DNA from: a virus
Direction: 5' to 3' (one strand)
IMG/VR virus record: IMGVR_UViG_3300028920_000027
Location: 1-64,000 of that record
DNA length: 64,000 nucleotides
Shown here: piece by piece, positions 1 through 64,000 of the stretch
How positions within the stretch are numbered: the first letter of the stretch is position 1
How the letters are laid out: every line of letters starts with the position of its first letter
The notes under the pieces: model-generated
What the model was told of the DNA's origin: nothing
The model's input: only the letters and a program-made list of their open reading frames with translations
Databases searched by the model: none
Translations under genes and position numbers: made by a program

Positions 1-139
1 ATACTTCTTGGCCCGTCGTGAAGTCGTACAGGGCGTAGTGGATCTCAGCTGCGTCCGTCGGGCGCCCAGAGCTATTCGCCAGGTAGATGTCCAGGTCGGT
101 GGGACCCAACTGCTGACCTCGATACAGTGCGACGCTCAT
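1..139 (-). CDS. Partial virion protein, paralog of the C-terminal domain of its neighbour
   Basis: The first 46 codons of a minus-strand gene that runs off the left edge of the window. The start is ATG at 139, three bases after the stop of the preceding gene. The N-terminus (MSVALYRGQQLGPTDLDIYL) resembles the segment around residue 170 of the protein encoded just upstream at 143-1009 (RYGQRLTRGDLSIFL). Both have the pattern of a short Arg/Gly start followed by alternating strands, as in small beta-sandwich tail or fibre domains. Position at the end of the tail gene run suggests a structural role. The real function is not recognisable, and the C-terminus is not visible. Confidence 0.7.
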   Translation of the reverse strand, partial: MSVALYRGQQLGPTDLDIYLANSSGRPTDAAEIHYALYDFTTGQEV

Positions 140-142
140 CGT

Positions 143-1009
143 TCAGCTCCATCCGTACTTCTTGACCCTTGGAGTATTGTCGCAGGGAAGAGCCGCAAGT
201 ACAGCATCAACGACCAAGAAGTCCATCCTTCTGGTCTGCACAGGGGACAATCCGTTCTGTTGAACAACCCACTCGATCTGCCAACAACCTGGCTGCCCAC
301 ACTCGCCTGCGCTCCCGGTCACGTAGAACTCGCCGATCGAGCCCGGGACGGGGATTCGGTCCTTGGGGCCAACCCGAAAACGGGACCCATCCGATCGCAC
401 TTGATACAAGGTGAAGCTGATGTGGGCTGGGATGGTGGGCCCTGTCTGGTTGCACAGGAAGATGCTCAGGTCTCCTCGTGTCAGGCGCTGCCCATACCGA
501 AACTGCTTGGGTGGGGGGAGGATAGCTTTGATGGGGGGTAGGGCCCGCTCGACGACGGGGTCACCGAACATCAGGCTCGACCCCCGAATTACATCGGGGA
601 TGCTCCAGAGAAGGGCACTCGTGCCCCGAGCAATTCCACCCGCCCCGCGGTAGATGAGGGGCTCGCCCGACATGAGGGATGTCCCCACAGCGGTCCCGCC
701 CGCCTCTTGCTGGTTGTCCCAGATGAGAGTGCCCACACCATAAGCGGTCCCGCTGGACAGGTGGATGATGCCCACCTGTCCAAACATGGCACTCATACCC
801 ATGGCGACACCGCCAGCATCACGCCGTCGAACAGCATCTGTGGGCAGCAGCTCGCCAACCCCCATGGCCGTGCCCGACCCCCACCAAGCGGTGTCGCCGA
901 ACGCCGTCGCCTGTCCCAGAGAGGTCCCACCTACTACGACGAGGACCCCCGCTGCCCCGGTAACAGTAGCCGCACCGATCGCCGTACCCAAGGCGTCAAC
1001 TACGGCCAT
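143..1009 (-). CDS. Gly/Ala-rich repeat protein with C-terminal beta domain, probable tail/fibre protein
   Basis: A 288-residue protein starting at ATG 1009, four bases after the upstream stop. Residues about 1-155 are a degenerate repeat built on G-T-A-x-G-x-G, with glycines every few residues. This composition is typical of elongated fibre shafts or beta-solenoids. Residues about 165-288 form a different, strand-rich domain with four cysteines, and the downstream partial gene resembles its beginning. No enzyme motif is visible. It sits at the distal end of the structural gene block with two other proteins that carry similar Gly-rich repeats (1014-2381 and 3610-4038). A tail-fibre or surface role is inferred from composition and context only. 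Confidence 0.7.
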   Translation of the reverse strand: MAVVDALGTAIGAATVTGAAGVLVVVGGTSLGQATAFGDTAWWGSGTAMGVGELLPTDAVRRRDAGGVAMGMSAMFGQVGIIHLSSGTAYGVGTLIWDNQQEAGGTAVGTSLMSGEPLIYRGAGGIARGTSALLWSIPDVIRGSSLMFGDPVVERALPPIKAILPPPKQFRYGQRLTRGDLSIFLCNQTGPTIPAHISFTLYQVRSDGSRFRVGPKDRIPVPGSIGEFYVTGSAGECGQPGCWQIEWVVQQNGLSPVQTRRMDFLVVDAVLAALPCDNTPRVKKYGWS

Positions 1010-1013
1010 TCAC

Positions 1014-2381
1014 TCAAGCCCTTCCTGCCGACACTCCCGCGGAGAAGGACGTCACGAAACCCTGCCCGTCGCAAGTAGAAGTACCTTCGGCCAAACCTGT
1101 CCAGTAGGTCCCCTCAGCATGCCCGACTACTTCCGTGGCCCCGTGGACGGCTCCTGTCGCCAGGATGCCAAAGAAGCCAACTCCAGCCACGAGGGAGTCT
1201 CCTCCGGCTGACCCTGCTTCAGTCATGAAAGTTCCTGTGGGCAAGCTCACTCCGCTAGCCAGGTTTGAACCTTCTGCCAACCCATCTGCATAGGCTTCAC
1301 AGAAGCCCGCGCCCTTGGTCAGGTCCGCGAGAATCCCGGCACCAAGAACCTCGGTGGAGCCCTCTGCCAACCCCATGCTGAACGAGGTGAGCAACGGTCC
1401 GCTGAAGGTGGCCGAGGGCGCCCCGATGGGAGTCAGGCCACGACCGTTCCCCGAGTAGTCGTCGAGGTTCCCCTCGATGAGCGGGTAGTAGGCGTAAATA
1501 TTGGCAGTTTTCTGGACCCCCATGTGGTTGGACTCAGCCTCCACCTCGTACTGAGTGAGGTATGCCTCCGACCAGATTTTCCAGTACTGCTGCTCAATGG
1601 TGTAGGCCCCAAGCACACTGATCTGAACGCCGTTGGGATCCCAGGTATCGTTGAAGTTCTGGGAAACCTCCCGCACCTTCACGGTGGGCCCACCGTAGCG
1701 TTTCAAGTAGGCCCGCACTGTGGAGCCGTCGTAGGCGATGGCGATGAAGTTCCAGCCATCTTGCAGAGCTGTCGTCAGCTCAAGGGTCCCGGACTCAAGG
1801 GGACCAGACCAGCCGAGGGACAGTCGACGGTAACCCCAATGGTAGTAGAGGGATAGTTGCCCACTGCTACCCTTCAGTTGCATCAGGGCGGCTGACCCAC
1901 TCCCGTTGGCGCGCTGGACGTAGAACCAGCCCCCGAACGCCCACGACCCTGAATGGTCAATCGTGGTACCCGTGTAGGTGGCACCTTCCCCCTGATCAAA
2001 TGCCGTCGCGGGGTAGGAGTACTCGTCGGTGAGCAGACCCAGGCCCATGACGACCGACGTTCCTTCACTAAGGCCCGCCGAAAGGATCGTGCTGTATCCA
2101 GCACCACTCACGACGGTTGAACCGTCACTGGCACCAACAGCAAGGGCGTTAACGGTCCCCGCGCCACTGACCACCGTGGTGCCGTCACTGGCACCCGCGG
2201 TCAGAGTGTCCGCAGCACCGGCACCACCGACGGTGGTAGAACCGTCGGCGATACCAGGCGAAAGAGAGTTGGCGACACTGACGCCCCCGACCACAGAGGT
2301 ACCGTCAGCAAGACCCGCACCTACCGTTGAAGTGCCGTAGCCTTCAACGAGAGTACTGCCGCTTGCAAGTCCATCAGCCAT
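1014..2381 (-). CDS. Repeat protein with an inserted LamG/concanavalin-like domain, probable fibre or adhesin
   Basis: A 455-residue protein. The start ATG at 2381 has a strong ribosome site (GAGGTGA) just upstream. Residues about 1-110 contain four to five copies of a roughly 23-residue repeat with the core GxxDGTTVVxGAG. Residues about 120-335 look like a LamG/jelly-roll lectin domain: a GGWFY strand, a D-G-W-N-F-I-A-I-A-Y-D-G core and a late YYPLIEGNLDDYSGNGR segment, which is the usual ending of LamG-3 type domains. The Gly-rich repeats resume after it to the C-terminus. Such domains bind sugars in many phage fibres, so receptor or carbohydrate binding is inferred. The lectin domain looks nested inside an older repeat array. 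Confidence 0.75.
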   Translation of the reverse strand: MADGLASGSTLVEGYGTSTVGAGLADGTSVVGGVSVANSLSPGIADGSTTVGGAGAADTLTAGASDGTTVVSGAGTVNALAVGASDGSTVVSGAGYSTILSAGLSEGTSVVMGLGLLTDEYSYPATAFDQGEGATYTGTTIDHSGSWAFGGWFYVQRANGSGSAALMQLKGSSGQLSLYYHWGYRRLSLGWSGPLESGTLELTTALQDGWNFIAIAYDGSTVRAYLKRYGGPTVKVREVSQNFNDTWDPNGVQISVLGAYTIEQQYWKIWSEAYLTQYEVEAESNHMGVQKTANIYAYYPLIEGNLDDYSGNGRGLTPIGAPSATFSGPLLTSFSMGLAEGSTEVLGAGILADLTKGAGFCEAYADGLAEGSNLASGVSLPTGTFMTEAGSAGGDSLVAGVGFFGILATGAVHGATEVVGHAEGTYWTGLAEGTSTCDGQGFVTSFSAGVSAGRA

Positions 2382-2406
2382 GTGTCACCTCTTCAAACCT
2401 GAAGGC

Positions 2407-2835
2407 TTAGTCTTCGGTGATGGTCGTCGAGGTCGAGAGCCCCGGGTTGTTGGGCGGCGTGACGTTGATGTTGGGGGTAACCGTCCCGAAGTAGAGCAGC
2501 ACGCCTGCACCGCTCGCAGCCGTGCCGATACCGAAGTGGGTCACAGTCTCGGAACCTGCCGTGCACTCGCCGAACTGCACTGCGGAGGTCAGGGTTGCCT
2601 GGTTGCCGGAAACAGTGAACCCCGCCGCGCTACGGGCAACTGCCTGCCGCGAGTACCCCGTGTAGGCGCACTCGTTCGTGGTCTGGTCCCCAGCTTCTCC
2701 AGGGTCTGCCGTGTGTAGGCTGAGGTAAAGATCCGTGACCGGGGCCGTAGTATCGTTCTCGGCCAGATCCGTGATGGGGTCCCCATTCAGAATGAGGCCC
2801 AGGTAACCATTCTCTAGTGTGTTTGACTTGGACAT
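2407..2835 (-). CDS. Small tail-fibre-like protein, gp80-type family, copy 1
   Basis: A 142-residue protein starting at ATG 2835 with GGGAG upstream. It begins MSKSNTLENGYLGLIL and then follows the layout of small phage proteins often annotated as tail fibre protein (mycobacteriophage gp80 type): a short N-terminal helix, a V-x-D-L-Y-L-S-L-H-T strand, a D-P-G-x-x-G loop, a Y-T-G-Y-S-R-Q strand, then a V-T-H-F-G-I-G-T strand. The neighbouring genes 2854-3237 and 3610-4038 share this plan, so three related genes lie together. Function within the virion is not established; a tip or baseplate accessory is plausible. Confidence 0.65.
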   Translation of the reverse strand: MSKSNTLENGYLGLILNGDPITDLAENDTTAPVTDLYLSLHTADPGEAGDQTTNECAYTGYSRQAVARSAAGFTVSGNQATLTSAVQFGECTAGSETVTHFGIGTAASGAGVLLYFGTVTPNINVTPPNNPGLSTSTTITED

Positions 2836-2853
2836 GTCTACTCCCTTCTATGC

Positions 2854-3237
2854 TCACTGCTCTTGGATAATAATCTGCCCAGCGGGGAATCGGAGCTGGT
2901 CGTTGGTCAGAATGTCGCGAGGTGAATTGAGACTAGCGTAGTACAGCATGTTGCCAGCCGAGGGTGCGTCGAAGATGGCGTAGGCCACAATAGTGTTCCA
3001 GTCAGCAGTTGCCGTTGGGAACAGGACATCCGACGAGTTGGAAACCTGTCCGCCGGAGGGGGTGGCAAAGGTGATGGACTGCCGAGTGTAGCCGTTGCCT
3101 GTGACTTCAGTCCCTCCACCAGGGTCACTTGGAGCCACGGTAAACAGCGCCACGTATACGCCAGCGGGAGACGCGTACGCCACACCACGTAGGACGTGGT
3201 TCAGAATGTTGGTTTCGAGGAAGTCGCTCTTACTCAT
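2854..3237 (-). CDS. Small tail-fibre-like protein, gp80-type family, copy 2
   Basis: A 127-residue protein starting at ATG 3237, preceded by a GGGGG-rich ribosome site. It shares with the 2407-2835 product the MSKS start, a V-Y-V-A-L-F-T strand, a D-P-G-G-G-T-E-V loop, a Y-T-R-Q strand and a central A-Y-A-I-F-D-A strand. This is the same small family often annotated as phage tail fibre protein. Its N-terminal 45 residues also match the start of the 3610-4038 product, down to a shared GGGTEVTG. The cluster looks like local gene duplication. The biochemical role is unknown. Confidence 0.65.
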   Translation of the reverse strand: MSKSDFLETNILNHVLRGVAYASPAGVYVALFTVAPSDPGGGTEVTGNGYTRQSITFATPSGGQVSNSSDVLFPTATADWNTIVAYAIFDAPSAGNMLYYASLNSPRDILTNDQLRFPAGQIIIQEQ

Positions 3238-3256
3238 GGGAGCCCCCTGGCTGTCA

Positions 3257-3655
3257 TCAGCAAGGATGGTTGATAAAAGAAGACTTCAACCCACCCGCGG
3301 GTGGGGTAGCCTCGGCCACAACATCGTAGTCCTGACCCATGATTTGCTGCCCAGCCGTATAGGTGACGATGAGCCGCCAGTACCCTTTGGCGTTGGGCCG
3401 GAAACGTACGCTGTAGATGCCTGGGCTTCCTGGAAGCTCGTGGAAGTAGACCCTTCCCGCGGCTACCCTAGCGTCGTCGGTCGTCGCCCCGTCCACCAGT
3501 GGCCAAGGCTGGAAGTCATTCTGAAAGAACAGCTGTGACGCCACATCCGAAATCGTTAGACCCGTGACTCGTGTGAATCCGTCCCCTTGAAAATAGTCAG
3601 CCTGGTCGATCACGACCTGGTTGGCCTGTACGAGCCTGCCGCGCGTGGTTGCCAT
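3257..3655 (-). CDS. Unknown small virion-region protein
   Basis: A 132-residue protein starting at ATG 3655. It overlaps the 3' end of the preceding gene by 46 bases, which is much longer than the usual four-base overlaps here. The sequence is strand-rich (for example G-I-Y-S-V-R-F-R-P and Y-W-R-L-I-V-T-Y-T), with no signal peptide and no recognisable motif. The pattern resembles small beta-sandwich accessory proteins of tails. Placement between two gp80-type paralogs supports a structural or assembly role, by inference only. Confidence 0.55.
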   Translation of the reverse strand: MATTRGRLVQANQVVIDQADYFQGDGFTRVTGLTISDVASQLFFQNDFQPWPLVDGATTDDARVAAGRVYFHELPGSPGIYSVRFRPNAKGYWRLIVTYTAGQQIMGQDYDVVAEATPPAGGLKSSFINHPC

Positions 3656-4038
3656 GATTCATTTAGACAGGCGTACCAGTAGAAACGCGATGACCCCCAG
3701 CTCAGGTTTTGATCGCCCACTTGTGGCGGGCAGGAGCCTCCGAAGAGGCCCACTGCACCCTCATTTTCATCGAGCGCGCCGGAACCCAATACTGAATCCC
3801 CATCGAATGACGCCCCTGCAACCCAAGCCACTGTGGGAGCACTCTCCAGCACGGTGTCCCCCTCTAGAGTGGCTCCAGCACCGTAGACAACAAGAGCGTC
3901 CGTCGTCAGCTCCGCGCCCGTGACCTCCGTCCCGCCACCACTCTCTGTCGGGCTGACCGTACAGAGGCCGACCTCAATGCTCGTGGGCGAGGTGTAGGGA
4001 GTGTTACACAAGATGTGATTGATGAAACCCCTGACCAC
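3610..4038 (-). CDS. Chimeric small protein: gp80-type N-terminus joined to Gly-rich repeat
   Basis: A 142-residue protein with a GTG start at 4038, immediately after the TGA of the upstream gene (TGAGTG). Residues 1-42 match the N-terminus of the gp80-type paralog at 2854-3237, ending in the same GGGTEVTG. After this the family's usual Y-T-R-Q region is missing. It is replaced by a Gly-rich segment (GAGATLEGDTVL, GASFDGDSVLGSG) like the repeats in 1014-2381, then a Trp/Tyr-rich tail with two cysteines. This suggests a recombinant gene. Its last 46 bases overlap the next gene. No function can be assigned beyond probable tail association. Confidence 0.55.
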   Translation of the reverse strand: MVRGFINHILCNTPYTSPTSIEVGLCTVSPTESGGGTEVTGAELTTDALVVYGAGATLEGDTVLESAPTVAWVAGASFDGDSVLGSGALDENEGAVGLFGGSCPPQVGDQNLSWGSSRFYWYACLNESWQPRAAGSYRPTRS

Positions 4039-4281
4039 TCATCCCATATGGCACAACGATTTGAGGTTCTTGATTGCATTCGCGTAAGGGAGGGCCGCAA
4101 CCTTCCCCGCCGACGTCGCCCAAGCTGTTTTCAACTCGGTGACGTTGGAAACCGTCTGATCGAAGACGAAGCTCATCTTCCCACCCCCGTTGCGGTCAGT
4201 GCGCTTCATGGGGACGCCAGCCACTTGGAGGTAGGCAGCAAAGTACAGATCGCTCGTCTTGAACTCGGTGTCGTTGCTCAT
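4039..4281 (-). CDS. Small protein resembling DUF5659
   Basis: An 80-residue protein starting at ATG 4281 with GGGA upstream. It has the layout of the small phage family DUF5659: an N-terminal F-K-T-S-D-L-Y-F-A-A-Y-L strand/helix, G-V-P in the next turn, an M-S-F-V-F-D strand, and a C-terminal A-N-A-I-K-N-L-K-S-L helix. Members are common in phage and Gram-positive genomes and have no established function. Assignment rests on remembered family features and is tentative. It ends directly before the GTG start of the chimeric gene at 3610-4038. Confidence 0.55.
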   Translation of the reverse strand: MSNDTEFKTSDLYFAAYLQVAGVPMKRTDRNGGGKMSFVFDQTVSNVTELKTAWATSAGKVAALPYANAIKNLKSLCHMG

Positions 4282-4297
4282 CTTTCATCCCATCTGA

Positions 4298-4319
4298 GCC
4301 CCCAGCCAAAACTGGGGGC
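4298..4319 (-). terminator. Hairpin between 4394-5542 and 4039-4281
   Basis: An 8-base-pair stem (gcccccag at 4298-4305 with ctgggggc at 4312-4319) and a 6-base loop lie in the 112-base gap between two minus-strand genes. There is no clean T-run after it in the minus direction, so it may be an RNA-stabilising or weak termination hairpin rather than a full intrinsic terminator. Confidence 0.45.
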
Positions 4320-4339
4320 CCTGAGCCATGCCTTGCTAA

Positions 4340-4378
4340 ATCTGGATTTGGATTTGGATTCGGATCTACATCTAGGGG
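4340..4378. repeat. Intergenic short-repeat tract with shared motif
   Basis: The gap after gene 4394-5542 holds imperfect hexamer repeats (atctgg, atttgg, atttgg, attcgg) ending in ggatctacatctagggg (4362-4378). A nearly identical sequence, with one extra atctac unit, lies at 26442-26464 in another intergenic gap. Both sit downstream of one minus-strand gene and upstream of the next. The meaning is unknown; a regulatory site or recombination remnant are options. Confidence 0.5.
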
Positions 4379-4393
4379 TTGGTCAGGTCGCCA

Positions 4394-5542
4394 TCAGGCG
4401 ACGGCTTCGACACCGCTCAGCCGCTGACGGACCATGACCTGGACACTGGTGGTTGTGGTCGTGGCGCCCGGAATCAAGGACGCTGGAACCACGATCGCGG
4501 TGAGACTAACGGAGCCGCCCGCGTTCTCGATCTGCTTCTGACCCAGCTTGACACTGATGACGCCCGTGAACTTGACCTCGGTGTCGAGCCGTCCGGTGCC
4601 CCCGCCGCCGCCCAACTCCCCACCGAGGCCCGTCCCAGCGATGGTCACATCGCCTGCGTTCGGGCTGTCGAGAGTCGCACTCGTGATGGTCGGAACCGTG
4701 ACATTGGTGCTGAAGGCCGACCCGTCATCGGCAACAACAGCTACCGCCGCGCCCGGGGTCAGAGCAGGAACCCGACGAGAGTCGGGGTTGAAGCTGGAAT
4801 TCCGATAGCCAGCGATTTGCCCCACGAGATAAGACTCGATGGCCACGCTTGTCTCAGCAAAGGCCGGCGCCACCACATCACGCAAAGCGTCATGGGTGCC
4901 ACGAGTCTTCGGGATGAGGGAAAGGGCATTGGCATTACTCCCAGACCCGATGCCGTCGATATCGGTGTCTTCGATCGCAAGCGGTCCACCGGGTGGGGAC
5001 AGCACAGCCAAGGTGTCAGAGGCTCCTGGCATCGAACGCTCAACACCGCTCGTGCTAAACCCCAGATCAGCATTGGCCGATGAACCGTTACCGGTGGTGT
5101 CGATAGCCACCTGGCTAGCAGTCCCCCGAGGACCTTCCAACGCCACGCGGTCGCCTGACCCTACGCCAGCCCGTGCTGTGATCCCCGAACCCGCAATAGC
5201 TGCGTTGATGACGTCCAAGAGAGCGTCAAGATCAGCCACAGCACCCGCAGCAAGGGTATAGTTGGTGAAGGATCCCCCAATCGTCGTACTGAGACGTAGA
5301 ACGTCGTTGGAAGATCCGGTGATCGTGAGAGGGAACCCTGCGTTGATATCGCCACCCTCCGCCACGGCACCGGCACCCACCGTGCTGTCGAGCAGGAGCG
5401 CCGTTACCGACGTGGACTCGGGAAACTTGAGGTATTGCTCCTGGCCAGAGGGCTCAATAGCGGGATTGTACCGGGACACCGGCTCTAGATCAGCCAGGAA
5501 GATAGCCTGAGCCAGATCGTTGCGAATGACTCCTACGCGCAT
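4394..5542 (-). CDS. Virion structural protein with Ig/IPT-like segment
   Basis: A 382-residue protein starting at ATG 5542 with AGGAG at the right distance. It is rich in Gly, Ala, Ser, Thr and Val with many predicted short strands and almost no Cys. Residues about 285-310 carry a segment of the IPT/TIG type (ITSATLDSPNAGDVTIAGTG). A close copy occurs in the product of 5944-6549, and the similarity extends to the DNA. A Gly run (GGELGGGGGTG) follows it. The N-terminus (MRVGVIRNDL) reads like a phage structural protein. It is likely a tail, baseplate or decoration component; no catalytic motif is seen. Confidence 0.65.
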   Translation of the reverse strand: MRVGVIRNDLAQAIFLADLEPVSRYNPAIEPSGQEQYLKFPESTSVTALLLDSTVGAGAVAEGGDINAGFPLTITGSSNDVLRLSTTIGGSFTNYTLAAGAVADLDALLDVINAAIAGSGITARAGVGSGDRVALEGPRGTASQVAIDTTGNGSSANADLGFSTSGVERSMPGASDTLAVLSPPGGPLAIEDTDIDGIGSGSNANALSLIPKTRGTHDALRDVVAPAFAETSVAIESYLVGQIAGYRNSSFNPDSRRVPALTPGAAVAVVADDGSAFSTNVTVPTITSATLDSPNAGDVTIAGTGLGGELGGGGGTGRLDTEVKFTGVISVKLGQKQIENAGGSVSLTAIVVPASLIPGATTTTTSVQVMVRQRLSGVEAVA

Positions 5543-5545
5543 GAT

Positions 5546-5926
5546 TCAAACTCCTGTTTGCTCGGAAGGTGGTGGAAGAATCCCCCGAGCCTGATCAACC
5601 TTGAGCATCTGGAGGACGGTGCCAAAATCAACGTACATCTCGGCAATAGACTGGATGAAAACGAGGTCGTCCGCGCGCCACGCGAACTTCGCGCGCCGAA
5701 GCGTGAGGCGCATCCGGCGCAGAATACGGATGTAGTCCGCAGCTCGCTTGAGCGTCTGAAGCTCGTCCTCAGCAGCTTCAAGCTTCTGGTAACGGGCCTC
5801 AACATCATCGAGGAGACGACGACTGTAGAGTACCGGAACAAGGTCCCTCGGCTGCCAACGACGGAAAGTGCGGTAGAACTCCGCCCCTTCTGCGTCGAGA
5901 ATAGCATTGAGGTAAGGGTACTCCAC
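5546..5926 (-). CDS. Helical small protein in the tail gene run
   Basis: A 126-residue protein with a GTG start at 5926; no better start exists in frame and the ribosome site is weak. The other open frame over the same bases (starting 5931) is Ser/Thr/Arg-rich and is judged a shadow. The protein is mostly helical and charged, with a coiled-coil-like stretch (EARYQKLEAAEDELQTLKR) and an Arg-rich segment (RRMRLTLRRAKFAWR). It ends three bases before the next start. Its function is unrecognised; a chaperone-like or assembly role is possible. Confidence 0.6.
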   Translation of the reverse strand: MEYPYLNAILDAEGAEFYRTFRRWQPRDLVPVLYSRRLLDDVEARYQKLEAAEDELQTLKRAADYIRILRRMRLTLRRAKFAWRADDLVFIQSIAEMYVDFGTVLQMLKVDQARGILPPPSEQTGV

Positions 5927-5943
5927 GTCATCGGGGGTGGGGG

Positions 5944-6549
5944 TCAGGTCAAGGTGAAGGTGTTGCTCGTTTGATCATCAGCGGTCACCGTGATGGTGTC
6001 ACCTGACGCCAAGCTCGTGATGAGGGTCGAGTCGATGATGATCTCGATGTCCGAAACTGCACCCGGGGCCGTGCCTTCGATCTGCGCCTGAGTCAACGTC
6101 ACATCGCCCACGCCCGCGCCTTGCAGCCGTACACTCGTGATGTTGGGGGCCAGGCTCAGAAAGCCCGTGCCGTCAATGGTCACGTCGCCCGCCGCGGGGT
6201 CGTCAAGAGTCGCGCCCGTGATGACGGGGGTCGCTAGGTCGGCCGCCGCAAAGGTCGTCACCGAGATCAAACCCGCCCGCACGAACCCAGCGATCTTGCC
6301 CTTTGCCGCGCTAAGCGCGACCCGAGGCGTCTCGTCGAGGTCAACATAACCAGGCAAGCTGGTGTCCGTCGGCTTCGAGTACGGGATGTAGCAGGGTTGC
6401 TTCGGCTCGTTCGCGTATCCGTCTCGGGGCATCACATGGGGATCCGCTGAGGAACCCAGTCGGTGAGCGGTCTTGTTCGGCAGGCCGTCATCGATGTCGT
6501 CGATCAAGATGGCGCCAAGGCCAGACTGTTGGTGGATGAGCCGCAGCAT
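5944..6549 (-). CDS. Structural protein with duplicated IPT-like segment
   Basis: A 201-residue protein starting at ATG 6549 with AGAGGAG upstream. The N-terminal half is unlike known families (MLRLIHQQSGLGAILIDDID). The C-terminal half has VITGATLDDPAAGDVTIDGTG followed by a second, similar strand set (VRLQGAGVGDVTL), typical of IPT/TIG or other Ig-like folds. The first of these is shared with the 4394-5542 protein. It is probably a component of the same virion substructure as that neighbour. No enzyme motif is present. Confidence 0.65.
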   Translation of the reverse strand: MLRLIHQQSGLGAILIDDIDDGLPNKTAHRLGSSADPHVMPRDGYANEPKQPCYIPYSKPTDTSLPGYVDLDETPRVALSAAKGKIAGFVRAGLISVTTFAAADLATPVITGATLDDPAAGDVTIDGTGFLSLAPNITSVRLQGAGVGDVTLTQAQIEGTAPGAVSDIEIIIDSTLITSLASGDTITVTADDQTSNTFTLT

Positions 6550-6609
6550 TCGTTTGCTCCTCTGACGTTCTAGGGATCGGGCAACGGAAGCAGAGCCATA
6601 AAAGGAAGT

Positions 6610-7470
6610 TCACAGCTGGGCCTTGGCGTCCTGGTACCCCTGCTCCCGTATCCGCCGAATGGCGTCTGGGTCGAAGTCCAGGGAGTCCTCAACAAGCTTC
6701 TTCTCCGGGCGAATAACCCGAACCTCGACCTTCCGATAGCTCTCCCCGTGGTCCGCCAACCGGTTTTTGAGGTGCGTCACCTGCAAATCCGTGCGGAGGA
6801 CCTCGTTGGATATGATCTCGACGGACCGCAGCAAATGTCCGTAGGTCTTGCGCCCTTTAGCGTCCCAGGGATCCACCCCTTCAGGGTTGCTGCACGCGAT
6901 GACGTCCACCTCGGTGGCCCCCAACTTGAGCGCCTGACCCAGTGGCAACACGTCCCGTAGCCCCCCGTCAGACCAACTGTGGCCGTCGATCTCGATGGGC
7001 TGGAAGAAAACTGGGAAGCTGGCCGACGCATAGACCCATGAGAGGAAATCCGGGTCAGAGGCCGAAGTGTACTGAATCTTACCCTGATCGAAGTCCACCG
7101 CGCCCACATGGATCGTGCGCCCCGACTCCCGAATGAGCTGAGGGTCGCATGCCTCGCGCACCCACTTCAACAACGGGCGGGCATCGTAAATGCTGGGCTT
7201 CCACAAGGCCGCGAGCTTGCCCAAGAACCAGTTCTTGCGGATCTTGCGGTTTTCGACCTCCTGCCAGATCTGATCGAGCTTGGACCATGCCTCAACAGGT
7301 TTGCCGTAGGGCGCTTGCCCAAGGATCGCAGAGTTGAGGGCACCAACGCTGATGCCGGTGACGATCTTGTAGTCAAGTCCCCCGTCGACCATCAAATGTC
7401 TGAGAGCGCCCACCTGGTAAGCGCCCTTGACCCCACCACCACTCAACACCAACGCTCGCACGGCTTCCAT
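6610..7470 (-). CDS. Patatin-like phospholipase
   Basis: The frame is open to a TTG at 7488, but ATG at 7470 is preferred (GAAG upstream), giving 286 residues. Hallmarks of the patatin family are present, numbered from the TTG: the oxyanion-hole GGGVKG (17-22), the nucleophile elbow GISVG with Ser47, the ASASFPVFF segment (154-162) and the D-G-G motif with catalytic Asp174. Patatin-like enzymes use this Ser-Asp dyad to cleave acyl esters of phospholipids. There is no signal peptide or membrane segment. Being set among tail genes, it could be a virion-borne or late-expressed lipase acting on host membranes, but that is inference. Confidence 0.88.
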   Translation of the reverse strand: MEAVRALVLSGGGVKGAYQVGALRHLMVDGGLDYKIVTGISVGALNSAILGQAPYGKPVEAWSKLDQIWQEVENRKIRKNWFLGKLAALWKPSIYDARPLLKWVREACDPQLIRESGRTIHVGAVDFDQGKIQYTSASDPDFLSWVYASASFPVFFQPIEIDGHSWSDGGLRDVLPLGQALKLGATEVDVIACSNPEGVDPWDAKGRKTYGHLLRSVEIISNEVLRTDLQVTHLKNRLADHGESYRKVEVRVIRPEKKLVEDSLDFDPDAIRRIREQGYQDAKAQL

Positions 7471-7495
7471 AGTGACTTCATTTATCAAAGAATAT

Positions 7496-8542
7496 TCAGA
7501 CCACGTGCTTCCGAAAGAGGGTCATTCTCCCAACGAGAACACCCGCTCCAGTGGAAGCCTTGTAGGCCCGAACCAAAACTAACCAGTTGGGGTGAATCGC
7601 CTCTACTCGGTAGGCATCAGGCAAAAAGCTCCGTAGAACACCCGCGCACAAGACTTTGGCCATGAACCAAGCATCGGGCGTCTGGAACAAATATAGGTCA
7701 TGTGTCCCATCCCCATTCCGGTTAGGCGTAACGGACGGACCTCTCTCGAAATCCCACGTCCAATACCCCGTATTGGCCGAGCGATCTGAAACAGGAATGG
7801 GAACATGCTTGGTCACCTCATGCGTCCCTGTCCCTGCCTCGACAGGGACGATCTTGTAGGCGCCCGAACTTGGGGCAAGCTCCACAAGAGTGGCATTTGC
7901 TGCCCCCCCAGAAGTCACTTCACTGGCGGGGAACCGAACGCCAACGCTAACCCAATCGTTACTGGACCAATCACCCCCGTCGACCACAGCGGATTCCCAA
8001 TGCAGTTCCCCATCATGGACCAGGACGACTTCCGCGTAGGAGTACGCACCGTCAACATAGTCCGTCGGTCCTGTGGCGCCCCCTGGATGGACGACACGCA
8101 AAGAAGGTCCGTCAAACCGGCCCGACGCCACTAGCCCCCCCGAAGCCACGTATGCCTCATATTGGGTAAGATCATCCGAATGACTAGTGTAGACGATGCT
8201 CCAGGCCAACGGAGCAGGTGTGGGTGTTGTCAAAAGGCGCCCGTCCGGCTCAACGGGCATATCGATCTTCACGACATTACGGTCCAAAGGCTGCCCGCTG
8301 TGCTGGGCCACAACGTTGGCGACAACCAACTTCTCCGTTTCGGTCGGAGTGCTCCAAAAATGAATGTGGACCTGTAACCCCGAAGTATCATCGTTCAGGT
8401 AGTTCAGTGAAGTGGTCTTGATCGTGCCCAGACCCAGCGAGTGACTATAGCGTATCTGGTGCTCAAGTGCGGCAGCATCCAGCTTGTTGTTCTTCGTATC
8501 AGTGTACGACGCAGTGTATGTCGACCCAGCCCAAGAACCCAT
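7496..8542 (-). CDS. Virion structural protein, beta-rich
   Basis: A 348-residue protein. ATG at 8542 is chosen because GGAGG lies eight bases upstream and it overlaps the previous stop as TGATG; an upstream in-frame start at 8563 is less likely. The sequence is strand-rich throughout, with aromatic and Gly/Ser patches (YTASYTDTKNN, SYAEVVLVHDGELHWES, GYWTWDFERG), and resembles multi-domain sandwich proteins of tail tips. No catalytic signature is seen. It lies in an uninterrupted series with 8542-9912 and the tailspike-like 9916-12342, so the three are probably translated together. Confidence 0.65.
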   Translation of the reverse strand: MGSWAGSTYTASYTDTKNNKLDAAALEHQIRYSHSLGLGTIKTTSLNYLNDDTSGLQVHIHFWSTPTETEKLVVANVVAQHSGQPLDRNVVKIDMPVEPDGRLLTTPTPAPLAWSIVYTSHSDDLTQYEAYVASGGLVASGRFDGPSLRVVHPGGATGPTDYVDGAYSYAEVVLVHDGELHWESAVVDGGDWSSNDWVSVGVRFPASEVTSGGAANATLVELAPSSGAYKIVPVEAGTGTHEVTKHVPIPVSDRSANTGYWTWDFERGPSVTPNRNGDGTHDLYLFQTPDAWFMAKVLCAGVLRSFLPDAYRVEAIHPNWLVLVRAYKASTGAGVLVGRMTLFRKHVV

Positions 8543-9912
8543 CAGAAGCCTCCTCCAAACCACGTAGCATAGCGGTCAATTGCGGTAATAGGGGCCGCAG
8601 CAAATGCTACGACAGAGTGAGCTTGAATATTCAAATTGCCGGAAAAACTCCAAGACATAGAATAGGTGCCTGAAGAGACTGCTGTCTTGTAGCTGCTCAT
8701 ATGGTTAAGCGGAGAAGCATACAAGTCATTGACCAGAGTCTGCCCAGACCCCGCGACCCCTGTGATGTCGAACCCTCCCCCAGCGTCAACATCAACGATC
8801 AGCACGTTGTTGTTAGGGGCCGTCGAAATGTTCGTAGAGATCGTAGACGATGCCGACACCGTACCCGTACCAGCGTCTGCAAAGGGAGCCTCCTGTTTTG
8901 TTGCTCGCAGTAGAATGGCCGTAGCCACAACTTGTGCGCTCCCAGACGACGTGATCCGAAGGGTGTAGGACCCAAGGCTTGGTATGTCTGTATCTAGCAA
9001 GTACCAAATACTAGACCGAACACCAAACCCGAAAGCCCCGTCCCCACTATATTGAGTGAATGCCTCGGTCAAGTTGATAGCCAACCCGCCAGGGTCTAGG
9101 ACTACTGAGTCAATCGCGGTAGCTGAGGCCGAGGAGCCTCGCGTTGATATGAGAGCCCCCAGAACCCTACTGGAATAATCTTGCAAAGTCACTGTGAAGT
9201 CAAGCGGAGATCCCGAGGCTGACCCGGAATACGTGCTAACAACTTGCGGAGTTGAAGGCTCGCCATTCTCCGACTCCTCATAAGAAGCCATGGCGATTGC
9301 CAGACGATTGCTGGCAGTGGCGTTCGTGAAACCATGAGTGTAGTCCCCAGCCGTAGTCGTGAACTCCGAGCTGATAGCGCCCTCGCACGACGACATGTCT
9401 GCCTGACCCTGCAACGTCTGCCCGCCTTGAGTGGGGGTGAGAGTGCGACCTCCATCTCCAGAGATGGCGACACTCAGTACCAGGGCATTGTCAGTGACCG
9501 TCGTGAGAGTGTCACTGACTGTGGTGTTGTTCGTGACGCTATTGCCCGTCGTCGCCTCAGCAGGCTGATCCTTCACACCCACCAGGTTGCAAATGAACAG
9601 AGCTATCTCATCGACCGTCGTAGAAAGGTTGACTGATAGTGTGTAGCTCCCCGCAACTGGAAGAGCTGCCTCGCCAATCGACCAAAACTCCGCGATGTTT
9701 GAGTACCCGGCGGAAATGATCTCTCGAACATCCTGTGCAAGGGGCTGCCCATTGATCGTGACACCTTGGACGACAGCCGCCGAACCGTCCTCGATGATAA
9801 TCCCCACGACCATCCTGCGATCGGAACCGCTACCTACTGTTGTGCTGGAACGGTTCCAAGTCGATAGATTGGTGTTGGTGGCAACAACAACGCTGTCAAT
9901 GGAAATAGCCAC
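8542..9912 (-). CDS. Virion structural protein with two similar halves
   Basis: A 456-residue protein with a GTG start at 9912 shortly after the upstream TAG; GGGGGTAG serves as ribosome site. The composition is Ser/Thr/Gly/Ala-rich with alternating hydrophobic strands. Two halves look related. Each has an IDSVV start, a strand of the type MVVGIIIEDGS or VLGALISTRGS, then an S-x-G-S-Y-T-L strand and a final A-I-A-M-A-S or V-V-A-F-A-A strand. This suggests an internally duplicated beta-sandwich used in fibres or tail decoration. Function is unassigned. Confidence 0.65.
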   Translation of the reverse strand: MAISIDSVVVATNTNLSTWNRSSTTVGSGSDRRMVVGIIIEDGSAAVVQGVTINGQPLAQDVREIISAGYSNIAEFWSIGEAALPVAGSYTLSVNLSTTVDEIALFICNLVGVKDQPAEATTGNSVTNNTTVSDTLTTVTDNALVLSVAISGDGGRTLTPTQGGQTLQGQADMSSCEGAISSEFTTTAGDYTHGFTNATASNRLAIAMASYEESENGEPSTPQVVSTYSGSASGSPLDFTVTLQDYSSRVLGALISTRGSSASATAIDSVVLDPGGLAINLTEAFTQYSGDGAFGFGVRSSIWYLLDTDIPSLGSYTLRITSSGSAQVVATAILLRATKQEAPFADAGTGTVSASSTISTNISTAPNNNVLIVDVDAGGGFDITGVAGSGQTLVNDLYASPLNHMSSYKTAVSSGTYSMSWSFSGNLNIQAHSVVAFAAAPITAIDRYATWFGGGF

Positions 9913-9915
9913 AAA

Positions 9916-12342
9916 CTACCCCCAAAGATCGGCGTCGCCATAGTACCCAGCCGACGCGCCCCGATACTCAAAGGTGAAAATGTACTCATCCCCCGTAGCC
10001 CCCGAGCTCAAGTCCGGGGTCTGAGCTTGCCGCCACTTCACTGAAGACCAACCCGTCAGGCTATATCCACCAGAACCCCCTTGCAGGACTCGAAGAGAAT
10101 AGCGACCGGGAGCCGCGTTGCTGAAGTTGATAGTGGCCACGTTGCCCGTCAGGGTCACAGTCTGAACGTTGCCGTTGGACCAATCAACGTTCAACGTTCC
10201 AGAAACACTACCAATGGTGTATTCGCTGTTAAAGCTGGCCCTCTTGATGGCATAGATGCTCTGGTTTTGTGCATCAAGGTCACCGCCGAGCTGCGGGGTG
10301 AGGTCGTCGACCAAATTCTCCATGACAATGATGGTCGTGACATCCAGGATATTGACATCGGCCGTGTGGTTGTCGATGTAGTTGACGCCAACCTTGTTCG
10401 CCGTGTTGCCATTGGCGATGTACAGCCCGTCCCCATCGTTGTCTGAGACACGGTTACCAAGAATAACGGAGTAGTTGCTGTCTCCAGACTGAGGGGCCTC
10501 GATCCCGTTCCCCCCGTTGCCAACAACCTCGTTGAGGGACACTACACACGAGTCCCCCTTGATGGAGATGCCCGCACCGCCGTTGTCTCTCACCTTCCCA
10601 TTCACGAATGTGGAGTCGGGACCACAGTGCACACCGATCCCTCCGTTGCCGACTACAACAGCGGAGGCGCACGCCGTGCTCGTTCCAGCCAGGTAGACTC
10701 CCTCTTGCCCATTGTTGAGGGAGATCAGGTCCGTAATGGAGGTCTTGTCCGACGCTGAATCGAAGTATGCCCCGCGCGTATTGTTCCTTCGCACATTCGT
10801 TCCAGAGATGACCGTCCCAACACACCCAGTGCCGACATCTATCCCACACCCGTTGTTCAGTGCTGAAAAGATCTTGTTAAGCCCGGTGGTATTACAATTG
10901 GACAGGTAGATGCCGCCCGAAGCGCCGCCAATCAAAGCGCAGGTATCAAACACGATAGAGCTGCTTCTAGACAACTCCACATTGTACCCAGAGGTAGAGC
11001 CGTAAAATGCAGAACTGTTGACGATGATAGAAGCAGAATCCTCGATCTTCAGGTTCGTGGCGTTGCCCATGGCCAACGCCTTGTAGATGACCGCGCTGGA
11101 CCCTGCCCGGATGGAGATGCCAGCCGTTGTGGACCCTGTGACCAGGAACCCACTGAGACGGAACCGATGAGTAGTCTCGGCGATATAGGACAAGCCAGAT
11201 GCACTGGGCCCTAGCCATGGGCCCTGCACAGTAAGCTGCGTGTCAGACGCGATAGAAACTATCGGAAGGAGAATGATCCCATCAACCGTGATGACGTCTC
11301 CTGGGCTCAGGTTCGTGAACGTAGTGCTTGTGCCCGTAATGACCGCAGACCCGTAGGTGGCTGCCACCGTGCCCGCTGTCTCAACGGAACCACCCGACCC
11401 ATCCACCTTGAGCGAGTATGCCCCACCGTTGAACGTGATGATCGTGCCTTCCTCGCAGTGCAGATCCCCGCCATTCGGCAGGACAATGTCAGCGGTCTCC
11501 ACGTAGGTACCAACGTGAACAAATACCTTCTGGTTACCCGCTGCAAACGCCGCCGCGATAGAGGTGTAGTCCGCGGTACCATCATTGGCGCAAACAGCGT
11601 CGTATGCCGACTTACTCGGAACGAAGTCTACACCGCCACTCCCGTCTGGGGTCAACACGTGCTGAACATGACCATCTGTCATGTCTGCCGTATCCATCCC
11701 ATCGACGAGGTTGAGGGTGAAGTCCTTATCCGGAACCGTCATGGTTCGCAGGATACTGGTCGTCAAACCACTGAGGTCAAACGCGGCCTTCTTCGTAGGG
11801 TCCCCCGAATTTATTACACGAAAGAGGCTGTCCAGCACCTCTGTCACGGCGTGCGTGTGGTCAGACCGCGACAGGGACGTCGCGGTTCCTTCCGCGTTAG
11901 CAGAACCAGTAGAAACAGCAGCCGCCGTAGAAACGTCGTGCTTGTGATCCTGCCGGGCAGCCTCCGAAGAGGAGCCGACAGATGCTGCGGCCCGGGTAAC
12001 GTTGACGGGGGCAGTGCTGGTGACCACCGCGGCCCCGATCTGAGTGGGAGTGACCGAGTGAGGGTTCCCTGTGTCGTCCACGTGTGTGTCGAACGTCTCC
12101 TGAGTCACCCCAGCCTGTTGAGCCGCAACATTCGTGATGGGCTGAGCATTCTCGTCGACAACCGTAATGTACCCCGCACTGATCGCGTTCTGGACATCTG
12201 CCGACCGCCGAAGCTCCTCCATAGAGAACTCTAAGAGAAGGTCCAAATTGCTAACGGGATGCGGGATCGAACGGGCACCCAAATCGTCGAGGACAACCGG
12301 AGTCTGTGTACCCGAAGTCGTCACCAGAAATTGCTGAGCCAT
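9916..12342 (-). CDS. Tailspike/tail fibre with right-handed beta-helix
   Basis: An 808-residue protein starting at ATG 12342. The N-terminal part (1-170) has tail-fibre collar features: FDTHVDDTGNPHSVT and repeated D-H-K-H-D-V / S-D-H-T-H-A-V motifs, as in many phage fibres. Residues about 250-660 show a long ladder of short strands with Asn, Gly and Ser turns (for example SSAFYGSTSGYNVELSRSSS, NNGQEGVYLAG, VVGNGGNGIEAP). This is the signature of a parallel beta-helix of the pectate-lyase type. The C-terminal 130 residues form a separate, strand-rich cap ending in YYGDADLWG. Such proteins bind or cleave surface polysaccharide; the catalytic residues cannot be picked out here. Confidence 0.8.
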   Translation of the reverse strand: MAQQFLVTTSGTQTPVVLDDLGARSIPHPVSNLDLLLEFSMEELRRSADVQNAISAGYITVVDENAQPITNVAAQQAGVTQETFDTHVDDTGNPHSVTPTQIGAAVVTSTAPVNVTRAAASVGSSSEAARQDHKHDVSTAAAVSTGSANAEGTATSLSRSDHTHAVTEVLDSLFRVINSGDPTKKAAFDLSGLTTSILRTMTVPDKDFTLNLVDGMDTADMTDGHVQHVLTPDGSGGVDFVPSKSAYDAVCANDGTADYTSIAAAFAAGNQKVFVHVGTYVETADIVLPNGGDLHCEEGTIITFNGGAYSLKVDGSGGSVETAGTVAATYGSAVITGTSTTFTNLSPGDVITVDGIILLPIVSIASDTQLTVQGPWLGPSASGLSYIAETTHRFRLSGFLVTGSTTAGISIRAGSSAVIYKALAMGNATNLKIEDSASIIVNSSAFYGSTSGYNVELSRSSSIVFDTCALIGGASGGIYLSNCNTTGLNKIFSALNNGCGIDVGTGCVGTVISGTNVRRNNTRGAYFDSASDKTSITDLISLNNGQEGVYLAGTSTACASAVVVGNGGIGVHCGPDSTFVNGKVRDNGGAGISIKGDSCVVSLNEVVGNGGNGIEAPQSGDSNYSVILGNRVSDNDGDGLYIANGNTANKVGVNYIDNHTADVNILDVTTIIVMENLVDDLTPQLGGDLDAQNQSIYAIKRASFNSEYTIGSVSGTLNVDWSNGNVQTVTLTGNVATINFSNAAPGRYSLRVLQGGSGGYSLTGWSSVKWRQAQTPDLSSGATGDEYIFTFEYRGASAGYYGDADLWG

Positions 12343-12347
12343 GCTGA

Positions 12348-12833
12348 CTACCTCTTCTTGAAGACCGCGGTGATTGTCGGGTAGGAAATGTTGGTCCCGA
12401 GGCAGTAAAGCTGGATCCCATCCCCGGCATCGAAGTCAATGCTGAGGTCGTTTCGGAAGGCACTTGTCGCCGCCGTGATGTTGAGGATGGCCCCTGAAAC
12501 CAACGTACCGCCCAACCGAACCTGGGCCTGCCACGTCTGAGAGGCGCTCCCAGATGCCCCCATACCGATCAACGTGCTGTCGATGGGAAGGATGATCGGA
12601 GACAGGTTCGTTGGGACGTTCTGATGGTACCGAAGATATAGATCGGTCGTGTTCAAACTGGCTCGGCTCGCTCCCACAGCGAAAAGGTCATCCAACGCCC
12701 CCGCCGCCACCAAAGGGTAGACGGTCCCATCCGAAAGACGGACATAGAACCCGTCGGTCTTCGGGTACAGTAACATCTCTCCCGCCGCAGGTGTCGGGGG
12801 ATCCGTGGTCCTCTGTTGGAGCCGAAAGGTCAT
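12348..12833 (-). CDS. Small fibre-region protein
   Basis: A 161-residue protein. ATG at 12833 is chosen because it overlaps the preceding stop by ATGA and has GAGG upstream; the longer frame to 12884 adds an Arg-rich non-native stretch. The N-terminus (MTFRLQQRTTDPPTPAAGEM) followed by L-L-Y-P-K-T-D-G-F-Y-V-R-L-S-D-G-T resembles the short N-terminal module of many phage fibre genes. The rest is strand-rich. It directly precedes the beta-helix gene, so it may be a fibre adaptor or chaperone. Confidence 0.6.
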   Translation of the reverse strand: MTFRLQQRTTDPPTPAAGEMLLYPKTDGFYVRLSDGTVYPLVAAGALDDLFAVGASRASLNTTDLYLRYHQNVPTNLSPIILPIDSTLIGMGASGSASQTWQAQVRLGGTLVSGAILNITAATSAFRNDLSIDFDAGDGIQLYCLGTNISYPTITAVFKKR

Positions 12834-13285
12834 ACCTCTACAATCTCCCCCCCGTCGATCACGGAGTACTCTTCGTTGACGCAATCAAAGCAAGTGAAAT
12901 CGGCTACAGGGTAGCTTTGCGTCGCCTGCACCGAAAAGCTCGACCGGCAGGACCTATCGAGTACGAATTCTGGGACGGTGAAGGGTACCCAGTCTGCGGC
13001 TCCTGGAGTCCCGTCTCTCAGAATGAACGATTCACCACTAGTCGAATTCAGCCACAGCATGCCAGCCCCAAACCCCGCGGAACTATCATCCGTCGCCGTG
13101 GGGTTCAGAAAGGAGCTCACATAGACGGCTCGAACTGTGAAGAGCCCAAGGACGTCTCGAGATCGAAGCTGTCCCCCAACATATCGGACTCCGCCTGTCT
13201 CAGGAGGGTCACCCGCTGCGTTCTCTTCGAGAATCAGGCCTTCTTCGGTCCGCTCTCCGGGAAATCTATCAGGAGTCCGCGGCAT
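12830..13285 (-). CDS. Small fibre-region protein with fibre-like N-terminus
   Basis: A 151-residue protein starting at ATG 13285, overlapping the upstream gene by 17 bases; AAAGGGAAGG precedes the start. It contains G-A-G-M-L-W-L-N-S-T-S-G-E-S-F-I-L-R-D-G-T, a pattern seen in fibre modules (compare the P-K-T-D-G-F-Y-V-R-L-S-D-G-T stretch of the next gene). Four Cys residues cluster near the C-terminus. It is probably part of the fibre assembly encoded by the next two genes; exact function unknown. Confidence 0.6.
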   Translation of the reverse strand: MPRTPDRFPGERTEEGLILEENAAGDPPETGGVRYVGGQLRSRDVLGLFTVRAVYVSSFLNPTATDDSSAGFGAGMLWLNSTSGESFILRDGTPGAADWVPFTVPEFVLDRSCRSSFSVQATQSYPVADFTCFDCVNEEYSVIDGGEIVEV

Positions 13286-13907
13286 CCTTCCCTTTCGCTT
13301 TCTTCGCAGGTGCCTTCTTCGCAGGTGCCTTCTTCGCAGGTGCCTTCTTCGCAGGTGCAGGTGCCGGGTCCCCTCGAGCCTCCAGCCTTCGAGCGGCCAA
13401 GTCGTTGGCAGGGCGCACGCCGTCAGGTCGGGTGTCGGGCGGTCCCCGATGAAGAGGGGCTACCTTCCCGTCGGACTCGTCCCCTTCAAGAACGATCTCC
13501 CCATTCTCCAATGCCTTCTGGTAGTTCACAACCTTCCGCTCGTTGTCCCACTGCCTCTTGGTGATCTCATAGGACCGCAACAGCCCTTCCAGTCTACCCT
13601 GGCCTTGGAGGTGTGCCGCGTTCGCCTGAGTGGCCAGGTTCTCCAAAGAGAGCGCCGCCTTGAGCAGGTACTCCTTGATCAGCTTCTTGACCAGGAGAGG
13701 GTCCCCAAACTCCGAGAACTTGCCGTTATCACAGTCAGTATCCACTGCCTTGAAGACACTCTGCATCTTCTCCAAGGCATTGACCAGAGCAGTGTGCCCA
13801 CCCTTTTCTTCATAAAGGCGGGCCCTCGCCTCCGTCGCCTGCGCATCCAGCTCCTTCCCGATCCCTTGCAGGGTCAGGATTTTGACTTCAGCTTTGGCTA
13901 GATTCAT
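13269..13907 (-). CDS. Helical protein with Lys/Ala/Pro-repeat tail
   Basis: A 212-residue protein. ATG at 13907 is preferred (GGAG about nine bases upstream; the reading from 13934 would start inside a terminator hairpin). The body is helical and charged. The C-terminal 35 residues are a PAKKA-type repeat encoded by 15-base tandem repeats around 13306-13365, similar to histone H1 tails and to the N-terminus of RecA in this window. Such tails often bind DNA or RNA non-specifically. The role in the tail gene run is unknown. Confidence 0.65.
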   Translation of the reverse strand: MNLAKAEVKILTLQGIGKELDAQATEARARLYEEKGGHTALVNALEKMQSVFKAVDTDCDNGKFSEFGDPLLVKKLIKEYLLKAALSLENLATQANAAHLQGQGRLEGLLRSYEITKRQWDNERKVVNYQKALENGEIVLEGDESDGKVAPLHRGPPDTRPDGVRPANDLAARRLEARGDPAPAPAKKAPAKKAPAKKAPAKKAKGKDAADS

Positions 13908-13920
13908 CCGATCTCCATCT

Positions 13921-13958
13921 AAAAAGGGGGCCAAGGCGCGATTGGCCTGACCCCCCTT
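13921..13958 (-). terminator. Intrinsic terminator after 13978-15522
   Basis: In the minus direction the gap contains an AAGGGGG/CCCCCTT stem with an inner CCAA/TTGG pairing, followed by TTTTT. It lies between the stop of 13978-15522 and the start at 13907, which fits a rho-independent terminator. The fibre genes beyond would then rely on read-through or their own promoter. Confidence 0.7.
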
Positions 13959-13977
13959 GGCTTACCCAGTCAGGTTA

Positions 13978-15522
13978 TCAACCCCAAACGATCATCGTGA
14001 TGACGTCGGGATTGCCGCCCCCCTTGACGTTGAACTCGAACATAAGGTCCCCATTCGCAGGAGTTGTGCCAGGGTAGACGTCGTGATTGGCCGCCGCGTC
14101 GGCGCCATTCCGCAGCAAGACGCCGTTGAGGTAGATATCCACGTCGGTGAGGAAGGTCGCGCTGCTGTAGTCCGGCAGCTGAGCGTCAAGATTGGGTGTT
14201 CCTCCTGCGCCTGTGACGTTGGTGTCGGGCGGGACGTTGGCCGTCAGCACGGCCACGCCCTTGGTGCGGCTGAGCCCAGCCGAAGCGTACAACTGGTTCA
14301 TGGCGTCTAGGAGGCTGACCTCGCCGAAGTTCGCCTCGAAGCTGTCCCACTCCGTTGTGGTCTCGGAGAGCTTGATGCCATCCGTCTGCGCCCATGTGGA
14401 GCCCGTCTGGTTACCGTCGTCGAGGTATAGCTCGCCTGCACCCAAAACGCGAAGGTCGTTGGTGCTCGTGGATTCAATAACACCCGCATTGACGCCGAGC
14501 TGAAGATCCTGGCCAGCCGAATCGACCGTGACCCCCCCAGCGAAATCCACTGTCGTCGAGTTGACGTCGAGGGTATCGCCTTGGATGCGTACGGTGTCAC
14601 CGCCGGCCGTGGGCACGACCTCGAAGAGGGCCGTCGTACCACTGGGTTCGTAGAAGCCCCAGGTCTGGGCGTCGGCGATGTTGACCTGGATCGAGCTGGT
14701 CTGGCCGACCGCGCCCGACTGATTGTCGATGGCGTTCTGAAGGGTGACGTCGACACTGCCTGCCTGATCGATAAAAGTGCCCGATAGAAAGGCTTCTTCA
14801 GGTACGTTGTCGAAGGCCACGCGCCGCACATAGGCGTAGTTGATCGAGGCGTTCTCGATGTCCGCAACGGGGACGGCTTCGAGGTCGTCACCCGTCGAGT
14901 TGATACGCACAAACGACAGCTGGACTCGGTTGGGGGTCGTCGTGGTGATGGTGTGCCCGTCGGTCGCGTTTTCCGACTGGATCAGCGCGTAAACCGTGCG
15001 GTTGTCGCTGAGAATGGGATCACCGGTCGACCCATCACGAACGATGCAAAGGTTCTTTGGACTGATTGCCGAACTGCCCGCCACCTCATCCAGGGCATGC
15101 GACCCGAAGGTCCCACCGTGGGCAGCCACGACGGTACCTTCCGTGGTCGAAGCCGCGCCGACCGCCGCGGTCGTGATGCTCGGGATTTCCCCTGATCCCA
15201 AGACCACATAGTTGTTGCTCGCCCCCACAGTGATGTCGGCCAGTGACTGCACTCGGAAGAGTAGTCGCTTCTCCTCGATGTCATCAAGGTCCGTGTTGAG
15301 CCCCAAAAGCGAACGCTTCTTGGCATTGACGGTGGGGATGTCGTCGTACCACGCGCCCGCTTGGTCATCAAGGATTCGACTGACCTGAGAACGTAGAGAA
15401 TTGAGGTCATCCTCAATATTAGCCGCCGCCGTTTCGAGGGCGGCCTGCCCAGCAGCAATGGTGTCATCGTAGACATCAGACTGCCGAATCTGGGTGTCCT
15501 GGCGAACGAAGGTGCGCGACAT
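13978..15522 (-). CDS. Large virion protein with coiled-coil N-terminus
   Basis: A 514-residue protein starting at ATG 15522. Residues about 20-90 are helical and coiled-coil-like (AGQAALETAAANIEDDLNSL). The rest is a long Thr/Ser/Val/Gly-rich beta region. It includes several passages resembling tail-fibre shaft repeats (TTTVDFAGGVTVDSAGQDLQ, GAGELYLDDGNQTGSTWAQ) and a C-terminal small domain with VDIYLNGVLLRNG. The latter resembles the V-Y-F-N-G-I-R-L segment in the next upstream gene. A trimeric fibre or baseplate protein is likely. It is followed by the terminator at 13921-13958. Confidence 0.65.
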   Translation of the reverse strand: MSRTFVRQDTQIRQSDVYDDTIAAGQAALETAAANIEDDLNSLRSQVSRILDDQAGAWYDDIPTVNAKKRSLLGLNTDLDDIEEKRLLFRVQSLADITVGASNNYVVLGSGEIPSITTAAVGAASTTEGTVVAAHGGTFGSHALDEVAGSSAISPKNLCIVRDGSTGDPILSDNRTVYALIQSENATDGHTITTTTPNRVQLSFVRINSTGDDLEAVPVADIENASINYAYVRRVAFDNVPEEAFLSGTFIDQAGSVDVTLQNAIDNQSGAVGQTSSIQVNIADAQTWGFYEPSGTTALFEVVPTAGGDTVRIQGDTLDVNSTTVDFAGGVTVDSAGQDLQLGVNAGVIESTSTNDLRVLGAGELYLDDGNQTGSTWAQTDGIKLSETTTEWDSFEANFGEVSLLDAMNQLYASAGLSRTKGVAVLTANVPPDTNVTGAGGTPNLDAQLPDYSSATFLTDVDIYLNGVLLRNGADAAANHDVYPGTTPANGDLMFEFNVKGGGNPDVITMIVWG

Positions 15523-15588
15523 GAGCTATCCTTAGGTCGGGTCCGTGGGTCTTCTCTGCTAAGGGTGGGCATAAATGAGCTATTGGGC

Positions 15589-15915
15589 TCACGGCCCGTC
15601 CGTCGCGATGTAGTCAATCAACAAATGGTCCCCCGGACGGGGAGCCACTTCAAGGACTACAGTGTCATACCCCATGCCGAAGCCTTCACTCTCGTAGATC
15701 GTGTAGTCGTCGATCAGCGTCAAGCGGATGCCGTTGAAGTAGACCTGGATGGTCAGAAACGGCAGGTTGTGTGTGAATTTGTCCGGTGCTGGGACGGTGT
15801 AAACAACATTGACCCCATCCACCGGCCCAGCCAGCTGTTGCCCCGTCCGAAATCTCGCCGCAGCGATGTACTGCTGGGCAAGACTTTGAGGGTTGAGGTA
15901 GTTGAGAAGGTACAC
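15589..15915 (-). CDS. Small beta protein, tail region
   Basis: A 108-residue protein with a GTG start at 15915 and no strong ribosome site. The N-terminal helix (MYLLNYLNPQSLAQQYIAAA) is followed by strands including Y-T-V-P-A-P-D-K-F, V-Y-F-N-G-I-R-L and the acidic turn D-D-Y-T-I-Y-E-S-E-G-F-G. This V-Y-x-N-G-x-x-L...D-Y pattern is common in small tail or fibre-attachment domains. It probably acts with the neighbouring structural proteins. The gap of 66 bases after it shows no gene. Confidence 0.55.
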   Translation of the reverse strand: MYLLNYLNPQSLAQQYIAAARFRTGQQLAGPVDGVNVVYTVPAPDKFTHNLPFLTIQVYFNGIRLTLIDDYTIYESEGFGMGYDTVVLEVAPRPGDHLLIDYIATDGP

Positions 15916-15934
15916 ACTGGCGACTCAGCGGAGG

Positions 15935-16576
15935 TCACTCGGGAAACAAATTGGTAAAGCTCAGCGAAAAGTCCACAGCAGCTCCGTCTCCACGTACCAA
16001 GACCAAGGACTGTCCACCGTTCACATGCTTCAAGCTGTTTTGAGCTACCACGAGGGTCTCCGGGCCACCCAACTGGTAAGCCACGTAGAGGCCCGCCGTC
16101 GCGTGATGGTTGACGAACGTCAAGTCGTCCATGCTACGAGGGAGCTGGAGGACCAAGGAGCCTGCAACCGTCCCCGTGTTGGGAGCCACTCCGGCAACAT
16201 TGATCCGGCCGGTCCCATGATTCTCAGGGTCAGTCAGGACAAGGGCGCCCGCCGTCGTATCGACGTCGCTACCCGAGAAGTCTACCGTCACCATCCGCAG
16301 CCAAAAGTGCTGGTTGTCAGGGATGCTGAAGGTGGCGGGATTGAATGCCGCGCGGACCCGATTGGTCCCAGGGTACGAGTTGAGTGCGGCCAGGTTGATC
16401 CCAGTGGCCTTGTCCCGATCGAGAAATCCCGACTGCACCGTCGCCGTGAAGATGGCAGTGTAGCTCGCGTCAAAGTTGGTGGCCCACTCGAACCGGTAAC
16501 CTTCGATACCGGCCTGCTTGGGGATCAGGATGTCCAGTAAGCCGGGTCGGCGTCGCACGATCGAAAAGTCGTTCAT
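15935..16576 (-). CDS. Unknown structural protein
   Basis: A 213-residue protein starting at ATG 16576, overlapping the upstream stop by ATGA, with AAGGAGAAG upstream. The N-terminus (MNDFSIVRRRPGLLDILIP) leads into strand-rich sequence with fibronectin-like features (YRFEWATNFDASYTAIFT, QHFWLRMVTVDFSG). There is no signal peptide or enzyme motif. The context is the tail and fibre operon. The protein could be a small Ig-like or FN3-like virion component. Confidence 0.6.
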   Translation of the reverse strand: MNDFSIVRRRPGLLDILIPKQAGIEGYRFEWATNFDASYTAIFTATVQSGFLDRDKATGINLAALNSYPGTNRVRAAFNPATFSIPDNQHFWLRMVTVDFSGSDVDTTAGALVLTDPENHGTGRINVAGVAPNTGTVAGSLVLQLPRSMDDLTFVNHHATAGLYVAYQLGGPETLVVAQNSLKHVNGGQSLVLVRGDGAAVDFSLSFTNLFPE

Positions 16577-16977
16577 CCTGTCTTCTCCTTGGCCACAAGG
16601 GAATCATAGGTGCTCGCCGACAGGTCTCCCTTGTCGGACCGAGCTTGTTCTTGGGCGTCCTTCCAATCCTCAGCCTCTGTACCTTCGTAGTTGGGGACGA
16701 GCTTGGGCTTGAACACGTGGTCCTTCTCACGGCGCCGCATCTCATCGGCGCGAGCACGACGGTAGTTGTTCTCGCGACTACTCTTGCTGATCCAGCCGCC
16801 ACTCACCCCATCCCTCATCACGAAGTTGGGGTTGCCCGGGTTGAAGACAAGCTCAAGGGGCCGTCCTTGGCCGTCCTCAATGGTCAGCTCGCCTGCCTTG
16901 ACGGCATCGTAGTCGGAGAAGCTCAGCCGCTTCTGGCTGGTCTGCCCGTCCTGGTTTCTGAAAGTATACGTTGGCAT
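16573..16977 (-). CDS. FmdB-like small protein lacking zinc-ribbon cysteines
   Basis: The frame is open further, but ATG at 16977 is chosen: GAGGA lies just upstream and the longer N-terminus is Arg/Ser-rich and unnatural. The 134-residue product starts MPTYTFRNQDG and continues K-R-L-S-F-S-D-Y-D-A-V. This matches the start of FmdB-type regulator proteins found in many phages (MPTYTFRN...). The usual CxxC pairs are absent. The rest is charged (NNYRRARADEMRRREKD). Function in phages is unknown; a zinc-independent structural version is suggested. Confidence 0.6.
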   Translation of the reverse strand: MPTYTFRNQDGQTSQKRLSFSDYDAVKAGELTIEDGQGRPLELVFNPGNPNFVMRDGVSGGWISKSSRENNYRRARADEMRRREKDHVFKPKLVPNYEGTEAEDWKDAQEQARSDKGDLSASTYDSLVAKEKTG

Positions 16978-16984
16978 CCGATCC

Positions 16985-17836
16985 TCATCTGTTGGGTTTC
17001 CTGCCCCGCGAAGGTGTTTTCTTGGGGAGCGGAATCGACCAGTCCTTCGTCGCATAGAGCACTGCGGCGACGTGCTTGCAAACGAAGTTCTCCCGGTCCG
17101 GGTCGCGAATATCGGGGGCACTGGCGGTCCCCTGAAGCTTACCTAGTTGGTACTTCTCGCTGGTCGAGTGGAACTCAGGCCCCTGCCATCGCCACGCAGG
17201 ACAGGTGCAGCTCAGTTCCAAGTCCATCTTGGCGAGCTGTGTCACGTTCCCCTTGCGCACCGCCCGCAACTTTACCGTGTAGTCGTGATTACCCTTCACA
17301 TTGAAGACCCAACGGAGATTGGCTCGGTCGATGCGCTTGACCGTGACTTCAGCACGACTGGCCCGGTCCAGTATCTTGGGGTTGAGCCCGTCCAGAATCT
17401 CGCCGAGCTTACGGGCGACCCGTACCCCCACCTCCGCCACGAAAGCGCGCACAGGGGTAAATTTGAGCCGGTACAGCTCAGCTACGAAGTGGGCCGAGGC
17501 ATTGTGGGAGTTGGGCACGCCGTCGCGGTAGGGGTACTTGGTCTTCGGGCTGTTCGAGTGGTCGCCCAGACCGCCGTACCCCGTGTCCCCTGATTGCCCC
17601 CGTTCATCTTGCCGGGTCTGGTGCTTGGCGAGGTCGTAGGGCCCATCGACCCGATGCATGCTGGTGTCGCTCTTGGTGTGCTCACGGGTGTGATCACCCG
17701 GCTTGGCGAAAGTCTTGGTCCCCGGAACGCTCTCGTCCAAAGGCAAACCTCGGCCAGCCGGCTCACCCTCGGGAAGTTGGGATTCAGCCGTCGTCGTGTC
17801 GCCATAGGGCGGACGGGTGACGAGAGGCTGCATCAT
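16985..17836 (-). CDS. SWIM zinc-finger domain protein
   Basis: A 283-residue protein starting at ATG 17836, overlapping the upstream stop as ATGA. Residues 1-115 are hydrophilic and low-complexity. Residues 115-265 contain a SWIM-type zinc finger. The order is C210-x-C212 in a strand (LELSCTCPAW), then C253-x-H255 at the start of a helix (FVCKHVAAVLYA), the family pattern CxCxnCxH. SWIM domains bind DNA or proteins in transposases, SWI2/SNF2 proteins and MEK kinases. It ends seven bases before the FmdB-like gene. A structural gene block is an unusual place for it; a DNA- or protein-binding packaging or assembly factor is possible. Confidence 0.75.
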   Translation of the reverse strand: MMQPLVTRPPYGDTTTAESQLPEGEPAGRGLPLDESVPGTKTFAKPGDHTREHTKSDTSMHRVDGPYDLAKHQTRQDERGQSGDTGYGGLGDHSNSPKTKYPYRDGVPNSHNASAHFVAELYRLKFTPVRAFVAEVGVRVARKLGEILDGLNPKILDRASRAEVTVKRIDRANLRWVFNVKGNHDYTVKLRAVRKGNVTQLAKMDLELSCTCPAWRWQGPEFHSTSEKYQLGKLQGTASAPDIRDPDRENFVCKHVAAVLYATKDWSIPLPKKTPSRGRKPNR

Positions 17837-20253
17837 ACTTTCCAGGGGTCTACCTCGGAGGCGGTCTTGGGCCGCGCTGCTTCCATCGCCGTGGGAAGCG
17901 CCTTGAGCTTCTGGATCATCTTGCCCTTGTCGGGGGTACCATACTTACGAATCCGCCTCGCAGCGGGCCCGCTGAAGGCTTCCAGGACCCAACGCCCACG
18001 CTCGAAGCCCAAGCTCACGTTGGCGTAGTAACTGTTCTGGAGAATGCCGTTGACCCACTCTTCTTGAGGGTCGAGTCCCAAGGTCATCATGAGTGATGCG
18101 TTGTGAGCCCCGCCGATGTTGCTGATGCGAACCTGCTTGTAGGGAACGGGAAGAGCCTCGGCGACGCGCCGGAAGTCCTCCAGGTGGCCCTTCAGCTGCT
18201 CAGCCCACTCCTTCTTGTCCTCGGGAACTTGGGTGATATCGGTCACCGCAACCCTGGTACCCCCTGTCTTCCGCTTAAAGAGCGTCCCCGCATTCTCTAA
18301 ATGGAACCCCTCGGGCCGCTCGTGTTCCTTGAGAGTCTCCCGAATCTTCTTGGCATCAGGGACGACAGACTTGCCCCGCACCTTGACGTAGCCCTTGCGA
18401 ACGAGACTCTTGATGACCTCGTTGTCGGGCCCGTACTCACCGAGCTTGTTCTCGTCGAAGTACTCCTTCCGGTAGCCGGCCTTGTAGTGTACCAAGTGGT
18501 GCATCGCGACCAGCTCTTTTGGGGAAAGGTCGCTCGACGCGGTCACCTTCCAACGGTCAACTTCGACAGTGGCTTCCTTGCCCGTGCCTGGCCAAGGGTC
18601 AGCGCCGCCCCAGCCGTTGTTGTCGCCCCGACCGTAGTCCTTGGACTCCACCATCCTGACCGGGCGAATCCGCTTACCGTCGATCATGGTCGGTCCGTAG
18701 AGCTTCCACATCCGCACCGAGTCAGCGCCCTCAACTACGGGCCCGCCCCGCTTGTCGAGGATGGCGGCCTGGAAACTGGGGCCTGCTGCCGAACGATGGG
18801 GTCCTAGGGAGTACTCATCCGTCAGAACGATGGTCTTGGGGGCGCTCATCAACTCCCGACTGACGAACTGAAGGACCCCCCGACGGTCCATCGTCTGGGG
18901 GTCATCATAGCCCCGCTCGACCGTCAAGTTGTTACCCTCCCCTCGAATGCGAATCGAGTCATCAGATGCCTTCTTGATGTTCGAGCCATCCTCGTCGACA
19001 TGAGAATCCCACTTCTTCTTGTCCTCAGGACTCATGTTCTGCGTGGGATCGGCGGGCTTGCCCTTCTCGAACTTCCCTTCCTTCCCGTCCGCCGATACGG
19101 TGGTGGCCTCTCTACCGAGGTAGAGGCCCACGGGGTCGCTGACCTCAGATGCCTTGATGTTCGAGCCATCCTCGTCGACATGAGAATCCCACTTCTTCTT
19201 GTCCTCAGGACTCATGTTCTGCGTGGGATCGGCGGGCTTGCCCTTCTCGAACTTCCCTTCCTTCTCCTCGGCTGAGGCCGAGTGGTTGTAGAACGCCTCA
19301 TCAGCGATGGTCGCTTCATAGTCGCGCCACTCCTGCTCTGCCTTGGCGCCTACCAAGAAGGTCTTGTCGTTGGGGAAGTACAGTACGCGGTCGCCCTTCT
19401 TAAAGGGTGTGCCGTCACGAGCCGTACCAGGGTAGCGCGCCTTGATCCACACAGGGTCATGTCCCCGTCGGGCACCCTGCTTGTCTTCGGACGCCATCCG
19501 CAAACCGAGAAGGGTCTTGACCTTCCGTGCCTGGTGCCGGAGTGCCTTGAGTCCTGACTCGATAAAAGCTGGCACCTCCTGCCCCATCATCGCTTCGGCA
19601 TCAACCTCTAGCTCATCAAGCGCTCGTTGAACCGCGCGCTCGTTAGGAAGGTTTGCCGCCATGATGTAGTCCCCCACCACGGTGCGCAAGAAACTGGCAA
19701 GCTTCACACTGCTCATGGTGCCCGACGCCGCTTGCTCCAGGGTTTCAGCCGCGGACTCGAAAAGGTCAGCCGCGGACTCCCTCGAGCGTGCTGTCTTCCG
19801 GCCGTTCTCCAGCTCTCTGATCAGGGCTACCAGGTCACGAATGGGGACCTCGTCTTTCCGGGTCTTGGCGGCGAGTTCACGAAGGGTCTTAGCTGTGGTT
19901 CTGGGGGTCATTGGCACTCCTCGACGCCGCACATGGCGCAACCGATTCTCTTCCAACACACGCTCCAGTTCCAAAACCTCGTTCTGGGGGAGGTCTTGCT
20001 TCAGCTCCTCGTAGTCAATGCGGTCAGCGGCCAAAGCCACCGCACTCAATGATTGCTGAAGACTGGCGAGACACTCAGGAGCTTGGTCGATGAGATGCCC
20101 AGCGACCTCAAAGAAGTGGTCACGGTGGCTCGACTTCTCAATAAGCTGTAGACCATCTGTCACGCAACGGGTGAGCCGGGCAAGGTACAACCGTGCGTTG
20201 CCCAGTTCTTCCTGAAGGTAGACGGTAACTCCCGATGCTGTCTTCTGTCCCAT
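17833..20253 (-). CDS. Large protein with a 60-residue internal tandem duplication
   Basis: An 806-residue protein starting at ATG 20253, which abuts a strong hairpin. Residues 1-260 are helical and charged. About 330-367 and 390-427 are identical copies of a Lys/Glu/Asp-rich segment (core KPADPTQNMSPEDKKKWDSH) caused by a 112-base exact DNA repeat 180 bases apart. Residues about 600-700 include a helical M-H-H-L-V-H-Y-K-A-G-Y-R-K-E segment. The C-terminal 100 residues include VRISNIGGAHNASLMMTLG. No catalytic motif is recognised. Size and place suggest a virion or assembly protein. The second repeat copy looks recent. Confidence 0.65.
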   Translation of the reverse strand: MGQKTASGVTVYLQEELGNARLYLARLTRCVTDGLQLIEKSSHRDHFFEVAGHLIDQAPECLASLQQSLSAVALAADRIDYEELKQDLPQNEVLELERVLEENRLRHVRRRGVPMTPRTTAKTLRELAAKTRKDEVPIRDLVALIRELENGRKTARSRESAADLFESAAETLEQAASGTMSSVKLASFLRTVVGDYIMAANLPNERAVQRALDELEVDAEAMMGQEVPAFIESGLKALRHQARKVKTLLGLRMASEDKQGARRGHDPVWIKARYPGTARDGTPFKKGDRVLYFPNDKTFLVGAKAEQEWRDYEATIADEAFYNHSASAEEKEGKFEKGKPADPTQNMSPEDKKKWDSHVDEDGSNIKASEVSDPVGLYLGREATTVSADGKEGKFEKGKPADPTQNMSPEDKKKWDSHVDEDGSNIKKASDDSIRIRGEGNNLTVERGYDDPQTMDRRGVLQFVSRELMSAPKTIVLTDEYSLGPHRSAAGPSFQAAILDKRGGPVVEGADSVRMWKLYGPTMIDGKRIRPVRMVESKDYGRGDNNGWGGADPWPGTGKEATVEVDRWKVTASSDLSPKELVAMHHLVHYKAGYRKEYFDENKLGEYGPDNEVIKSLVRKGYVKVRGKSVVPDAKKIRETLKEHERPEGFHLENAGTLFKRKTGGTRVAVTDITQVPEDKKEWAEQLKGHLEDFRRVAEALPVPYKQVRISNIGGAHNASLMMTLGLDPQEEWVNGILQNSYYANVSLGFERGRWVLEAFSGPAARRIRKYGTPDKGKMIQKLKALPTAMEAARPKTASEVDPWKV
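18973..19264. repeat. 112-base exact direct repeat, period 180
   Basis: Positions 18973-19084 and 19153-19264 are identical in the sequence as given. The two copies are in the same frame of the gene 17833-20253, offset by exactly 180 bases. The 68 bases between them are unique. Perfect identity over synonymous positions suggests a recent tandem duplication. Confidence 0.9.
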
Positions 20254-20286
20254 GGTGGAGCGCCTTGCTCCAAAGGCGCCCCACCA
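20253..20286 (-). promoter_or_regulatory. Strong hairpin abutting the start codon of 17833-20253
   Basis: A 14-base-pair stem (20253-20266 with 20273-20286, one G-U type pair) and a 6-base loop lies immediately 5' of, and touching, the ATG at 20253. No free Shine-Dalgarno sequence is seen outside the stem. It may act as a terminator after 20302-21381 or hide the ribosome site, but it lacks a T-run. Confidence 0.55.
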
Positions 20287-20301
20287 AAGGATTAGGGAAC
20301 C

Positions 20302-21381
20302 TCAGCTGAAGACTTCTGGGAACTCTTCAATCAGGCGCTGGCGAACCTCAGGGTCTGTATCGGCCGCCGCAACCGCTCGAATGACGTCGGGCCGGTCGTC
20401 ATAGTCGGCTTGAAGGCGTGCGATCTTTTTCCGGGTCGAAGCGCTGAAGTCGTAGTTGTCAGGGAAATCGGGGCACACCGACTTCGCAATCTGCCGAGCT
20501 ACACCATCACCGCCGTTCGAGCGAGCGGGGACAGGAGCCGGGGGTTGGACAAGCTGGACACCCTTCTGGGGCCCATTGGTGGTCCCGAATCGAATCCCCT
20601 CTGCCTCGATGACTTCCTGTCGTGCCGGACGCTGATCGCCGCCGCCAAGGTCCGCCACCTCGGTGCCACCGCCGGTCATGACCGCCGCCGTGATGCCCTC
20701 CGACGTGCTCGCCTGAGTCGGTTGCACTCGCCGCACCTCCACGGGCTCATCGTCCACGTACTGAGCCCGCCTGGAAGCAATCTTTGCTTCGTACTGAGCC
20801 CGGTCAGAGGGGCTCATGCGTTCGAGCATCTCCTCCCGACTCATGCCCTGACCGGGCTCGATGCTGACAGCGCTGGCCTCCGTAATGGCCTGGTGGGCGC
20901 TCGTCGACGTGAGTGTTGTACGCCTGTGCTTGGCTCCCTCCCCCGCCGCTGTCTTGAGCGTGCGAACCGGAACCCCGTCCTGCTCTTCGACCACGACCGA
21001 AGGGTGGCGGGGGTCTCGTCGGTAGTTGGTGGCGTTGCGCTGGGCCGTATGTGTTGAGTGCGCTCCCACACTGGCGACTTCACGCTCTTCAGCTTCGACC
21101 GCTTGGGTATCGATTGGCTGTCTTGGCTTCGGCTGCATGGGGTTGCCGCCATCAGCCGGACGAATCTGCATCCCCGCGACGGCAGGTAGCTCCTCGACGG
21201 TCGTACCTGAGAGAGCAACCCATCCTACATTGACGGTGCCCCGGAACTGGGGAAACGTGATGGCCTGTCCCTGGTAGATGACATCTGTACCGTTGAACTG
21301 GAGGCTCTCCCCCTTGACGATCTGAAGTCCACTCTTCCCGAGCGTGAAGGTGCGTTGCGCAACGTACGTTTGCGTGCTCAT
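20302..21381 (-). CDS. Unknown structural-region protein
   Basis: The start at ATG 21381 is chosen for its AGGAGA site; the frame is open to 21483 but would cross the divergent promoter region. The 359-residue product starts MSTQTYVAQRTFTLGKSGLQ, with a small beta-barrel-like N-terminal domain. Residues about 90-270 are low-complexity and charged. A helical C-terminal domain follows (NYDFSASTRKKIARLQADYD and DTDPEVRQRLIEEFPEVF). No known family is recognised. It is the first gene of the minus-strand run after the divergent gene at 21471 and may be a tail or neck assembly protein. Confidence 0.6.
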   Translation of the reverse strand: MSTQTYVAQRTFTLGKSGLQIVKGESLQFNGTDVIYQGQAITFPQFRGTVNVGWVALSGTTVEELPAVAGMQIRPADGGNPMQPKPRQPIDTQAVEAEEREVASVGAHSTHTAQRNATNYRRDPRHPSVVVEEQDGVPVRTLKTAAGEGAKHRRTTLTSTSAHQAITEASAVSIEPGQGMSREEMLERMSPSDRAQYEAKIASRRAQYVDDEPVEVRRVQPTQASTSEGITAAVMTGGGTEVADLGGGDQRPARQEVIEAEGIRFGTTNGPQKGVQLVQPPAPVPARSNGGDGVARQIAKSVCPDFPDNYDFSASTRKKIARLQADYDDRPDVIRAVAAADTDPEVRQRLIEEFPEVFS

Positions 21382-21440
21382 TCTCATCTCCTGGGGGCAG
21401 GGAAAAAGCCCCCACTCATACAAATAGATAAATAGATTAG

Positions 21441-21464
21441 CACCGGGCCGGCCCGGTGTATGAT
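21441..21464 (+). promoter_or_regulatory. Palindromic operator and -10-like element
   Basis: caccgggccggcccggtg (21441-21458) is a perfect 18-base palindrome. It runs directly into TATGAT (21459-21464), a good -10 match, which ends six bases before the ATG at 21471. This arrangement suggests a promoter for the plus-strand gene with near-leaderless mRNA, controlled by a dimeric repressor. No clear -35 hexamer is seen. It also lies 60 bases upstream of the divergent gene starting at 21381. Confidence 0.5.
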
Positions 21465-21470
21465 TGCTGC

Positions 21471-22145
21471 ATGGCAGAACCAACCGACACCGAACTCGAC
21501 GAACCCACTGAAGAGGTAGTCCTGGAAGAACTTCTTGCTTCAGGCCGGTTTCCCAAGGGAGCTACCCGGCCACCGCCACGGCCACCTCTCCCTGAGGTTG
21601 AGCCCTTGATCAAGTGCCTCAGTGACGCCATCCAAGTTTGGATCTTGGGAGTCGAAGAAGCAGCTCTGGCCGATGTCTCGGTCAACATCAAGACACCTAC
21701 CTGGGGCAGCGATATCGATATCGTGAACGACGGTTGGATCGTCGAAGTCAGAGGGCAAGGTCACGGAAACATCGAAGACGGAGAATCAACCCTTGTCTTC
21801 CAACACACTTGGAACGGCATCGGAGATGGCCTTCAACCTGCCCTGGAAGCCGTGCACCAAGACTTCACCCGGTACATCAACGGCCATCACAACAAGATCG
21901 AACAACAACTTGAATCCTACGAACAGGTGCGCACGTTCCTCGACATAGGTACCGGACTCGAAGGCATCTGGGATGCCCCCGAAGATCGCCCGCCCGAGGA
22001 CATCGAAGACATTTCACCTCTGGAAGATCGCCCGCCCGAGGACATCGAAGACATTCCACCTCTGGAAGATCGCCCAGTGACACAGTCCATTCAGGGCAAC
22101 GGCAACGTCCAGGCAGGGGGCATCGAAGACGACCCTAGGACCTAA
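21471..22145 (+). CDS. Unknown acidic protein on the opposite strand
   Basis: This is the only long gene I accept on the plus strand. ATG at 21471 gives 224 residues; there is no Shine-Dalgarno site, which fits a leaderless start. The N-terminal 40 residues are acidic and Pro-rich. Residues 40-150 look folded, mixing helix and strand (SDAIQVWILGVEEAALADVS, DIDIVNDGWIVEVRG). The C-terminus carries two copies of EDRPPEDIEDI from a 42-base DNA repeat (near 21978-22060). No HTH or enzyme motif is visible. The gene converges on ung with a four-base stop overlap. Independent orientation and its own palindromic promoter suggest an accessory gene. Confidence 0.7.
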   Translation: MAEPTDTELDEPTEEVVLEELLASGRFPKGATRPPPRPPLPEVEPLIKCLSDAIQVWILGVEEAALADVSVNIKTPTWGSDIDIVNDGWIVEVRGQGHGNIEDGESTLVFQHTWNGIGDGLQPALEAVHQDFTRYINGHHNKIEQQLESYEQVRTFLDIGTGLEGIWDAPEDRPPEDIEDISPLEDRPPEDIEDIPPLEDRPVTQSIQGNGNVQAGGIEDDPRT

Positions 22146-22804
22146 AGACGCCAATCAATAGGGGCCCGTCCGACGTCTTCCAGTGCGCGGTTGGCGTGCG
22201 AGAACGGGCGGGACCCAAAAAAGCCATTGTGGGCTGACAAGGGTGAGGGGTGGGCAGACTCGATGACGTAGTGCTTCTTCTGGTCGATCAACTGCTTCTT
22301 CCCACGGGCAAAGGCTCCCCAAAGAATGAAGACGATTCGCTCAGTGTTCTGATCCGAAAGGGTTGCAATGACTTGGTCCGTGAAAGTCTCCCACCCTAGG
22401 TCACAATGGGAGCCTGTCTCGCCCGCGCGCACGGTCAGGATGGAGTTGAGGAGCAAGACGCCACGCTCGGCCCAAGGCATGAGATAGCCCACCTTGGGCC
22501 GAGGACACTTCAAGTCCTCAGCCAGCTCCTTGAAGATGTTGCCCAGCGACTTGGGAAGGGGTTGCACGTCGGGAAGAACGCTGAAGCACAGGCCGTGGGC
22601 ATGTCCAGGGGTGGGGTAGGGATCCTGCCCCAGGATGACCACACGTACGTCCTCGAAGGGAGTGGCGTCGAAAGCCGCAAATACCTGTCCGCGCGGAGGT
22701 AGTACACGGTGCTTGATGCGCTCGTCCTTCACCTGCTCGAGCAGGGTCTTGAAGTAGGGTTCCTCCAGCTCGGTCGCAAGGTGTTCAGTCCAAGACGGGT
22801 GCAT
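22142..22804 (-). CDS. ung: Uracil-DNA glycosylase, family 1
   Basis: A 220-residue enzyme starting at ATG 22804, full length for the family. Family 1 motifs are complete: GQDPYPTPGHAHGLCFS (from residue 59, catalytic Asp61), the L-L-L-N-S-I-L-T-V strand with the uracil-recognition Asn120, and HPSPLSAH with His185 in the minor-groove loop. It removes uracil from DNA to start base-excision repair. In a phage this would guard against cytosine deamination or misincorporated dUTP, and argues that the phage DNA does not contain uracil as a normal base. It follows the endonuclease-methyltransferase gene by nine bases. Confidence 0.96.
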   Translation of the reverse strand: MHPSWTEHLATELEEPYFKTLLEQVKDERIKHRVLPPRGQVFAAFDATPFEDVRVVILGQDPYPTPGHAHGLCFSVLPDVQPLPKSLGNIFKELAEDLKCPRPKVGYLMPWAERGVLLLNSILTVRAGETGSHCDLGWETFTDQVIATLSDQNTERIVFILWGAFARGKKQLIDQKKHYVIESAHPSPLSAHNGFFGSRPFSHANRALEDVGRAPIDWRL

Positions 22805-22812
22805 ATACCACT

Positions 22813-24720
22813 CTACACCAAAGGCTTCCGAAAGACGTCCAAAGGCTCGGTGCTCGAGGTCTTCCCCAAGTAGCCCAAACGCAAGGAGTGTCTTGCCAAT
22901 GGTCTGAAGCCCAGAAGGTCAGCCAATCGACGAACCTCTGTCAAAATGGGGTACTCCTGGCGACCTTGATGCAAGTCTTTGGTGTTGATGGCAAAAACCC
23001 CACCAGACTCGAGAAGATCCCATGACCTTGTGACCAAAGGCTCGAGGAAGCCCTCCACCCATCGCTGCCAAGTCGGATATTGTACCCAGCTTTGGGCCGT
23101 ATCGTCAGAATAGCGCTCGGTGGAGAAGTAGGGCGGGCTCGTGAACACCAGGTCAGGCTTAGCTTGGATGTTGGCTTGCTCAAAAGGGCTCGAGATGAGC
23201 TGCAAAGGCCCCGTGAAAGCCTGAAGTTGCTGATAGGCAGTAGGGGCAAGGGGGTGGGGCTCCACGCCCAGATAGCGTCTGCCAGCAGCTCGAACACCAG
23301 CAGCACGGCCCCCGTACCCAGCACAAGGGTCAACGACCAGACCGCCAGGAGGGCAGTAGGAAGAAGCCACCGCCTTGGCCACCAAAGGTCTGAAATTGGT
23401 GGGAGTGCGTAGAATGGCTCGCAAGGCGCGGTGAACGTTCATCGGGTAGACAGGGTCACCTACCCGGCGCTGAAAGTGGATTGCCTTACCCACCCAAATA
23501 GGGTCAAACCAAGCATCTCTCAACGAGGGGAGATCCCGATAACGGGCTTCATAGCGATAAGGGAAACAGTGCGCGCACAGACGTAGACCTGTGCCGCCTA
23601 ACCGAATCTCCTCTGCCAACGACACCTCCCGTTGCAGAAGCCTACCCCAGTCTCGCTGGGCCTCTTCTACCGACGGAGGTGGGGGGTGTGGTAACCCGAC
23701 GAGAAGGCCCACCAAGTCATCATCTGCAAGCGTCGCCCTTTGCAGCATCTCCCGCACTCCCTCGAAGGTAGGGGCCGGCGTGGTTACCAAACGAGGGCGC
23801 CCAGATCGCGGTCGATCAATGCCAAACCTATCCATCGCACGTTGGACAGCCCCCTCGGAGACCGTCATTGCCTTTGCGATACGAGTGGCCCCCCAACCCT
23901 GACTGGCAAATGACCGCAACAGTGGCTCCGTCAGTCGGTCCCTTGGCGCGGCACCACGCTTTCGAACTCGCAGGTCCACCTTGTAGGCCATGCACTCTGG
24001 AACATGAGGAGTCACTAGGTCCAAGAAGCGAGACAGTGTGGTACGGTCGTGAATCCAAATTGAGGGGTCCGATCCATCTCGATTCTCGTAGTACCTAGGG
24101 TTCAACCCAAGTCTCTCCAGAAGCTGCATACAGCGATCCTGATCCACCTTGCTAGGGCTCACCGAGAGGCGGATGTAACCGTTCCAAGTCTTGCTCCCAT
24201 CATCTAAGTACCAAATCGCCAGAGCCAGCGCCGTAAGTCGCCGTGGGAACTGCTCGAACGTCTTGTTTCCCGAACCCTGAGGGTAAAACCTTTCCCAGTA
24301 CGGGCGAAAGGTTTTGCACCCATGAAGCCTGAGCTTCTTTCCCGGGTAAGTCTTCCCCTCAACAACCTTGTCTGAAGGCCTGATCGACTTGACGTAGGGG
24401 CCCCATTCACCGGCCTTCCATCGCAAGTAGGGTTCCTGACTCAAGGAATGGTGCTCGCTGAACGCGGCGGTATTGGGGCCCGTCTGAAACAAGCGACCGT
24501 CCCCCAGCATCGACCCTACCAGCAAAGACCTCTGCCTCGGGGTCAAAGGTGGCAAATTCAAGCGAGCCGTCTTGGTGATGGTGGGAATCCCGTACTTTCG
24601 GCGAAGACGGTTGACCTGTACCTGATAGGTGTCAAACCGCCGGGCAATCTCAGCCTCAGGTAGCCGCTCCTCCAAATACAGGCGCCGCAGTACCGGCTCT
24701 GTCAAACCTTCCACTGGCAT
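22813..24720 (-). CDS. LAGLIDADG endonuclease fused to HTH and DNA methyltransferase
   Basis: A 635-residue single frame starting at ATG 24720. Residues 5-46 form a homing-endonuclease-type HTH (EAEIARRFDTYQVQVNRLRR). Residues 62-250 are a two-motif LAGLIDADG endonuclease (LVGSMLGDGRL at 67-77 and LAIWYLDDGS at 167-176). A second HTH lies at 262-301 (TRIAKAMTVSEGAVQRAMDR). Residues 355-635 are an AdoMet-dependent DNA methyltransferase with the binding motif DPCAGYGG (464-471) and the amino-methyl catalytic motif SPPY (528-531). The SPPY form fits N4-cytosine or N6-adenine methylation. It lies between the capsid terminator and ung with no clear ribosome site. A mobile gene with built-in protection, or an endonuclease inserted in a methyltransferase gene, are both possible. 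Confidence 0.88.
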   Translation of the reverse strand: MPVEGLTEPVLRRLYLEERLPEAEIARRFDTYQVQVNRLRRKYGIPTITKTARLNLPPLTPRQRSLLVGSMLGDGRLFQTGPNTAAFSEHHSLSQEPYLRWKAGEWGPYVKSIRPSDKVVEGKTYPGKKLRLHGCKTFRPYWERFYPQGSGNKTFEQFPRRLTALALAIWYLDDGSKTWNGYIRLSVSPSKVDQDRCMQLLERLGLNPRYYENRDGSDPSIWIHDRTTLSRFLDLVTPHVPECMAYKVDLRVRKRGAAPRDRLTEPLLRSFASQGWGATRIAKAMTVSEGAVQRAMDRFGIDRPRSGRPRLVTTPAPTFEGVREMLQRATLADDDLVGLLVGLPHPPPPSVEEAQRDWGRLLQREVSLAEEIRLGGTGLRLCAHCFPYRYEARYRDLPSLRDAWFDPIWVGKAIHFQRRVGDPVYPMNVHRALRAILRTPTNFRPLVAKAVASSYCPPGGLVVDPCAGYGGRAAGVRAAGRRYLGVEPHPLAPTAYQQLQAFTGPLQLISSPFEQANIQAKPDLVFTSPPYFSTERYSDDTAQSWVQYPTWQRWVEGFLEPLVTRSWDLLESGGVFAINTKDLHQGRQEYPILTEVRRLADLLGFRPLARHSLRLGYLGKTSSTEPLDVFRKPLV

Positions 24721-24810
24721 GTGCTGTTAGCGCAGTAGTATACACCAGAACCAGTCGAGGGGTTCCCAGAACTTCCCGATCCAGATCTTCTTCAAGCGCC
24801 GGGAAACGCA

Positions 24811-24867
24811 CGAAACCCCTGCTGGACGAACCAACAGGGGTTTCGAGGACTTAGCGGAAAACCGCTA
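24811..24867 (-). terminator. Tandem hairpins after the capsid gene
   Basis: Two hairpins follow the capsid stop. The proximal one is TAGCGG-AAAA-CCGCTA (24852-24867). The stronger distal one is an 11-base-pair stem CGAAACCCCTG/CAGGGGTTTCG (24811-24821 and 24835-24845). The minus-strand sequence after the second is T-rich (TTTCGTGCGTTT). This fits a terminator that ends the high-level capsid transcript. The rest of the 160-base gap shows only a TATACT element near 24733-24738 before the next gene. Confidence 0.7.
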
Positions 24868-24880
24868 TAGTTTTGGCAGC

Positions 24881-25759
24881 TTAGAAGCGCTGCACAACGA
24901 GGCGCGTCTCCCCCTTCGGGTTGAACGCGCCGATGCCGACGTTCTGGAAACACGAGAACCCAATGGTGCGGGCCTTCGGGTCGTCAGCCGACAGCACGGT
25001 GAGTTCCGTGCGAACTGGGAAACGTCCGAAATTCTCGGGCTCGGTGCAGAGGTACACAAAGCCGGCTGGAACCAGACGGCTGGTGATGATCTGCGCTCCC
25101 CAAAGCTGTGCCTGAAGACCAGTCTTGAGCAGCGTCGCTTGGGACTCGATGTCCAGGATGTCGCGACCGAACTTGCGAATGTCCGCGTAGTCCACGCTGT
25201 TCATGAAGATGCGAGCGACACGCAGGTCGTGACGCTCGATCTCCGCGAACGCATCCGCCAGTACCGAGGGGCTGATGGGCGCCACCACGTTGATGTCTGG
25301 GTTCGTCTGCCCGGGGATCGTGTCGAAGCCCGACACCGCGATGGAGTCGAGAACCGCGAAAACACGCTCGTCTTCCGCCGCCTGGATCTGTGCCTTCGCC
25401 AGGTCCTGAGCGCGTTCGATCAAGTCGAATCGACGCTCCTTGATCTGGGTGAGCGGGATCTCCGGATTCGAGGCGATCTCGAACAGCGGGAAGATGACGC
25501 GCCGAGGCTTCTGGATGGCGAGGATGTTCTCGCCTTCCTCACCCACGACAAATGCCGTGACCTCGGGATCCTTGTCGTAGATCGGAAGGGCGCCATCAGG
25601 AAGCTGCTCGACCAAGAAGGTCTTGCGGCCGACAGCTGTATAGTCCCTGCGGAGGCGCAAGGGTTGGATCATGGAAGCCGCGAGCTTGGCGCGACCGGCA
25701 GCCGTACGGATGTACTGGCTGATGACCTGTTGTTTCTGAGCGTTGCTGACCTGGTTCAT
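24881..25759 (-). CDS. Major capsid protein
   Basis: A 292-residue protein starting at ATG 25759 with AAAGGA upstream. Size, composition and position (after protease, scaffold and decoration genes, followed by a strong terminator) fit a HK97-fold capsid protein. Residues about 60-110 show an E-loop-like stretch. The centre has a helical spine (RFDLIERAQDLAKAQIQAAE). The C-terminal half includes D-I-R-K-F-G-R-D-I-L-D and a typical late W-G-A-Q-I-I-T-S-R-L-V-P strand before R-T-E-L-T-V-L. Only two Cys residues are present. It would form the shell around DNA after prohead proteolysis. Confidence 0.82.
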   Translation of the reverse strand: MNQVSNAQKQQVISQYIRTAAGRAKLAASMIQPLRLRRDYTAVGRKTFLVEQLPDGALPIYDKDPEVTAFVVGEEGENILAIQKPRRVIFPLFEIASNPEIPLTQIKERRFDLIERAQDLAKAQIQAAEDERVFAVLDSIAVSGFDTIPGQTNPDINVVAPISPSVLADAFAEIERHDLRVARIFMNSVDYADIRKFGRDILDIESQATLLKTGLQAQLWGAQIITSRLVPAGFVYLCTEPENFGRFPVRTELTVLSADDPKARTIGFSCFQNVGIGAFNPKGETRLVVQRF

Positions 25760-25778
25760 GGTGTTCCTTTCAGTGCCC

Positions 25779-26408
25779 TCAGATGCGCAGGTCGAAGACC
25801 AACAGGGAGTTGTCAGCGTCGGGTGATACCTTGACCATACCCATGACAGTGACGCCGGTAGCGACGCCAGCCGAGCTACCGCCCGTCTGGTATTCGTAGG
25901 CGTCCTCGACGCGGTTGGTCAGCAGGCCATTGACGCTCGCGTAGAGTCTGTCGCCCGCTGTGTAGGTCAGAGCAGTGTTACCGCCGACCTGTCGCTGGGT
26001 CTCCCAGATGGTGACACCAAGGGTGCCCTGACCGGAGAGGTAAGGACCACGCCCCGACGCGACGCCGGGCGTGTTTTCGAACGGGTTGCCCAATGCATCG
26101 TTGATGAAGATGCCGAGCGGATTGATGTACGACACGTAGGCTGCACCCACCTGCACCGGACCACCAATGTAGCCGTTGCCAATGTCGGGGCGCGTGAACG
26201 CGACGGTAGCACCGAGGACACCCTTCTTAGTGATGCCACTCAGTGTGCTGCTGACATTTGCGGCCGTGGTGACGATCGGGGGTGTGTCCTGGGTAAATGC
26301 GTCCGCCGTCAAGATGCCAAGTGCATTCCGCACACCGACATGGAAGATCTGAACGCGACCTGAGGTCTCCCGAAAATCACCCGAGCCTTGACCGAGAGCT
26401 AGAGGCAT
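25779..26408 (-). CDS. Probable capsid decoration protein
   Basis: A 209-residue protein starting at ATG 26408 with AGGAG upstream, 19 bases before the capsid gene. It has almost no charge clusters and is rich in Gly, Thr, Val, Ala and Asn in alternating strands (VGAAYVSYINPLGIFIND, GDRLYASVNGLLTNR). This is typical of small beta-barrel decoration or stabilisation proteins such as gpD-like proteins. No motif identifies the family. The role is inferred from neighbours: scaffold-like protein before it, capsid protein after it. Confidence 0.6.
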   Translation of the reverse strand: MPLALGQGSGDFRETSGRVQIFHVGVRNALGILTADAFTQDTPPIVTTAANVSSTLSGITKKGVLGATVAFTRPDIGNGYIGGPVQVGAAYVSYINPLGIFINDALGNPFENTPGVASGRGPYLSGQGTLGVTIWETQRQVGGNTALTYTAGDRLYASVNGLLTNRVEDAYEYQTGGSSAGVATGVTVMGMVKVSPDADNSLLVFDLRI

Positions 26409-26441
26409 TGTACTCCTAGATTCTTAAAATTGGACTGGGGT

Positions 26442-26486
26442 GGATCTACATCTACATCTAGGGGCGGTCCGGGGACCTTTTTGGCC
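26442..26486. repeat. Intergenic motif repeat and small inverted repeats
   Basis: This 99-base gap holds ggatctacatctacatctagggg (26442-26464), related to 4362-4378. Next comes ggtccggggacc (26466-26477), a short stem followed on the plus strand by TTTTT. In the minus direction the T-run is on the wrong side, so it is not a normal terminator for the scaffold gene. Confidence 0.5.
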
Positions 26487-26507
26487 GAAGCCGTGAGGGA
26501 CGACCTT

Positions 26508-27746
26508 TTAGGAAAAGTGGTCGCTCACGTCAGGAGCCGAGTTCCAAAGTCCCGAAAGCTGGTCGACATCGTTGCCGCTGGCGGACTGACCCGCAGGGGT
26601 TCCGGAGCTTCCAATCTTCGAGACACCGCTCGTGGGGCGAGTGCCCACGGTACGGGTGGATGCAGTGTGCACGCCGGGGGCGGCGGGCTGGACAAGGGTA
26701 CCGTTCTCAATGGCCGCCGCCTTGGTGGCAGCCTGGACTTCACCGTTGCTCGCAAACAGGCTGGTGAGCACAGCGTCTTCCGGCCCCAGGTCAACCTCAC
26801 CCACGTCCATCGTCGGGGAGTCGATCATGATATCGTCGTCCATGGCTTCGAGGGCCATCTCGTCGTCCATGGCTTCAGGAGTCATTCCGTCACCACACGC
26901 CATGTCGTCCATCAACGCGGCTTCGAGGTCGTCGTCCATCGCCAGGGGGCTACCACCCTGGGAGAACGCTGTGCTGTCCTGGCTCGCCTGGGGCTGACCC
27001 TGAGCAGCTGCGATCTCGGCTCGAACCATCGACCGCAGCTCCTCGGCGAACTGTGTCATGTTGCCCGTCTTGGCAGCGTCGAACGCCTTCTTGAACTGCG
27101 GGGGTACTTCACCCTTCTTGGACTTGTCGCCATCATCCTTGGACTTGTCGCCATCATCCTTGGACTTGTCGCCATCATCCTTGGACTTGTCGCCATCATC
27201 CTTGGACTTGTCGCCATCATCCTTGTCACCCTCACCCTTCTTGGGCGCGGCGGCGGCGGTCTTGTCACCGTCATCATCGTCATCGTCACCACCCTCGTCT
27301 GCTCCGGTCTGATTCAGAGTCGCTAGACGGTTGTGAGTCTCAATGAGGTTGAGGTCGGGCATGTCCATGAATGCAAGCGCCTGCTCTTCGACCGCTGCTT
27401 CGGTAGCCCGTGTACCGAGCATCCAGCGCGCTGTGCGCGTGGCCACGCTAGCCTTCTTCTCGATGGTCTCGTCGTCGAGGCCAGCGGTCTTGAAGGTGTC
27501 GGCACGGAACTCAGGCTGCCCGATCTCGTTACGACGAGTCTGGCCACCTGCCTGCTCTGCCTTCCAGGTGCCTGCCGGCGGATGCACGTCTTCAGCAAAC
27601 TCGCTTGGGCCACCAATGACGTAGTCACCTGCCCCCGGCTGCTTGGAGAGGTGGTCTTGGTTCATGGCGCGAGGATCTTCCGCCGTGCGGAGATTCGCCG
27701 CCTTGGTGCGGATGACATCTCGGTTCCAGGTGGTGCGCTCGCGCAT
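26508..27746 (-). CDS. Scaffold/core-like acidic protein with tandem repeats
   Basis: A 412-residue protein starting at ATG 27746 with AAAGGG upstream. It is strongly acidic. Residues about 150-215 contain an Asp run and five perfect KDDGDKS heptads encoded by 21-base repeats (27117-27221). Later segments have repeated M-D-D-D/E patches (AMDDEMALEAMDDDI). A helical stretch (QFKKAFDAAKTGNMTQFAEE) lies between. Its place between the prohead protease and decoration/capsid genes is where phages encode scaffolding or core proteins that are degraded on maturation. No specific family is recognised. Confidence 0.65.
   Translation of the reverse strand: MRERTTWNRDVIRTKAANLRTAEDPRAMNQDHLSKQPGAGDYVIGGPSEFAEDVHPPAGTWKAEQAGGQTRRNEIGQPEFRADTFKTAGLDDETIEKKASVATRTARWMLGTRATEAAVEEQALAFMDMPDLNLIETHNRLATLNQTGADEGGDDDDDDGDKTAAAAPKKGEGDKDDGDKSKDDGDKSKDDGDKSKDDGDKSKDDGDKSKKGEVPPQFKKAFDAAKTGNMTQFAEELRSMVRAEIAAAQGQPQASQDSTAFSQGGSPLAMDDDLEAALMDDMACGDGMTPEAMDDEMALEAMDDDIMIDSPTMDVGEVDLGPEDAVLTSLFASNGEVQAATKAAAIENGTLVQPAAPGVHTASTRTVGTRPTSGVSKIGSSGTPAGQSASGNDVDQLSGLWNSAPDVSDHFS
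27117..27221. repeat. Five tandem 21-base repeats
   Basis: cttggacttgtcgccatcatc repeats five times without mismatch, in frame inside 26508-27746, and encodes KDDGDKS heptads. Expansion or contraction by slippage is likely. Confidence 0.9.
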
Positions 27747-27796
27747 TTTGATACCCTTTCCTTGCCCTTCAGTTGGCGTATAAACAGAATCGCGAT

Positions 27797-29284
27797 TCAG
27801 GAGCTACCAAGGTCGTAGAGGCGCCCCTTGGCGATTAGAGCGTCCGCCTCGGACACGGTTGGGGTTCGACCCATTGCGCGTCGGCAAGCCGCCATGTACC
27901 CATTCTCATCTGCATATGCGGCTACCCCGCCCACTGCGAGAACCGTCCGATAGACGTCTTGCTCCGTGGGCAGCCGGGGTTGACCGGTGAACTCGTCGAC
28001 ATACCTCGACAGGGCCAGCATCGAACGCGGCGTGAAGGCACGCGCCATGCGGACCCGGTTCCACCCACCATGGTGGTAGAGAAACAGCCCCCACAGCAGG
28101 TGGGACAGCACCTTGCGGTCTGACACCTTGCGACCCAAGCGAAGAGCCACTTTCTGCCACCGAGGATCGACCGTTGCCGTACGGAGCGCTGCTTCCTTGG
28201 TCAAGGTCTCGTTCAAGTTGGAGTCGAGAATAGTGGACTCTGGACCCTTGATCTCATCACGAAGCTTGCGGACCGCACGATCTCGAAGCGCCTCGGCAAT
28301 CTCGTTGACTGCCTTGTCGAATGGTGCGTCTTCAGCAGGCTTTTTGGCCTCTCCACCGCCCTCATCGCCATCGGGCCCGCCGAAATCGAAGGCCAATGAA
28401 CGTGCCCGGTTGGCAGCACGTGACATGAGGTCAGGGTTGGTGACCCTTGGAATCTGACTAAAGGCCACCTGAATCCGCGATCCCATCATGGCCGCTTCTT
28501 GAGGGGTCAGGATGTTGCGGAGAACAGCTCCCGTGAAAGCAGGGTTGGCAACCCAGCTCGCCTCAATGAAACGCACACTGCCGGGCTCGTCTATCAAGTG
28601 ACCGCACAGCTCGGCAATCTTGCGCTGCTTGCCTAGCCCATCGAGGAAAAGATTGCCCTTCTGGTACTTGATGTGGCCGCAGAGCTGTGTCTCGTCCTCG
28701 GCAACATTGCCACATTTGGTGCACGTCGTGTGAGTAACCTGGCACCCCATACTCAACGTCTTCAGCTGCTCCTTTTGGATGGCAGCGATCAACGGACGGT
28801 GCCTGAGATCAGTGGCAACGAGAATGTCGACGTAGATGGAGTCCCCAATGTCGCGGGCAGCGGCATCAATGATTTTGCCCTTTGACATCTCGGGCACCTG
28901 AAGGTGTTCGACGTAGTTCTCACCACCAACGAAGGTACGGAAGCAGGCCAGTAGAAGTCGGCGCTCCCAACAGTCGTTGTTGTTGTTGATGTACTTGCTC
29001 GTCTCGGGGGTGACGTAGTAGTCCGCAAACCGGCGGTTGACCTGGAATCCATTGTCCATCTGCCGACCGAGCTGCCCCGGACCATTCTCAGTATCGACTG
29101 AGGCCACGATGGTACAGTGGCTGAGCAGATACTGATCCGGGTGGAATCGCCGAAGCGCCCCCGAAGCGTTGCGCTCGTTGAAGTGCCCGCCTGCTACGGT
29201 CGCTGCATGGAGAACCTCATCCCAAGCCGCGCGGCTGATGGCGGGCTTGACGAGGGTTGCGTCGGCAGTCTTCAGAAAAGCCAA
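27797..29284 (-). CDS. Prohead (capsid maturation) protease with zinc-finger-like insert
   Basis: A 495-residue protein with a TTG start at 29284 (GGAG upstream; no ATG precedes the conserved part). Residues 120-240 look like a phage prohead protease: His127 in Y-V-E-H-L-Q-V-P, a K-G-K-I-I-D-A-A segment, V-D-I-L-V-A-T-D-L, and the nucleophile context LKTLSMG with Ser178. Directly after the Ser is a Cys/His cluster (C188-x2-C191, C202-x-H204), a zinc-finger-like insertion. A V-A-N-P-A-F-T motif at 245-251 is typical of these proteases. The C-terminal half is helical and may be a scaffold-like domain. It would cleave prohead core and capsid proteins. Confidence 0.78.
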   Translation of the reverse strand: MAFLKTADATLVKPAISRAAWDEVLHAATVAGGHFNERNASGALRRFHPDQYLLSHCTIVASVDTENGPGQLGRQMDNGFQVNRRFADYYVTPETSKYINNNNDCWERRLLLACFRTFVGGENYVEHLQVPEMSKGKIIDAAARDIGDSIYVDILVATDLRHRPLIAAIQKEQLKTLSMGCQVTHTTCTKCGNVAEDETQLCGHIKYQKGNLFLDGLGKQRKIAELCGHLIDEPGSVRFIEASWVANPAFTGAVLRNILTPQEAAMMGSRIQVAFSQIPRVTNPDLMSRAANRARSLAFDFGGPDGDEGGGEAKKPAEDAPFDKAVNEIAEALRDRAVRKLRDEIKGPESTILDSNLNETLTKEAALRTATVDPRWQKVALRLGRKVSDRKVLSHLLWGLFLYHHGGWNRVRMARAFTPRSMLALSRYVDEFTGQPRLPTEQDVYRTVLAVGGVAAYADENGYMAACRRAMGRTPTVSEADALIAKGRLYDLGSS

Positions 29285-29288
29285 AGGA

Positions 29289-30080
29289 TCACCAACTCCA
29301 GGGTTCGCCCGATGGGCCCATCACGTGGTCAGTCTTGAGCAAGTACCCGCACTCGGGACAGGACAACAGTCGAACGCGCTGACCCTCTTCATCCACCTTG
29401 TAGACGCTCTTGCGCATCAAGCCCTCACACCCACGCCGGGGACAACCAAGCTGCTTGCTCGCGAACTCCTTCTTGGTCGCCCGATGCCGACGTCCTGCAC
29501 CCGCCCAATAGGCGCCCGTGCGAATCTGCTGGTTGCGAAACATCTTCGCAGCATTGGCAGCGAAAACGTAGAACTTCTGCACCTCATCACGAAGAATGCC
29601 GTCATCGGTGTACGACGCGAACCGGTGCCACAACTCATCGTAGGCGCGGACCTCACTGGCCCCCCGATGGAAGACCCTAGCCAGCTCCATATGGAACCCA
29701 GCTGGGACTTCCGTCGTACGCCAGGGAGCCTTACGGGCTGCCTGGCGTGCGTCCCAACCGGGGTAGTACGAAAAGTCCAGCGTCGGAGGAGTGTACGCCA
29801 TGAACGAAGGATTCACGCGTACGACGTCTTCGGGAGACACGCGCTCGTTGCCAAATGGCCACTGGACGTCGAGGAACCCAATGCCAGGCAGGACCGAGGT
29901 GACCCTGCCCACATAGGGGCTCAAGTTGCCGGCCCGTGAAGGGATGTACTTCTGGACGGTGTCACCCACCTTGAAGTCACGGGTCAGCTTCCAGTAGTCA
30001 ATCATGTGCCAGTCCCCAGTTAGGTCGAACTCAGCCGTAGTGAGGAGCCAGCGGGCGACCCGAAGAGTCGATGCCTTCAC
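29289..30080 (-). CDS. Small beta-barrel plus zinc-ribbon protein
   Basis: A 263-residue protein with a GTG start at 30080, overlapping the previous gene by 50 bases; ATG at 30005 is an alternative start. The N-terminus has an SH3/KOW-like barrel (FKVGDTVQKYIPSR, YVGRVTSVLPGIGFLDVQWP). The middle is helical. The C-terminus is a zinc ribbon: C-x4-C ... C-x2-C in LGCPRRGCEGLM and LLSCPECGYLL. Such ribbons occur in nucleic-acid-binding proteins. Placed between a giant acidic protein and the protease, it may take part in head assembly or packaging; this is inference. Confidence 0.65.
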   Translation of the reverse strand: MKASTLRVARWLLTTAEFDLTGDWHMIDYWKLTRDFKVGDTVQKYIPSRAGNLSPYVGRVTSVLPGIGFLDVQWPFGNERVSPEDVVRVNPSFMAYTPPTLDFSYYPGWDARQAARKAPWRTTEVPAGFHMELARVFHRGASEVRAYDELWHRFASYTDDGILRDEVQKFYVFAANAAKMFRNQQIRTGAYWAGAGRRHRATKKEFASKQLGCPRRGCEGLMRKSVYKVDEEGQRVRLLSCPECGYLLKTDHVMGPSGEPWSW

Positions 30081-33000
30081 CCACGGCCGATGACTGGTCG
30101 TCGGAGAATTGCGTCATGTAGGGCTCGTCGGACTCCGTTTGAATGACCCCCACCGTGTTGTCGTACGCACTCATGTAGGGCTCATCGGGGTCCTGCTGCT
30201 CGACGGCGGCGGTCTTGTCGTCGCCCTTGTCGTCGTCGTCGTCCTCATCCTCCTCCTTGGCGGCCTTGAGGCCCATGACCTCGGCCTGCCGACGTACCAT
30301 CGACGCTTCGCCGAACGCCACCTTCTCGACCCTATCGGCCACCTTGTCGAGGCCCTGAACGAGGGTCTTGGCGACCTCAAAGTCCAAACCCCAGTCCTGG
30401 TAGTTGCTCTGCACCCACGCAGCCATCTTGTCGAGGCGGGTGAGGCTTTCCTCGATTACGGGGATGTCGGCCGTCGCCAGCTTGGTGCCACTCATGTCTG
30501 ATGCTCCTTGACTCGCTGTCGCTGTGAGGGTCTCCCCTCCGTACTCTTCTGGATTCTCGCCCGCGAGACGGGCTAGCAGCTTGTAGTAGAGGGTAGGGTC
30601 GACGACTCGACGTAGACCGTGCTCCTCGATGGCATAGTCGAGGGCTGCCCGTAGCTTGCCGTCCCGCGGCAGATCCTGGCTCACCCCCTCACCCAACCAC
30701 TGACGCGCTTGGCGCAACACGGAGGTAAGTAGGACCTTCTCCTCGTCTTCGAGGTCCTGAGGATTTGCCTGAGCCCACTCAGGATAGGGATCGACCGATC
30801 CTGGCTCCTGTCCGTGGTAAACGCCCTGCTTGTCGTGGGGATTGCCCATCGACTGGAAAGGGGGATAAGTAGAAATGAAGCAGGCCGCGACCCGAAGGGC
30901 CGTCCGCTCCCTCACCTTCTCGCTCAACTCCCCACCCTTGCCTGCCCAGGAGTCATACCCCACAGGTTTGGGTGGTGGCTGAGGCTCGGGCTCGTCGAAC
31001 TCTTCGAGTGGCTGGTCCCGGTACCCGCCTCCCCTACGCTTCTGTTCGTGCTTCTCCTTGCGAGCTTCCCAGTCCGTGTGCTCTTCTTCCCACGATTCCT
31101 GAGCGTTTTCATAGGCCTTGGCGTCAAGCTCGACAAGCGTCTTGCGTACCTCGTCGTACTTTTCACTATCCAGGTCACGAAGCTTGGCGAGCACCTGGGT
31201 CCGCAGCATCGTCGCGGCACCATAGTTCGGTGACGACGGGTAGGTTGACAAGCGACGATCCTCCATGTCTTCGGACAGCTTCGACAGACGCTTGGCAATG
31301 GCGCTGGCCGAATCCCGCTCGCTGATCGCATCAGGCCCTTCAAACAAGCCTTCCCGCGCCTCGTAGTAGTCGGCTGCCTGTACGAACCCCGCCAGCGCCG
31401 TCGCGCCGCCGGTCCCCTTCAGGGCATCCATCGTTTTGGCAATCTGACGTTTCACAGGTGGGACTCTCCCAGATTCCATAGCAGCTTCAAACAGTTGCCT
31501 GCCTAATGACTCGGCCTGCTCGGGACTCCTGCTGCTCAACGCCATGCGCGCCACGGCCTCTGACACTTCCTCAGGGATGCCAGCTCCCATGACCTTGACC
31601 GCGATGTTGCTCTGAGCCGCGAGACTCAACCCGACAACCTGCATCTGGTGCTGACGGTATGCCTCGGCTTTCTCACTGTCAGACAGCTCGTCAAAGGGGA
31701 CCTCATGGCCACCCTTCTCCCACGTCTTGGGTGGCTTCACTCGGTCAGGATTGACCTCGAAGTAGTCGATTTTTTCTACGTACTGGCGCACGTTCTTGAC
31801 CTTGATGCGCCCAGACTCAAACGTAGAAACTAGAGACTTGAGGTCTTGGGGATGATACCCCCGCTCAAGTAGCCGACGAGCGCCAGCCTCCCCAAAGGCA
31901 TCCGTAGCCTGGTGGAGAGCTTCTTCAACCTCGGCGCGCTGAACTGGGGGGCGCGCCGGACTCTTGATCTTCAGCTGCTTGGCAACGGGCTTGTCTGAAT
32001 CAGGCTTGTCAAGGTCACGTTGCAGCTCGTCGAGCTTCTTGCTCAACTCGGTTTCACCCTTCGCCAACTCCGCCTTAAGCTTCTTTTCAGCGTCTTTGGC
32101 TTCCCTCAGCTTTTCCTGGGCTTCTTCGACCTTCTTGACTTTACCGTCGCTATAATCCTTAACAACCCTCTCGATGACCCCTACCTGGGTGCCCACCGCT
32201 TCTGTGATGGGGTTGTTGGGAAGAAGACTCGCGAACTCTGAAACAATGCCCTTGAGGGAATCGTAGACAGCACCCAGGTTCTCGACGAACTTCTTGAAGT
32301 CATCGCTCGTTGTGTCAACCAAATCCCCTTCCATGTCGGGAAGATCCGGAACTTCAGGAGACTGCTTGATCTTCTCGACTAAGTCCGCGAGGGCTTTACG
32401 CTCATCGTCTTGACCCTTGTCTTCTTGACCCTTGTCTTCTTGACCCTTGTCTTCTTCCCCTAGCGTACCACCTTCATCTGGCTCATCTTCGTCTGACTCA
32501 TCAGACTCACCCCCCTCATTGGGCTCATTGTCACTGACTTCATCGGGCTCGAGCTCACTCTTCTCAGTAGGCACGTTTCCGTCGGGATAGAAATCCTCAA
32601 CCCACTCCTCGACGGTGTACCCAGTAGGGTCGTCTTCTGGTTCACTCCCCTCGGGCTTCTTGGAATCAAGAATCTCTCGCAACTCGTCAGGCGTGAAGTT
32701 GCCGACTCCTGGGATCGTGACCTTACCGACCGTGTCTTCTTCCCCACCCTCATCGGGCTCGTAGGAATCCGCACGGTCGATGGCCGCCTCGATGGCTGCC
32801 TCGATGTCGTTGGGGCCCATCTTGTCTTCGATGTCCTGACGAGTGTTCCAGTCGTCCCACGCCTGCCAGTTTTTCTCGGCTTCTTCGATCTCTTGCTCGA
32901 CGTGGCGCCGCTGAGCATCGGACAATTCACCCTTGGGCTTCTCTTTCGAGCCGCCCTCTCCCTCCTTGGGCTCGTCCTGCGCGGGCTCGTTGGGAACTGA

Positions 33001-33390
33001 AGTTTCCTCTTCGTCCTCAATGGGCTCGTACTTACCCGATTCCTCTTCGAGGGTCTTGGGACTGATGGAAACCACCTTCCCAGTCTCCTTGCTCCGGGCT
33101 GGGATGCGCTCGCCACCGCGAGCCATGAGGTACCGGTAGGTCACCCGCGCCACCGTGCGAGCCTCGATGTAGCGTCGAGCCACCGCGCAGGCGCTGCCCC
33201 CGATTGTCTTGTAGTTCTTGGACAAGTCGGGGTCAGAATCCTTGTCCGGATCGGTATCCTTGTCGGGGTCCACCCGATTACGCCGCCGATCATGGCGCGG
33301 AGGCTTTTGCTTGGGCGCAGGACGCACCAGTCGCTCAGACTCCTCGTCCTCGCGTTCTGGCTTGGTCTTGGTGCTCCAAATGCGACGCAT
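30031..33390 (-). CDS. Giant acidic, coiled-coil head-region protein
   Basis: A 1119-residue protein starting at ATG 33390. The first 60 residues are very charged with DPDKD repeats. About 60-90 contain V-A-R-R-Y-I-E-A-R and T-Y-R-Y-L-M-A-R-G helices. Residues 100-340 are Glu/Asp/Pro-rich, with EDKGQ repeats from a 15-base DNA repeat near 32412-32455. Residues 400-470 form a long coiled coil (EEAQEKLREAKDAEKKLKAE). The C-terminus has two SDEPYM-type motifs and an Asp run. It sits directly after the portal gene. It may be an internal head or scaffolding protein; no enzyme motif is found. Confidence 0.65.
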   Translation of the reverse strand: MRRIWSTKTKPEREDEESERLVRPAPKQKPPRHDRRRNRVDPDKDTDPDKDSDPDLSKNYKTIGGSACAVARRYIEARTVARVTYRYLMARGGERIPARSKETGKVVSISPKTLEEESGKYEPIEDEEETSVPNEPAQDEPKEGEGGSKEKPKGELSDAQRRHVEQEIEEAEKNWQAWDDWNTRQDIEDKMGPNDIEAAIEAAIDRADSYEPDEGGEEDTVGKVTIPGVGNFTPDELREILDSKKPEGSEPEDDPTGYTVEEWVEDFYPDGNVPTEKSELEPDEVSDNEPNEGGESDESDEDEPDEGGTLGEEDKGQEDKGQEDKGQDDERKALADLVEKIKQSPEVPDLPDMEGDLVDTTSDDFKKFVENLGAVYDSLKGIVSEFASLLPNNPITEAVGTQVGVIERVVKDYSDGKVKKVEEAQEKLREAKDAEKKLKAELAKGETELSKKLDELQRDLDKPDSDKPVAKQLKIKSPARPPVQRAEVEEALHQATDAFGEAGARRLLERGYHPQDLKSLVSTFESGRIKVKNVRQYVEKIDYFEVNPDRVKPPKTWEKGGHEVPFDELSDSEKAEAYRQHQMQVVGLSLAAQSNIAVKVMGAGIPEEVSEAVARMALSSRSPEQAESLGRQLFEAAMESGRVPPVKRQIAKTMDALKGTGGATALAGFVQAADYYEAREGLFEGPDAISERDSASAIAKRLSKLSEDMEDRRLSTYPSSPNYGAATMLRTQVLAKLRDLDSEKYDEVRKTLVELDAKAYENAQESWEEEHTDWEARKEKHEQKRRGGGYRDQPLEEFDEPEPQPPPKPVGYDSWAGKGGELSEKVRERTALRVAACFISTYPPFQSMGNPHDKQGVYHGQEPGSVDPYPEWAQANPQDLEDEEKVLLTSVLRQARQWLGEGVSQDLPRDGKLRAALDYAIEEHGLRRVVDPTLYYKLLARLAGENPEEYGGETLTATASQGASDMSGTKLATADIPVIEESLTRLDKMAAWVQSNYQDWGLDFEVAKTLVQGLDKVADRVEKVAFGEASMVRRQAEVMGLKAAKEEDEDDDDDKGDDKTAAVEQQDPDEPYMSAYDNTVGVIQTESDEPYMTQFSDDQSSAVGEGIDSSGRPLAPHYG

Positions 33391-33418
33391 ACGCTAGAGC
33401 GAACGCATAAGCTCAGTT

Positions 33419-35251
33419 TCAGAAGCGGCCGCCACCTTCGTCGTCCGAAGTGGGAGCCATCTTCAATTTGAGGTACTCCGCGATCCTCTCGACCAAATCG
33501 GTCTTCTCGGCCAGTGTCCTGCCCACCTCACTGTAGACAGAACGCATCACCTCGTTGAAAGTCGCGTCGTTGACTGTGAACATGTCGGCTTCGAGCTTCC
33601 TGCGCGTGTCCTCTGGATCGATGTTCAACAGCTCCAGGAGCAAATCGATGCTGATCGAGCCCTTCTGGTACAAATTGAACAGCTGGTCATAAGTGTCCTG
33701 GCTGTCCCGCAGCGGAAGGCGCGTGAAGCTCAGACGAGGGAATAGCACGACCTCCTGGCCCCACTCATCCAGCTCGACGAAACCCATGCGGCGGGCTACC
33801 GGCTTGAACAACTGATCCTCAACGAACTCCTGGATGATCTCGCGAAGGTGAAGGTACCGTTGGTTGATCACCTCCAGCTTGAGTCGATCACCACTGTAGA
33901 GGGCCTCACCGCTCATCAATGATTCGGTGACCCCCAGGCCCGAGATCAATCGACGCTCGGTTTGCTCATACTCACCCTGAAGGTCGAGTAGTCGGTCCCG
34001 GGCACCCATCTCTTCCCAACGAATCTCGTAGTTGGCGACGATCGAGTAGTCAGGGTCGACCAGGGCTAGGTCCACCTGTTCGCGCAAGTCCTCGACGTCA
34101 GCATCAGACAAGCCCTCGGCCCACACGATGCGTTTGGGTGTCATAGCGCGCGAGGCAATCGACGTCTGCGCCTGCCGTAGTTTGTCACGGTAGATGAGGG
34201 TCCTCAGACAACGTTGAAGAATGCTGTGCCCAAGCGGGGAATCTGCACTCTTCCGACCTGAAACGATAGCAACGAACGAGCCCTCGTCGGGGTCGGTCCC
34301 CAGCGGAATGAAGCGACCACTTCGGATATGCTCACGAACTTCCTGAGGGATGTCCTCAACCATATCTTGAGCGTCCAAATCACCCATCTCGGCCTTCTGC
34401 ACGAGCGACCGATCCCGCTCACTCGGAATCAACTCGACCTTCACCCGATCACTGAAGTCGAAACTCGTGAGCTTGACGTGATCAATAGGCAAGACCACCA
34501 GACGAGACCACCCCTTGTAGTTCTTCTGGTAGTGCAGGAACTCCTGCTGTTCCTTGTCCGGCTGGGCCACGCGAACGCGGACGGGCCGCTCTACGGGGGT
34601 GCCGTCGTCAAGGATGACCGAAGCCGTCCGAACCTCGGTAGAATACCCCAGGTTCTCGGGGATCGGGACCTCACTATCCTCGGCGAACACCGCCACGGAG
34701 CCGTCCAACCAGTAGTGGTGGACGATCGTAATGAGCCGCTGGAACAGCTTGGTCTGCTTGCACATCCGCTCGAAGCGGTCGAGAATGTAGCGACCGTAGT
34801 CGTGGGGATCCTTGAACCCCTCCGGTGCCAGGCGCGGCTTGGGGGCGGCGAGGCGAGTTTTTGACAACGGCAACTCCGTGTGCAGGTCGATAGCCTGCCC
34901 CACCAGCTCGTCGTTGTTGTAGAAGTGCCGGAAGATCTCGCGCTGTTCACGCAAGCTCTGAGGCAGCTCCAGAAAGTCCTTCGAGAGCTGAACACTGAAG
35001 AAGTCCTGGGTTGCTGATCCAATGGTGTTGCTGCCGAAGGATCCCCCACCATAACCCATCCCGAGGCCAAGCCCCCCCTCGCCAAGGGTCGGGGAACACG
35101 CGGCCTCCCGCATCTGCTGGCGAGCAAGGCGCTCCTTGTATGTCAGATTCGAGTATGAGCCCTGCGAGACGTAGGGTCTCGTGGTCCGCACCATGACGTT
35201 ACTTGGCGGAGTCCACTGAGGGGAAACGTTGCTGTGCCGGCGCCTAGGCAT
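33419..35251 (-). CDS. Portal protein
   Basis: A 610-residue protein starting at ATG 35251, preceded by a strong GGGGAGGTG site and overlapping the upstream stop. It has the organisation of large phage portals. There is an N-terminal arm, then a wing region with F-F-S-V-Q-L-S-K-D-F-L-E-L-P and R-E-I-F-R-H-F-Y-N-N-D-E-L-V. A helical stem/clip follows (PLGHSILQRCLRTLIYRDKL). Near residues 450-500 comes the G-L-G-V-T-E-S-L-M-S-G-E segment with aromatic neighbours, and a helical crown domain lies at the C-terminus. It forms the dodecameric DNA gate that docks the terminase encoded at 37007-40351. Confidence 0.85.
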   Translation of the reverse strand: MPRRRHSNVSPQWTPPSNVMVRTTRPYVSQGSYSNLTYKERLARQQMREAACSPTLGEGGLGLGMGYGGGSFGSNTIGSATQDFFSVQLSKDFLELPQSLREQREIFRHFYNNDELVGQAIDLHTELPLSKTRLAAPKPRLAPEGFKDPHDYGRYILDRFERMCKQTKLFQRLITIVHHYWLDGSVAVFAEDSEVPIPENLGYSTEVRTASVILDDGTPVERPVRVRVAQPDKEQQEFLHYQKNYKGWSRLVVLPIDHVKLTSFDFSDRVKVELIPSERDRSLVQKAEMGDLDAQDMVEDIPQEVREHIRSGRFIPLGTDPDEGSFVAIVSGRKSADSPLGHSILQRCLRTLIYRDKLRQAQTSIASRAMTPKRIVWAEGLSDADVEDLREQVDLALVDPDYSIVANYEIRWEEMGARDRLLDLQGEYEQTERRLISGLGVTESLMSGEALYSGDRLKLEVINQRYLHLREIIQEFVEDQLFKPVARRMGFVELDEWGQEVVLFPRLSFTRLPLRDSQDTYDQLFNLYQKGSISIDLLLELLNIDPEDTRRKLEADMFTVNDATFNEVMRSVYSEVGRTLAEKTDLVERIAEYLKLKMAPTSDDEGGGRF

Positions 35252-35711
35252 TCACCACCTCCCCGTACACTTCGTCAAAGTCATCACCCTCCGACCCTTG
35301 AAGGCTGAGTGTTGTCTGGGCCTTCCGCTCCATCTCACGCTGCTGAAGCTGTTGTCGAAGCTGCTCGTCCTGTTGCTCACGTTCGAGACGAGCTGCTTTG
35401 GAACTAATAAGCGCGCGGTCCGCAGCGGTCATGCGGCGGAAGCCGTTACCCAGAGCGCCCGCGAGACGTAGGTGTTGATTGGCAAATGCAACGAGAGCCT
35501 GCCCGTCCTCATCCCCGCGCAAGTTCCGCCGCACGTAGGCGCGAAGGGCATCACTCTTCTCGACCAGTTTGGCCAGGCCAGATTCCAACTCACCTCGAAG
35601 CTGCCTGATCTCTTCGATCATGGTGTTGGCAGCGGACGCACGTCGCCTGCGCAATTCGTCTTCGTGGCGCCGAACCGCCTCAATGTGTTGCAGCTCGTCC
35701 TGACCTGGCAT
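35244..35711 (-). CDS. Coiled-coil protein upstream of portal
   Basis: A 155-residue, almost fully helical protein starting at ATG 35711. It has heptad-like segments (MIEEIRQLRGELESGLAKL and LEREQQDEQLRQQLQQREME) and a short acidic tail (EGDDFDEVYGEVV). It overlaps the portal start by eight bases. Small helical proteins here can be head-assembly chaperones or minor scaffolds. The function is unrecognised. Confidence 0.6.
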   Translation of the reverse strand: MPGQDELQHIEAVRRHEDELRRRRASAANTMIEEIRQLRGELESGLAKLVEKSDALRAYVRRNLRGDEDGQALVAFANQHLRLAGALGNGFRRMTAADRALISSKAARLEREQQDEQLRQQLQQREMERKAQTTLSLQGSEGDDFDEVYGEVVNA

Positions 35712-35714
35712 GGA

Positions 35715-36230
35715 TCACATCGCTGTCTGTATCCCGAGAAACAAGGAGTTTGTCGATTTCGGGACCTGGGCCACATAACCGGCCACCTGCGCAGGGGCCT
35801 CAGAATCGCCGCTGAGCGTCAGTTCGTCTTCAGGGGTCCACAGGCCCCGAAGACTCAAGAAAAGCTCCTGGTTGGGCGTGTAGACGAGCGGGACGAGAGG
35901 CCCAGCGAGACGTGAGGCATAGGTGTACTGCTCGTAGCTCGTGGTTCCCATAAGCGCGGCCCCAAACAACATCGTCGCGAACTGGTAATGGAGTTGATTC
36001 CGGGCCATCGCCGCGAAGTCGTCTCCTTCCTCATCGGAGCCCCACACCAGAAAACCAGCGTATCGACCCCGCGAGTAGCTGACGATGAACTCGTCGCTGC
36101 TCGATGCTACCCACTGGACTCCCTGACCACCGGGCCAACCCCCTGTCACCATCGCCTGGTCCACGACTACGGGGAACGAGTCGTCCTTGTACCAAACGAC
36201 GCAATCTCGGCTACGGAAGATCTCGGGCAT
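35715..36230 (-). CDS. Tandem paralog B of a 171-residue family
   Basis: A 171-residue protein starting at ATG 36230 with GAGG upstream. Throughout its length it matches the next gene upstream: M-P-E-I-F-R-x-R-D start, G-F-L-V-W-G-S-D-E-E, R-N-Q-L-H-Y, Y-T-Y-A-S-R, G-P-L-V-P-L-V-Y, G-L-W-T-P-E-D-E and a final Q-T. The two genes share one base between stop and start. The protein is strand-rich without enzyme motifs. A head-completion, neck or capsid-vertex role is possible given the neighbours. Confidence 0.65.
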   Translation of the reverse strand: MPEIFRSRDCVVWYKDDSFPVVVDQAMVTGGWPGGQGVQWVASSSDEFIVSYSRGRYAGFLVWGSDEEGDDFAAMARNQLHYQFATMLFGAALMGTTSYEQYTYASRLAGPLVPLVYTPNQELFLSLRGLWTPEDELTLSGDSEAPAQVAGYVAQVPKSTNSLFLGIQTAM

Positions 36231-36745
36231 CAGAGCCTCGTTTGAACGGTCAAGAAGTTCTCAGTCAAGGCACTGGGAGCCTGCATAACGGTGCCAATAA
36301 TCTGCGAAGGGGCACGCCCGTCACCGCTCGCGGTCCACTCGTCCTCGTTGGTCCACAGCCCGTTGAGGCTGAAATAGAGAAGATCCCGCACGTTATAGGT
36401 GATCGGCACAAGGGGCCCGCTCTGCCGGCTCGCGTAGGTGTAGGTCTCGAACGTACGCGTGGAGAAAATCCAGCCCCCAAACCCCACAACCCCAAACCGG
36501 TAATGAGGCTGGTTGCGAGTGAGTGCCGTGTACTCATCACTGTCCTCGTCGGAGCCCCAAAGCATGAACCCGTTAGGGGTCCCGTCGGAGAAATCCACGG
36601 ACATCTCGTCGCGACCGTTGTCGAACCACCGCACACAACGACCCCCTACCCACCCTTGAGTTGCCATCCGCTCAGACACGGTAAAAGCGTTGGCATCCCC
36701 CTTCTTGAAGACCACCACGTCCCGAGTGCGGAAGATCTCAGACAT
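36230..36745 (-). CDS. Tandem paralog A of a 171-residue family
   Basis: ATG at 36745 is chosen rather than the TTG one codon earlier, because the paralog downstream starts at the equivalent residue and GGAG is upstream. The 171-residue product is colinear with that of 35715-36230: E-I-F-R-T-R-D, G-F-M-L-W-G-S-D-E-D, R-N-Q-P-H-Y, Y-T-Y-A-S-R, G-P-L-V-P-I-T-Y, G-L-W-T-N-E-D-E. The pair looks like an old tandem duplication that has diverged. Exact role unknown. Confidence 0.65.
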   Translation of the reverse strand: MSEIFRTRDVVVFKKGDANAFTVSERMATQGWVGGRCVRWFDNGRDEMSVDFSDGTPNGFMLWGSDEDSDEYTALTRNQPHYRFGVVGFGGWIFSTRTFETYTYASRQSGPLVPITYNVRDLLYFSLNGLWTNEDEWTASGDGRAPSQIIGTVMQAPSALTENFLTVQTRL

Positions 36746-37007
36746 CAATGGGCTCTCCTTCCCCAGGCTTCGTCATCCGCCGGCCCTTCATGCGCTTCCC
36801 CCATGCTTTGACCAATCGAGATAGCAAAGAGACATGTCGAGGGTCCCCTGAGACCACCTTTTCCCAATGCCCTCCCAACCGACGGAAGACTCGCCGGATC
36901 ACGAGGTAGTCCCCCTTGAGCAGGGCACACTTCTCGCCGACGCTGTTGTCCACAAACTGTCGGATGGCACGGTTGGCGAACGCGAGGGGTTCGGGCCGAC
37001 GATCCAT
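36738..37007 (-). CDS. Small basic protein after terminase
   Basis: An 89-residue basic protein. ATG at 37007 overlaps the terminase stop by one base and has AGGAGAG upstream, so translation is probably coupled. The sequence is helical and Arg/Lys-rich (LVIRRVFRRLGG, VKAWGKRMKGRRMTK). No motif identifies it. A DNA-binding or packaging accessory is possible. Confidence 0.6.
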   Translation of the reverse strand: MDRRPEPLAFANRAIRQFVDNSVGEKCALLKGDYLVIRRVFRRLGGHWEKVVSGDPRHVSLLSRLVKAWGKRMKGRRMTKPGEGEPIDV

Positions 37008-40000
37008 CAACGCACTCTCCTAAGTCGGCTGGTCACGCGAGAAACGCTGCGGTGTTGGATGGATCGCCGCGTCTGATAGGTCCTAGTGGAGGCACCCGTT
37101 GAAGCATGGGGACGGTAGACTCCGCCGGTCGAAGTGACGGTCTTCTGATTCAGCATGGCTTCGGTACTCAGCCATACCGCGCGCACGAAAGCATCCGCCA
37201 TGTCATCGTGGGCTCCGGCCTTCTGAGGGGCTTCGACCAAGACAATGTTCTTGCTCACTACCCGGCGCTGAAGACTCAAAAGTTCAGCAATGAAGGGGGA
37301 ATGCTTCACGGCGCCGTGCTCCGGAATCGGCCAGTCGTAGAGCACAAGACGCTCGTCGTACATCATCATCTTTGCGTTCTGATAGATCTTCGAGGTCATG
37401 TCGCGGGTGAAGAACTCGCTACGGAACTGCCTCAGCCCTCGCTTAACGAGCGATTGCTCCAAAGGGATGCCGTTCCAACGGTCGAACATCCCCGCGGTGG
37501 TGTGGAACCGTCGGCACAAGGCCACCACCCAATCGCTGATGGCATCGAAGTCGAGACGAGCCTCATCCTCCAACGTCTTGGCGTAGACGATCGGGTACTC
37601 TTCCCCCAAGTGGGGGTTGGTCTTACGCCAATTCTGCCCTGCGTACCAAGCTTCATGGTAGTCGAGCACGATGCGATCATTGTCGACGTGCGTGATGAAA
37701 ACCGACGTACCATCGCCCGCAAGACCGACGTCAATACCCATTTGGTGAGGCATCTTGGGGCGAGCCCGCATGACGGGGCGCCCCGCGGAGACAATGCACG
37801 CCTGGAGATCTTCAGCACGCTCCACCCACCCTTGAGCCTGATCGCTGAACTGGGCCCCATGTTCGGTGACAAACGTGGTCGGATCCGCGTGGTACTTCTG
37901 CTTGTAGTAGCTTGGGGGGACCGTCGGGTTGATTTCCCAAGTCGGCGCCTGAATGGCCAGGAGGTTCTCACTACCCTCACCCCCGTGCATCGCGAGGTCA
38001 AACAGCTCGAAAAACTTGCCACTGCGGCCCAGCGGGCTGGAGATGAGAATGATGCGTGATTCGACGGGGGCCCGCTCCCCTGTCACCTGGTCGACTATTG
38101 GAAGGCCGTTACGAGGGTCCTTGCGCGAGAACGCAGCCGTGGACGGAGTTACCGCGTCATAGATCTCCTTCGCCGAGCTAAGGCCCTTGTCCTTGAAGTG
38201 GGCCACTTCGTCGAGGATGACGACAACGTTACCCGAACCACGAAGGCCCTTGGCAATACATGACTTGAAGGTGACCCTCAACGTTGCCTTACCGTTGAGG
38301 GTCGTGAACTTGCCCGCGTCGGTCCGCAGCGTGGGCCCGAACTTGTCGATGTCGTAGGGCGTGCGGAAGTTGACGTGGCTCAAAGTATTGTTGCCAATGT
38401 AGGGTTGGAAGTAGTCACACTTGGCAACATGTGTCGTCACTTCATTGTAGAGCAAAGACGCCTGGTCCTTGTCGGTCGCGACGCTGATGATCTGGATGCG
38501 GTTGCCGTTCGGCAAACCGTAGTACTCCTGGGGGTTGTGCAAGTTGAGTAGGCGGTAGACTTCGTAGCTGGCGAAGATGCCAGAGAGTGTCGTGTTGTGG
38601 TTGGTGAGGCCGTTTGCCACGAACGATGCACCCTCAGGAACGGTCAAGTCATATACTTGGTGCTCTCCTACAGCCAACTCCGCGACGGGATCGTAGAAAT
38701 AGTCAAGCTCCAGAAGATGTTCGAAATGTGCTCGTTCCTTCGCCGCGACACCAAGCTCTGAAGCTACCGCCAGAGCCTTCTTGAGGCGTGGGTAGGACAG
38801 TTTCTCCTCAGACCCTGGCTTACAGGAGTTTCCAAACGCCTGTCTCAGACGACTACGCCCCCACCCTTTCTCACCACGTGCCGGATTACGCTTGGGCACA
38901 GCTTCCAAGAGATTCCTGACGTGCCTATACTGATGAGGTAGGCTTTCTGTGTCGGACTTGCCCTCCTGAGCCGTCTCCAGAGCCGCCAACAAGGGGGCTT
39001 GCTTCTTCTCTGAATCAAAGCCTATGTGCTTGGCAAACAACTGCCGGGACCGAACACCCTTCAGACTGAGGTTGGCGTAGTGCCGTCGGGTCTTCTTGCT
39101 CCACTTCTTCGCGACGTTGGAGACGATGCCTAGGTTGAGCAGCAAAGTTTGAACGTCAGAGGCCAAGTCGAAGCTCGCCGTTGAGAGCGTAATGTAACAC
39201 CCCCCACCCTCAGCAGAACCGTCTGTTTCGAAGAGGCCTCGAAGAAACGCGCAGACCACTCTCTTAGGGGACCTGAAGATTGCCCAAGGGACTCTCTTAC
39301 CGTAGCGCCCCAGATCGTGGGACCAGCCGAGGTCATGAAGGAACTGACGTGCTCCCACACCGGGGAACTCTAGTCGCCCTGTGTTCTGAGTGCGCTTGTC
39401 CATCTGGACGCGCCAAGACCCAAAAAGGCGCTCAAATAGGGCCTTCAGATAGGACCAGATCTCGTCGTGCTCGACAGTGACAGCAACGCCTTGGGTGTGC
39501 CCCCAAGATCCATCACCCACGAGATACCCCAATAGATTCCCCCAGGACTCGTCGAGGGTATCCGGAAATTGAACGTCTTTGCACCCACGGTCGTTATGGA
39601 AGGGCCGCACATCGAGCGGTTCTGAAGCCCACAAGTCGGTGCCCCGATGCACTGCTAGGAAGTCACCGAGCTGAAGCTCGTCCAGATAACGCCAGGCTAC
39701 GACCCCATCCGAAGTCATGACCTTCACTCGATGGTTGCCTGTACCCGTGATGGCGTACCCAGAAGCGGTCCGTGCCGTCACGGTTGGTTTCACGCCCCCA
39801 TTATAAAAATGAGATGAGCGTGCCTTGACGGTTCCTTCCTGGGCGACACCAACATCAAGTTCGCTGAATTCTTCCTCAGGAGCCCCCCCAAGAGCTTCGA
39901 TAGGGAAAAGACCCTTGTCCGTGAGGATCAGGGTGCCTCCTTCAACGCACTTTCCCGCACGCCTCCCAATGGGTAGAATCAGCTCGCGGCGCGGGTGGTC

Positions 40001-40351
40001 CTGCTCCCCAATATTGCACCGACCCTCATTGTACAAGTAGCGCAGGTACTCGACCTCGGTGAACTCGTAGAGGACCTTGGTGTTGAACATGTCCGTGACC
40101 CGGATGCGGCGATCCGGGTCTTCGGGCAGCTCGCCATCAAGCTCCAGGTAATAGTAGAGCTTGACGATGAACCGTTGCGCGGGGAATAGGCGCATCCCCA
40201 AGCCCCACGGGGACTCAATGTAGTCGAGAATGGTACAGGTCTGAGCGCGGCCATCTTCCTCGACTTGACCCGCTGCCTTCTGCTCTTCCTTGACCTGCTG
40301 ACCAGCTTTTCTGACCAGCTCAGAGAGGTCGGGCCCCCTGGATGCTGCCAA
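37007..40351 (-). CDS. terL: Terminase large subunit precursor containing an intein
   Basis: A 1114-residue precursor with a TTG start at 40351 supported by GAGGTGA. Removing the intein (residues 135-586) leaves 662 residues. The ATPase Walker A is rebuilt across the splice as GRRAGK/TT. Walker B is VVVILDE at about 709-715. The C-terminal nuclease shows the expected acidic residues in G-I-D-V-G-L-A-G-D-G, the F-D-R-W-N-G segment and H-D-D-M-A-D-A. It packages DNA into the prohead through the portal and cuts the concatemer. It follows the probable small terminase gene by three bases. Confidence 0.93.
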   Translation of the reverse strand: MAASRGPDLSELVRKAGQQVKEEQKAAGQVEEDGRAQTCTILDYIESPWGLGMRLFPAQRFIVKLYYYLELDGELPEDPDRRIRVTDMFNTKVLYEFTEVEYLRYLYNEGRCNIGEQDHPRRELILPIGRRAGKCVEGGTLILTDKGLFPIEALGGAPEEEFSELDVGVAQEGTVKARSSHFYNGGVKPTVTARTASGYAITGTGNHRVKVMTSDGVVAWRYLDELQLGDFLAVHRGTDLWASEPLDVRPFHNDRGCKDVQFPDTLDESWGNLLGYLVGDGSWGHTQGVAVTVEHDEIWSYLKALFERLFGSWRVQMDKRTQNTGRLEFPGVGARQFLHDLGWSHDLGRYGKRVPWAIFRSPKRVVCAFLRGLFETDGSAEGGGCYITLSTASFDLASDVQTLLLNLGIVSNVAKKWSKKTRRHYANLSLKGVRSRQLFAKHIGFDSEKKQAPLLAALETAQEGKSDTESLPHQYRHVRNLLEAVPKRNPARGEKGWGRSRLRQAFGNSCKPGSEEKLSYPRLKKALAVASELGVAAKERAHFEHLLELDYFYDPVAELAVGEHQVYDLTVPEGASFVANGLTNHNTTLSGIFASYEVYRLLNLHNPQEYYGLPNGNRIQIISVATDKDQASLLYNEVTTHVAKCDYFQPYIGNNTLSHVNFRTPYDIDKFGPTLRTDAGKFTTLNGKATLRVTFKSCIAKGLRGSGNVVVILDEVAHFKDKGLSSAKEIYDAVTPSTAAFSRKDPRNGLPIVDQVTGERAPVESRIILISSPLGRSGKFFELFDLAMHGGEGSENLLAIQAPTWEINPTVPPSYYKQKYHADPTTFVTEHGAQFSDQAQGWVERAEDLQACIVSAGRPVMRARPKMPHQMGIDVGLAGDGTSVFITHVDNDRIVLDYHEAWYAGQNWRKTNPHLGEEYPIVYAKTLEDEARLDFDAISDWVVALCRRFHTTAGMFDRWNGIPLEQSLVKRGLRQFRSEFFTRDMTSKIYQNAKMMMYDERLVLYDWPIPEHGAVKHSPFIAELLSLQRRVVSKNIVLVEAPQKAGAHDDMADAFVRAVWLSTEAMLNQKTVTSTGGVYRPHASTGASTRTYQTRRSIQHRSVSRVTSRLRRVR
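38594..39949 (-). mobile_element. Intein with LAGLIDADG endonuclease in terL
   Basis: A 452-residue in-frame insertion. It starts at Cys135 (CVEGGTLILTDKGLFPIEAL), has a block B-like GTGNHRVKV, and ends in NGLTNHN followed by Thr+1. Two LAGLIDADG motifs are intact (LLGYLVGDGSW near 273-283 and LRGLFETDGSA near 370-380), so it is a full homing intein. It interrupts the codons between Lys and Thr of Walker A. It is homologous to the DnaX intein in this window, with similar C-terminal segments (HFEHLLELDYFYDP against HFKHLLDTGYYFDP). Confidence 0.95.
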
Positions 40352-40354
40352 GGG

Positions 40355-40954
40355 TCACCTCAATTCGTTGGCAGCCTTCTCCTCCCAACCATTGGTGAGA
40401 GTAACCAGCTTGTTGAAGAACACGTCTGCCACCTCAGCCGGCAAAACTATGGCGGCCTCTTGCACCATCGCAATCCAGAGCGCGAAGATCTTCTGCATCT
40501 GCTCACTCTTGAGGTCGATGACACTGGAGGAAAGACGCTTCAGCTCCAGCTCCATATTAGCCACTTCTTTGAGAGCCGTGATGCGGGCCTTGGACACCGC
40601 GGAGGTATCCTTGCCGTACTTGCTCTGCTCGACCCGTTCGAACTCCAGGGCGGCGGCCTCGCGGGCAATCTCCGCTTGGATTCGACGCAAAACCTCGGCG
40701 GCGTCTTTGCGCTGATCCGTAGCGCGAACGACCTCATCATCCTCGACGTGGACGGCCTTCCGCTTGATGGTCTCTGCGTGGTATTCCAAGTCGCTCTTCG
40801 AGGGTTTCGGGTGAACCTTCTTGGGACGTCCTGGCGCGCGCTTGATGTCCGACTTCTCGACCGCGGCCGAGCCAGTCGCAGCATGCAGCGGTACCACGTT
40901 CGCTTGGCGCTCGGCCTTTGCAACACGGTCAACGCGGTCGTTGGAGTCACTCAT
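40355..40954 (-). CDS. Probable terminase small subunit
   Basis: A 199-residue helical protein starting at ATG 40954 (ATGA overlap with the upstream stop), ending three bases before terL. It carries an AT-hook-like KRAPGRPKK near residue 38 and long central helices (VLRRIQAEIAREAAALEFER). The C-terminal helix has A-D-V-F-F-N-K-L. Position and DNA-binding character fit a small terminase subunit. The sequence does not match a family I can name, so this is mainly a context-based call. Confidence 0.55.
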   Translation of the reverse strand: MSDSNDRVDRVAKAERQANVVPLHAATGSAAVEKSDIKRAPGRPKKVHPKPSKSDLEYHAETIKRKAVHVEDDEVVRATDQRKDAAEVLRRIQAEIAREAAALEFERVEQSKYGKDTSAVSKARITALKEVANMELELKRLSSSVIDLKSEQMQKIFALWIAMVQEAAIVLPAEVADVFFNKLVTLTNGWEEKAANELR

Positions 40955-41379
40955 GGCTTTGATCCTTGTGGAGGGGTGTCACCACCCCCTTCGGTCCTGA
41001 TCAAATACTGGGACAGGTTTCTCACCGTGGCAAATCCCCTGTCATCTTTGATCCTGACGTCTACCTTCCCTGATTGGTTGTCCCGACCCGTCTCAGCGAA
41101 GTTGCGCACCCCTGCGTTCTCAGGGGTCAATTTGAATACATCCTGTGGTCGGATGTCTCGACGGTCAGCCTTAGCCCCATCTTCTTTTGGCGGTTGCTCC
41201 TTCCCCTCTTGCTTCTGAATCTTGGTCGGCACGTTGAGCAGACGGTTGACGGGAGTCACGTTCTCCCGGACCTTCCGCCGACTCCCAGGTGCCTGGCCCG
41301 CTGCACGGGCAACAAATCGAGCCGCAATATCTGCCCGATAGCGGGCAGCAACTCGAAAAGCGATCGAGCGGTCCGTCAC
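40951..41379 (-). CDS. Unknown small basic protein
   Basis: A 142-residue protein with a GTG start at 41379, overlapping the upstream stop as GTGA. The N-terminus is Arg/Ala-rich and amphipathic (IAFRVAARYRADIAARFVAR). The rest is Lys/Glu/Pro-rich and probably disordered, with a short folded end (FATVRNLSQYLIRTEGG). The R-V-A-x-R-Y motif recurs near the N-terminus of other proteins in this head module (30031-33390, 43313-44629). It could be a head-targeting signal. Function is unknown. Confidence 0.55.
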   Translation of the reverse strand: MTDRSIAFRVAARYRADIAARFVARAAGQAPGSRRKVRENVTPVNRLLNVPTKIQKQEGKEQPPKEDGAKADRRDIRPQDVFKLTPENAGVRNFAETGRDNQSGKVDVRIKDDRGFATVRNLSQYLIRTEGGGDTPPQGSKP

Positions 41380-43316
41380 AGCTCGATACCTTCCTCCAGG
41401 GCTCCGGCGAACTCGACTGCCAAGGGCTCAACCTCGACCTCAGGGTCGAGCTCGATGTCGAAATCAGCTGTGTGCCGCTGTAGATCCATCTCGGCCATCA
41501 TACTGACCCCATTGTTAACGAGATTCGCGAAGTTGATTTCTGTCGATCTGCCGGATGCCAGAACCGCACGCTGGGCCTCGGCCTTACCCTCCGGGTACTC
41601 CACCTGCTCCACAACGGGCCTGCCAATCGCTCGACATATGCCCTGGTCGTTGCGAAACACACACGATGTGCAGGCGCTCCCGAGCTTCACAAACGGGACC
41701 CCCCGGCTCCGATGTAGGCGTGACGCCTCCTTGCAGCCCCGACCGTAATCGTCGTAAACCGTTGGATCTACATAGTAAATCCCCTGAAGTCCCTGCTCGG
41801 CTATGAACGGTTTGAGCTGGGCGACGGAAGCCATGAGGTCTCGCTTCTCGAAACGACTCTTGAGCGCGGCCATCAGCTCGGCCCCGTAGAGCCCCTCATT
41901 GAGGAAGCGGCGAGCTGTCTTGACGACTTCCCGCACTGTCAACCCGCCGGTCGAATGGGCATGCTCGCCCGCGATGTGGGCGCGCTCCACAAGGGCTCGA
42001 GAAGGGAGGCTTTGGACGGCGCCTGGGTGTCCCGAGGCAGCCTTGTGGATGGCTTGCAATGCCGCCTTAGGGGTCTCGCCCCACTCAACCTGAGAAGCCG
42101 TCCTGGGCAGCGTTCCGACGAGCCTGTGCTCCTCGATCACGGCATTGACTGTGGCGGCAGTTAACACCTCGTCAGGGCTCGCCACCAAGCGCTTGCCGTA
42201 CATCATGCACTGGCCCACCTGGGCGTAGATGCACGAGGCACATTTGGGCCCGGCCACGATTGCACGGGTTTTGCTCCCCCGCCGGGCCAAGAAATCAGCG
42301 CCCTCATGGCAAGAGTCGAACGACTCCTGAGTCGTGTAGACTGTGCCGTACACTCCCGCCTCGCGGAAGAGGGGCTCCCAGTGAGCTCGAGTCTCGTCGA
42401 GCAAATTGCCATCGAAGCTCAACTTCAGTGTCTTCAGGAGTCCCAGCTCGCTCCGGCCCTTGTGCATCTCACGGCGCAAAGTCGCCAAGATAGGGCGAGC
42501 CTTGAGCGCCACGGGGTCATGTACCTTCTTCTTGGTGAGACGGTCCGCGGGCACGACCGCAGCTGCCCGGTTGGGCTGGCCACTGAACTGCCGAGGCTCT
42601 GGGGAGGCATCGTCAAGGAAAGCCGCTCGAATGCGTGCCCGAGGGCCCCCTTCAGTCGCGGCCTTGCCTTGGGACCGCTCGATAGCCACCGCCAGCTCTG
42701 TCGTGTACGGCACCTCGACGACCAGCTCCTTGTTGAAGACGGCGCAGTGATTACCATTGGCGTGGCGGCACTCCTGGCAGGTATCCTTGGCCTTGAGGTA
42801 CGGGGCTTTGCCCGCGAACCGACGGACGAACTCCGCTGCCTCGGGACGCCCAGTGTTACAGGTCGGGAAATCAGCGGCGTCGATGTAGTAGCGCCCCAGG
42901 AGCCCCCGCTCGGCCAAAACCCCCGCCAACGCGCTCTTGACGCTAGCAAGCCGAGATCCGAAACGGGTCCGCAGGGACTCGGCGATCCGCCCCGCGTGGG
43001 TCGTGCGCATCATGGCGAGTCGAGCCCCCCGCAAAATATCGGCGGGTTCGGACCGAAGCGGCCCATGCAGCTGGCTCATGTCACCCATGGTGTGGGGCGC
43101 ACCCGCGTTGGGAATGAGGTAGTTCGTGCTCGGTTGCCCTTCGTGACTCCAAAGAGCCTTCAGGTCCGGCACGACGTCAAGGTTCTGCTTTGGTAGGGTG
43201 TCTTCCTTGCGGTAGACCGACTCGTCGACCATCATCCAGTCGAGGTTGGCAGGAGTCTCTCCGTCCGCAACGGTGGCGTCCTTCATAATGTAGCCGATAT
43301 CGCCAATCTCGCTCAT
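41376..43316 (-). CDS. Protein with three tandem four-cysteine modules
   Basis: A 646-residue protein starting at ATG 43316 (ATGA overlap). Three related modules each carry four Cys in the pattern C-x(20-26)-C-x2-C-x(7-8)-C: C153/C180/C183/C191, C336/C359/C362/C370 and C528/C549/C552/C561. Before each is a helix plus a Y-Y-I-D / V-Y-T-T / Y-Y-V-D strand. The conserved four-Cys sets could hold zinc or an Fe-S cluster. The first 100 and last 70 residues are hydrophilic. No known family comes to mind. The place, two genes upstream of the terminase genes, suggests a packaging, head or virion-carried role. Confidence 0.65.
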   Translation of the reverse strand: MSEIGDIGYIMKDATVADGETPANLDWMMVDESVYRKEDTLPKQNLDVVPDLKALWSHEGQPSTNYLIPNAGAPHTMGDMSQLHGPLRSEPADILRGARLAMMRTTHAGRIAESLRTRFGSRLASVKSALAGVLAERGLLGRYYIDAADFPTCNTGRPEAAEFVRRFAGKAPYLKAKDTCQECRHANGNHCAVFNKELVVEVPYTTELAVAIERSQGKAATEGGPRARIRAAFLDDASPEPRQFSGQPNRAAAVVPADRLTKKKVHDPVALKARPILATLRREMHKGRSELGLLKTLKLSFDGNLLDETRAHWEPLFREAGVYGTVYTTQESFDSCHEGADFLARRGSKTRAIVAGPKCASCIYAQVGQCMMYGKRLVASPDEVLTAATVNAVIEEHRLVGTLPRTASQVEWGETPKAALQAIHKAASGHPGAVQSLPSRALVERAHIAGEHAHSTGGLTVREVVKTARRFLNEGLYGAELMAALKSRFEKRDLMASVAQLKPFIAEQGLQGIYYVDPTVYDDYGRGCKEASRLHRSRGVPFVKLGSACTSCVFRNDQGICRAIGRPVVEQVEYPEGKAEAQRAVLASGRSTEINFANLVNNGVSMMAEMDLQRHTADFDIELDPEVEVEPLAVEFAGALEEGIEL

Positions 43317-44629
43317 TGGTAAATGTCCTTCTGGGGATCATGGACGGGCCCTCGTCGATGCTGGGGCGTCGAGTAGTCGTAGCGCACGTAACCGGTTGCA
43401 GCGTCCTCACCAAGGGCGTGGGTGTCGTGCAGCTCCGTGACGTTGGTCTCCTGCCAAACTTGCTCTTCCCCTGGTAGCTCAGATGAAGCCAAGGGCGTAT
43501 TGACGAGACTGCCCCGGTCTCCCTCGAAGTAGTCACTGCGAGCCACAGGCTCCTCAAAGTCTCCCGGAAGCTCACTGGCACTTTGGCGGTTGATGTTCAG
43601 CTCCACCGCGGGCGTCGTGTCTTCGATGAAGAGCGAGGCGTCCTCCTTGGGAAGGCTCTCCTGGGGATTCTCTACACCCTGACCCTTGGCGCCAAAGCCA
43701 AGACCGAAGTCATACCCTTCGGTGGGAGTACCATCGGTGGGGAGCGCGCTGGCTGCCAGGGCGTCGATGGCTTCCCCCCGCCCCATCGCCAGCAAGTCGG
43801 CCATGGTAGGGAGCCGTGCGAACCGTCGGAGGTCACCCCCATCCGAAACCTCTCGCTTCTTGACGAGCTGAGGGTCCTCATCGTTATAGGAACCGTAGGG
43901 ACCCTCACCCGTCGCCGGACCACGTTCATCTACGCGAGGGCCGCCGCTATCGTCCACGGTCGTCGAGGGTACGCTCGCCACCTTTACCCCCAAGTCGTCT
44001 TGAGAAGGTGTGTCCTGGGGGTTTAGGCTGCCCCCATCAGGTAACTTGGACCCCCCACCCTCTCGAGGATCCCTCAACCCTCCAGGACCGTCGTTCTCTT
44101 CCTCGATGTCCTTGATGCGCTGCTCGGCCTCGGCCTCGGGCTGCTCCATCACCTCTGCTGACTCCTCGACGAAACGCTGGATGTCCTCGACGGTATTGGA
44201 GTCGAGCTGGGAAAGCTTGGGCTGCCAGTGAGGCGCCTGGATCTCGTCGTAGAGCGTGTCAGCGATGGCGCTCAAAGCCTCGCTCGCCTCCCAAAGCTTC
44301 TTGCGGGTGTCGGCGATGCTCATGACGTAGCCGCGTCCTCCAAGGAGACCATCAGGACTGATGGTTGTGCTCTTGATGCGACTCAAGTGTCGGTGTGCCG
44401 TGAGCGCGTGTCCAAGCGCCACACTACACGCGAACAATGCCTTGCTGAGCGGCTTGAGGGCCTTGGGGTCAAAACCGTGATCCTTGGGAATGTCGCGCTT
44501 CTGGCTGCCCGCGTTCTGGTCGAATTGAGGGGGCACCTGCCCCTTCATAGATGGGGGTGCGCCCGCAGCGGTCTTGGGGCGCTCGCCTCGTGCATACCGT
44601 GCTGCCACCTTTCGTGCCACATCGCCCAT
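43313..44629 (-). CDS. Unknown, largely disordered head-module protein
   Basis: A 438-residue protein starting at ATG 44629 with GAAGGG upstream. It starts GDVARKVAARYARGERPKTA, sharing the R-V/K-V-A-A-R-Y motif with neighbours. Residues about 50-150 form helices (LSKALFACSVALGHALTAHR, KKLWEASEALSAIADTLYDE). The remainder is acidic, Pro/Gly/Ser-rich and low in hydrophobics. It may be an internal or minor head protein. No enzyme motif is visible. Confidence 0.6.
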   Translation of the reverse strand: MGDVARKVAARYARGERPKTAAGAPPSMKGQVPPQFDQNAGSQKRDIPKDHGFDPKALKPLSKALFACSVALGHALTAHRHLSRIKSTTISPDGLLGGRGYVMSIADTRKKLWEASEALSAIADTLYDEIQAPHWQPKLSQLDSNTVEDIQRFVEESAEVMEQPEAEAEQRIKDIEEENDGPGGLRDPREGGGSKLPDGGSLNPQDTPSQDDLGVKVASVPSTTVDDSGGPRVDERGPATGEGPYGSYNDEDPQLVKKREVSDGGDLRRFARLPTMADLLAMGRGEAIDALAASALPTDGTPTEGYDFGLGFGAKGQGVENPQESLPKEDASLFIEDTTPAVELNINRQSASELPGDFEEPVARSDYFEGDRGSLVNTPLASSELPGEEQVWQETNVTELHDTHALGEDAATGYVRYDYSTPQHRRGPVHDPQKDIYQ

Positions 44630-44634
44630 CGAAT

Positions 44635-44922
44635 TTAACCCTTCAGGGGGTCTCCCCCATCCTCGAACAGACGCTCGATATAATAGTTACCGCCGTCCTG
44701 TCGAAGGGCCCACAGGTCACGGGTGCTCTTGTTGACCAAGGTCTCAGCGCTCTGACGCTCAAACTCTTTTAGGTCCGCCAAGGACGCAACCTTGACACGG
44801 GCAGAAGCCGTCCGCGGGGGGGTCTGTCCCACGGGAGTGACCACCTCAGGTTCACGAGCGAAGAAGCCGTCCAGACCTCCGCCAGTGCTGATTTCCATTC
44901 CTTTGAACTCGAAGTCGTGCAT
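44635..44922 (-). CDS. Unknown small protein
   Basis: A 95-residue protein starting at ATG 44922, with GAGAG upstream. A Gly-rich N-terminal part is followed by a helix (ARVKVASLADLKEFERQSAE) and a strand (NYYIERLFEDGG). It ends five bases before the next start. No family or function is recognised. Confidence 0.55.
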   Translation of the reverse strand: MHDFEFKGMEISTGGGLDGFFAREPEVVTPVGQTPPRTASARVKVASLADLKEFERQSAETLVNKSTRDLWALRQDGGNYYIERLFEDGGDPLKG

Positions 44923-44929
44923 GGTTCTC

Positions 44930-45874
44930 TCACTGGGTGATAGTCAAGCGGATGGTGACCTCTTCATAGTTGGACTCACTGTAACCGCTGACCCTCAAGG
45001 TTTCCTCGTAGGTCCCCACAACCATGCCAGCATCAGGTGCAACGTTGACGGTGACCATATCGGACGCACCCGAATTCAAGGAACCCGCGACAGGACCGAA
45101 GGACTTGAGCCACTCAATCGAACACCCCACACGCTGAATCTGGTAGTTTAGAACGGAGCCCGCGGGCCCTGTGTTCTCGACCGAGAAGCTCTGGGTGGGG
45201 GTGAGGGGGAAATCCCCAGTGAGAGGCTTGGCGGCCGTAAAGTTGAGGATCAATGGGGTCAGCGTAATAGCCGACTTGGGTCGGATGACGATGGTAACCG
45301 GAACTGTCTGGGGAGAGTTGTCTGCGTTGGGATCACTGATGGTGATGACTTCCACCATAGGACTATCCACCGCCAGCAGGTTGGTGGAGTTGACTGTCGC
45401 CTCAAACGAGCCCGCCTGGTTGAAAGCGAGACCCACGAGCTGCACAGGGTCAGTCTTCACGTAGTCCGCGCTCGTCGCAAGAGCGGCGCTCAGCTGCGAT
45501 CCGTAGACGCCGCCGTTGGTGACCACCACCGTCTGCGGATCGCTGAACCCACGGCCCTCGTCGACCTCGAACGTGAGGGATGTTGGCGGGCCCACCAGGA
45601 TGCTCGCCGGGAAATTGGCGCGGATCTCGGAGATACTGGTCGCCATGGCCTCAATCACACCACCAGGGATCGGCACCGAGTCACGCAGGATGCCATAGGG
45701 ACCGACGACGTCGAGGATACGAAAAACCGCCACCGCACCCGAGATGTCGTACTGAGTGGTCCACTTCCACCGCCCAGTCTGCGTGTCGAGCTGGAACTCG
45801 TAGTTTTGGGACTGGAGATTCGAGGCTAGAGTCATCCACCGGAGACGGGGCATAAAAGGAAACCCTAGTCTCAT
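44930..45874 (-). CDS. Virion protein with Ig/BACON-like C-terminal domains
   Basis: A 314-residue protein starting at ATG 45874, the first structural gene after the regulatory junction. The N-terminal 90 residues start MRLGFPFMPRLRWMTLAS and look globular. Residues about 95-200 and 210-314 are two strand-rich domains. The last has features of BACON/Ig-like folds: W-L-K-S-F-G-P-V-A-G-S-L, then V-T-V-N-V-A-P-D, and V-G-T-Y-E-E-T-L-R-V-S-G. Such domains often bind carbohydrate or decorate virions. Assignment of the fold is tentative. Confidence 0.6.
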   Translation of the reverse strand: MRLGFPFMPRLRWMTLASNLQSQNYEFQLDTQTGRWKWTTQYDISGAVAVFRILDVVGPYGILRDSVPIPGGVIEAMATSISEIRANFPASILVGPPTSLTFEVDEGRGFSDPQTVVVTNGGVYGSQLSAALATSADYVKTDPVQLVGLAFNQAGSFEATVNSTNLLAVDSPMVEVITISDPNADNSPQTVPVTIVIRPKSAITLTPLILNFTAAKPLTGDFPLTPTQSFSVENTGPAGSVLNYQIQRVGCSIEWLKSFGPVAGSLNSGASDMVTVNVAPDAGMVVGTYEETLRVSGYSESNYEEVTIRLTITQ

Positions 45875-45977
45875 CGGGAACCTACGCCCAGTTCGACCCC
45901 AAACTCCTTGGCAACGGTCGCCCCTTCAAACCACGCCGACCGCAAAACCCCAAATTAAGAGGGGTAAAGGAGGGCCT

Positions 45978-46058
45978 ATGACCCCCTTTGACCTAGCGAC
46001 CTTCGTCGCGCCCATCGTCATCCGCCTCAGGCGGTGGCGGGGCCTAAAGCGACGATAA
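45978..46058 (+). CDS. Possible 26-residue plus-strand peptide
   Basis: ATG at 45978 is preceded by AAAGGAGGGCCT, a near-perfect ribosome site at good distance. The peptide is MTPFDLATFVAPIVIRLRRW followed by RGLKRR: a hydrophobic segment then a basic end. It lies in the 328-base gap 45875-46202, which has no other sizeable gene except the small one at 46093. Opposite orientation and tiny size make it uncertain; it could be a membrane-active peptide or chance. Confidence 0.3.
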   Translation: MTPFDLATFVAPIVIRLRRWRGLKRR

Positions 46059-46092
46059 GGTCGGACGGAAGGGGTTTACCCTCCCGTCGCCA

Positions 46093-46260
46093 TTACCCGC
46101 CAAAACGCTGGCGATTGATGTGGGCAGAAGATGCCCACACACAGTTCGCGGGCCACCCCTCGCGGCGGCACTCCTCGCACTTGCCGCAGGAATAGTGCCC
46201 CCTCAAGCCACGCCGGGTGAACTTGAACTTCGGGTCAGGCTTATGAAGTCGCCTACCCAC
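46093..46260 (-). CDS. Possible 55-residue cysteine-cluster protein
   Basis: GTG at 46260 opens a 55-codon frame to TAA at 46093. It overlaps the tail of the HNH remnant in another frame. The product is basic and has a clear cluster C25-x2-C28-x2-C31-x8-C40 (HYSCGKCEECRREGWPANC), which looks like a small zinc-binding module. No strong ribosome site is seen, but translation could be coupled. The protein-like Cys pattern argues that the frame is or was real. Confidence 0.45.
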   Translation of the reverse strand: MGRRLHKPDPKFKFTRRGLRGHYSCGKCEECRREGWPANCVWASSAHINRQRFGG

Positions 46261-46541
46261 TCGGGGTGGATCTTGACACCGTGCCCGCCCCAGTCAGGAT
46301 AGTTGCTGCTCTTGAGGTTGAGGCAGCGGTCTTTCATAGCAAGCCAAACGTTGTGCTCGGGTGTGTGGCTCATACCGTGCTTGAAGTTGGTACGGTGCCC
46401 CCTGCGTACGGGGCGCAGATCGACACCCTGACCCCACTTGCTCTGGGCCCGTTGGTTGTTGTTCTGCTCGAGTACCGTTGCCCAGCGCACGTTTCCGGGC
46501 TCGTAGTTGCCGTTGACGTCCTTGCGGTCAAAAACACTCAT
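46203..46541 (-). pseudogene. Scrambled HNH homing endonuclease remnant
   Basis: A 112-codon frame from ATG 46541, overlapping the sigma-like gene's end. Typical phage HNH endonucleases read, in order, S-x-T-P-E-x-x-x-W-x-x-M-x-x-R-C ... Y-x-x-x-G-G-x-G-V ... W-x-x-x-F ... then D-R-x-D-x-x-G-N-Y-E-P-G-N-x-R-W-A-T ... Q-N-x-N. Here the second part (DRKDVNGNYEPGNVRWAT) comes first and the first part (SHTPEHNVWLAMKDRC, DWGGHGVKIHPEW) comes after it, then the frame ends. This looks like the junction left after deletion between two tandem copies. It is probably inactive. Confidence 0.65.
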
Positions 46542-47280
46542 CTCCCCCACGCCCGCTCCATTGGGGCAATTTCACCTCGCGAAGAATGTTAAAGCGCTTC
46601 ATCCGTATAGTACTGAAAATCTGTTCATACGGCTTGAGGGTCTCGTCGTCGGAGGCCATTTCGGTCAGCCTGTCCACAGCCTTGAAGAACCTGTGCCTAA
46701 CTCGGCCCTGGGTAAGGCACAAGCGCTTGGCGACCTCGCTCTGGCAAGTCGTCGCCCACATCCCGACAAGGATTTCAACGTCCACCTGTATGGTCCCAAC
46801 ACCCCGACAAATGGGACAGTCCTCACCCTTGCAGCCCTGGGGGCAGTGGACCTGGCTGGGGAACACCCTAGCCAGGTCCCGTCGCATCTCTTCCTCAGCC
46901 ACCTGAGGGATGCTCAAGAGGAACTTGATGCGCTTGATCCCACGGTCGAGCCGATAACTAATGGCCGCCTGTGTCACCCCGAAAATGGTGGCAATATCAG
47001 CCTGGCGCTTCCCGTGGACGAAATAGAGGTAGATAAGGTCGGCTTCTCGTTCAGGAATGCGTTCGAGCAACGGGGCGACCCGGGCCTCGTAGTCTTCGGT
47101 CGCCGAAAATAACTCTGCGATGTCTTCAGGGTCGACAGGATTACCTTCGTCGTCAAAGACATACTCTGGGTCCTCGTCGTCATTGGCAGCCTCTTCATCC
47201 CATGGGTGAACTACATCTATCGGATTGCTGAATCGTTGGGCCAATTCATGGGGGTCCACTGGAATGATGTATGCTGCCAT
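46528..47280 (-). CDS. Sigma-factor-like transcription regulator
   Basis: ATG at 47280 is preferred (GAGG upstream; the longer frame to 47355 is unnatural), giving 250 residues. Residues 71-122 resemble sigma-70 region 4: P-E-R-E-A-D-L-I-Y-L-Y-F-V-H-G, then the HTH R-Q-A-D-I-A-T-I-F-G-V-T-Q-A-A-I-S-Y-R. Residues 146-158 form a Cys cluster (CPQGCKGEDCPIC). Residues 176-205 are a second HTH-like segment (QSEVAKRLCLTQGRVRHRF). The first 60 residues are acidic. Sigma regions 2 and 3 are not obvious, so it may be a partial sigma or an activator. It is encoded just ahead of the structural genes, suggesting late-gene control. Confidence 0.72.
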   Translation of the reverse strand: MAAYIIPVDPHELAQRFSNPIDVVHPWDEEAANDDEDPEYVFDDEGNPVDPEDIAELFSATEDYEARVAPLLERIPEREADLIYLYFVHGKRQADIATIFGVTQAAISYRLDRGIKRIKFLLSIPQVAEEEMRRDLARVFPSQVHCPQGCKGEDCPICRGVGTIQVDVEILVGMWATTCQSEVAKRLCLTQGRVRHRFFKAVDRLTEMASDDETLKPYEQIFSTIRMKRFNILREVKLPQWSGRGGDECF

Positions 47281-49117
47281 TCTCGATCCTCGGCCCCAAC
47301 AGGGCATCCAGAATGGGGTCGGGGTTGACCCCAATCTCCCGCAGTCGGGAGGCAATACGATCTACATCTTCATCTGGGTTTGTGAGAAAGACAGTAACGT
47401 TTTGAAGGGTCATCAACTCGACGTTGAGAGTCACCTGCGGCTTAGCAGTTTGAAGCTGCTCGTACTGCCGCCCGGAGAGCCCGGCCAACCCCGACTTGAA
47501 AACCCCCTCCACGGTCCCGTGTGTCCGGACAAGATCCCTGAGGACTTTCTTTGGTACTCTGGCAACTCCTGGGATCTCATCGGACGTATCTCCGCAAAGA
47601 GCCCTAAGCTGTACCATTGAACTTGGAAGTACCCCAAACAGTTTCTCAACATCGGCCGGAGAGGTGAACTCCAACTCCTTCCGACCCCCAACTGCTGGCT
47701 GCAAAACATGGGTCGTCAGGGTCACCAACTGAAGCAGGTCGTTGTCGGTGGAGAAGACGACGTTGACCTGACCCTTCAGATGATCGCGCGTCAGGGTTGC
47801 AATAACATCATCGGCCTCGGCCTCCGGATTGATGCCCTGATAGACCCCCAGAGCCGGAAGGATCTCCATCAAATAGTCGATCTGGTTGAAGCCCCTGTCA
47901 GAACTGGAAAATTTTGACATCCTCGATTGACGCTTTGCCTTATACCCCGGAAAAGCGTCCTTCCGGCTCTGGGACGACCCCGGAGCGTCCCAGGCGACAT
48001 ACAGCCGCGCGTTGGGGTACCGCTTGCGTAGAGAACCTAACCCTCGCAAAAAACCGAAGATCACGCCCGTCGGGCGTCCCAACTCATCGGTCAAGTCCTT
48101 CAAATTGGGTGCGTGTAGGCACCTGTAGGCCAAGTTCATCCCATCCACGATGACGTTCTGAGTCACATCGCCTCCATCCAGTTGTGCAACCTGCTGAGCC
48201 AGCCGATCGCAAGCGTCCACAAGCCGTTGGAATCTTTCCAGGACCCCCTGCATCCACGCCAACTCCACGATGACGTTCTCGATACCTGCCACCTTCCGAC
48301 CCAAGAAGTCTGTCTGATAGAAGGTTACAAACGACCACAATCTGCGACCCTTAACTACCCACTCTCCCAGCTGCTCGAACTCCGCCATGCTACTGTTGCA
48401 GTGCACAACGAGGGCGTCAGATGCGTTCGCGACTAGCGACCAAAGACGGCAACCCCGAAACTGCCAGTCAGCGAACCGCGAGTAATCCCCCCACGCCTCC
48501 TTCAACGGCAACAGGGGCTGGTCCTCCCAGGTCAGGTAGGGTCGCGCGTGCATCAGCCATTCGCGCAACCGCGAGACGTGGTGTGCCATGGGAGACCCAG
48601 GAGCACGCTCGATGACCTTCAGGAAGGTTCGCGGCAACGTAAGCAGACTTTGCTTACTCCGTAATTGAACGTAAACCTGAACCTTTCCCTGCTCAGGAAT
48701 GTCGGCGACGACTTGTGCCGGAATCGACTGATAGGGGCCTTTGACGATCTCCACAGTGTCGCCAATACAAATCCCCTGGTCGGCCTCGATGCGTACCTGA
48801 CGCTTCAGACGCTCGACATCTGCATCGGTCACGGTCGACAAGCGACGATCTTTCCCATTACCCTCCGCCAAAAGGCTCTGCACGTAACGGGAACCTTCGA
48901 GCTTGAGGTAGGCCGCGTCCTCGTGGTCGCGGCGCACGAAAGCGTACCCGTCCATCAAGTAGCGAACGACCCGGTCCTCCCCAATCTGGGTGATGCTCGC
49001 AGGAATGAATACCTCCCCCTCCCCCCCAATAACTCGTAGGATGGACTTCGAGATCTCGTCAGGATCCTCAGACTCCCCGCGCAGGCTAAGCTCCAGAACT
49101 ACCCAATCAGTTGGCAT
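47246..49117 (-). CDS. NusG-like (NGN-KOW) domain fused to 5'-3' flap exonuclease
   Basis: ATG at 49117 (GAGGAG upstream, 11-base overlap with dnaX) gives 623 residues. Residues 1-110 resemble the NusG NGN domain (MPTDWVVLELSL, G-E-V-F-I-P, L-M-D-G-Y-A-F-V-R). Residues 117-170 form a KOW domain (GDTVEIVKGPYQSIPAQVV, K-V-Q-V-Y-V-Q-L). A 150-residue Trp-rich linker follows. Residues 320-615 are a FEN/Pol I-type 5' nuclease with D325, D377, R385/K386, Y392/K395, E434-D436-D437, D457/D459 and a helix-hairpin-helix with D510 and D513. The nuclease would remove primers or resect flaps. The NusG part would contact RNA polymerase. I know of no standard protein with this architecture. Confidence 0.82.
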   Translation of the reverse strand: MPTDWVVLELSLRGESEDPDEISKSILRVIGGEGEVFIPASITQIGEDRVVRYLMDGYAFVRRDHEDAAYLKLEGSRYVQSLLAEGNGKDRRLSTVTDADVERLKRQVRIEADQGICIGDTVEIVKGPYQSIPAQVVADIPEQGKVQVYVQLRSKQSLLTLPRTFLKVIERAPGSPMAHHVSRLREWLMHARPYLTWEDQPLLPLKEAWGDYSRFADWQFRGCRLWSLVANASDALVVHCNSSMAEFEQLGEWVVKGRRLWSFVTFYQTDFLGRKVAGIENVIVELAWMQGVLERFQRLVDACDRLAQQVAQLDGGDVTQNVIVDGMNLAYRCLHAPNLKDLTDELGRPTGVIFGFLRGLGSLRKRYPNARLYVAWDAPGSSQSRKDAFPGYKAKRQSRMSKFSSSDRGFNQIDYLMEILPALGVYQGINPEAEADDVIATLTRDHLKGQVNVVFSTDNDLLQLVTLTTHVLQPAVGGRKELEFTSPADVEKLFGVLPSSMVQLRALCGDTSDEIPGVARVPKKVLRDLVRTHGTVEGVFKSGLAGLSGRQYEQLQTAKPQVTLNVELMTLQNVTVFLTNPDEDVDRIASRLREIGVNPDPILDALLGPRIENGSIHHSSGPP

Positions 49118-51881
49118 CGCTCCTCGGGCTGGAAGTACGGACCAAGTACGCCTGGTGAGCGCGCCGCCACTCGGTGGGAGGGAGGAGTCGAAGCCCGCCG
49201 GGGACGCTCTGACGAGGAATCTCAACCTGGGGTGGCGGTTTCCGCTCATGACCCCGAGGTCGTTGGTGAGGCACTCCTTGCTCATCCAACGTCGTCAACG
49301 CCGCAAAGTCATTGCTCCCAAGTGAACCGATCCCATCTGGGCGACCGTGGGCCGGCATGGCAAGCGGCGGTGGAGGCTTGGGGGACTCCTGCTCTGGAGC
49401 CTCGCTCTCCACCTCCGCAGACGCCACAGGAGCAGAAATGGGGGCTGTGGCCTCCACTGGGGAAGGAGGTAATGCCAGAGGGGCTACAACTTGAAGGACC
49501 ATGGGCTGTGAGGGCACGACCGCTGTTTGAGGTATGCCACCACCCCCGGAAAGTGCAACGACGTCACACACCAACCCTGCCTTGGTCACGTGACGCACAC
49601 GCAAAAAGTACTCAGCCAGCTTCGTTACATTGTCCTTGAAAAGACTATACACCTGTTTGGCGAGACCCCGATCCATCAAACTGAAAGGCGCATGCATCTT
49701 GTAGGCGAGCCGATAGCTATTCATGGCCGCCTCGGCGAGGCCCGCGGCAACGTCGTCAGGGTCCAGAGTACCGCATAAATCGTCTACGATCCTGGCAGCC
49801 TCCCCAGGTTGACCCAGAGACAGGAGCACCTTGTAGTACTGAGTGACAGCATCGAGCCTGAGGTATGTTCGAGCCGACTCCAAGGATACAGGTCCAAGCT
49901 GGGCGATCATTTCGAGCTTGTTCAAGATGTCTCGAACATGGCCCTGCGAATGATCGATGACCACCAACAGGGCGTCATCCTCGTACTCAACCTTTTCAGC
50001 CTCCAAGATCTTCCTGAGCCTGACCTGGACATCATCGCGCGTGATGGGGCGCATAATGTGCTCCTCGCACCGTGACCGGATCGTGGAGCGGATCTTGTTG
50101 CCTTCGGTGGTGCAGAGGATGGCAACGAACCTCTTGTCTTCAATGGGCTTGAGCAGTACGTCCTGCGAGTCGCGGCTCATGCGGTGCATTTCGTCAAAAA
50201 CAATGACGCGCTTGGCGGCCCCCGGGACGTTAAACGCCAACTCATCGACGATGCGTCGAACGTTATCGATGGTGCCCGAGCTAGCGGCGTCCAACTCCTT
50301 GTAGGCCACCGAGGCTTCAGTCAACTGGGCTTGGCAGTTGTCGCAGCTGTTACAGGGCTCGCTCCCCCCTTGAAGGTCTTGGCAGAGCAGTGCCCGGGCC
50401 AGGATGCGAGCCAGGGTCGTGTTGTGGTTCATGAACCCCCCAGCTGCAAACATCTCTTGTCCAGGGACCGAAAGGTCAAACACTTCTGCCCGGCCCGGAG
50501 ATGTTTCGATTACCGGATCGAAGTAGTACCCTGTATCCAGCAAGTGCTTGAAGTGGGCATACCCAGGGCACCCTTTGAACTCGCTGACAATGCGCTGGAC
50601 CTGGCGATCCGTACACGACACACGCCCCCTCCGTGCCTGGAAGAAGTGGCTGGTGTCATGAGTCCGCAACTCAGAAGAAAGGCTCTCATAGAAGAAACGT
50701 AGGTGGGCCGCTTGGTAGGGCACCACTTCGTAAGTATTGGATAGTTGACGGCGACCCTTAGCGTGTCCACGAACGAGAGACCGTTGTAGCTGGCCCCGCT
50801 TTCGAGCCGAAAGAAAACCTACCTTGGACGCGAACACGTCGAGGGATGAGCGCCGAATACCGACCCTCCAGTAGACCCCGTACTCCGGATGGGGCTTGGG
50901 GCGCCGATAGGCCACCACCCCTAAATTCAACAACATCGCCTGCACCTGACGAGCGAGCTTAGGGCTCTTGGTGAGGGCCTCTACTCGGTACCCCGAGACG
51001 CTACCGTCACACTCAAAGTAACCTCGCAGAAACTCGCAAACGAGATGCTCAGGGGAGACCCTGATGGACCATGGCATTTCCTTCCCGCCAGCCTTCGCAT
51101 AGGAAACCCCGAGGAATGCCAGAAAATCCCTGAACTGAACACTGCTGCATCGAACCGCAACGAGACCTGGGCGCCGTTTGTCTGGTGAAATGAAACTCCC
51201 CCCGCCCAGGCGGTCTAAAAGACGCCTGGCATCATCCACGGTATCAGGCTCAGCTGTATGGACCGAGACACTTGTCCTACTCGTGCATGAACCGTCCCCT
51301 GCCAGATAGCCCAGCAACCGTGCCCACTCCAAGCTCAGGGTAGTCGGGGGGTTGAAGTCATGGCTGCTATGGTCATGGGGTCGTTTCGCGTAGGAGTAAC
51401 CCTCAATCAAAGGCCCTGTGCCAAAAAGTCCTGTCCCTCGCGAAAGGCACGCATAATCACCTTTGCGCACTTGACCTATCTCCCTCCACTCAATCTCACC
51501 CGATTTAGCCAGGATCTTGATGCGATGGTGGGGGGTCCCTTCGATGAAGAAGCCCAAACTAGTCTTGATGCGAACTGTGTCCCGGACCCCACCTCGATAC
51601 GAGAAAGCTGCCTCACCCACCCCCTGTTCTTGCCCAACGACAATATGCACAGGGTCGACGACATGGGGCCCACCCATAAGGTCTCCTATTTCGAGCAAAC
51701 CACGGTTCGTAGGGACCAAGGTCTCCTTAGACACACACTTCCCACGCCCGTGCCCGCCCGAGAAGATGTAGCTCGTGTCCAGGGCAGTCCCATTCTTCAA
51801 GCGCTGCTTGAGCACCTGGACAGGGCCCTCCTGCCCTAGCACGTCACCAAAAACGCGAGGTCGATACTTGATATCCCACAC
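49107..51881 (-). CDS. dnaX: DnaX-like clamp loader (gamma/tau) precursor containing an intein
   Basis: A 924-residue precursor with a GTG start at 51881 (GAGGTC upstream). Without the intein (49-487) it has 485 residues. It starts WDIKYRPRVFGDVLGQ, as in DnaX. Walker A is GGHGRGK/TT across the splice. A zinc module C-x8-C-x2-C-x2-C (CQDLQGGSEPCNSCDNC) follows, then V-I-V-F-D-E-M-H-R-M (Walker B), T-T-E and sensor-1-like S-R-C. The C-terminus is Pro-rich. Clamp loaders open the sliding clamp (here 54929-56173) onto primed DNA. The presence of both suggests a phage-encoded bacterial-type replisome, although no polymerase is in the window. Confidence 0.92.
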   Translation of the reverse strand: MWDIKYRPRVFGDVLGQEGPVQVLKQRLKNGTALDTSYIFSGGHGRGKCVSKETLVPTNRGLLEIGDLMGGPHVVDPVHIVVGQEQGVGEAAFSYRGGVRDTVRIKTSLGFFIEGTPHHRIKILAKSGEIEWREIGQVRKGDYACLSRGTGLFGTGPLIEGYSYAKRPHDHSSHDFNPPTTLSLEWARLLGYLAGDGSCTSRTSVSVHTAEPDTVDDARRLLDRLGGGSFISPDKRRPGLVAVRCSSVQFRDFLAFLGVSYAKAGGKEMPWSIRVSPEHLVCEFLRGYFECDGSVSGYRVEALTKSPKLARQVQAMLLNLGVVAYRRPKPHPEYGVYWRVGIRRSSLDVFASKVGFLSARKRGQLQRSLVRGHAKGRRQLSNTYEVVPYQAAHLRFFYESLSSELRTHDTSHFFQARRGRVSCTDRQVQRIVSEFKGCPGYAHFKHLLDTGYYFDPVIETSPGRAEVFDLSVPGQEMFAAGGFMNHNTTLARILARALLCQDLQGGSEPCNSCDNCQAQLTEASVAYKELDAASSGTIDNVRRIVDELAFNVPGAAKRVIVFDEMHRMSRDSQDVLLKPIEDKRFVAILCTTEGNKIRSTIRSRCEEHIMRPITRDDVQVRLRKILEAEKVEYEDDALLVVIDHSQGHVRDILNKLEMIAQLGPVSLESARTYLRLDAVTQYYKVLLSLGQPGEAARIVDDLCGTLDPDDVAAGLAEAAMNSYRLAYKMHAPFSLMDRGLAKQVYSLFKDNVTKLAEYFLRVRHVTKAGLVCDVVALSGGGGIPQTAVVPSQPMVLQVVAPLALPPSPVEATAPISAPVASAEVESEAPEQESPKPPPPLAMPAHGRPDGIGSLGSNDFAALTTLDEQGVPHQRPRGHERKPPPQVEIPRQSVPGGLRLLPPTEWRRAHQAYLVRTSSPRSDAN
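50421..51737 (-). mobile_element. Intein with LAGLIDADG endonuclease in dnaX
   Basis: A 439-residue in-frame insertion starting at Cys49 (CVSKETLVPTNRGLLEIGDL), with block B-like GTPHHRIKIL, two LAGLIDADG motifs (LLGYLAGDGSC near 189-199 and LRGYFECDGSV near 285-295) and the end GGFMNHN before Thr+1. It lies between Lys and Thr of Walker A, the same place as in terL. Segments near the end (FKHLLDTGYYFDPVIE) match the terL intein. Confidence 0.95.
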
Positions 51882-51895
51882 AGGCCGACCTCTGG

Positions 51896-52393
51896 TTACT
51901 CGGTCAAGGTTAAGAGATCATTGATCTTGACATCTTCAGCTGAGGTCTCTTCCTCGATGATCTCTTCTATTTGGATGGCCTTGGCTACATTGACGAACCC
52001 TTCGAGGCCCGGATGCCACGCACCATACCGTTCCAGAATCGTGGCGAACTCGCTAACGTCGGGTTCGCGAGTGCTCCACTTCATTTCCCCGGATTTCTCG
52101 TCTTCCTGACCACAGCACCGTTCCAATAAATGATCGACTAGTGCCGTCCGTTGGTCGGCGTCCAATTCGTTCCAGCTGTCAAGGCCAACTTCGATGATGA
52201 AGGTCTTATTCGTGAGCCAGGTCAAGAAGGGGCTGCACTTCTTGACCGTGCCCAGAATGGTCTTACCATTCCTGACGCTGGACTTGTCGACGAACACCCA
52301 CAGGATGGCCGCATCGGCCAACTCCGCGTGGTAGTTTGCAATCAGATTACTCGCGATCTGTCCCATCGCGTCACCGGGTTCATAGGTCTTCAT
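51896..52393 (-). CDS. Phage metallopeptidase-like protein with altered active site
   Basis: ATG at 52393 gives 165 residues. The layout resembles the putative phage metallopeptidase family: L-A-D-A-A-I-L-W-V-F, a G-K-T-I-L-G-T-V-K-K strand, D-S-W-N-E-L-D-A-D-Q-R-T-A-L-V-D-H and a conserved later motif R-E-P-D-V-S-E-F-A-T-I-L-E-R-Y-G. In the family the sequence after Asp-His is usually D-H-E-L-x-H; here it is DHLLERC, lacking the second metal His and the catalytic Glu. The protein may therefore be a non-enzymatic relative. It lies between primase and dnaX. Confidence 0.6.
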   Translation of the reverse strand: MKTYEPGDAMGQIASNLIANYHAELADAAILWVFVDKSSVRNGKTILGTVKKCSPFLTWLTNKTFIIEVGLDSWNELDADQRTALVDHLLERCCGQEDEKSGEMKWSTREPDVSEFATILERYGAWHPGLEGFVNVAKAIQIEEIIEEETSAEDVKINDLLTLTE

Positions 52394-52396
52394 CAA

Positions 52397-53104
52397 TCAC
52401 ACCACTAGGTTGGGGTCCAATCCTTCCATGAATACACCAAATCGCTCATCTCCCCAAGCTTCCCAAAGATCTCCCCAGTCCTTGGACAGCTTACTCTCTC
52501 CCTCAGGCGCAGCCATGGGTACGGCAGGGGGTAGGGCCACTTCGATACGCTCGAACTCGTCTTGGTGATCCCGACGGAAGGCGTAGGCTACCTTGCGACC
52601 CGTCTCGTCGTTGTCGTAGCCGATCCACACCTGATCGACCATTCGGTGCAAAATCCTGAGTAAATCAGGGGAAATCCCTGCCTTAAGCGTAGCCACCACC
52701 TCAGGGTAGGTCCGTTGGACCGGGCACAGGTCGAACACCCCCTCGACCAACCAGATCCGGTTGCTCTGCCAGATGTGTGGCATGGCCTGATGTAGCCCGA
52801 AGAGGACCGCCTCGTCCCCTTCAAGTAAGTAGTCCATGTAGCCCTTGCGGACGATGGGGCGGAACTGAATGCCCTTGACTTGCCCTACCGAGTTCGTCAA
52901 CGGGAAAACCCAGACCCGGTTCAGGCGGTGCTTCTCAGCCCACCTGGCAAACCCAGGCGGCAAGCCCTCAGGCATCTCGTCCAGGTAGCCAACGTGGTAA
53001 AAGTCAATCTGCTCATCGGTCATGCCCCGACGCCACAAGCGGAAACGAAGGTCCTCGTCGAGCTGTTGCTCGGCGTGCTGCACCAGGCCGTCAATCCAGG
53101 TCAT
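52397..53104 (-). CDS. Short TOPRIM primase
   Basis: A 235-residue protein starting at ATG 53104, overlapping the upstream gene by 14 bases. The N-terminal half matches the catalytic core of DnaG-type primases (DFYHVGYLDEMPEGLPPGFA, R-V-W-V-F-P-L-T-N-S-V-G-Q-V-K-G-I-Q-F-R). The TOPRIM follows with I-W-L-V-E-G-V-F-D (catalytic Glu) and G-Y-D-N-D-E-T-G-R (metal-binding Asp pair). There is no zinc finger and no helicase domain, so it is reduced. It would make RNA primers together with the phage replisome. Confidence 0.8.
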   Translation of the reverse strand: MTWIDGLVQHAEQQLDEDLRFRLWRRGMTDEQIDFYHVGYLDEMPEGLPPGFARWAEKHRLNRVWVFPLTNSVGQVKGIQFRPIVRKGYMDYLLEGDEAVLFGLHQAMPHIWQSNRIWLVEGVFDLCPVQRTYPEVVATLKAGISPDLLRILHRMVDQVWIGYDNDETGRKVAYAFRRDHQDEFERIEVALPPAVPMAAPEGESKLSKDWGDLWEAWGDERFGVFMEGLDPNLVV

Positions 53105-53705
53105 TGACCACCATCACCGCGCGGCCAATGCGAGTCACCATCAACCCCACGCGGTCATCAACCCGCGAATAAATCCCCGCCAAACCTGGTGCCGCCAAGA
53201 GTAGAATCACGCCAGGAGGGCCCGGTAACACTTGAAGCCCACCCTCGATCTCCGCCACACACCCCATCGTCAACACCAACTCATCAATGGACTTGCCGTC
53301 CAAACCTGGACAAATGGGGGCCATCCTGTCACGCGCCAAGACCAGGTACCGAGGCTGGTAACCTTGACTCGTCATTGCAGCCACCGCAGCCTTTAGAGTC
53401 ATCTGATACGCCCCGGGAAATGGCGACCTGGAAGGGCGCGAGGCTCCCTCTATGATCCGAGCTTGTAAACCAACCAGCAGCTTCGACTCATCCTCCAAGC
53501 TGCACTCGCTGAACGCGAACCGAACGCGGCCGTTCCGTATGCCAGGTTGGACAGCCATCCCCCTCATATTGGTGACCAGAATCGGAAGGTCTTCGGAAGT
53601 AACCCTTCGTTCCGATATCACAGGGGTGGCAAACCCGCCCCCGTGAGCAATGCTGGCAGCCTGTCGTCGGTTTCGCTCGACATGAAAAATGCGTTCAAGA
53701 GTCAT
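53091..53705 (-). CDS. Unknown protein between primase and clamp modules
   Basis: A 204-residue protein starting at ATG 53705 with an 11-base overlap with the previous gene. The N-terminus is helical and basic (LERIFHVERNRRQAASIAHG). The rest alternates strands and turns (PILVTNMRGMAVQPGIRNG, VLPGPPGVILLLAAPG) and ends GLMVTRIGRAVMVVNDLD. It is encoded in the replication cluster. I recognise no family. Confidence 0.6.
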   Translation of the reverse strand: MTLERIFHVERNRRQAASIAHGGGFATPVISERRVTSEDLPILVTNMRGMAVQPGIRNGRVRFAFSECSLEDESKLLVGLQARIIEGASRPSRSPFPGAYQMTLKAAVAAMTSQGYQPRYLVLARDRMAPICPGLDGKSIDELVLTMGCVAEIEGGLQVLPGPPGVILLLAAPGLAGIYSRVDDRVGLMVTRIGRAVMVVNDLD

Positions 53706-54288
53706 GGGACCTCTCCGCGAGCTGTTTCAATTGATCAGCTCCGTACCCCTCCAGCAGCTTGATGGGGTCCTCCTGCACTTTCATCGGGGGGTGGATGTCA
53801 ACCTTGGCGAAGAACAAAAACCAAACTCTCTTCCACCAGGGCATCTGATCAACATAAGGAGCCACGATTTGACCCAAGACCCATAGCAACTCATGGACCT
53901 CGGGCAGATGCTTCTTCAGCCAATCAGCGTCGTTGACGTTCCGACGGAACTCAGCAAAAACCTCCTCCTTTTTGAGAGACTGGACCGGCTCGAACTTACC
54001 ACATCTCTGAGCGTCGACCGGTTCATCACAGAGGTCCCCTGGCCACGTCTCGCTGTCCTCGGACCCGTACATGCAAAGCCCTATCTCTTGAACGACTGGC
54101 AACCCCCCGGCCGCCGTGATGCGGTTATAGCTGGGGTTGGGGCCCCCCTCGACGGTCTTGCGGTAGTCGAGGGAATGACGCTGATTGAAGCGACAGTGCT
54201 GGGGTAGGCGTGGAATGGACAGCCGCCGCATCAGCTCGCTGAACAACAGCGCTCGAACTCGGTCCTCGATCTCCTTTAAATTTCGCAT
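53695..54288 (-). CDS. Conserved-looking Cys/His protein of unknown function
   Basis: A 197-residue protein starting at ATG 54288. It contains R-L-P-Q-H-C-R-F-N-Q-R-H, then G-L-C-M-Y-G-S-E-D-S-E-T-W-P-G-D-L-C and D-A-Q-R-C, a Cys/His set that could bind zinc. This pattern recalls proteins of unknown role in the replication regions of other large phages. A W-W-K-R-V-W-F-L-F-F segment is moderately hydrophobic. Gene placement between rad50-C and primase suggests a replication or recombination accessory. Confidence 0.6.
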   Translation of the reverse strand: MRNLKEIEDRVRALLFSELMRRLSIPRLPQHCRFNQRHSLDYRKTVEGGPNPSYNRITAAGGLPVVQEIGLCMYGSEDSETWPGDLCDEPVDAQRCGKFEPVQSLKKEEVFAEFRRNVNDADWLKKHLPEVHELLWVLGQIVAPYVDQMPWWKRVWFLFFAKVDIHPPMKVQEDPIKLLEGYGADQLKQLAERSHDS

Positions 54289-54290
54289 TA

Positions 54291-54965
54291 TCAGGCACCC
54301 CTCAGGGTCAGGTGCCGACGGCCACCCTCGACGACCTCGACACAGCGGTAAGCTCGGTTGGCGTGCGTGACGTAACCTTGCTTGTGAGTGACCAGCAGCA
54401 CGTCGATGCCGGTCTCCTTGGCGAGCTGGCGAAGAAAGTGCCCAGTACGCTCAACGTACTCTTCACTGACGGCGCCCAAGCTTTCGTCAAGAACCAGTAT
54501 GGGGATTCGCTTGAGCTTGACCATCGTCATCAAGCGAATGATAAGCGAAGCCACACTACAAGGCCCGCCCCCGAACGAATCCAGGGGCTTGCCTCGAATG
54601 CTCAAGGGGTTCTCGGGCTTACCCTCCCTGATGTAGAACTCGATCCAGACCTTGCCATGCTTAGGCACCAGCTCGGCCTCGAAGCTCAGGTCAAGATCAT
54701 GGAAAATAGCTTCCAAACCTTCTCCCACGATCTTGCGCAGTGCCTCAACCTGATCGTTGATGAGCAAGTCCATGAGCTTGCGGAGGCCCTGCCCCGTTTG
54801 ATCGAGCATCAAGCTTTGGTGGTCGAGGTGATCAATCTGCTTCCGGATCTGGGATCCTTGTGTACGAAGGCGGTCCCGTAACGTCACCAGACGCTCGGCC
54901 TTCAACTCCAACTGACGGAGTCGAGCGATCAATCCCGAGAGGGCATGAAGCGTGTCACTTGACAC
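54291..54965 (-). CDS. Rad50/SbcC-like ATPase, C-terminal half
   Basis: A 224-residue protein with a GTG start at 54965 (AAGG upstream), overlapping the clamp gene by 37 bases. Residues 8-75 are a coiled coil. The globular part has the ABC signature SFGGGPCSVASL (130-141), Walker B IPILVLDES (154-162) and the H-loop LVTHK (191-195). There is no Walker A. The missing N-terminal half, with Walker A and a CxxC hook, is encoded 4.5 kb upstream at 59434-60783. The two products must pair to make an active ATPase that works with the Mre11/SbcD nuclease. Confidence 0.85.
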   Translation of the reverse strand: MSSDTLHALSGLIARLRQLELKAERLVTLRDRLRTQGSQIRKQIDHLDHQSLMLDQTGQGLRKLMDLLINDQVEALRKIVGEGLEAIFHDLDLSFEAELVPKHGKVWIEFYIREGKPENPLSIRGKPLDSFGGGPCSVASLIIRLMTMVKLKRIPILVLDESLGAVSEEYVERTGHFLRQLAKETGIDVLLVTHKQGYVTHANRAYRCVEVVEGGRRHLTLRGA

Positions 54966-56173
54966 AAGTGCGCCTTATTCTCATCGTCCTGTCCTATAAG
55001 GACCTGACCGTTGTCATCGAGCCAGAATTCGTCGATGGTGCGGAAGGTCGCAACCTTCTTCTTACCCTTGGGCGCCAAGATTGCAACTCGAAGCTCGATC
55101 TCATGAGCCTTGACGGGGTTCACCAGGTCGAGAAGGTGGTTGACGTTGGCATTGATGGCAAAGCCATCCTCCCCTTCGACAGGGTCAACCCCCACGGGCA
55201 CGACCCCCACGGGCACGCTGTTAGCCACATTGGTACCCCCATCGCTCGCCACAAAACGGAGACTGGATTCGGAACTCGTATAGATCACCCGAATCTTGTC
55301 GAGCTTGGGGTCCAACTCGGCACGAGCATACTTCAACGCCTTTACCAGGAAGGTGCGGGGGGCCCGCAAGATGTACTTGTCGGCCTTGAGTGGGTAATAG
55401 CTGAATTTCCCATGCTCCCTCTCATGCTTGGCGCACCCCAATATAGCCCCTTCAGAGTTGACGAAGTAGACCATATTCGGAGCCGTCAAAACCTTGACCA
55501 TTCCCGACGAGTGGGACAAAAACGACAGGATCTGGGGCAGATGTTGCACCCCGAGTCCAAGACCCTTGTCTTTGAACGCCTCGCAATAAAAGTAGAACGC
55601 GCAGACGCCCGTGGCAGCGAATAGGAAGCCATTACCCTTAGCCCACTCCTCCTTCGAGGAATCAAAGATCTGGAACGTCTGAAAGTGCTCGTTCTCGTCA
55701 CGAGCGGCACTGCTCTTGGCCAGGTATGGTTTAGCCAAGGTAAGAGCCTCCCTAAGGACGGCGATAGGGTACTCCCGCTCACCCTCAGCGTCGGACAAGT
55801 CACAGGGACTCATAAAGCGGGCCTCAAATGATGTCTTCTTGCTGGAGGCTCCGCCCTCGGTCTCGTAGGAGACCGAGCATTCCTCGGGATTCGACGAGAA
55901 CTCAATCCACCCGTCAAGGCACTGGAGCGCGCCAACCTGATTGGCAGGGTAGATGAAGCTCCCCTCCCCTCGCACGTCCTCGACTTCAAGGGCCGCTCGT
56001 GACGTGTGGAATTGATCACGAGAATGCACCTCACACTTACCGTCCTTGATGACAAACAAGTACCCCGCCCCTCCCTGGGGAGTCACCGAGGAGGGGGTTA
56101 CAATCCCAACCAACCTCAACACGGCATGGAGGTGTGTCGCCTGTGTGCGAAACGTGATGTTGCTCATACTCAT
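54929..56173 (-). CDS. Sliding clamp, DnaN-like
   Basis: A 414-residue protein starting at ATG 56173 (ATGA overlap). Length and pattern fit a three-domain beta clamp: an F-R-T-Q-A-T-H-L-H-A-V-L-R-L-V start, K-D-G-K-C-E-V-H-S-R-D, and the C-terminal V-L-I-G-Q-D-D...Q-V-T-R-F-M-P-S-R, the usual clamp ending. A small repeat (VPVGV) lies near residues 320-330. It would tether the polymerase and be loaded by the DnaX complex. The call rests on the end motif and context; internal domains are too diverged to mark exactly. Confidence 0.75.
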   Translation of the reverse strand: MSMSNITFRTQATHLHAVLRLVGIVTPSSVTPQGGAGYLFVIKDGKCEVHSRDQFHTSRAALEVEDVRGEGSFIYPANQVGALQCLDGWIEFSSNPEECSVSYETEGGASSKKTSFEARFMSPCDLSDAEGEREYPIAVLREALTLAKPYLAKSSAARDENEHFQTFQIFDSSKEEWAKGNGFLFAATGVCAFYFYCEAFKDKGLGLGVQHLPQILSFLSHSSGMVKVLTAPNMVYFVNSEGAILGCAKHEREHGKFSYYPLKADKYILRAPRTFLVKALKYARAELDPKLDKIRVIYTSSESSLRFVASDGGTNVANSVPVGVVPVGVDPVEGEDGFAINANVNHLLDLVNPVKAHEIELRVAILAPKGKKKVATFRTIDEFWLDDNGQVLIGQDDENKAHLCQVTRFMPSRD

Positions 56174-56451
56174 CCCTGTCCTTCGTCGTAGGTGCTCAGT
56201 GCATCTTCAACATTTGTCAGATCCTTCTCGAACTGGTCCAGCAGCTCGACCAACCGCTTCTCTGCCTTGTCCCGTTCAGACTTGATGGTCTTGGGGTCGT
56301 AGCCCGCGGCCTTGATTTCCTGGCTGAGGTCAGCCAGCTCCCTCTTCTTGGCGCCCAACTCGCCCTTGAAACGCTCCTTCTTCCCTTTGGCGGCTTCATA
56401 CCGACGTGACAAGTCATCAAAACGCTTCCTGAGTTGCTCGAAGTCGGCCAT
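56170..56451 (-). CDS. Small coiled-coil protein
   Basis: ATG at 56451 is chosen for its strong AAGGAGA site; the longer frame to 56520 adds an Arg-rich stretch. The 93-residue product is almost all coiled coil (LRKRFDDLSRRYEAAKGKKE, ERDKAEKRLVELLDQFEKD). It lies between the two halves of Rad50 and next to the nuclease genes. It might supply or brace coiled-coil structure in that complex, or be a phage lambda Gam/Orf-like small factor; neither is proven. Confidence 0.65.
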   Translation of the reverse strand: MADFEQLRKRFDDLSRRYEAAKGKKERFKGELGAKKRELADLSQEIKAAGYDPKTIKSERDKAEKRLVELLDQFEKDLTNVEDALSTYDEGQG

Positions 56452-56467
56452 TGATCTCCTTCTCCCT

Positions 56468-57367
56468 TTACACCGCGCCATGCGGCGCTGCACGGCGCCG
56501 CGCCTCCAATTTTTTGACAACGGCCGCTCCTCGAGGGCACAGGTCCTGAGTGGCGAACGTGCAAAAACGACAATTCTGCTGACTAGGCTTCGGTTTGAAG
56601 GTCTTTTTCACCTGCTCGATGCCCTGCCCATCAGTCTCTTCGAGCCAAGCTGCTGTCTGAGCGATGATGCCCATCACCTTGGCCTTGAAAGCGTCCAACT
56701 TACCCTCGTCGAAGTCCAACCACATGAGGGCGTCCTGAGGCGAAAACCTCCACAGGAAGTATCCCAACTTGTCAGGGGCTTTGCCGAAACGCTCTCGGTG
56801 CAGTACGCCGTACCACAACAGCTGGTCCCAATCGAGGTAGCGGACTGCACGCTTCTTGGAGCCCTTACCGTCCAAGATCACCTTATCGCACAGGGGCTTG
56901 GCCCGCCGAATCATGAAGTCGACGCGACCCCCCAACTTGTGCCCGTCTACCTCGGAATCGAGCTTGATCTCGGCCCGCGCCATGGGGCCCAGCAGTCGGT
57001 GAAACCGGATGGCACCGAGCGCCCGAGGGACCGTATCTCGAACGTCAGCCTCCAGCTCCTCTCGTGAAGCGTAGTTACTGCCCTCCCCATCGAACTCGAT
57101 GTAACGACCCTTCTTGTTTGACTCTTCGTCGATCACCCGCTGCACGGTCTCATCGACCAAGTCCATGACGAGCTTACGGGGCTTGGGATCTCGCGAGCGC
57201 CACAGCTCTCTCTCGTAGAAATCCTCGATGAGCGACGACACAATGGACCCATAGAGCGTGTTGACGGCGTTCTCCTCCTTCCCCAGATCTGGCTGGCCCA
57301 CATAGGCAAACCAGTAGCGAAGGGCACAGTCCCGGAGGTACTTGTAACCGGAGTAAGAGAGGTACAT
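56468..57367 (-). CDS. PD-(D/E)XK nuclease with Fe-S cluster (Cas4/RecB-like)
   Basis: A 299-residue protein starting at ATG 57367, right after the SbcD stop. It has the Cas4/AddB plan. C14 is near the N-terminus (LSYSGYKYLRDCALRYWF), with G-x-R-V-D-F (Asp150) and V-I-L-D-G-K (Asp166, Lys168) as catalytic residues. A W-D-Q-L-L-W-Y helix (Gln182) follows, then C-x2-C-x7-C at 266, 269 and 277 (NCRFCTFATQDLC), which with C14 would hold a 4Fe-4S cluster. Such enzymes are 5'-3' exonucleases for recombination. It lies in the recombination operon with RecA, Rad50 and Mre11. Confidence 0.87.
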   Translation of the reverse strand: MYLSYSGYKYLRDCALRYWFAYVGQPDLGKEENAVNTLYGSIVSSLIEDFYERELWRSRDPKPRKLVMDLVDETVQRVIDEESNKKGRYIEFDGEGSNYASREELEADVRDTVPRALGAIRFHRLLGPMARAEIKLDSEVDGHKLGGRVDFMIRRAKPLCDKVILDGKGSKKRAVRYLDWDQLLWYGVLHRERFGKAPDKLGYFLWRFSPQDALMWLDFDEGKLDAFKAKVMGIIAQTAAWLEETDGQGIEQVKKTFKPKPSQQNCRFCTFATQDLCPRGAAVVKKLEARRRAAPHGAV

Positions 57368-59434
57368 CTACTTCTTCCTCGCGCGGGCACGCTCTAGATA
57401 CTCCAGAATCAAGCTGGAGACTTCCTGACTCACGTCCAGCGACCCGATGTTGTCCTCCAGGGACGCCGATGTGTCCAAATCCTGCTGCTGTCGCAGCGAC
57501 CGCGCAAACTCCTCGATGACCTCCTGACGCTGCTCCTGCCGATCTTTCTTCTCCAGGTCGAACACCTCACTGGCAGGGGGTACCCGCAGGGGGACCTCTT
57601 GGGCGCTGATCCCGCTGAAGTTCGTCTGGAGGATCGCAACCTTAGGGACCCGAGTCAGATTCTCCTTAACCAGAGCGCCACGACTGAGAGCGCCCAGGTT
57701 GACGAAGGTCTTCCCGCCAACCTTCACGATCCCCTGGTCGATGTGCCAATGCCCAAAGCAGTTGTGTACCAGCAAACCCCCAGCAACGTACTGCTCTGAA
57801 CTGGTTCGGAAGTTGTGGACGGGCCCCTTGTAGGCGACGTCGCATATTTCAGTGATCCTTGCATAATACAAGCCCTCATGGAAGAAGCCGGACACACGGG
57901 TTTTCTGACGCTCTGGGGGCCTAATCCCCATGCGAGAGGCTAACTCGCAACCAGAGTCCCCATAGAAGGCCACAATGTGGCAGGGGTGGTTCTGGTGCTG
58001 TTTAGGAGGACACACTTGGAAGCAGGGGCGCCAGCCCACAGACAGAGCCAGGAAGAACAATTGGAAAGCCAGTTTCCGAGAAGCTGTAGCCCCCGCAACC
58101 TCTACCTTGGTCGACCTGGCATGCCCATCCCCCAACAGCCAGCCAAGCAGAAGCTCCTTACGATCAATAGTCGGACGTTCCCATACCCAAGCAGAGACCT
58201 CTTTTTGGTCTGAATAGCGGCCGCCGTGCTCTTTGAAAAAGGCGGTGATGTTGAGACCGTAGGCGCACAGTTGGATGCAGTTGGGGTTATCTGGGTGCGC
58301 GTGCTCATGAACGGTCAAACCGAAGTGACGCTTCACAAGAGTCTTGACGTCGAGGTGTAAGGCATGTTCGAGAATATGAAAACTCCAGCCAACACCGGCT
58401 ACAGGGGCGCCCTTGCGATTGTTGATCAAGTGCCCCTCAGCAAGATAATAACCTAGTAGTCGAGACAGTCCTGCATACGAACGAGCCTCCGTGGGAACTG
58501 AAGGAACGGGCACCCCCAAGTAGTCACCCTTAACAAGGCTTCCTGCGGCGCACCAAGTGGGCTCCACGAAAGGCTTGTCAGTGCAACTACTACAGGGCGC
58601 TGATGAGGCCGTCTTATCTGGGTAACAACGGCGATTAACCTTGGCGGCCCAGAAGGGGTGTTCTGACGTAACACCTTCAACGAGCGGAGGTAGCCCCTCG
58701 ACCTCGAAATGGATCAGAGGCTCATTCACTTGCCTTGGGGGGTGGACAGCCTCCACCACGGTCGACTTTGAGCCCGCCATGTGCTGGCCGACCTGCACGT
58801 CCTCAATGGGGATAGGTCGGTATAAGGCGTCCAGTACAGGTGTCTGTGGGGGAAAGCACCAGGCATCAGGGCCCCCTTCATAGACGAGATCCCTGTATCG
58901 GAAAACTGGCTCCCCAAAAAACTCCTCAACGCGGGTAGGCGGATTCTCAGCAGCAAGCTGGTGGACGATGGCTACCAAGTGCTCCCCGTCCTTCTTGTGT
59001 GCCTGCCGCAGCTCGTCGAGGGTACGGTTGGGGGCGTAGGGAAACCCCACCACGCGTACGCATTCGGGCCCCTCCCCAAACGTCACGTCCCGCAACTTCT
59101 TGAACACCCCCGCCTCGTAGAGGACGCCGATGGGTTGCCTATCCACAGTGTCGAGGTTGTTATGGGCCATGTCGTGGTTGCCCTCGACATGGTACACCGG
59201 ACAAGGATAACCAGCGTGTAGAGACGCCGTACGCGCTACCAAGGCGTGTGAATTGCGAGTGGCCGCCTTGACGTGGAAGTAGTCACCCCCATCGAGCACC
59301 GCCTCGACCGCTTGCTCTTCCGCGATGTGACCCACCTGAGTCAGCAGGTCCCACACCTCTGCCTGGTAGTCGCCCTTCCAACTCAAGGGGGAGCGATCTG
59401 ATACATGGCAATCGGTGCGGAACAGCAGCTTCAT
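57368..59434 (-). CDS. sbcD: Mre11/SbcD-like nuclease precursor containing an intein
   Basis: A 688-residue precursor starting at ATG 59434 (TGATG overlap). Removing residues 193-558 leaves 322. Metallophosphoesterase motifs are complete: T-D-C-H (residues 7-10), G-G-D-Y-F-H (49-54), V-E-G-N-H-D (83-88), I-V-H-Q-L (156-160), and C-F-G-H-W-H rebuilt at the splice site. The C-terminal region is a coiled coil that would contact Rad50. It processes DNA ends and hairpins with the split Rad50 encoded on either side. Confidence 0.93.
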   Translation of the reverse strand: MKLLFRTDCHVSDRSPLSWKGDYQAEVWDLLTQVGHIAEEQAVEAVLDGGDYFHVKAATRNSHALVARTASLHAGYPCPVYHVEGNHDMAHNNLDTVDRQPIGVLYEAGVFKKLRDVTFGEGPECVRVVGFPYAPNRTLDELRQAHKKDGEHLVAIVHQLAAENPPTRVEEFFGEPVFRYRDLVYEGGPDAWCFPPQTPVLDALYRPIPIEDVQVGQHMAGSKSTVVEAVHPPRQVNEPLIHFEVEGLPPLVEGVTSEHPFWAAKVNRRCYPDKTASSAPCSSCTDKPFVEPTWCAAGSLVKGDYLGVPVPSVPTEARSYAGLSRLLGYYLAEGHLINNRKGAPVAGVGWSFHILEHALHLDVKTLVKRHFGLTVHEHAHPDNPNCIQLCAYGLNITAFFKEHGGRYSDQKEVSAWVWERPTIDRKELLLGWLLGDGHARSTKVEVAGATASRKLAFQLFFLALSVGWRPCFQVCPPKQHQNHPCHIVAFYGDSGCELASRMGIRPPERQKTRVSGFFHEGLYYARITEICDVAYKGPVHNFRTSSEQYVAGGLLVHNCFGHWHIDQGIVKVGGKTFVNLGALSRGALVKENLTRVPKVAILQTNFSGISAQEVPLRVPPASEVFDLEKKDRQEQRQEVIEEFARSLRQQQDLDTSASLEDNIGSLDVSQEVSSLILEYLERARARKK
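57761..58858 (-). mobile_element. Intein with LAGLIDADG endonuclease in sbcD
   Basis: A 366-residue in-frame insertion from Cys193 (CFPPQTPVLDALYRPIPIED) to Asn558 (GGLLVHN), followed by Cys+1. Two LAGLIDADG motifs are seen (LLGYYLAEGHL near 327-336 and LLGWLLGDGHA near 429-439); the first has Glu instead of Asp. It also holds a cysteine set C270, C281-x2-C284, C295 that looks metal-binding. It splits the active-site motif just before Phe-Gly-His-Trp-His. It differs from the terL and dnaX inteins. Confidence 0.93.
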
Positions 59435-60783
59435 CAGTGAATACGATGTCCCGGTTCGAGCCGTTGCTCACAAGTTGGGCACGCGCCAAGTGCCTCGAAC
59501 TCGCTGATCAACTGGGTGACTTCATTCTCACACCGAACACAGCGAGCTTCTGCTTCTTCGACTTCAGCCGCCAGCTTGTCGTACCGAGTCGCAGTCTGGC
59601 AAAGCCAGACGAACTGCTGGTAACTTGCCTTCAAGGTTTTAGGGTCCAGCAGCTTGGGCTTGACCGCCTCGGTGAGCGTCAAAAACTTGACCTTGAGCCG
59701 CTTCAGGTAGTTGAGCCACTTGACCAAACGCTTCAGCTCTTCCCTCGCCTGATGGATGGGCTCGAGTTTCGGCAGCTCGACCAGGCAGGTTTGCTCCAGC
59801 GTCACAATCTGCGGCTCCAGAGGCGTCAGCCGATCGCTCCAACCGGTCAGCAAGGTAAACTCTTCCCGCTGCTCGGCAGGGGGTTTCATGAGAGCCGGCT
59901 TCGTAGCAGTCTCCAGGGCGTCCACATGGGCCACCAAAGCTTCGTAGTCATGCTCGAAGCGCCTCAGGTCCAGGATTCTGTGAAAGCTCTCCTGAAGGCT
60001 CTGAGGGACCGGTAACTCGGGCTTAACCGCCGTGCGCAAAGCTCGAATGGCCACCGCGTACTCTTCCAGCTTCGACAGAAACCCCAAGAGCCGATCTAGC
60101 TCGTCCCCCACAGCCTCGACCCGCTTTCGGTCGGCCTCAACTTCCCGGACCCGAGTGGTGGCCTCATCGAGGCCGTCGTAGGTCTTCAACTCGTCTTCCA
60201 GCTTGATGAGGTCCCCCACCCGAACCTTGCGTTCGGACACCGCCGCACGCCGGTCTTTCTCAACCAAGCGTAGGGCCTCGTTCAGGTCATCGAGCTTGGC
60301 CACGTCCCCAAGGACGTCCGCCGCTACTGAGCCCGACTCCCCGAGCAAGAAGATCGGCTTGAACTGGTCCCCCACCTGGACAACAACCTTGTCGTCCCCA
60401 ACTTTGAGTGGCTCGAACCCTTCCAAGAAGTGGAGGTTGCCACGTTCGACCTTAGTGTAGACCTGCTTCTTTCCCGCAGTATTCCACACGGTGTACTGAT
60501 TGACAGCATCACCCTTCTCCCACTTAAAGGTCATCTTGCCAACGATCTCGATACGCACCGTGCAATGACACTTGCACTTCTTGGCGTTGCGCCGAATACG
60601 GGCGCACGTTGCAGGGCTATGGCGCACAAAGTCTGACCCCTTGGCTCCGGTAAGAGCATACTTGACGGCTCGGATCAGGGCGCTCTTCCCAATGTTCGAC
60701 CTCCCGACCAAGGCGGTGAACCCGTCAACCTCGACCTCGACGTGCTCCAGGCTCTGAAAGTTGTCGACTGTGATCTTCAGCAT
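59434..60783 (-). CDS. Rad50/SbcC-like ATPase, N-terminal half
   Basis: A 449-residue protein starting at ATG 60783 (TGATG overlap with recA). Residues 1-40 start the ABC ATPase with F-Q-S-L-E-H-V-E-V-E and Walker A GRSNIGKS (27-34). A Q-loop-like V-V-Q-V-G-D-Q-F follows, then long helical coiled coil from 160 to 415. The C-terminus carries C415-x2-C418 and the hook-like C-P-T-C (435-438), then ends. Walker B and signature are missing; they are on the separate protein at 54291-54965. There is an extra Cys-rich piece near residues 55-68. Confidence 0.87.
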   Translation of the reverse strand: MLKITVDNFQSLEHVEVEVDGFTALVGRSNIGKSALIRAVKYALTGAKGSDFVRHSPATCARIRRNAKKCKCHCTVRIEIVGKMTFKWEKGDAVNQYTVWNTAGKKQVYTKVERGNLHFLEGFEPLKVGDDKVVVQVGDQFKPIFLLGESGSVAADVLGDVAKLDDLNEALRLVEKDRRAAVSERKVRVGDLIKLEDELKTYDGLDEATTRVREVEADRKRVEAVGDELDRLLGFLSKLEEYAVAIRALRTAVKPELPVPQSLQESFHRILDLRRFEHDYEALVAHVDALETATKPALMKPPAEQREEFTLLTGWSDRLTPLEPQIVTLEQTCLVELPKLEPIHQAREELKRLVKWLNYLKRLKVKFLTLTEAVKPKLLDPKTLKASYQQFVWLCQTATRYDKLAAEVEEAEARCVRCENEVTQLISEFEALGACPTCEQRLEPGHRIH

Positions 60784-62177
60784 CAGTCAGCCAGAGCTTC
60801 CTCCGCCTCCGCAACATCATCAGGCTCGTCCACGTCCCCCATGCCTTCCCCACTATCTTCCTCTTCGATATCTGAAGCCTCGAAGGCGTCTTCGTCGAAG
60901 TCCGAGGGGACGTCGTCGAGAACTGTATCTCCGGCGTCTCCCATGATGACGTTGAGGCCGTCGAGGCCCTCTTCAATCAAATCTTCCTGAGAGGGGTCCT
61001 CACCCAGGGCCGCCAAATCTTCCGAGCGAATGGCCTCCCCCACCAATCCCTTGACCTCTGTGAAAATGGATGGGTGCTCGCGGAAGAAGGTTCGCATTCC
61101 CTCTCTACCCTTGATCTTGTGCGGACCGTAGGTGTACACCGCACCATTGCGCTTGACGATACCGTGAGCACTTGCAGTATCGATGATACTGAACAGCTCG
61201 TCGATGCCCTGTCCATAGCGGATGAAGATCTCAGTCTCGTGACCTTGCTTACCATCAAGCTTGTTCTTGATGACACGGACGTTGGTCTTGTTGCCGTAGG
61301 GGAAGGACCGGGACTTGCGCGTGGCAGGGTCCTTGCGCTTGACATACTCATGTCCCTTGCTGGTCGTACGCAATCGAACGGCACAGTAGAACTTGAGGGC
61401 CTTACCGCCTGATGTGTTTTTGTTGGCGCCCTTGGCCTGCTGACCGTCGATGGCCGAGCGCTCCTGGTTGACCCAGATAAGGGAGGTACCCCTCCCAGGC
61501 GCGTCGTGGAGCCACTTCTGAATCAGGGGCAGGAAGCGACTCATCTGGCGAGCCTGAGCACCGATGGTCTCTGCCTGGTCGACCTTCTTGCCCAAGCTCG
61601 ATGCAGGGATCATGGCAGACACACTGTCCACCACGATCAGGTCGGCCCCCGCCATGATCGAGATGTAGATGTCCTTGACCCCATCCTCCAACGTGTTGGG
61701 TTGGTAGATGAGGAGATTACTCTGATCGAAGTTGACCCCTAGATTCTGGGCATACCCATGTTGGAGGGCATGCTCAAAGTCGAGAAACACCGCCACGCCG
61801 CCTTCCTGTTGGGCACTAGCGACGGCCTCCAACGACATGGTGGTCTTCCCGCTCGACTCTGGACCGTACAGCTCGACCATGTAGCGGCGGGGGTACCCCG
61901 GACAGACGAGAGTCTTCCCATCAGTTGCCAGAGTGCCACCGATCAAGGTATCCACCAAGAGACTACCTGACGGTACCACATCGAGCCCACTCAAGTTCTT
62001 TGAGACAGGATCAGCGCCCATGTTCTTCTTGATGTTGGCGCGGATAAGGCCAGCTACGTCCTTCTTGGACCCTGCCTTCTTCGTGACTGCCGCCTTCTTG
62101 ACGGGAGCCTTCTTCGCCGCCTTCTTGACGGGAGCCTTCTTCGCCGGGGTAGTGATGGTTTTCTTCGTAGCAGCCAT
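60783..62177 (-). CDS. recA: RecA recombinase with Lys-rich N-tail and acidic C-tail
   Basis: A 464-residue protein starting at ATG 62177 with GGAGA upstream. Residues 1-40 are an H1-like basic tail (PAKKAPVKKAAKKAPVKKAA). The recombinase core has Walker A GPESSGKTT (105-113), the F-E-H-A-L motif (134-138), Walker B L-I-V-V-D-S (180-185) and an L2-type N-K-N-T-S-G-G-K-A-L-K-F. The last 110 residues are highly acidic. RecA would coat ssDNA for strand exchange and replication restart. The added tails distinguish it from standard bacterial RecA and could tune DNA binding. Confidence 0.96.
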   Translation of the reverse strand: MAATKKTITTPAKKAPVKKAAKKAPVKKAAVTKKAGSKKDVAGLIRANIKKNMGADPVSKNLSGLDVVPSGSLLVDTLIGGTLATDGKTLVCPGYPRRYMVELYGPESSGKTTMSLEAVASAQQEGGVAVFLDFEHALQHGYAQNLGVNFDQSNLLIYQPNTLEDGVKDIYISIMAGADLIVVDSVSAMIPASSLGKKVDQAETIGAQARQMSRFLPLIQKWLHDAPGRGTSLIWVNQERSAIDGQQAKGANKNTSGGKALKFYCAVRLRTTSKGHEYVKRKDPATRKSRSFPYGNKTNVRVIKNKLDGKQGHETEIFIRYGQGIDELFSIIDTASAHGIVKRNGAVYTYGPHKIKGREGMRTFFREHPSIFTEVKGLVGEAIRSEDLAALGEDPSQEDLIEEGLDGLNVIMGDAGDTVLDDVPSDFDEDAFEASDIEEEDSGEGMGDVDEPDDVAEAEEALAD

Positions 62178-62179
62178 GT

Positions 62180-62842
62180 TCAGGTCTCCACATCCACATC
62201 CTCCGGAGCCAACTGACTGAACCGGAAGTATCGACTGTTCTCTTTGAAAGCGAGCCCCGCCCTCGTAGTCTTGCCCGCGTTGCGCCCGCGTGTGTAGGTG
62301 TGAATGCGCGCGTAAGAGTTGCGCTCCGAAGGGGTCAGCTCATCCTCACTAATCTTGCCGTTCACGAAATTCCAGAAGCGCGCGGCCTGGCGAGCAACGA
62401 TGAAGGCGTCAGCCTCGTTGTGATTCCAGCGCTGGATACCAGTATCCCCCCTGGCAGCGTCCACCATGTCAGCTTTCTCCATTCGACCACGCCGAACCTT
62501 GGGATCCATCCGCGCCAACGACTTGAGGCTCGTTGGGTCGAAGTAGACAACATCCTTACGGGACAAGTATGCTGCTTCGTTGACCTGGACAAACAGGCCA
62601 TACATCCCTTCGGAAAACTCTTCTCCATACAATGGGGACTCGACCCCCATGGCCTCGACAGGATACCGTTCCAGCAACTCACACGTCCTCTCACGCAAGT
62701 AGATGTAGCGCTTCACAAACACCCACTTGGAGGGGGTCGAGAAAACGCCCTTGGCCCGGACCCTAGCCTCACCGCCGACTGAGTTGTCATGGACACACCA
62801 GCCGAACCCCGTAAGACTAGGGTCGAGGCCGAGCGTGATCAC
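62180..62842 (-). CDS. RuvC-like Holliday junction resolvase
   Basis: A 220-residue protein with a GTG start at 62842 (GTGA overlap). RNase H-fold motifs of RuvC are visible: G-L-D-P-S-L-T-G-F-G-W (Asp7), A-M-G-V-E-S (Glu68) and N-E-A-D-A-F-I-V-A (Glu143/Asp145). The C-terminal 50 residues are extra. It would cut recombination junctions and branched replication products before packaging. It is the second gene in the recombination operon, just ahead of recA. Confidence 0.85.
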   Translation of the reverse strand: MITLGLDPSLTGFGWCVHDNSVGGEARVRAKGVFSTPSKWVFVKRYIYLRERTCELLERYPVEAMGVESPLYGEEFSEGMYGLFVQVNEAAYLSRKDVVYFDPTSLKSLARMDPKVRRGRMEKADMVDAARGDTGIQRWNHNEADAFIVARQAARFWNFVNGKISEDELTPSERNSYARIHTYTRGRNAGKTTRAGLAFKENSRYFRFSQLAPEDVDVET

Positions 62843-63720
62843 ACGTTGTCGATGACGTCGTTGTAATCGCCCGTATCGTCGTCCATGTCGCTGCCGCCAG
62901 CACCATCGTCGATCCCCAGCTTGATCTTGAGATCAGCCGTGGAAAGCGAACGGAACGGATCCAGCTTCTCGTAAAGCTTGACAGCCCTCTCCAAAACCAT
63001 GGCCCTGAACTTGTCATTCCGGCGCCACGTGGCGGGGCCGTTGGCGTTGACATCGAAGTTCTGGAACCCCGAGTTGGTGCAGTCGAGCTTCACGTCCTGA
63101 TGCGCGATGTCGGTACTGTTCTTCTTCAAACTCGCGTTGAGCTTGTGAACCGCCTCGTAGCTCTTTGACGACAGACGCCATGGCTTGAGTCGCCAGTGCT
63201 TAGCCAATCGATCTTTGTCGATAGTCAGCTCCCCGTCCTCTTCCACCGTCGGGTAGATGAGCAACAAGGTGCCGAAGTAATTGCGTATGTCGCCGAGCTG
63301 CTTCCACACAGCATCGGCATCCTCGCCATCTTTGCCCATTCTGGTATACACATAGCCAATACCTTCTTTGTAGTGGGCTTCCCACTTTTTGAACTTGGCG
63401 ACGTTGATGTCGAGCTTCTCCGCTTCCGTTAAAGCGTCAACATCCTTGCCCAGCTTCTCAGCAACCTTGGCCAAGGCTCGGTTTCCGACTTCGACCATCT
63501 GCTCTCGAGTAGCCGTCTGCCCTTCCTTGGCCAACTTCCTCTTGAGGGCCAAGGCCGCCGCGATGGCGATGGGGTGGAAGTAGACAAAAGCCACGAGATG
63601 ACTGCGGCCCTTCTCAGACTTGAACCAGTCCTGCCGGTTGCCGGTTGCGTGCTTCTTGTCCTCGGGTTCTACGCCAATGTCTTCCTCATAAGCGTCGAGG
63701 TCATCAAACGGATCACTCAT
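62839..63720 (-). CDS. Possible single-stranded DNA-binding protein
   Basis: A 293-residue protein starting at ATG 63720 with GGAGA upstream. It has an acidic N-terminus (DPFDDLDAYEEDIGVEPED), a central folded region with many aromatics (DWFKSEKGRSHLVAFVYFHP, WRLKPWRLSSKSYEAVHKLN) and an acidic C-terminal tail (SDMDDDTGDYNDVIDNV) like those through which SSB proteins recruit partners. Place next to RuvC and RecA fits an SSB. No family motif proves it; a recombination mediator is the main alternative. Confidence 0.5.
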   Translation of the reverse strand: MSDPFDDLDAYEEDIGVEPEDKKHATGNRQDWFKSEKGRSHLVAFVYFHPIAIAAALALKRKLAKEGQTATREQMVEVGNRALAKVAEKLGKDVDALTEAEKLDINVAKFKKWEAHYKEGIGYVYTRMGKDGEDADAVWKQLGDIRNYFGTLLLIYPTVEEDGELTIDKDRLAKHWRLKPWRLSSKSYEAVHKLNASLKKNSTDIAHQDVKLDCTNSGFQNFDVNANGPATWRRNDKFRAMVLERAVKLYEKLDPFRSLSTADLKIKLGIDDGAGGSDMDDDTGDYNDVIDNV

Positions 63721-63821
63721 GATTCAATCTCCTAACGGTCGCCTAGTGCCCACGGTGCGTTTTCTCTGGCTTGCTTGCGGGTGGACCCAGAACGAACAAC
63801 TGACTCTACACCACGGAATGG

Positions 63822-64000
63822 TCAGAGGTCCTCAAAAAGATCGGAATAGTCCTCTCCTTCTCCATCAAGGAATGCATCCACATCGTCATCCTCGGTGTCG
63901 CCCGTATTGTGGCCCTCACCCCCGCCCTCCCCATCATCCTGGGCTTCCTCTTCCTCGACAGGGCCTTCGCCTTCGCCCTCACCCCCGCCCTCCCCATCAT
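63822..64000 (-). CDS. Partial acidic protein, C-terminal end
   Basis: The gene enters the window at 64000 and stops at TGA 63822-63824. The accepted frame reads an extremely acidic tail with two D/E-G-E-G-G-G-E-G units from a 26-base DNA repeat, ending DAFLDGEGEDYSDLFEDL. An overlapping frame (63806-64000) gives a basic, Met/Arg-rich product and is rejected. Such tails occur on ssDNA-binding or regulatory proteins. The rest of the protein is outside the window. The 101-base gap after it holds no gene. Confidence 0.6.
   Translation of the reverse strand, partial: DGEGGGEGEGEGPVEEEEAQDDGEGGGEGHNTGDTEDDDVDAFLDGEGEDYSDLFEDL

What the first reader, a model, noticed from the sequence alone, without database searches (positions are those of the whole stretch)
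47246..49117. NusG-like NGN-KOW module fused to a 5'-3' flap exonuclease
One continuous frame encodes an N-terminal pair of domains matching NusG/Spt5 (NGN plus KOW, the KOW with GDTVEIVKGPY) and a C-terminal FEN/Pol I-type nuclease with all acidic active-site residues. NusG-family proteins bind RNA polymerase; flap nucleases act on DNA or RNA-primed flaps. A fusion would tether a nuclease to transcription, for example to clear R-loops or head-on conflicts or to link late transcription to replication. The next gene is a sigma-like factor, which strengthens the link to transcription.
Basis: partly seen in the sequence, partly recalled or inferred. Interest (0 to 1): 0.88.

Follow-up and report, generated by a model that had tools for sequence, protein, structure and literature searches.

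The report
Phage RfaH-like factor fused to nuclease
A lineage of giant bacterial viruses has joined a protein predicted to ride on the host's RNA polymerase to an enzyme that trims DNA/RNA 5' flaps during replication; distant relatives keep the same two as neighbouring separate genes, so the fusion is real and long-lived, but what the tether achieves is untested.

Summary
The fusion is real. One 623-aa ORF on the MINUS strand (ATG 49117, stop 47246) encodes NGN (1-112), KOW (115-170), a ~145-aa helical linker and an intact FEN/Pol I-type 5' nuclease (318-607). Profiles, AlphaFold/Foldseek and 76 non-redundant loci exclude an assembly error. 46 huge-phage loci carry the fusion; 18 have NGN-KOW and FEN as adjacent separate genes (2 of them apparently re-split); 12 have NGN-KOW and no FEN at the locus. 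The order clamp loader > NGN-KOW > FEN > sigma-r4-like gene persists. All 76 NGNs keep RNA-polymerase-facing residues, with RfaH's Phe instead of NusG's Leu; NusG's Rho-contact I-F-G is L-R-S in all fused members. No RNAP beta subunit was found, so host RNAP is the likely partner. FEN is the only one found in these phages, whose polymerase (where present) lacks a 5' nuclease. A start codon persists at the FEN boundary in nearly all fused genes, so free FEN may also be made; the Shine-Dalgarno-like signal there is not beyond what the amino acids force. Best reading: an RfaH-like antiterminator tethered to the phage's replication FEN. RNAP binding, nuclease activity and functional coupling are inferred, not shown.

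The parts
47246..49117 (-). NGN-KOW-linker-FEN fusion gene, 623 aa, ATG at 49117, TGA at 47248-47246
   Evidence: Single open frame; same fusion in 46 non-redundant loci
48782..49117 (-). NGN domain (residues 1-112)
   Evidence: Profile match to NusG, Foldseek NusG/RfaH/Spt5; W5, P39, Y58, F60 lie at E. coli NusG positions 9, 45, 68, 70 and are invariant in 76/76 loci
48608..48775 (-). KOW domain (residues 115-170); Rho-contact triplet I164-F165-G166 of NusG replaced by L152-R153-S154
   Evidence: Rho contact from PMC7593976
48170..48607 (-). Helical linker with Trp-marked ~31-36-aa repeats (W187, W218, W253, W288); 102-205 aa across fused loci
   Evidence: Low-confidence helices in AlphaFold; best internal repeat score 49 vs shuffle mean 17; lengths
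48164..48175 (-). Candidate internal FEN start: GGAGG (48175-48171) 4 nt before in-frame GTG (48166-48164)
   Evidence: Start codon at/near this position in 43/46 fused genes vs 32% of control windows; many separate FEN genes start within a few codons of the same place; SD strength not beyond synonymous expectation
47246..48166 (-). FEN / Pol I-type 5' nuclease module
   Evidence: PF02739 + PF01367, fold like M. smegmatis FEN 6c33-6c36, nine acidic residues
49107..51881 (-). Clamp-loader (DnaX/delta'-like) gene with LAGLIDADG intein, directly upstream, 11-nt overlap
   Evidence: Pfam; same neighbour in the first set of relatives
46528..47280 (-). Sigma-region-4-like double-HTH protein, directly downstream (overlaps the FEN end by 35 nt)
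   Evidence: PF04545, conserved neighbour
51896..56173 (-). Conserved upstream block: putative metallopeptidase, Toprim protein, two unknowns, SMC/Rad50-C-like, DnaN-like clamp candidate (54929-56173)
   Evidence: clamp assignment weak (E=0.0018 to DnaN)

Best explanation
A bifunctional huge-phage protein. Its N-terminal NGN-KOW module is an RfaH-like elongation/antitermination factor that docks on the beta' clamp helices of HOST RNA polymerase, displaces host NusG and does not recruit Rho, keeping long phage operons transcribed. Its C-terminal module is the phage's own flap 5' nuclease, supplying the primer-removal activity that the phage PolA-type polymerase lacks. In one large lineage the two formerly adjacent genes were fused through a ~100-200-aa helical linker, so the nuclease can be carried on transcribing polymerase to RNA 5' ends, R-loops or polymerase-replisome encounters. 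A retained start codon at the FEN boundary may also yield free FEN for ordinary replication. Shown: architecture, conservation, genomic history, catalytic and RNAP-facing residues. Inferred: RNAP binding, nuclease activity, co-localisation, internal initiation.
For: NGN-KOW by profile and fold. In 76/76 loci W9, P45 and Y68 are kept and position 70 is Phe, as in RfaH F56, which PMC7593976 reports as required for RNAP binding. Rho-contact F165-G166 became R-S in all fused members. No RNAP beta in 13 phage records, host RNAP implied. FEN catalytic residues invariant in 46/46 fused; exactly one FEN in each of the 7 FEN-bearing records searched. PolA found in related huge phages, without a 5' nuclease part. 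46 fused loci, and 16 distant adjacent-separate pairs in the same order. Start codon retained at the FEN boundary in 43/46 vs 32% of control windows.
Against: No direct evidence of RNAP binding, nuclease activity or coupling. Two members inside the fused clade are split (L057, L160) and a distant clade keeps separate genes, so fusion is not essential. 12 relatives have no FEN at the locus, so the NGN-KOW role does not need FEN. The SD-like signal at the internal start is explained by amino-acid composition. A PolA gene was not found in the window's own 182-kb record, which may be incomplete. The conserved RNAP-facing residues may also be structural core.
Confidence: 0.45

Rival explanations
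1. Two independent jobs on one polypeptide: the fusion only fixes co-expression and stoichiometry of an antiterminator and a replication FEN that never act together.
For: Same genes are separate, often overlapping by 4-8 nt, in a distant clade; secondary splits L057 and L160; linker variable in length and sequence; block-wide gene order is conserved anyway.
Against: Fusion and linker are retained in 46 of 48 members of a deeply divergent clade; translational coupling by stop-start overlap is already available to the unfused pair.
Confidence: 0.33
2. The fusion works with the sigma-r4-like protein and the clamp in a T4-like replication-coupled late-transcription complex, with FEN on DNA acting as the bridge between sliding clamp and RNAP.
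For: Clamp candidate, clamp loader, NGN-KOW-FEN and sigma-r4-like genes lie in one conserved block; T4 couples late transcription to its clamp through gp55/gp33 (PMC2988020).
Against: No clamp-binding epitope demonstrated; the FEN C-terminal 'ILETFF' motif coincides with the ordinary Pol I-FEN C-terminal helix (my reading); the clamp identity itself is weak.
Confidence: 0.12
3. The FEN module acts on nascent RNA at the polymerase (a nuclease steered by a NusG-family protein, like archaeal FttA with Spt5) rather than on replication flaps.
For: The Spt5-partnered FttA ribonuclease is a precedent (PMC11616081 abstract); FEN-family enzymes cut RNA-containing 5' substrates (established knowledge).
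Against: It is the only FEN found in phages whose polymerase lacks a 5' nuclease, which points to replication.
Confidence: 0.07
4. Assembly error joining two genes.
For: None found.
Against: 46 non-redundant fused loci from separate contigs.
Confidence: 0.003

Closest known systems
RfaH / NusG / Spt5 (NGN-KOW) transcription elongation factors
   Same: NGN+KOW order and fold; RNAP-facing W9/P45/Y68 kept; Phe at the RfaH F56 position; Rho-contact loop lost as in RfaH
   Different: Carries a helical linker and a nuclease; KOW modelled as a beta-barrel, no sign of RfaH's helical autoinhibited KOW; invariant R-S replaces F165-G166 in the fused clade
Pol I-type 5' nuclease / FEN (PF02739+PF01367), e.g. 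M. smegmatis FEN, T5 D15, Taq 5' nuclease
   Same: Fold and all nine acidic residues
   Different: Fused behind NGN-KOW instead of standing alone or preceding a polymerase
PHROG_6386 phage transcription antiterminators
   Same: All 18 scanned NGN-KOW members match
   Different: Match covers only the NGN-KOW half; no BFVD viral structure among the listed matches covered both halves
T4 late transcription (gp45 clamp, gp33, gp55)
   Same: Clamp/clamp-loader and sigma-like genes linked to a transcription factor acting on host RNAP
   Different: NGN-KOW is not gp33/gp55-like; no clamp epitope shown
Archaeal FttA-Spt5 termination complex
   Same: A nuclease working with a NusG-family factor at RNAP
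   Different: Separate proteins, a different nuclease family, termination role

Membership tests
NusG/Spt5 family | NGN domain | tested here: met
NusG/Spt5 family | KOW domain after NGN | tested here: met
NusG/Spt5 family | RNAP-facing hydrophobic residues | tested here: met
   W9, P45, Y68 positions 76/76; binding itself not tested
Housekeeping NusG | Rho-contact loop I164-F165-G166 | tested here: not met
   L-R-S in 46/46 fused; S at 166 in 76/76
RfaH subfamily | Phe at the F56 position | tested here: met
   F in 76/76
RfaH subfamily | KOW able to fold as a helical hairpin masking the NGN | tested here: inconclusive
   Model shows a beta-barrel KOW; fold switching cannot be judged from one model
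RfaH subfamily | Sequence-specific recruitment (ops-like) | not testable with these tools
   Needs transcription assays or binding data
FEN / Pol I 5' nuclease | PF02739 + PF01367 and nine metal-binding acidic residues | tested here: met
FEN / Pol I 5' nuclease | Flap cleavage activity | not testable with these tools
   Needs an enzyme assay
Sigma70 family (downstream gene) | Region 4 HTH | tested here: met
   PF04545 E=1.8e-13
Sigma70 family (downstream gene) | Region 2 | tested here: not met
   No region-2 match at E up to 10
T4-type clamp-coupled transcription | Clamp-binding epitope on the transcription factor | tested here: inconclusive
   Only a PIP-like resemblance, explained by FEN homology

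The most novel reading that the evidence does not exclude
A single phage gene makes two proteins: a full-length RNAP-riding flap nuclease that clears RNA/DNA 5' ends at transcription-replication encounters, and, from an in-frame internal start kept since the fusion, a free FEN for Okazaki maturation.
Probability: 0.3. Interest if true: 0.85.

Novelty: new variant of a known kind. Interest (0 to 1): 0.66.

Why it matters
It would be a direct physical link between an RNA-polymerase-bound elongation factor and a replication nuclease. The natural series (separate genes, fused, re-split, NGN-KOW with no FEN at the locus) makes the question of what the tether does experimentally testable, and it marks a family of RfaH-like factors in huge phages that appear to rely on host RNAP.

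Tried and rejected
Assembly error: rejected (46 non-redundant fused loci). Canonical sigma factor next door: only region-4-like HTHs. C-terminal PIP/clamp-binding motif in FEN ('ILETFF'): rejected, it aligns with the ordinary Pol I-FEN C-terminal helix (my reading plus family knowledge). Internal Shine-Dalgarno as proof of internal initiation: sharp peak by position but not beyond synonymous-codon expectation, so only the start-codon retention counts. L057 as an ancestral split: the tree puts it beside fused L122 with support 1.0 and its linker stays on the NGN side, so re-splitting is likelier; a one-base error in that single contig cannot be fully excluded. Literature searches for NusG in jumbo/huge phages found no papers, and broader NusG searches listed nothing whose title or abstract describes this fusion; the library is open-access only. 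Host assignment: one 3-kb contig in an Actinomycetota MAG is too little.

Full report
What is there. The finding's coordinates hold a 623-aa gene on the minus strand (ATG 49117 to TGA 47246) in a 182,335-bp IMG/VR virus record. It has four parts: NGN (1-112), KOW (115-170), a helical linker (171-316) and a FEN-type 5' nuclease (318-607). NGN-KOW is supported by phmmer to T. maritima NusG (1.2e-5), by a family profile (3.7e-11), by PHROG_6386 in 18/18 members, and by an AlphaFold model of mostly high confidence whose best PDB matches are NusG, RfaH and Spt5. Pfam NusG alone is sub-threshold for this member. The FEN half is PF02739 3e-29 / PF01367 2e-11, folds like M. smegmatis FEN and keeps all nine acidic residues. 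The linker is low-confidence helix with Trp-marked repeats.

Relatives. The phages collection held no full-length relative; its one NGN match was LR745208, a 485-kb uncultured phage. Scans with NGN and with the neighbouring sigma-like protein gave 98 loci (LR745208 included), classified with local HMMs. With the window added and duplicates removed, 46 are fused, 18 have both genes separate and 12 have NGN-KOW with no FEN at the locus. In six 166-485 kb records of the last group no FEN domain was found anywhere; the seven FEN-bearing records searched had exactly one each. The loci compared share the order clamp loader > NGN-KOW (> FEN) > sigma-r4-like, and in the first set also SMC, Toprim and metallopeptidase genes upstream, with a clamp candidate in the fused group. 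The clamp-loader neighbour was checked only in that first set.

History. A FastTree of NGN+FEN+sigma puts 16 separate-gene loci in one distant clade without the linker (2-7 aa after KOW), several with stop-start overlaps of 4 or 8 nt. The fused loci form another clade with linkers of 102-205 aa. Two members of that clade are split: L057 beside fused L122 (support 1.0) and L160. Both keep the linker on the NGN protein, as expected if they are fissions. The simplest history is adjacent genes, then one fusion, then two losses of the fusion. Whether the third group lost FEN or never had it depends on the root, which is not fixed (midpoint rooting).

RNAP side. Aligned with E. coli NusG, W9, P45 and Y68 are invariant in 76/76. 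Position 70 (Leu in NusG) is Phe in 76/76, the residue of RfaH F56 that PMC7593976 reports as needed for RNAP binding; the pairing of F56 with L70 follows that paper's statement that NusG has Leu there, and my knowledge of RfaH. The Rho-contact triplet I164-F165-G166 (same paper) is L-R-S in all fused members. The first NGN set was found with a pattern that includes the GYAF motif, but the sigma-based loci were not chosen on NGN and show the same. No RNAP beta domain was found in 13 records, so host RNAP is the expected partner. These are sequence inferences; binding was not tested.

Nuclease side. PolA-type polymerases occur in five related records as full domains; the five read show no 5' nuclease region, and no second FEN was found in any record searched. 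No DnaE-type polymerase was found. No PolA was found in the window's own record, which may be a fragment. That record encodes a NAD-type ligase (sequence read; assignment by eye). FEN as the phage's primer-removal enzyme is therefore the likeliest base function.

Possible second product. In 43/46 fused genes an in-frame ATG/GTG lies in the nine codons before the FEN core, against 32% of control windows; ATG alone 36/46 vs 16%; a start codon sits at exactly -3 in 32/46 vs 7.6%. Several separate FEN genes start at that same place. A Shine-Dalgarno-like signal peaks there, but synonymous-codon shuffling gives nearly the same strength (Wilcoxon p=0.066, Fisher 0.42), so the signal may just reflect the amino-acid make-up of the hinge. 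Sequences are related, so the counts are not independent trials. Internal initiation is plausible, not shown.

Interpretation. The tethering idea is plausible and supported by long retention of the fusion, but splits, separate-gene relatives and a possible free FEN product mean it is not established. I give 0.45 to an RfaH-like antiterminator tethered to a replication FEN with some functional coupling, 0.33 to mere co-expression.

Limits. The literature library is open-access only and the searches found nothing on this fusion. Among the BFVD matches listed, none spans both halves. Contigs are metagenomic, the host is unknown, the record is possibly incomplete, and only 80 of 178 sigma-based candidates were kept by the tool.

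Noticed in passing
G000 ~87.0-98.2 kb (L075 3044-14201): Array of 43 tRNA genes covering most amino acids.
   Followed up: no
L076 13628-13701 and 16214-16289 (G000 ~117.6 and ~120.2 kb): Two odd tRNA calls: a four-base anticodon (tcta) and a CUA (amber) anticodon, i.e. suppressor-like tRNAs.
   Followed up: no
window 37007-40351 and 49107-51881: Inteins (LAGLIDADG + splicing domains) in the terminase and in the clamp loader; the LR745208 clamp loader also has an insertion that reads like an intein, at another site.
   Followed up: partly
window 57368-59434: Calcineurin-like (Mre11-like) phosphoesterase whose middle reads like a further intein insertion; Pfam reported only the metallophosphatase.
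   Followed up: partly
window 22813-24720: LAGLIDADG endonuclease region and an N6/N4 DNA methylase in one frame.
   Followed up: partly
window 6610-7488: Patatin-like phospholipase (PF01734 E=7.5e-32) among virion-protein-like genes.
   Followed up: partly
L074 11353-12972: GroEL-like chaperonin ORF (by eye).
   Followed up: no
window 51896-52396: Putative phage metallopeptidase (PF18894) conserved upstream of the clamp loader in related phages.
   Followed up: partly
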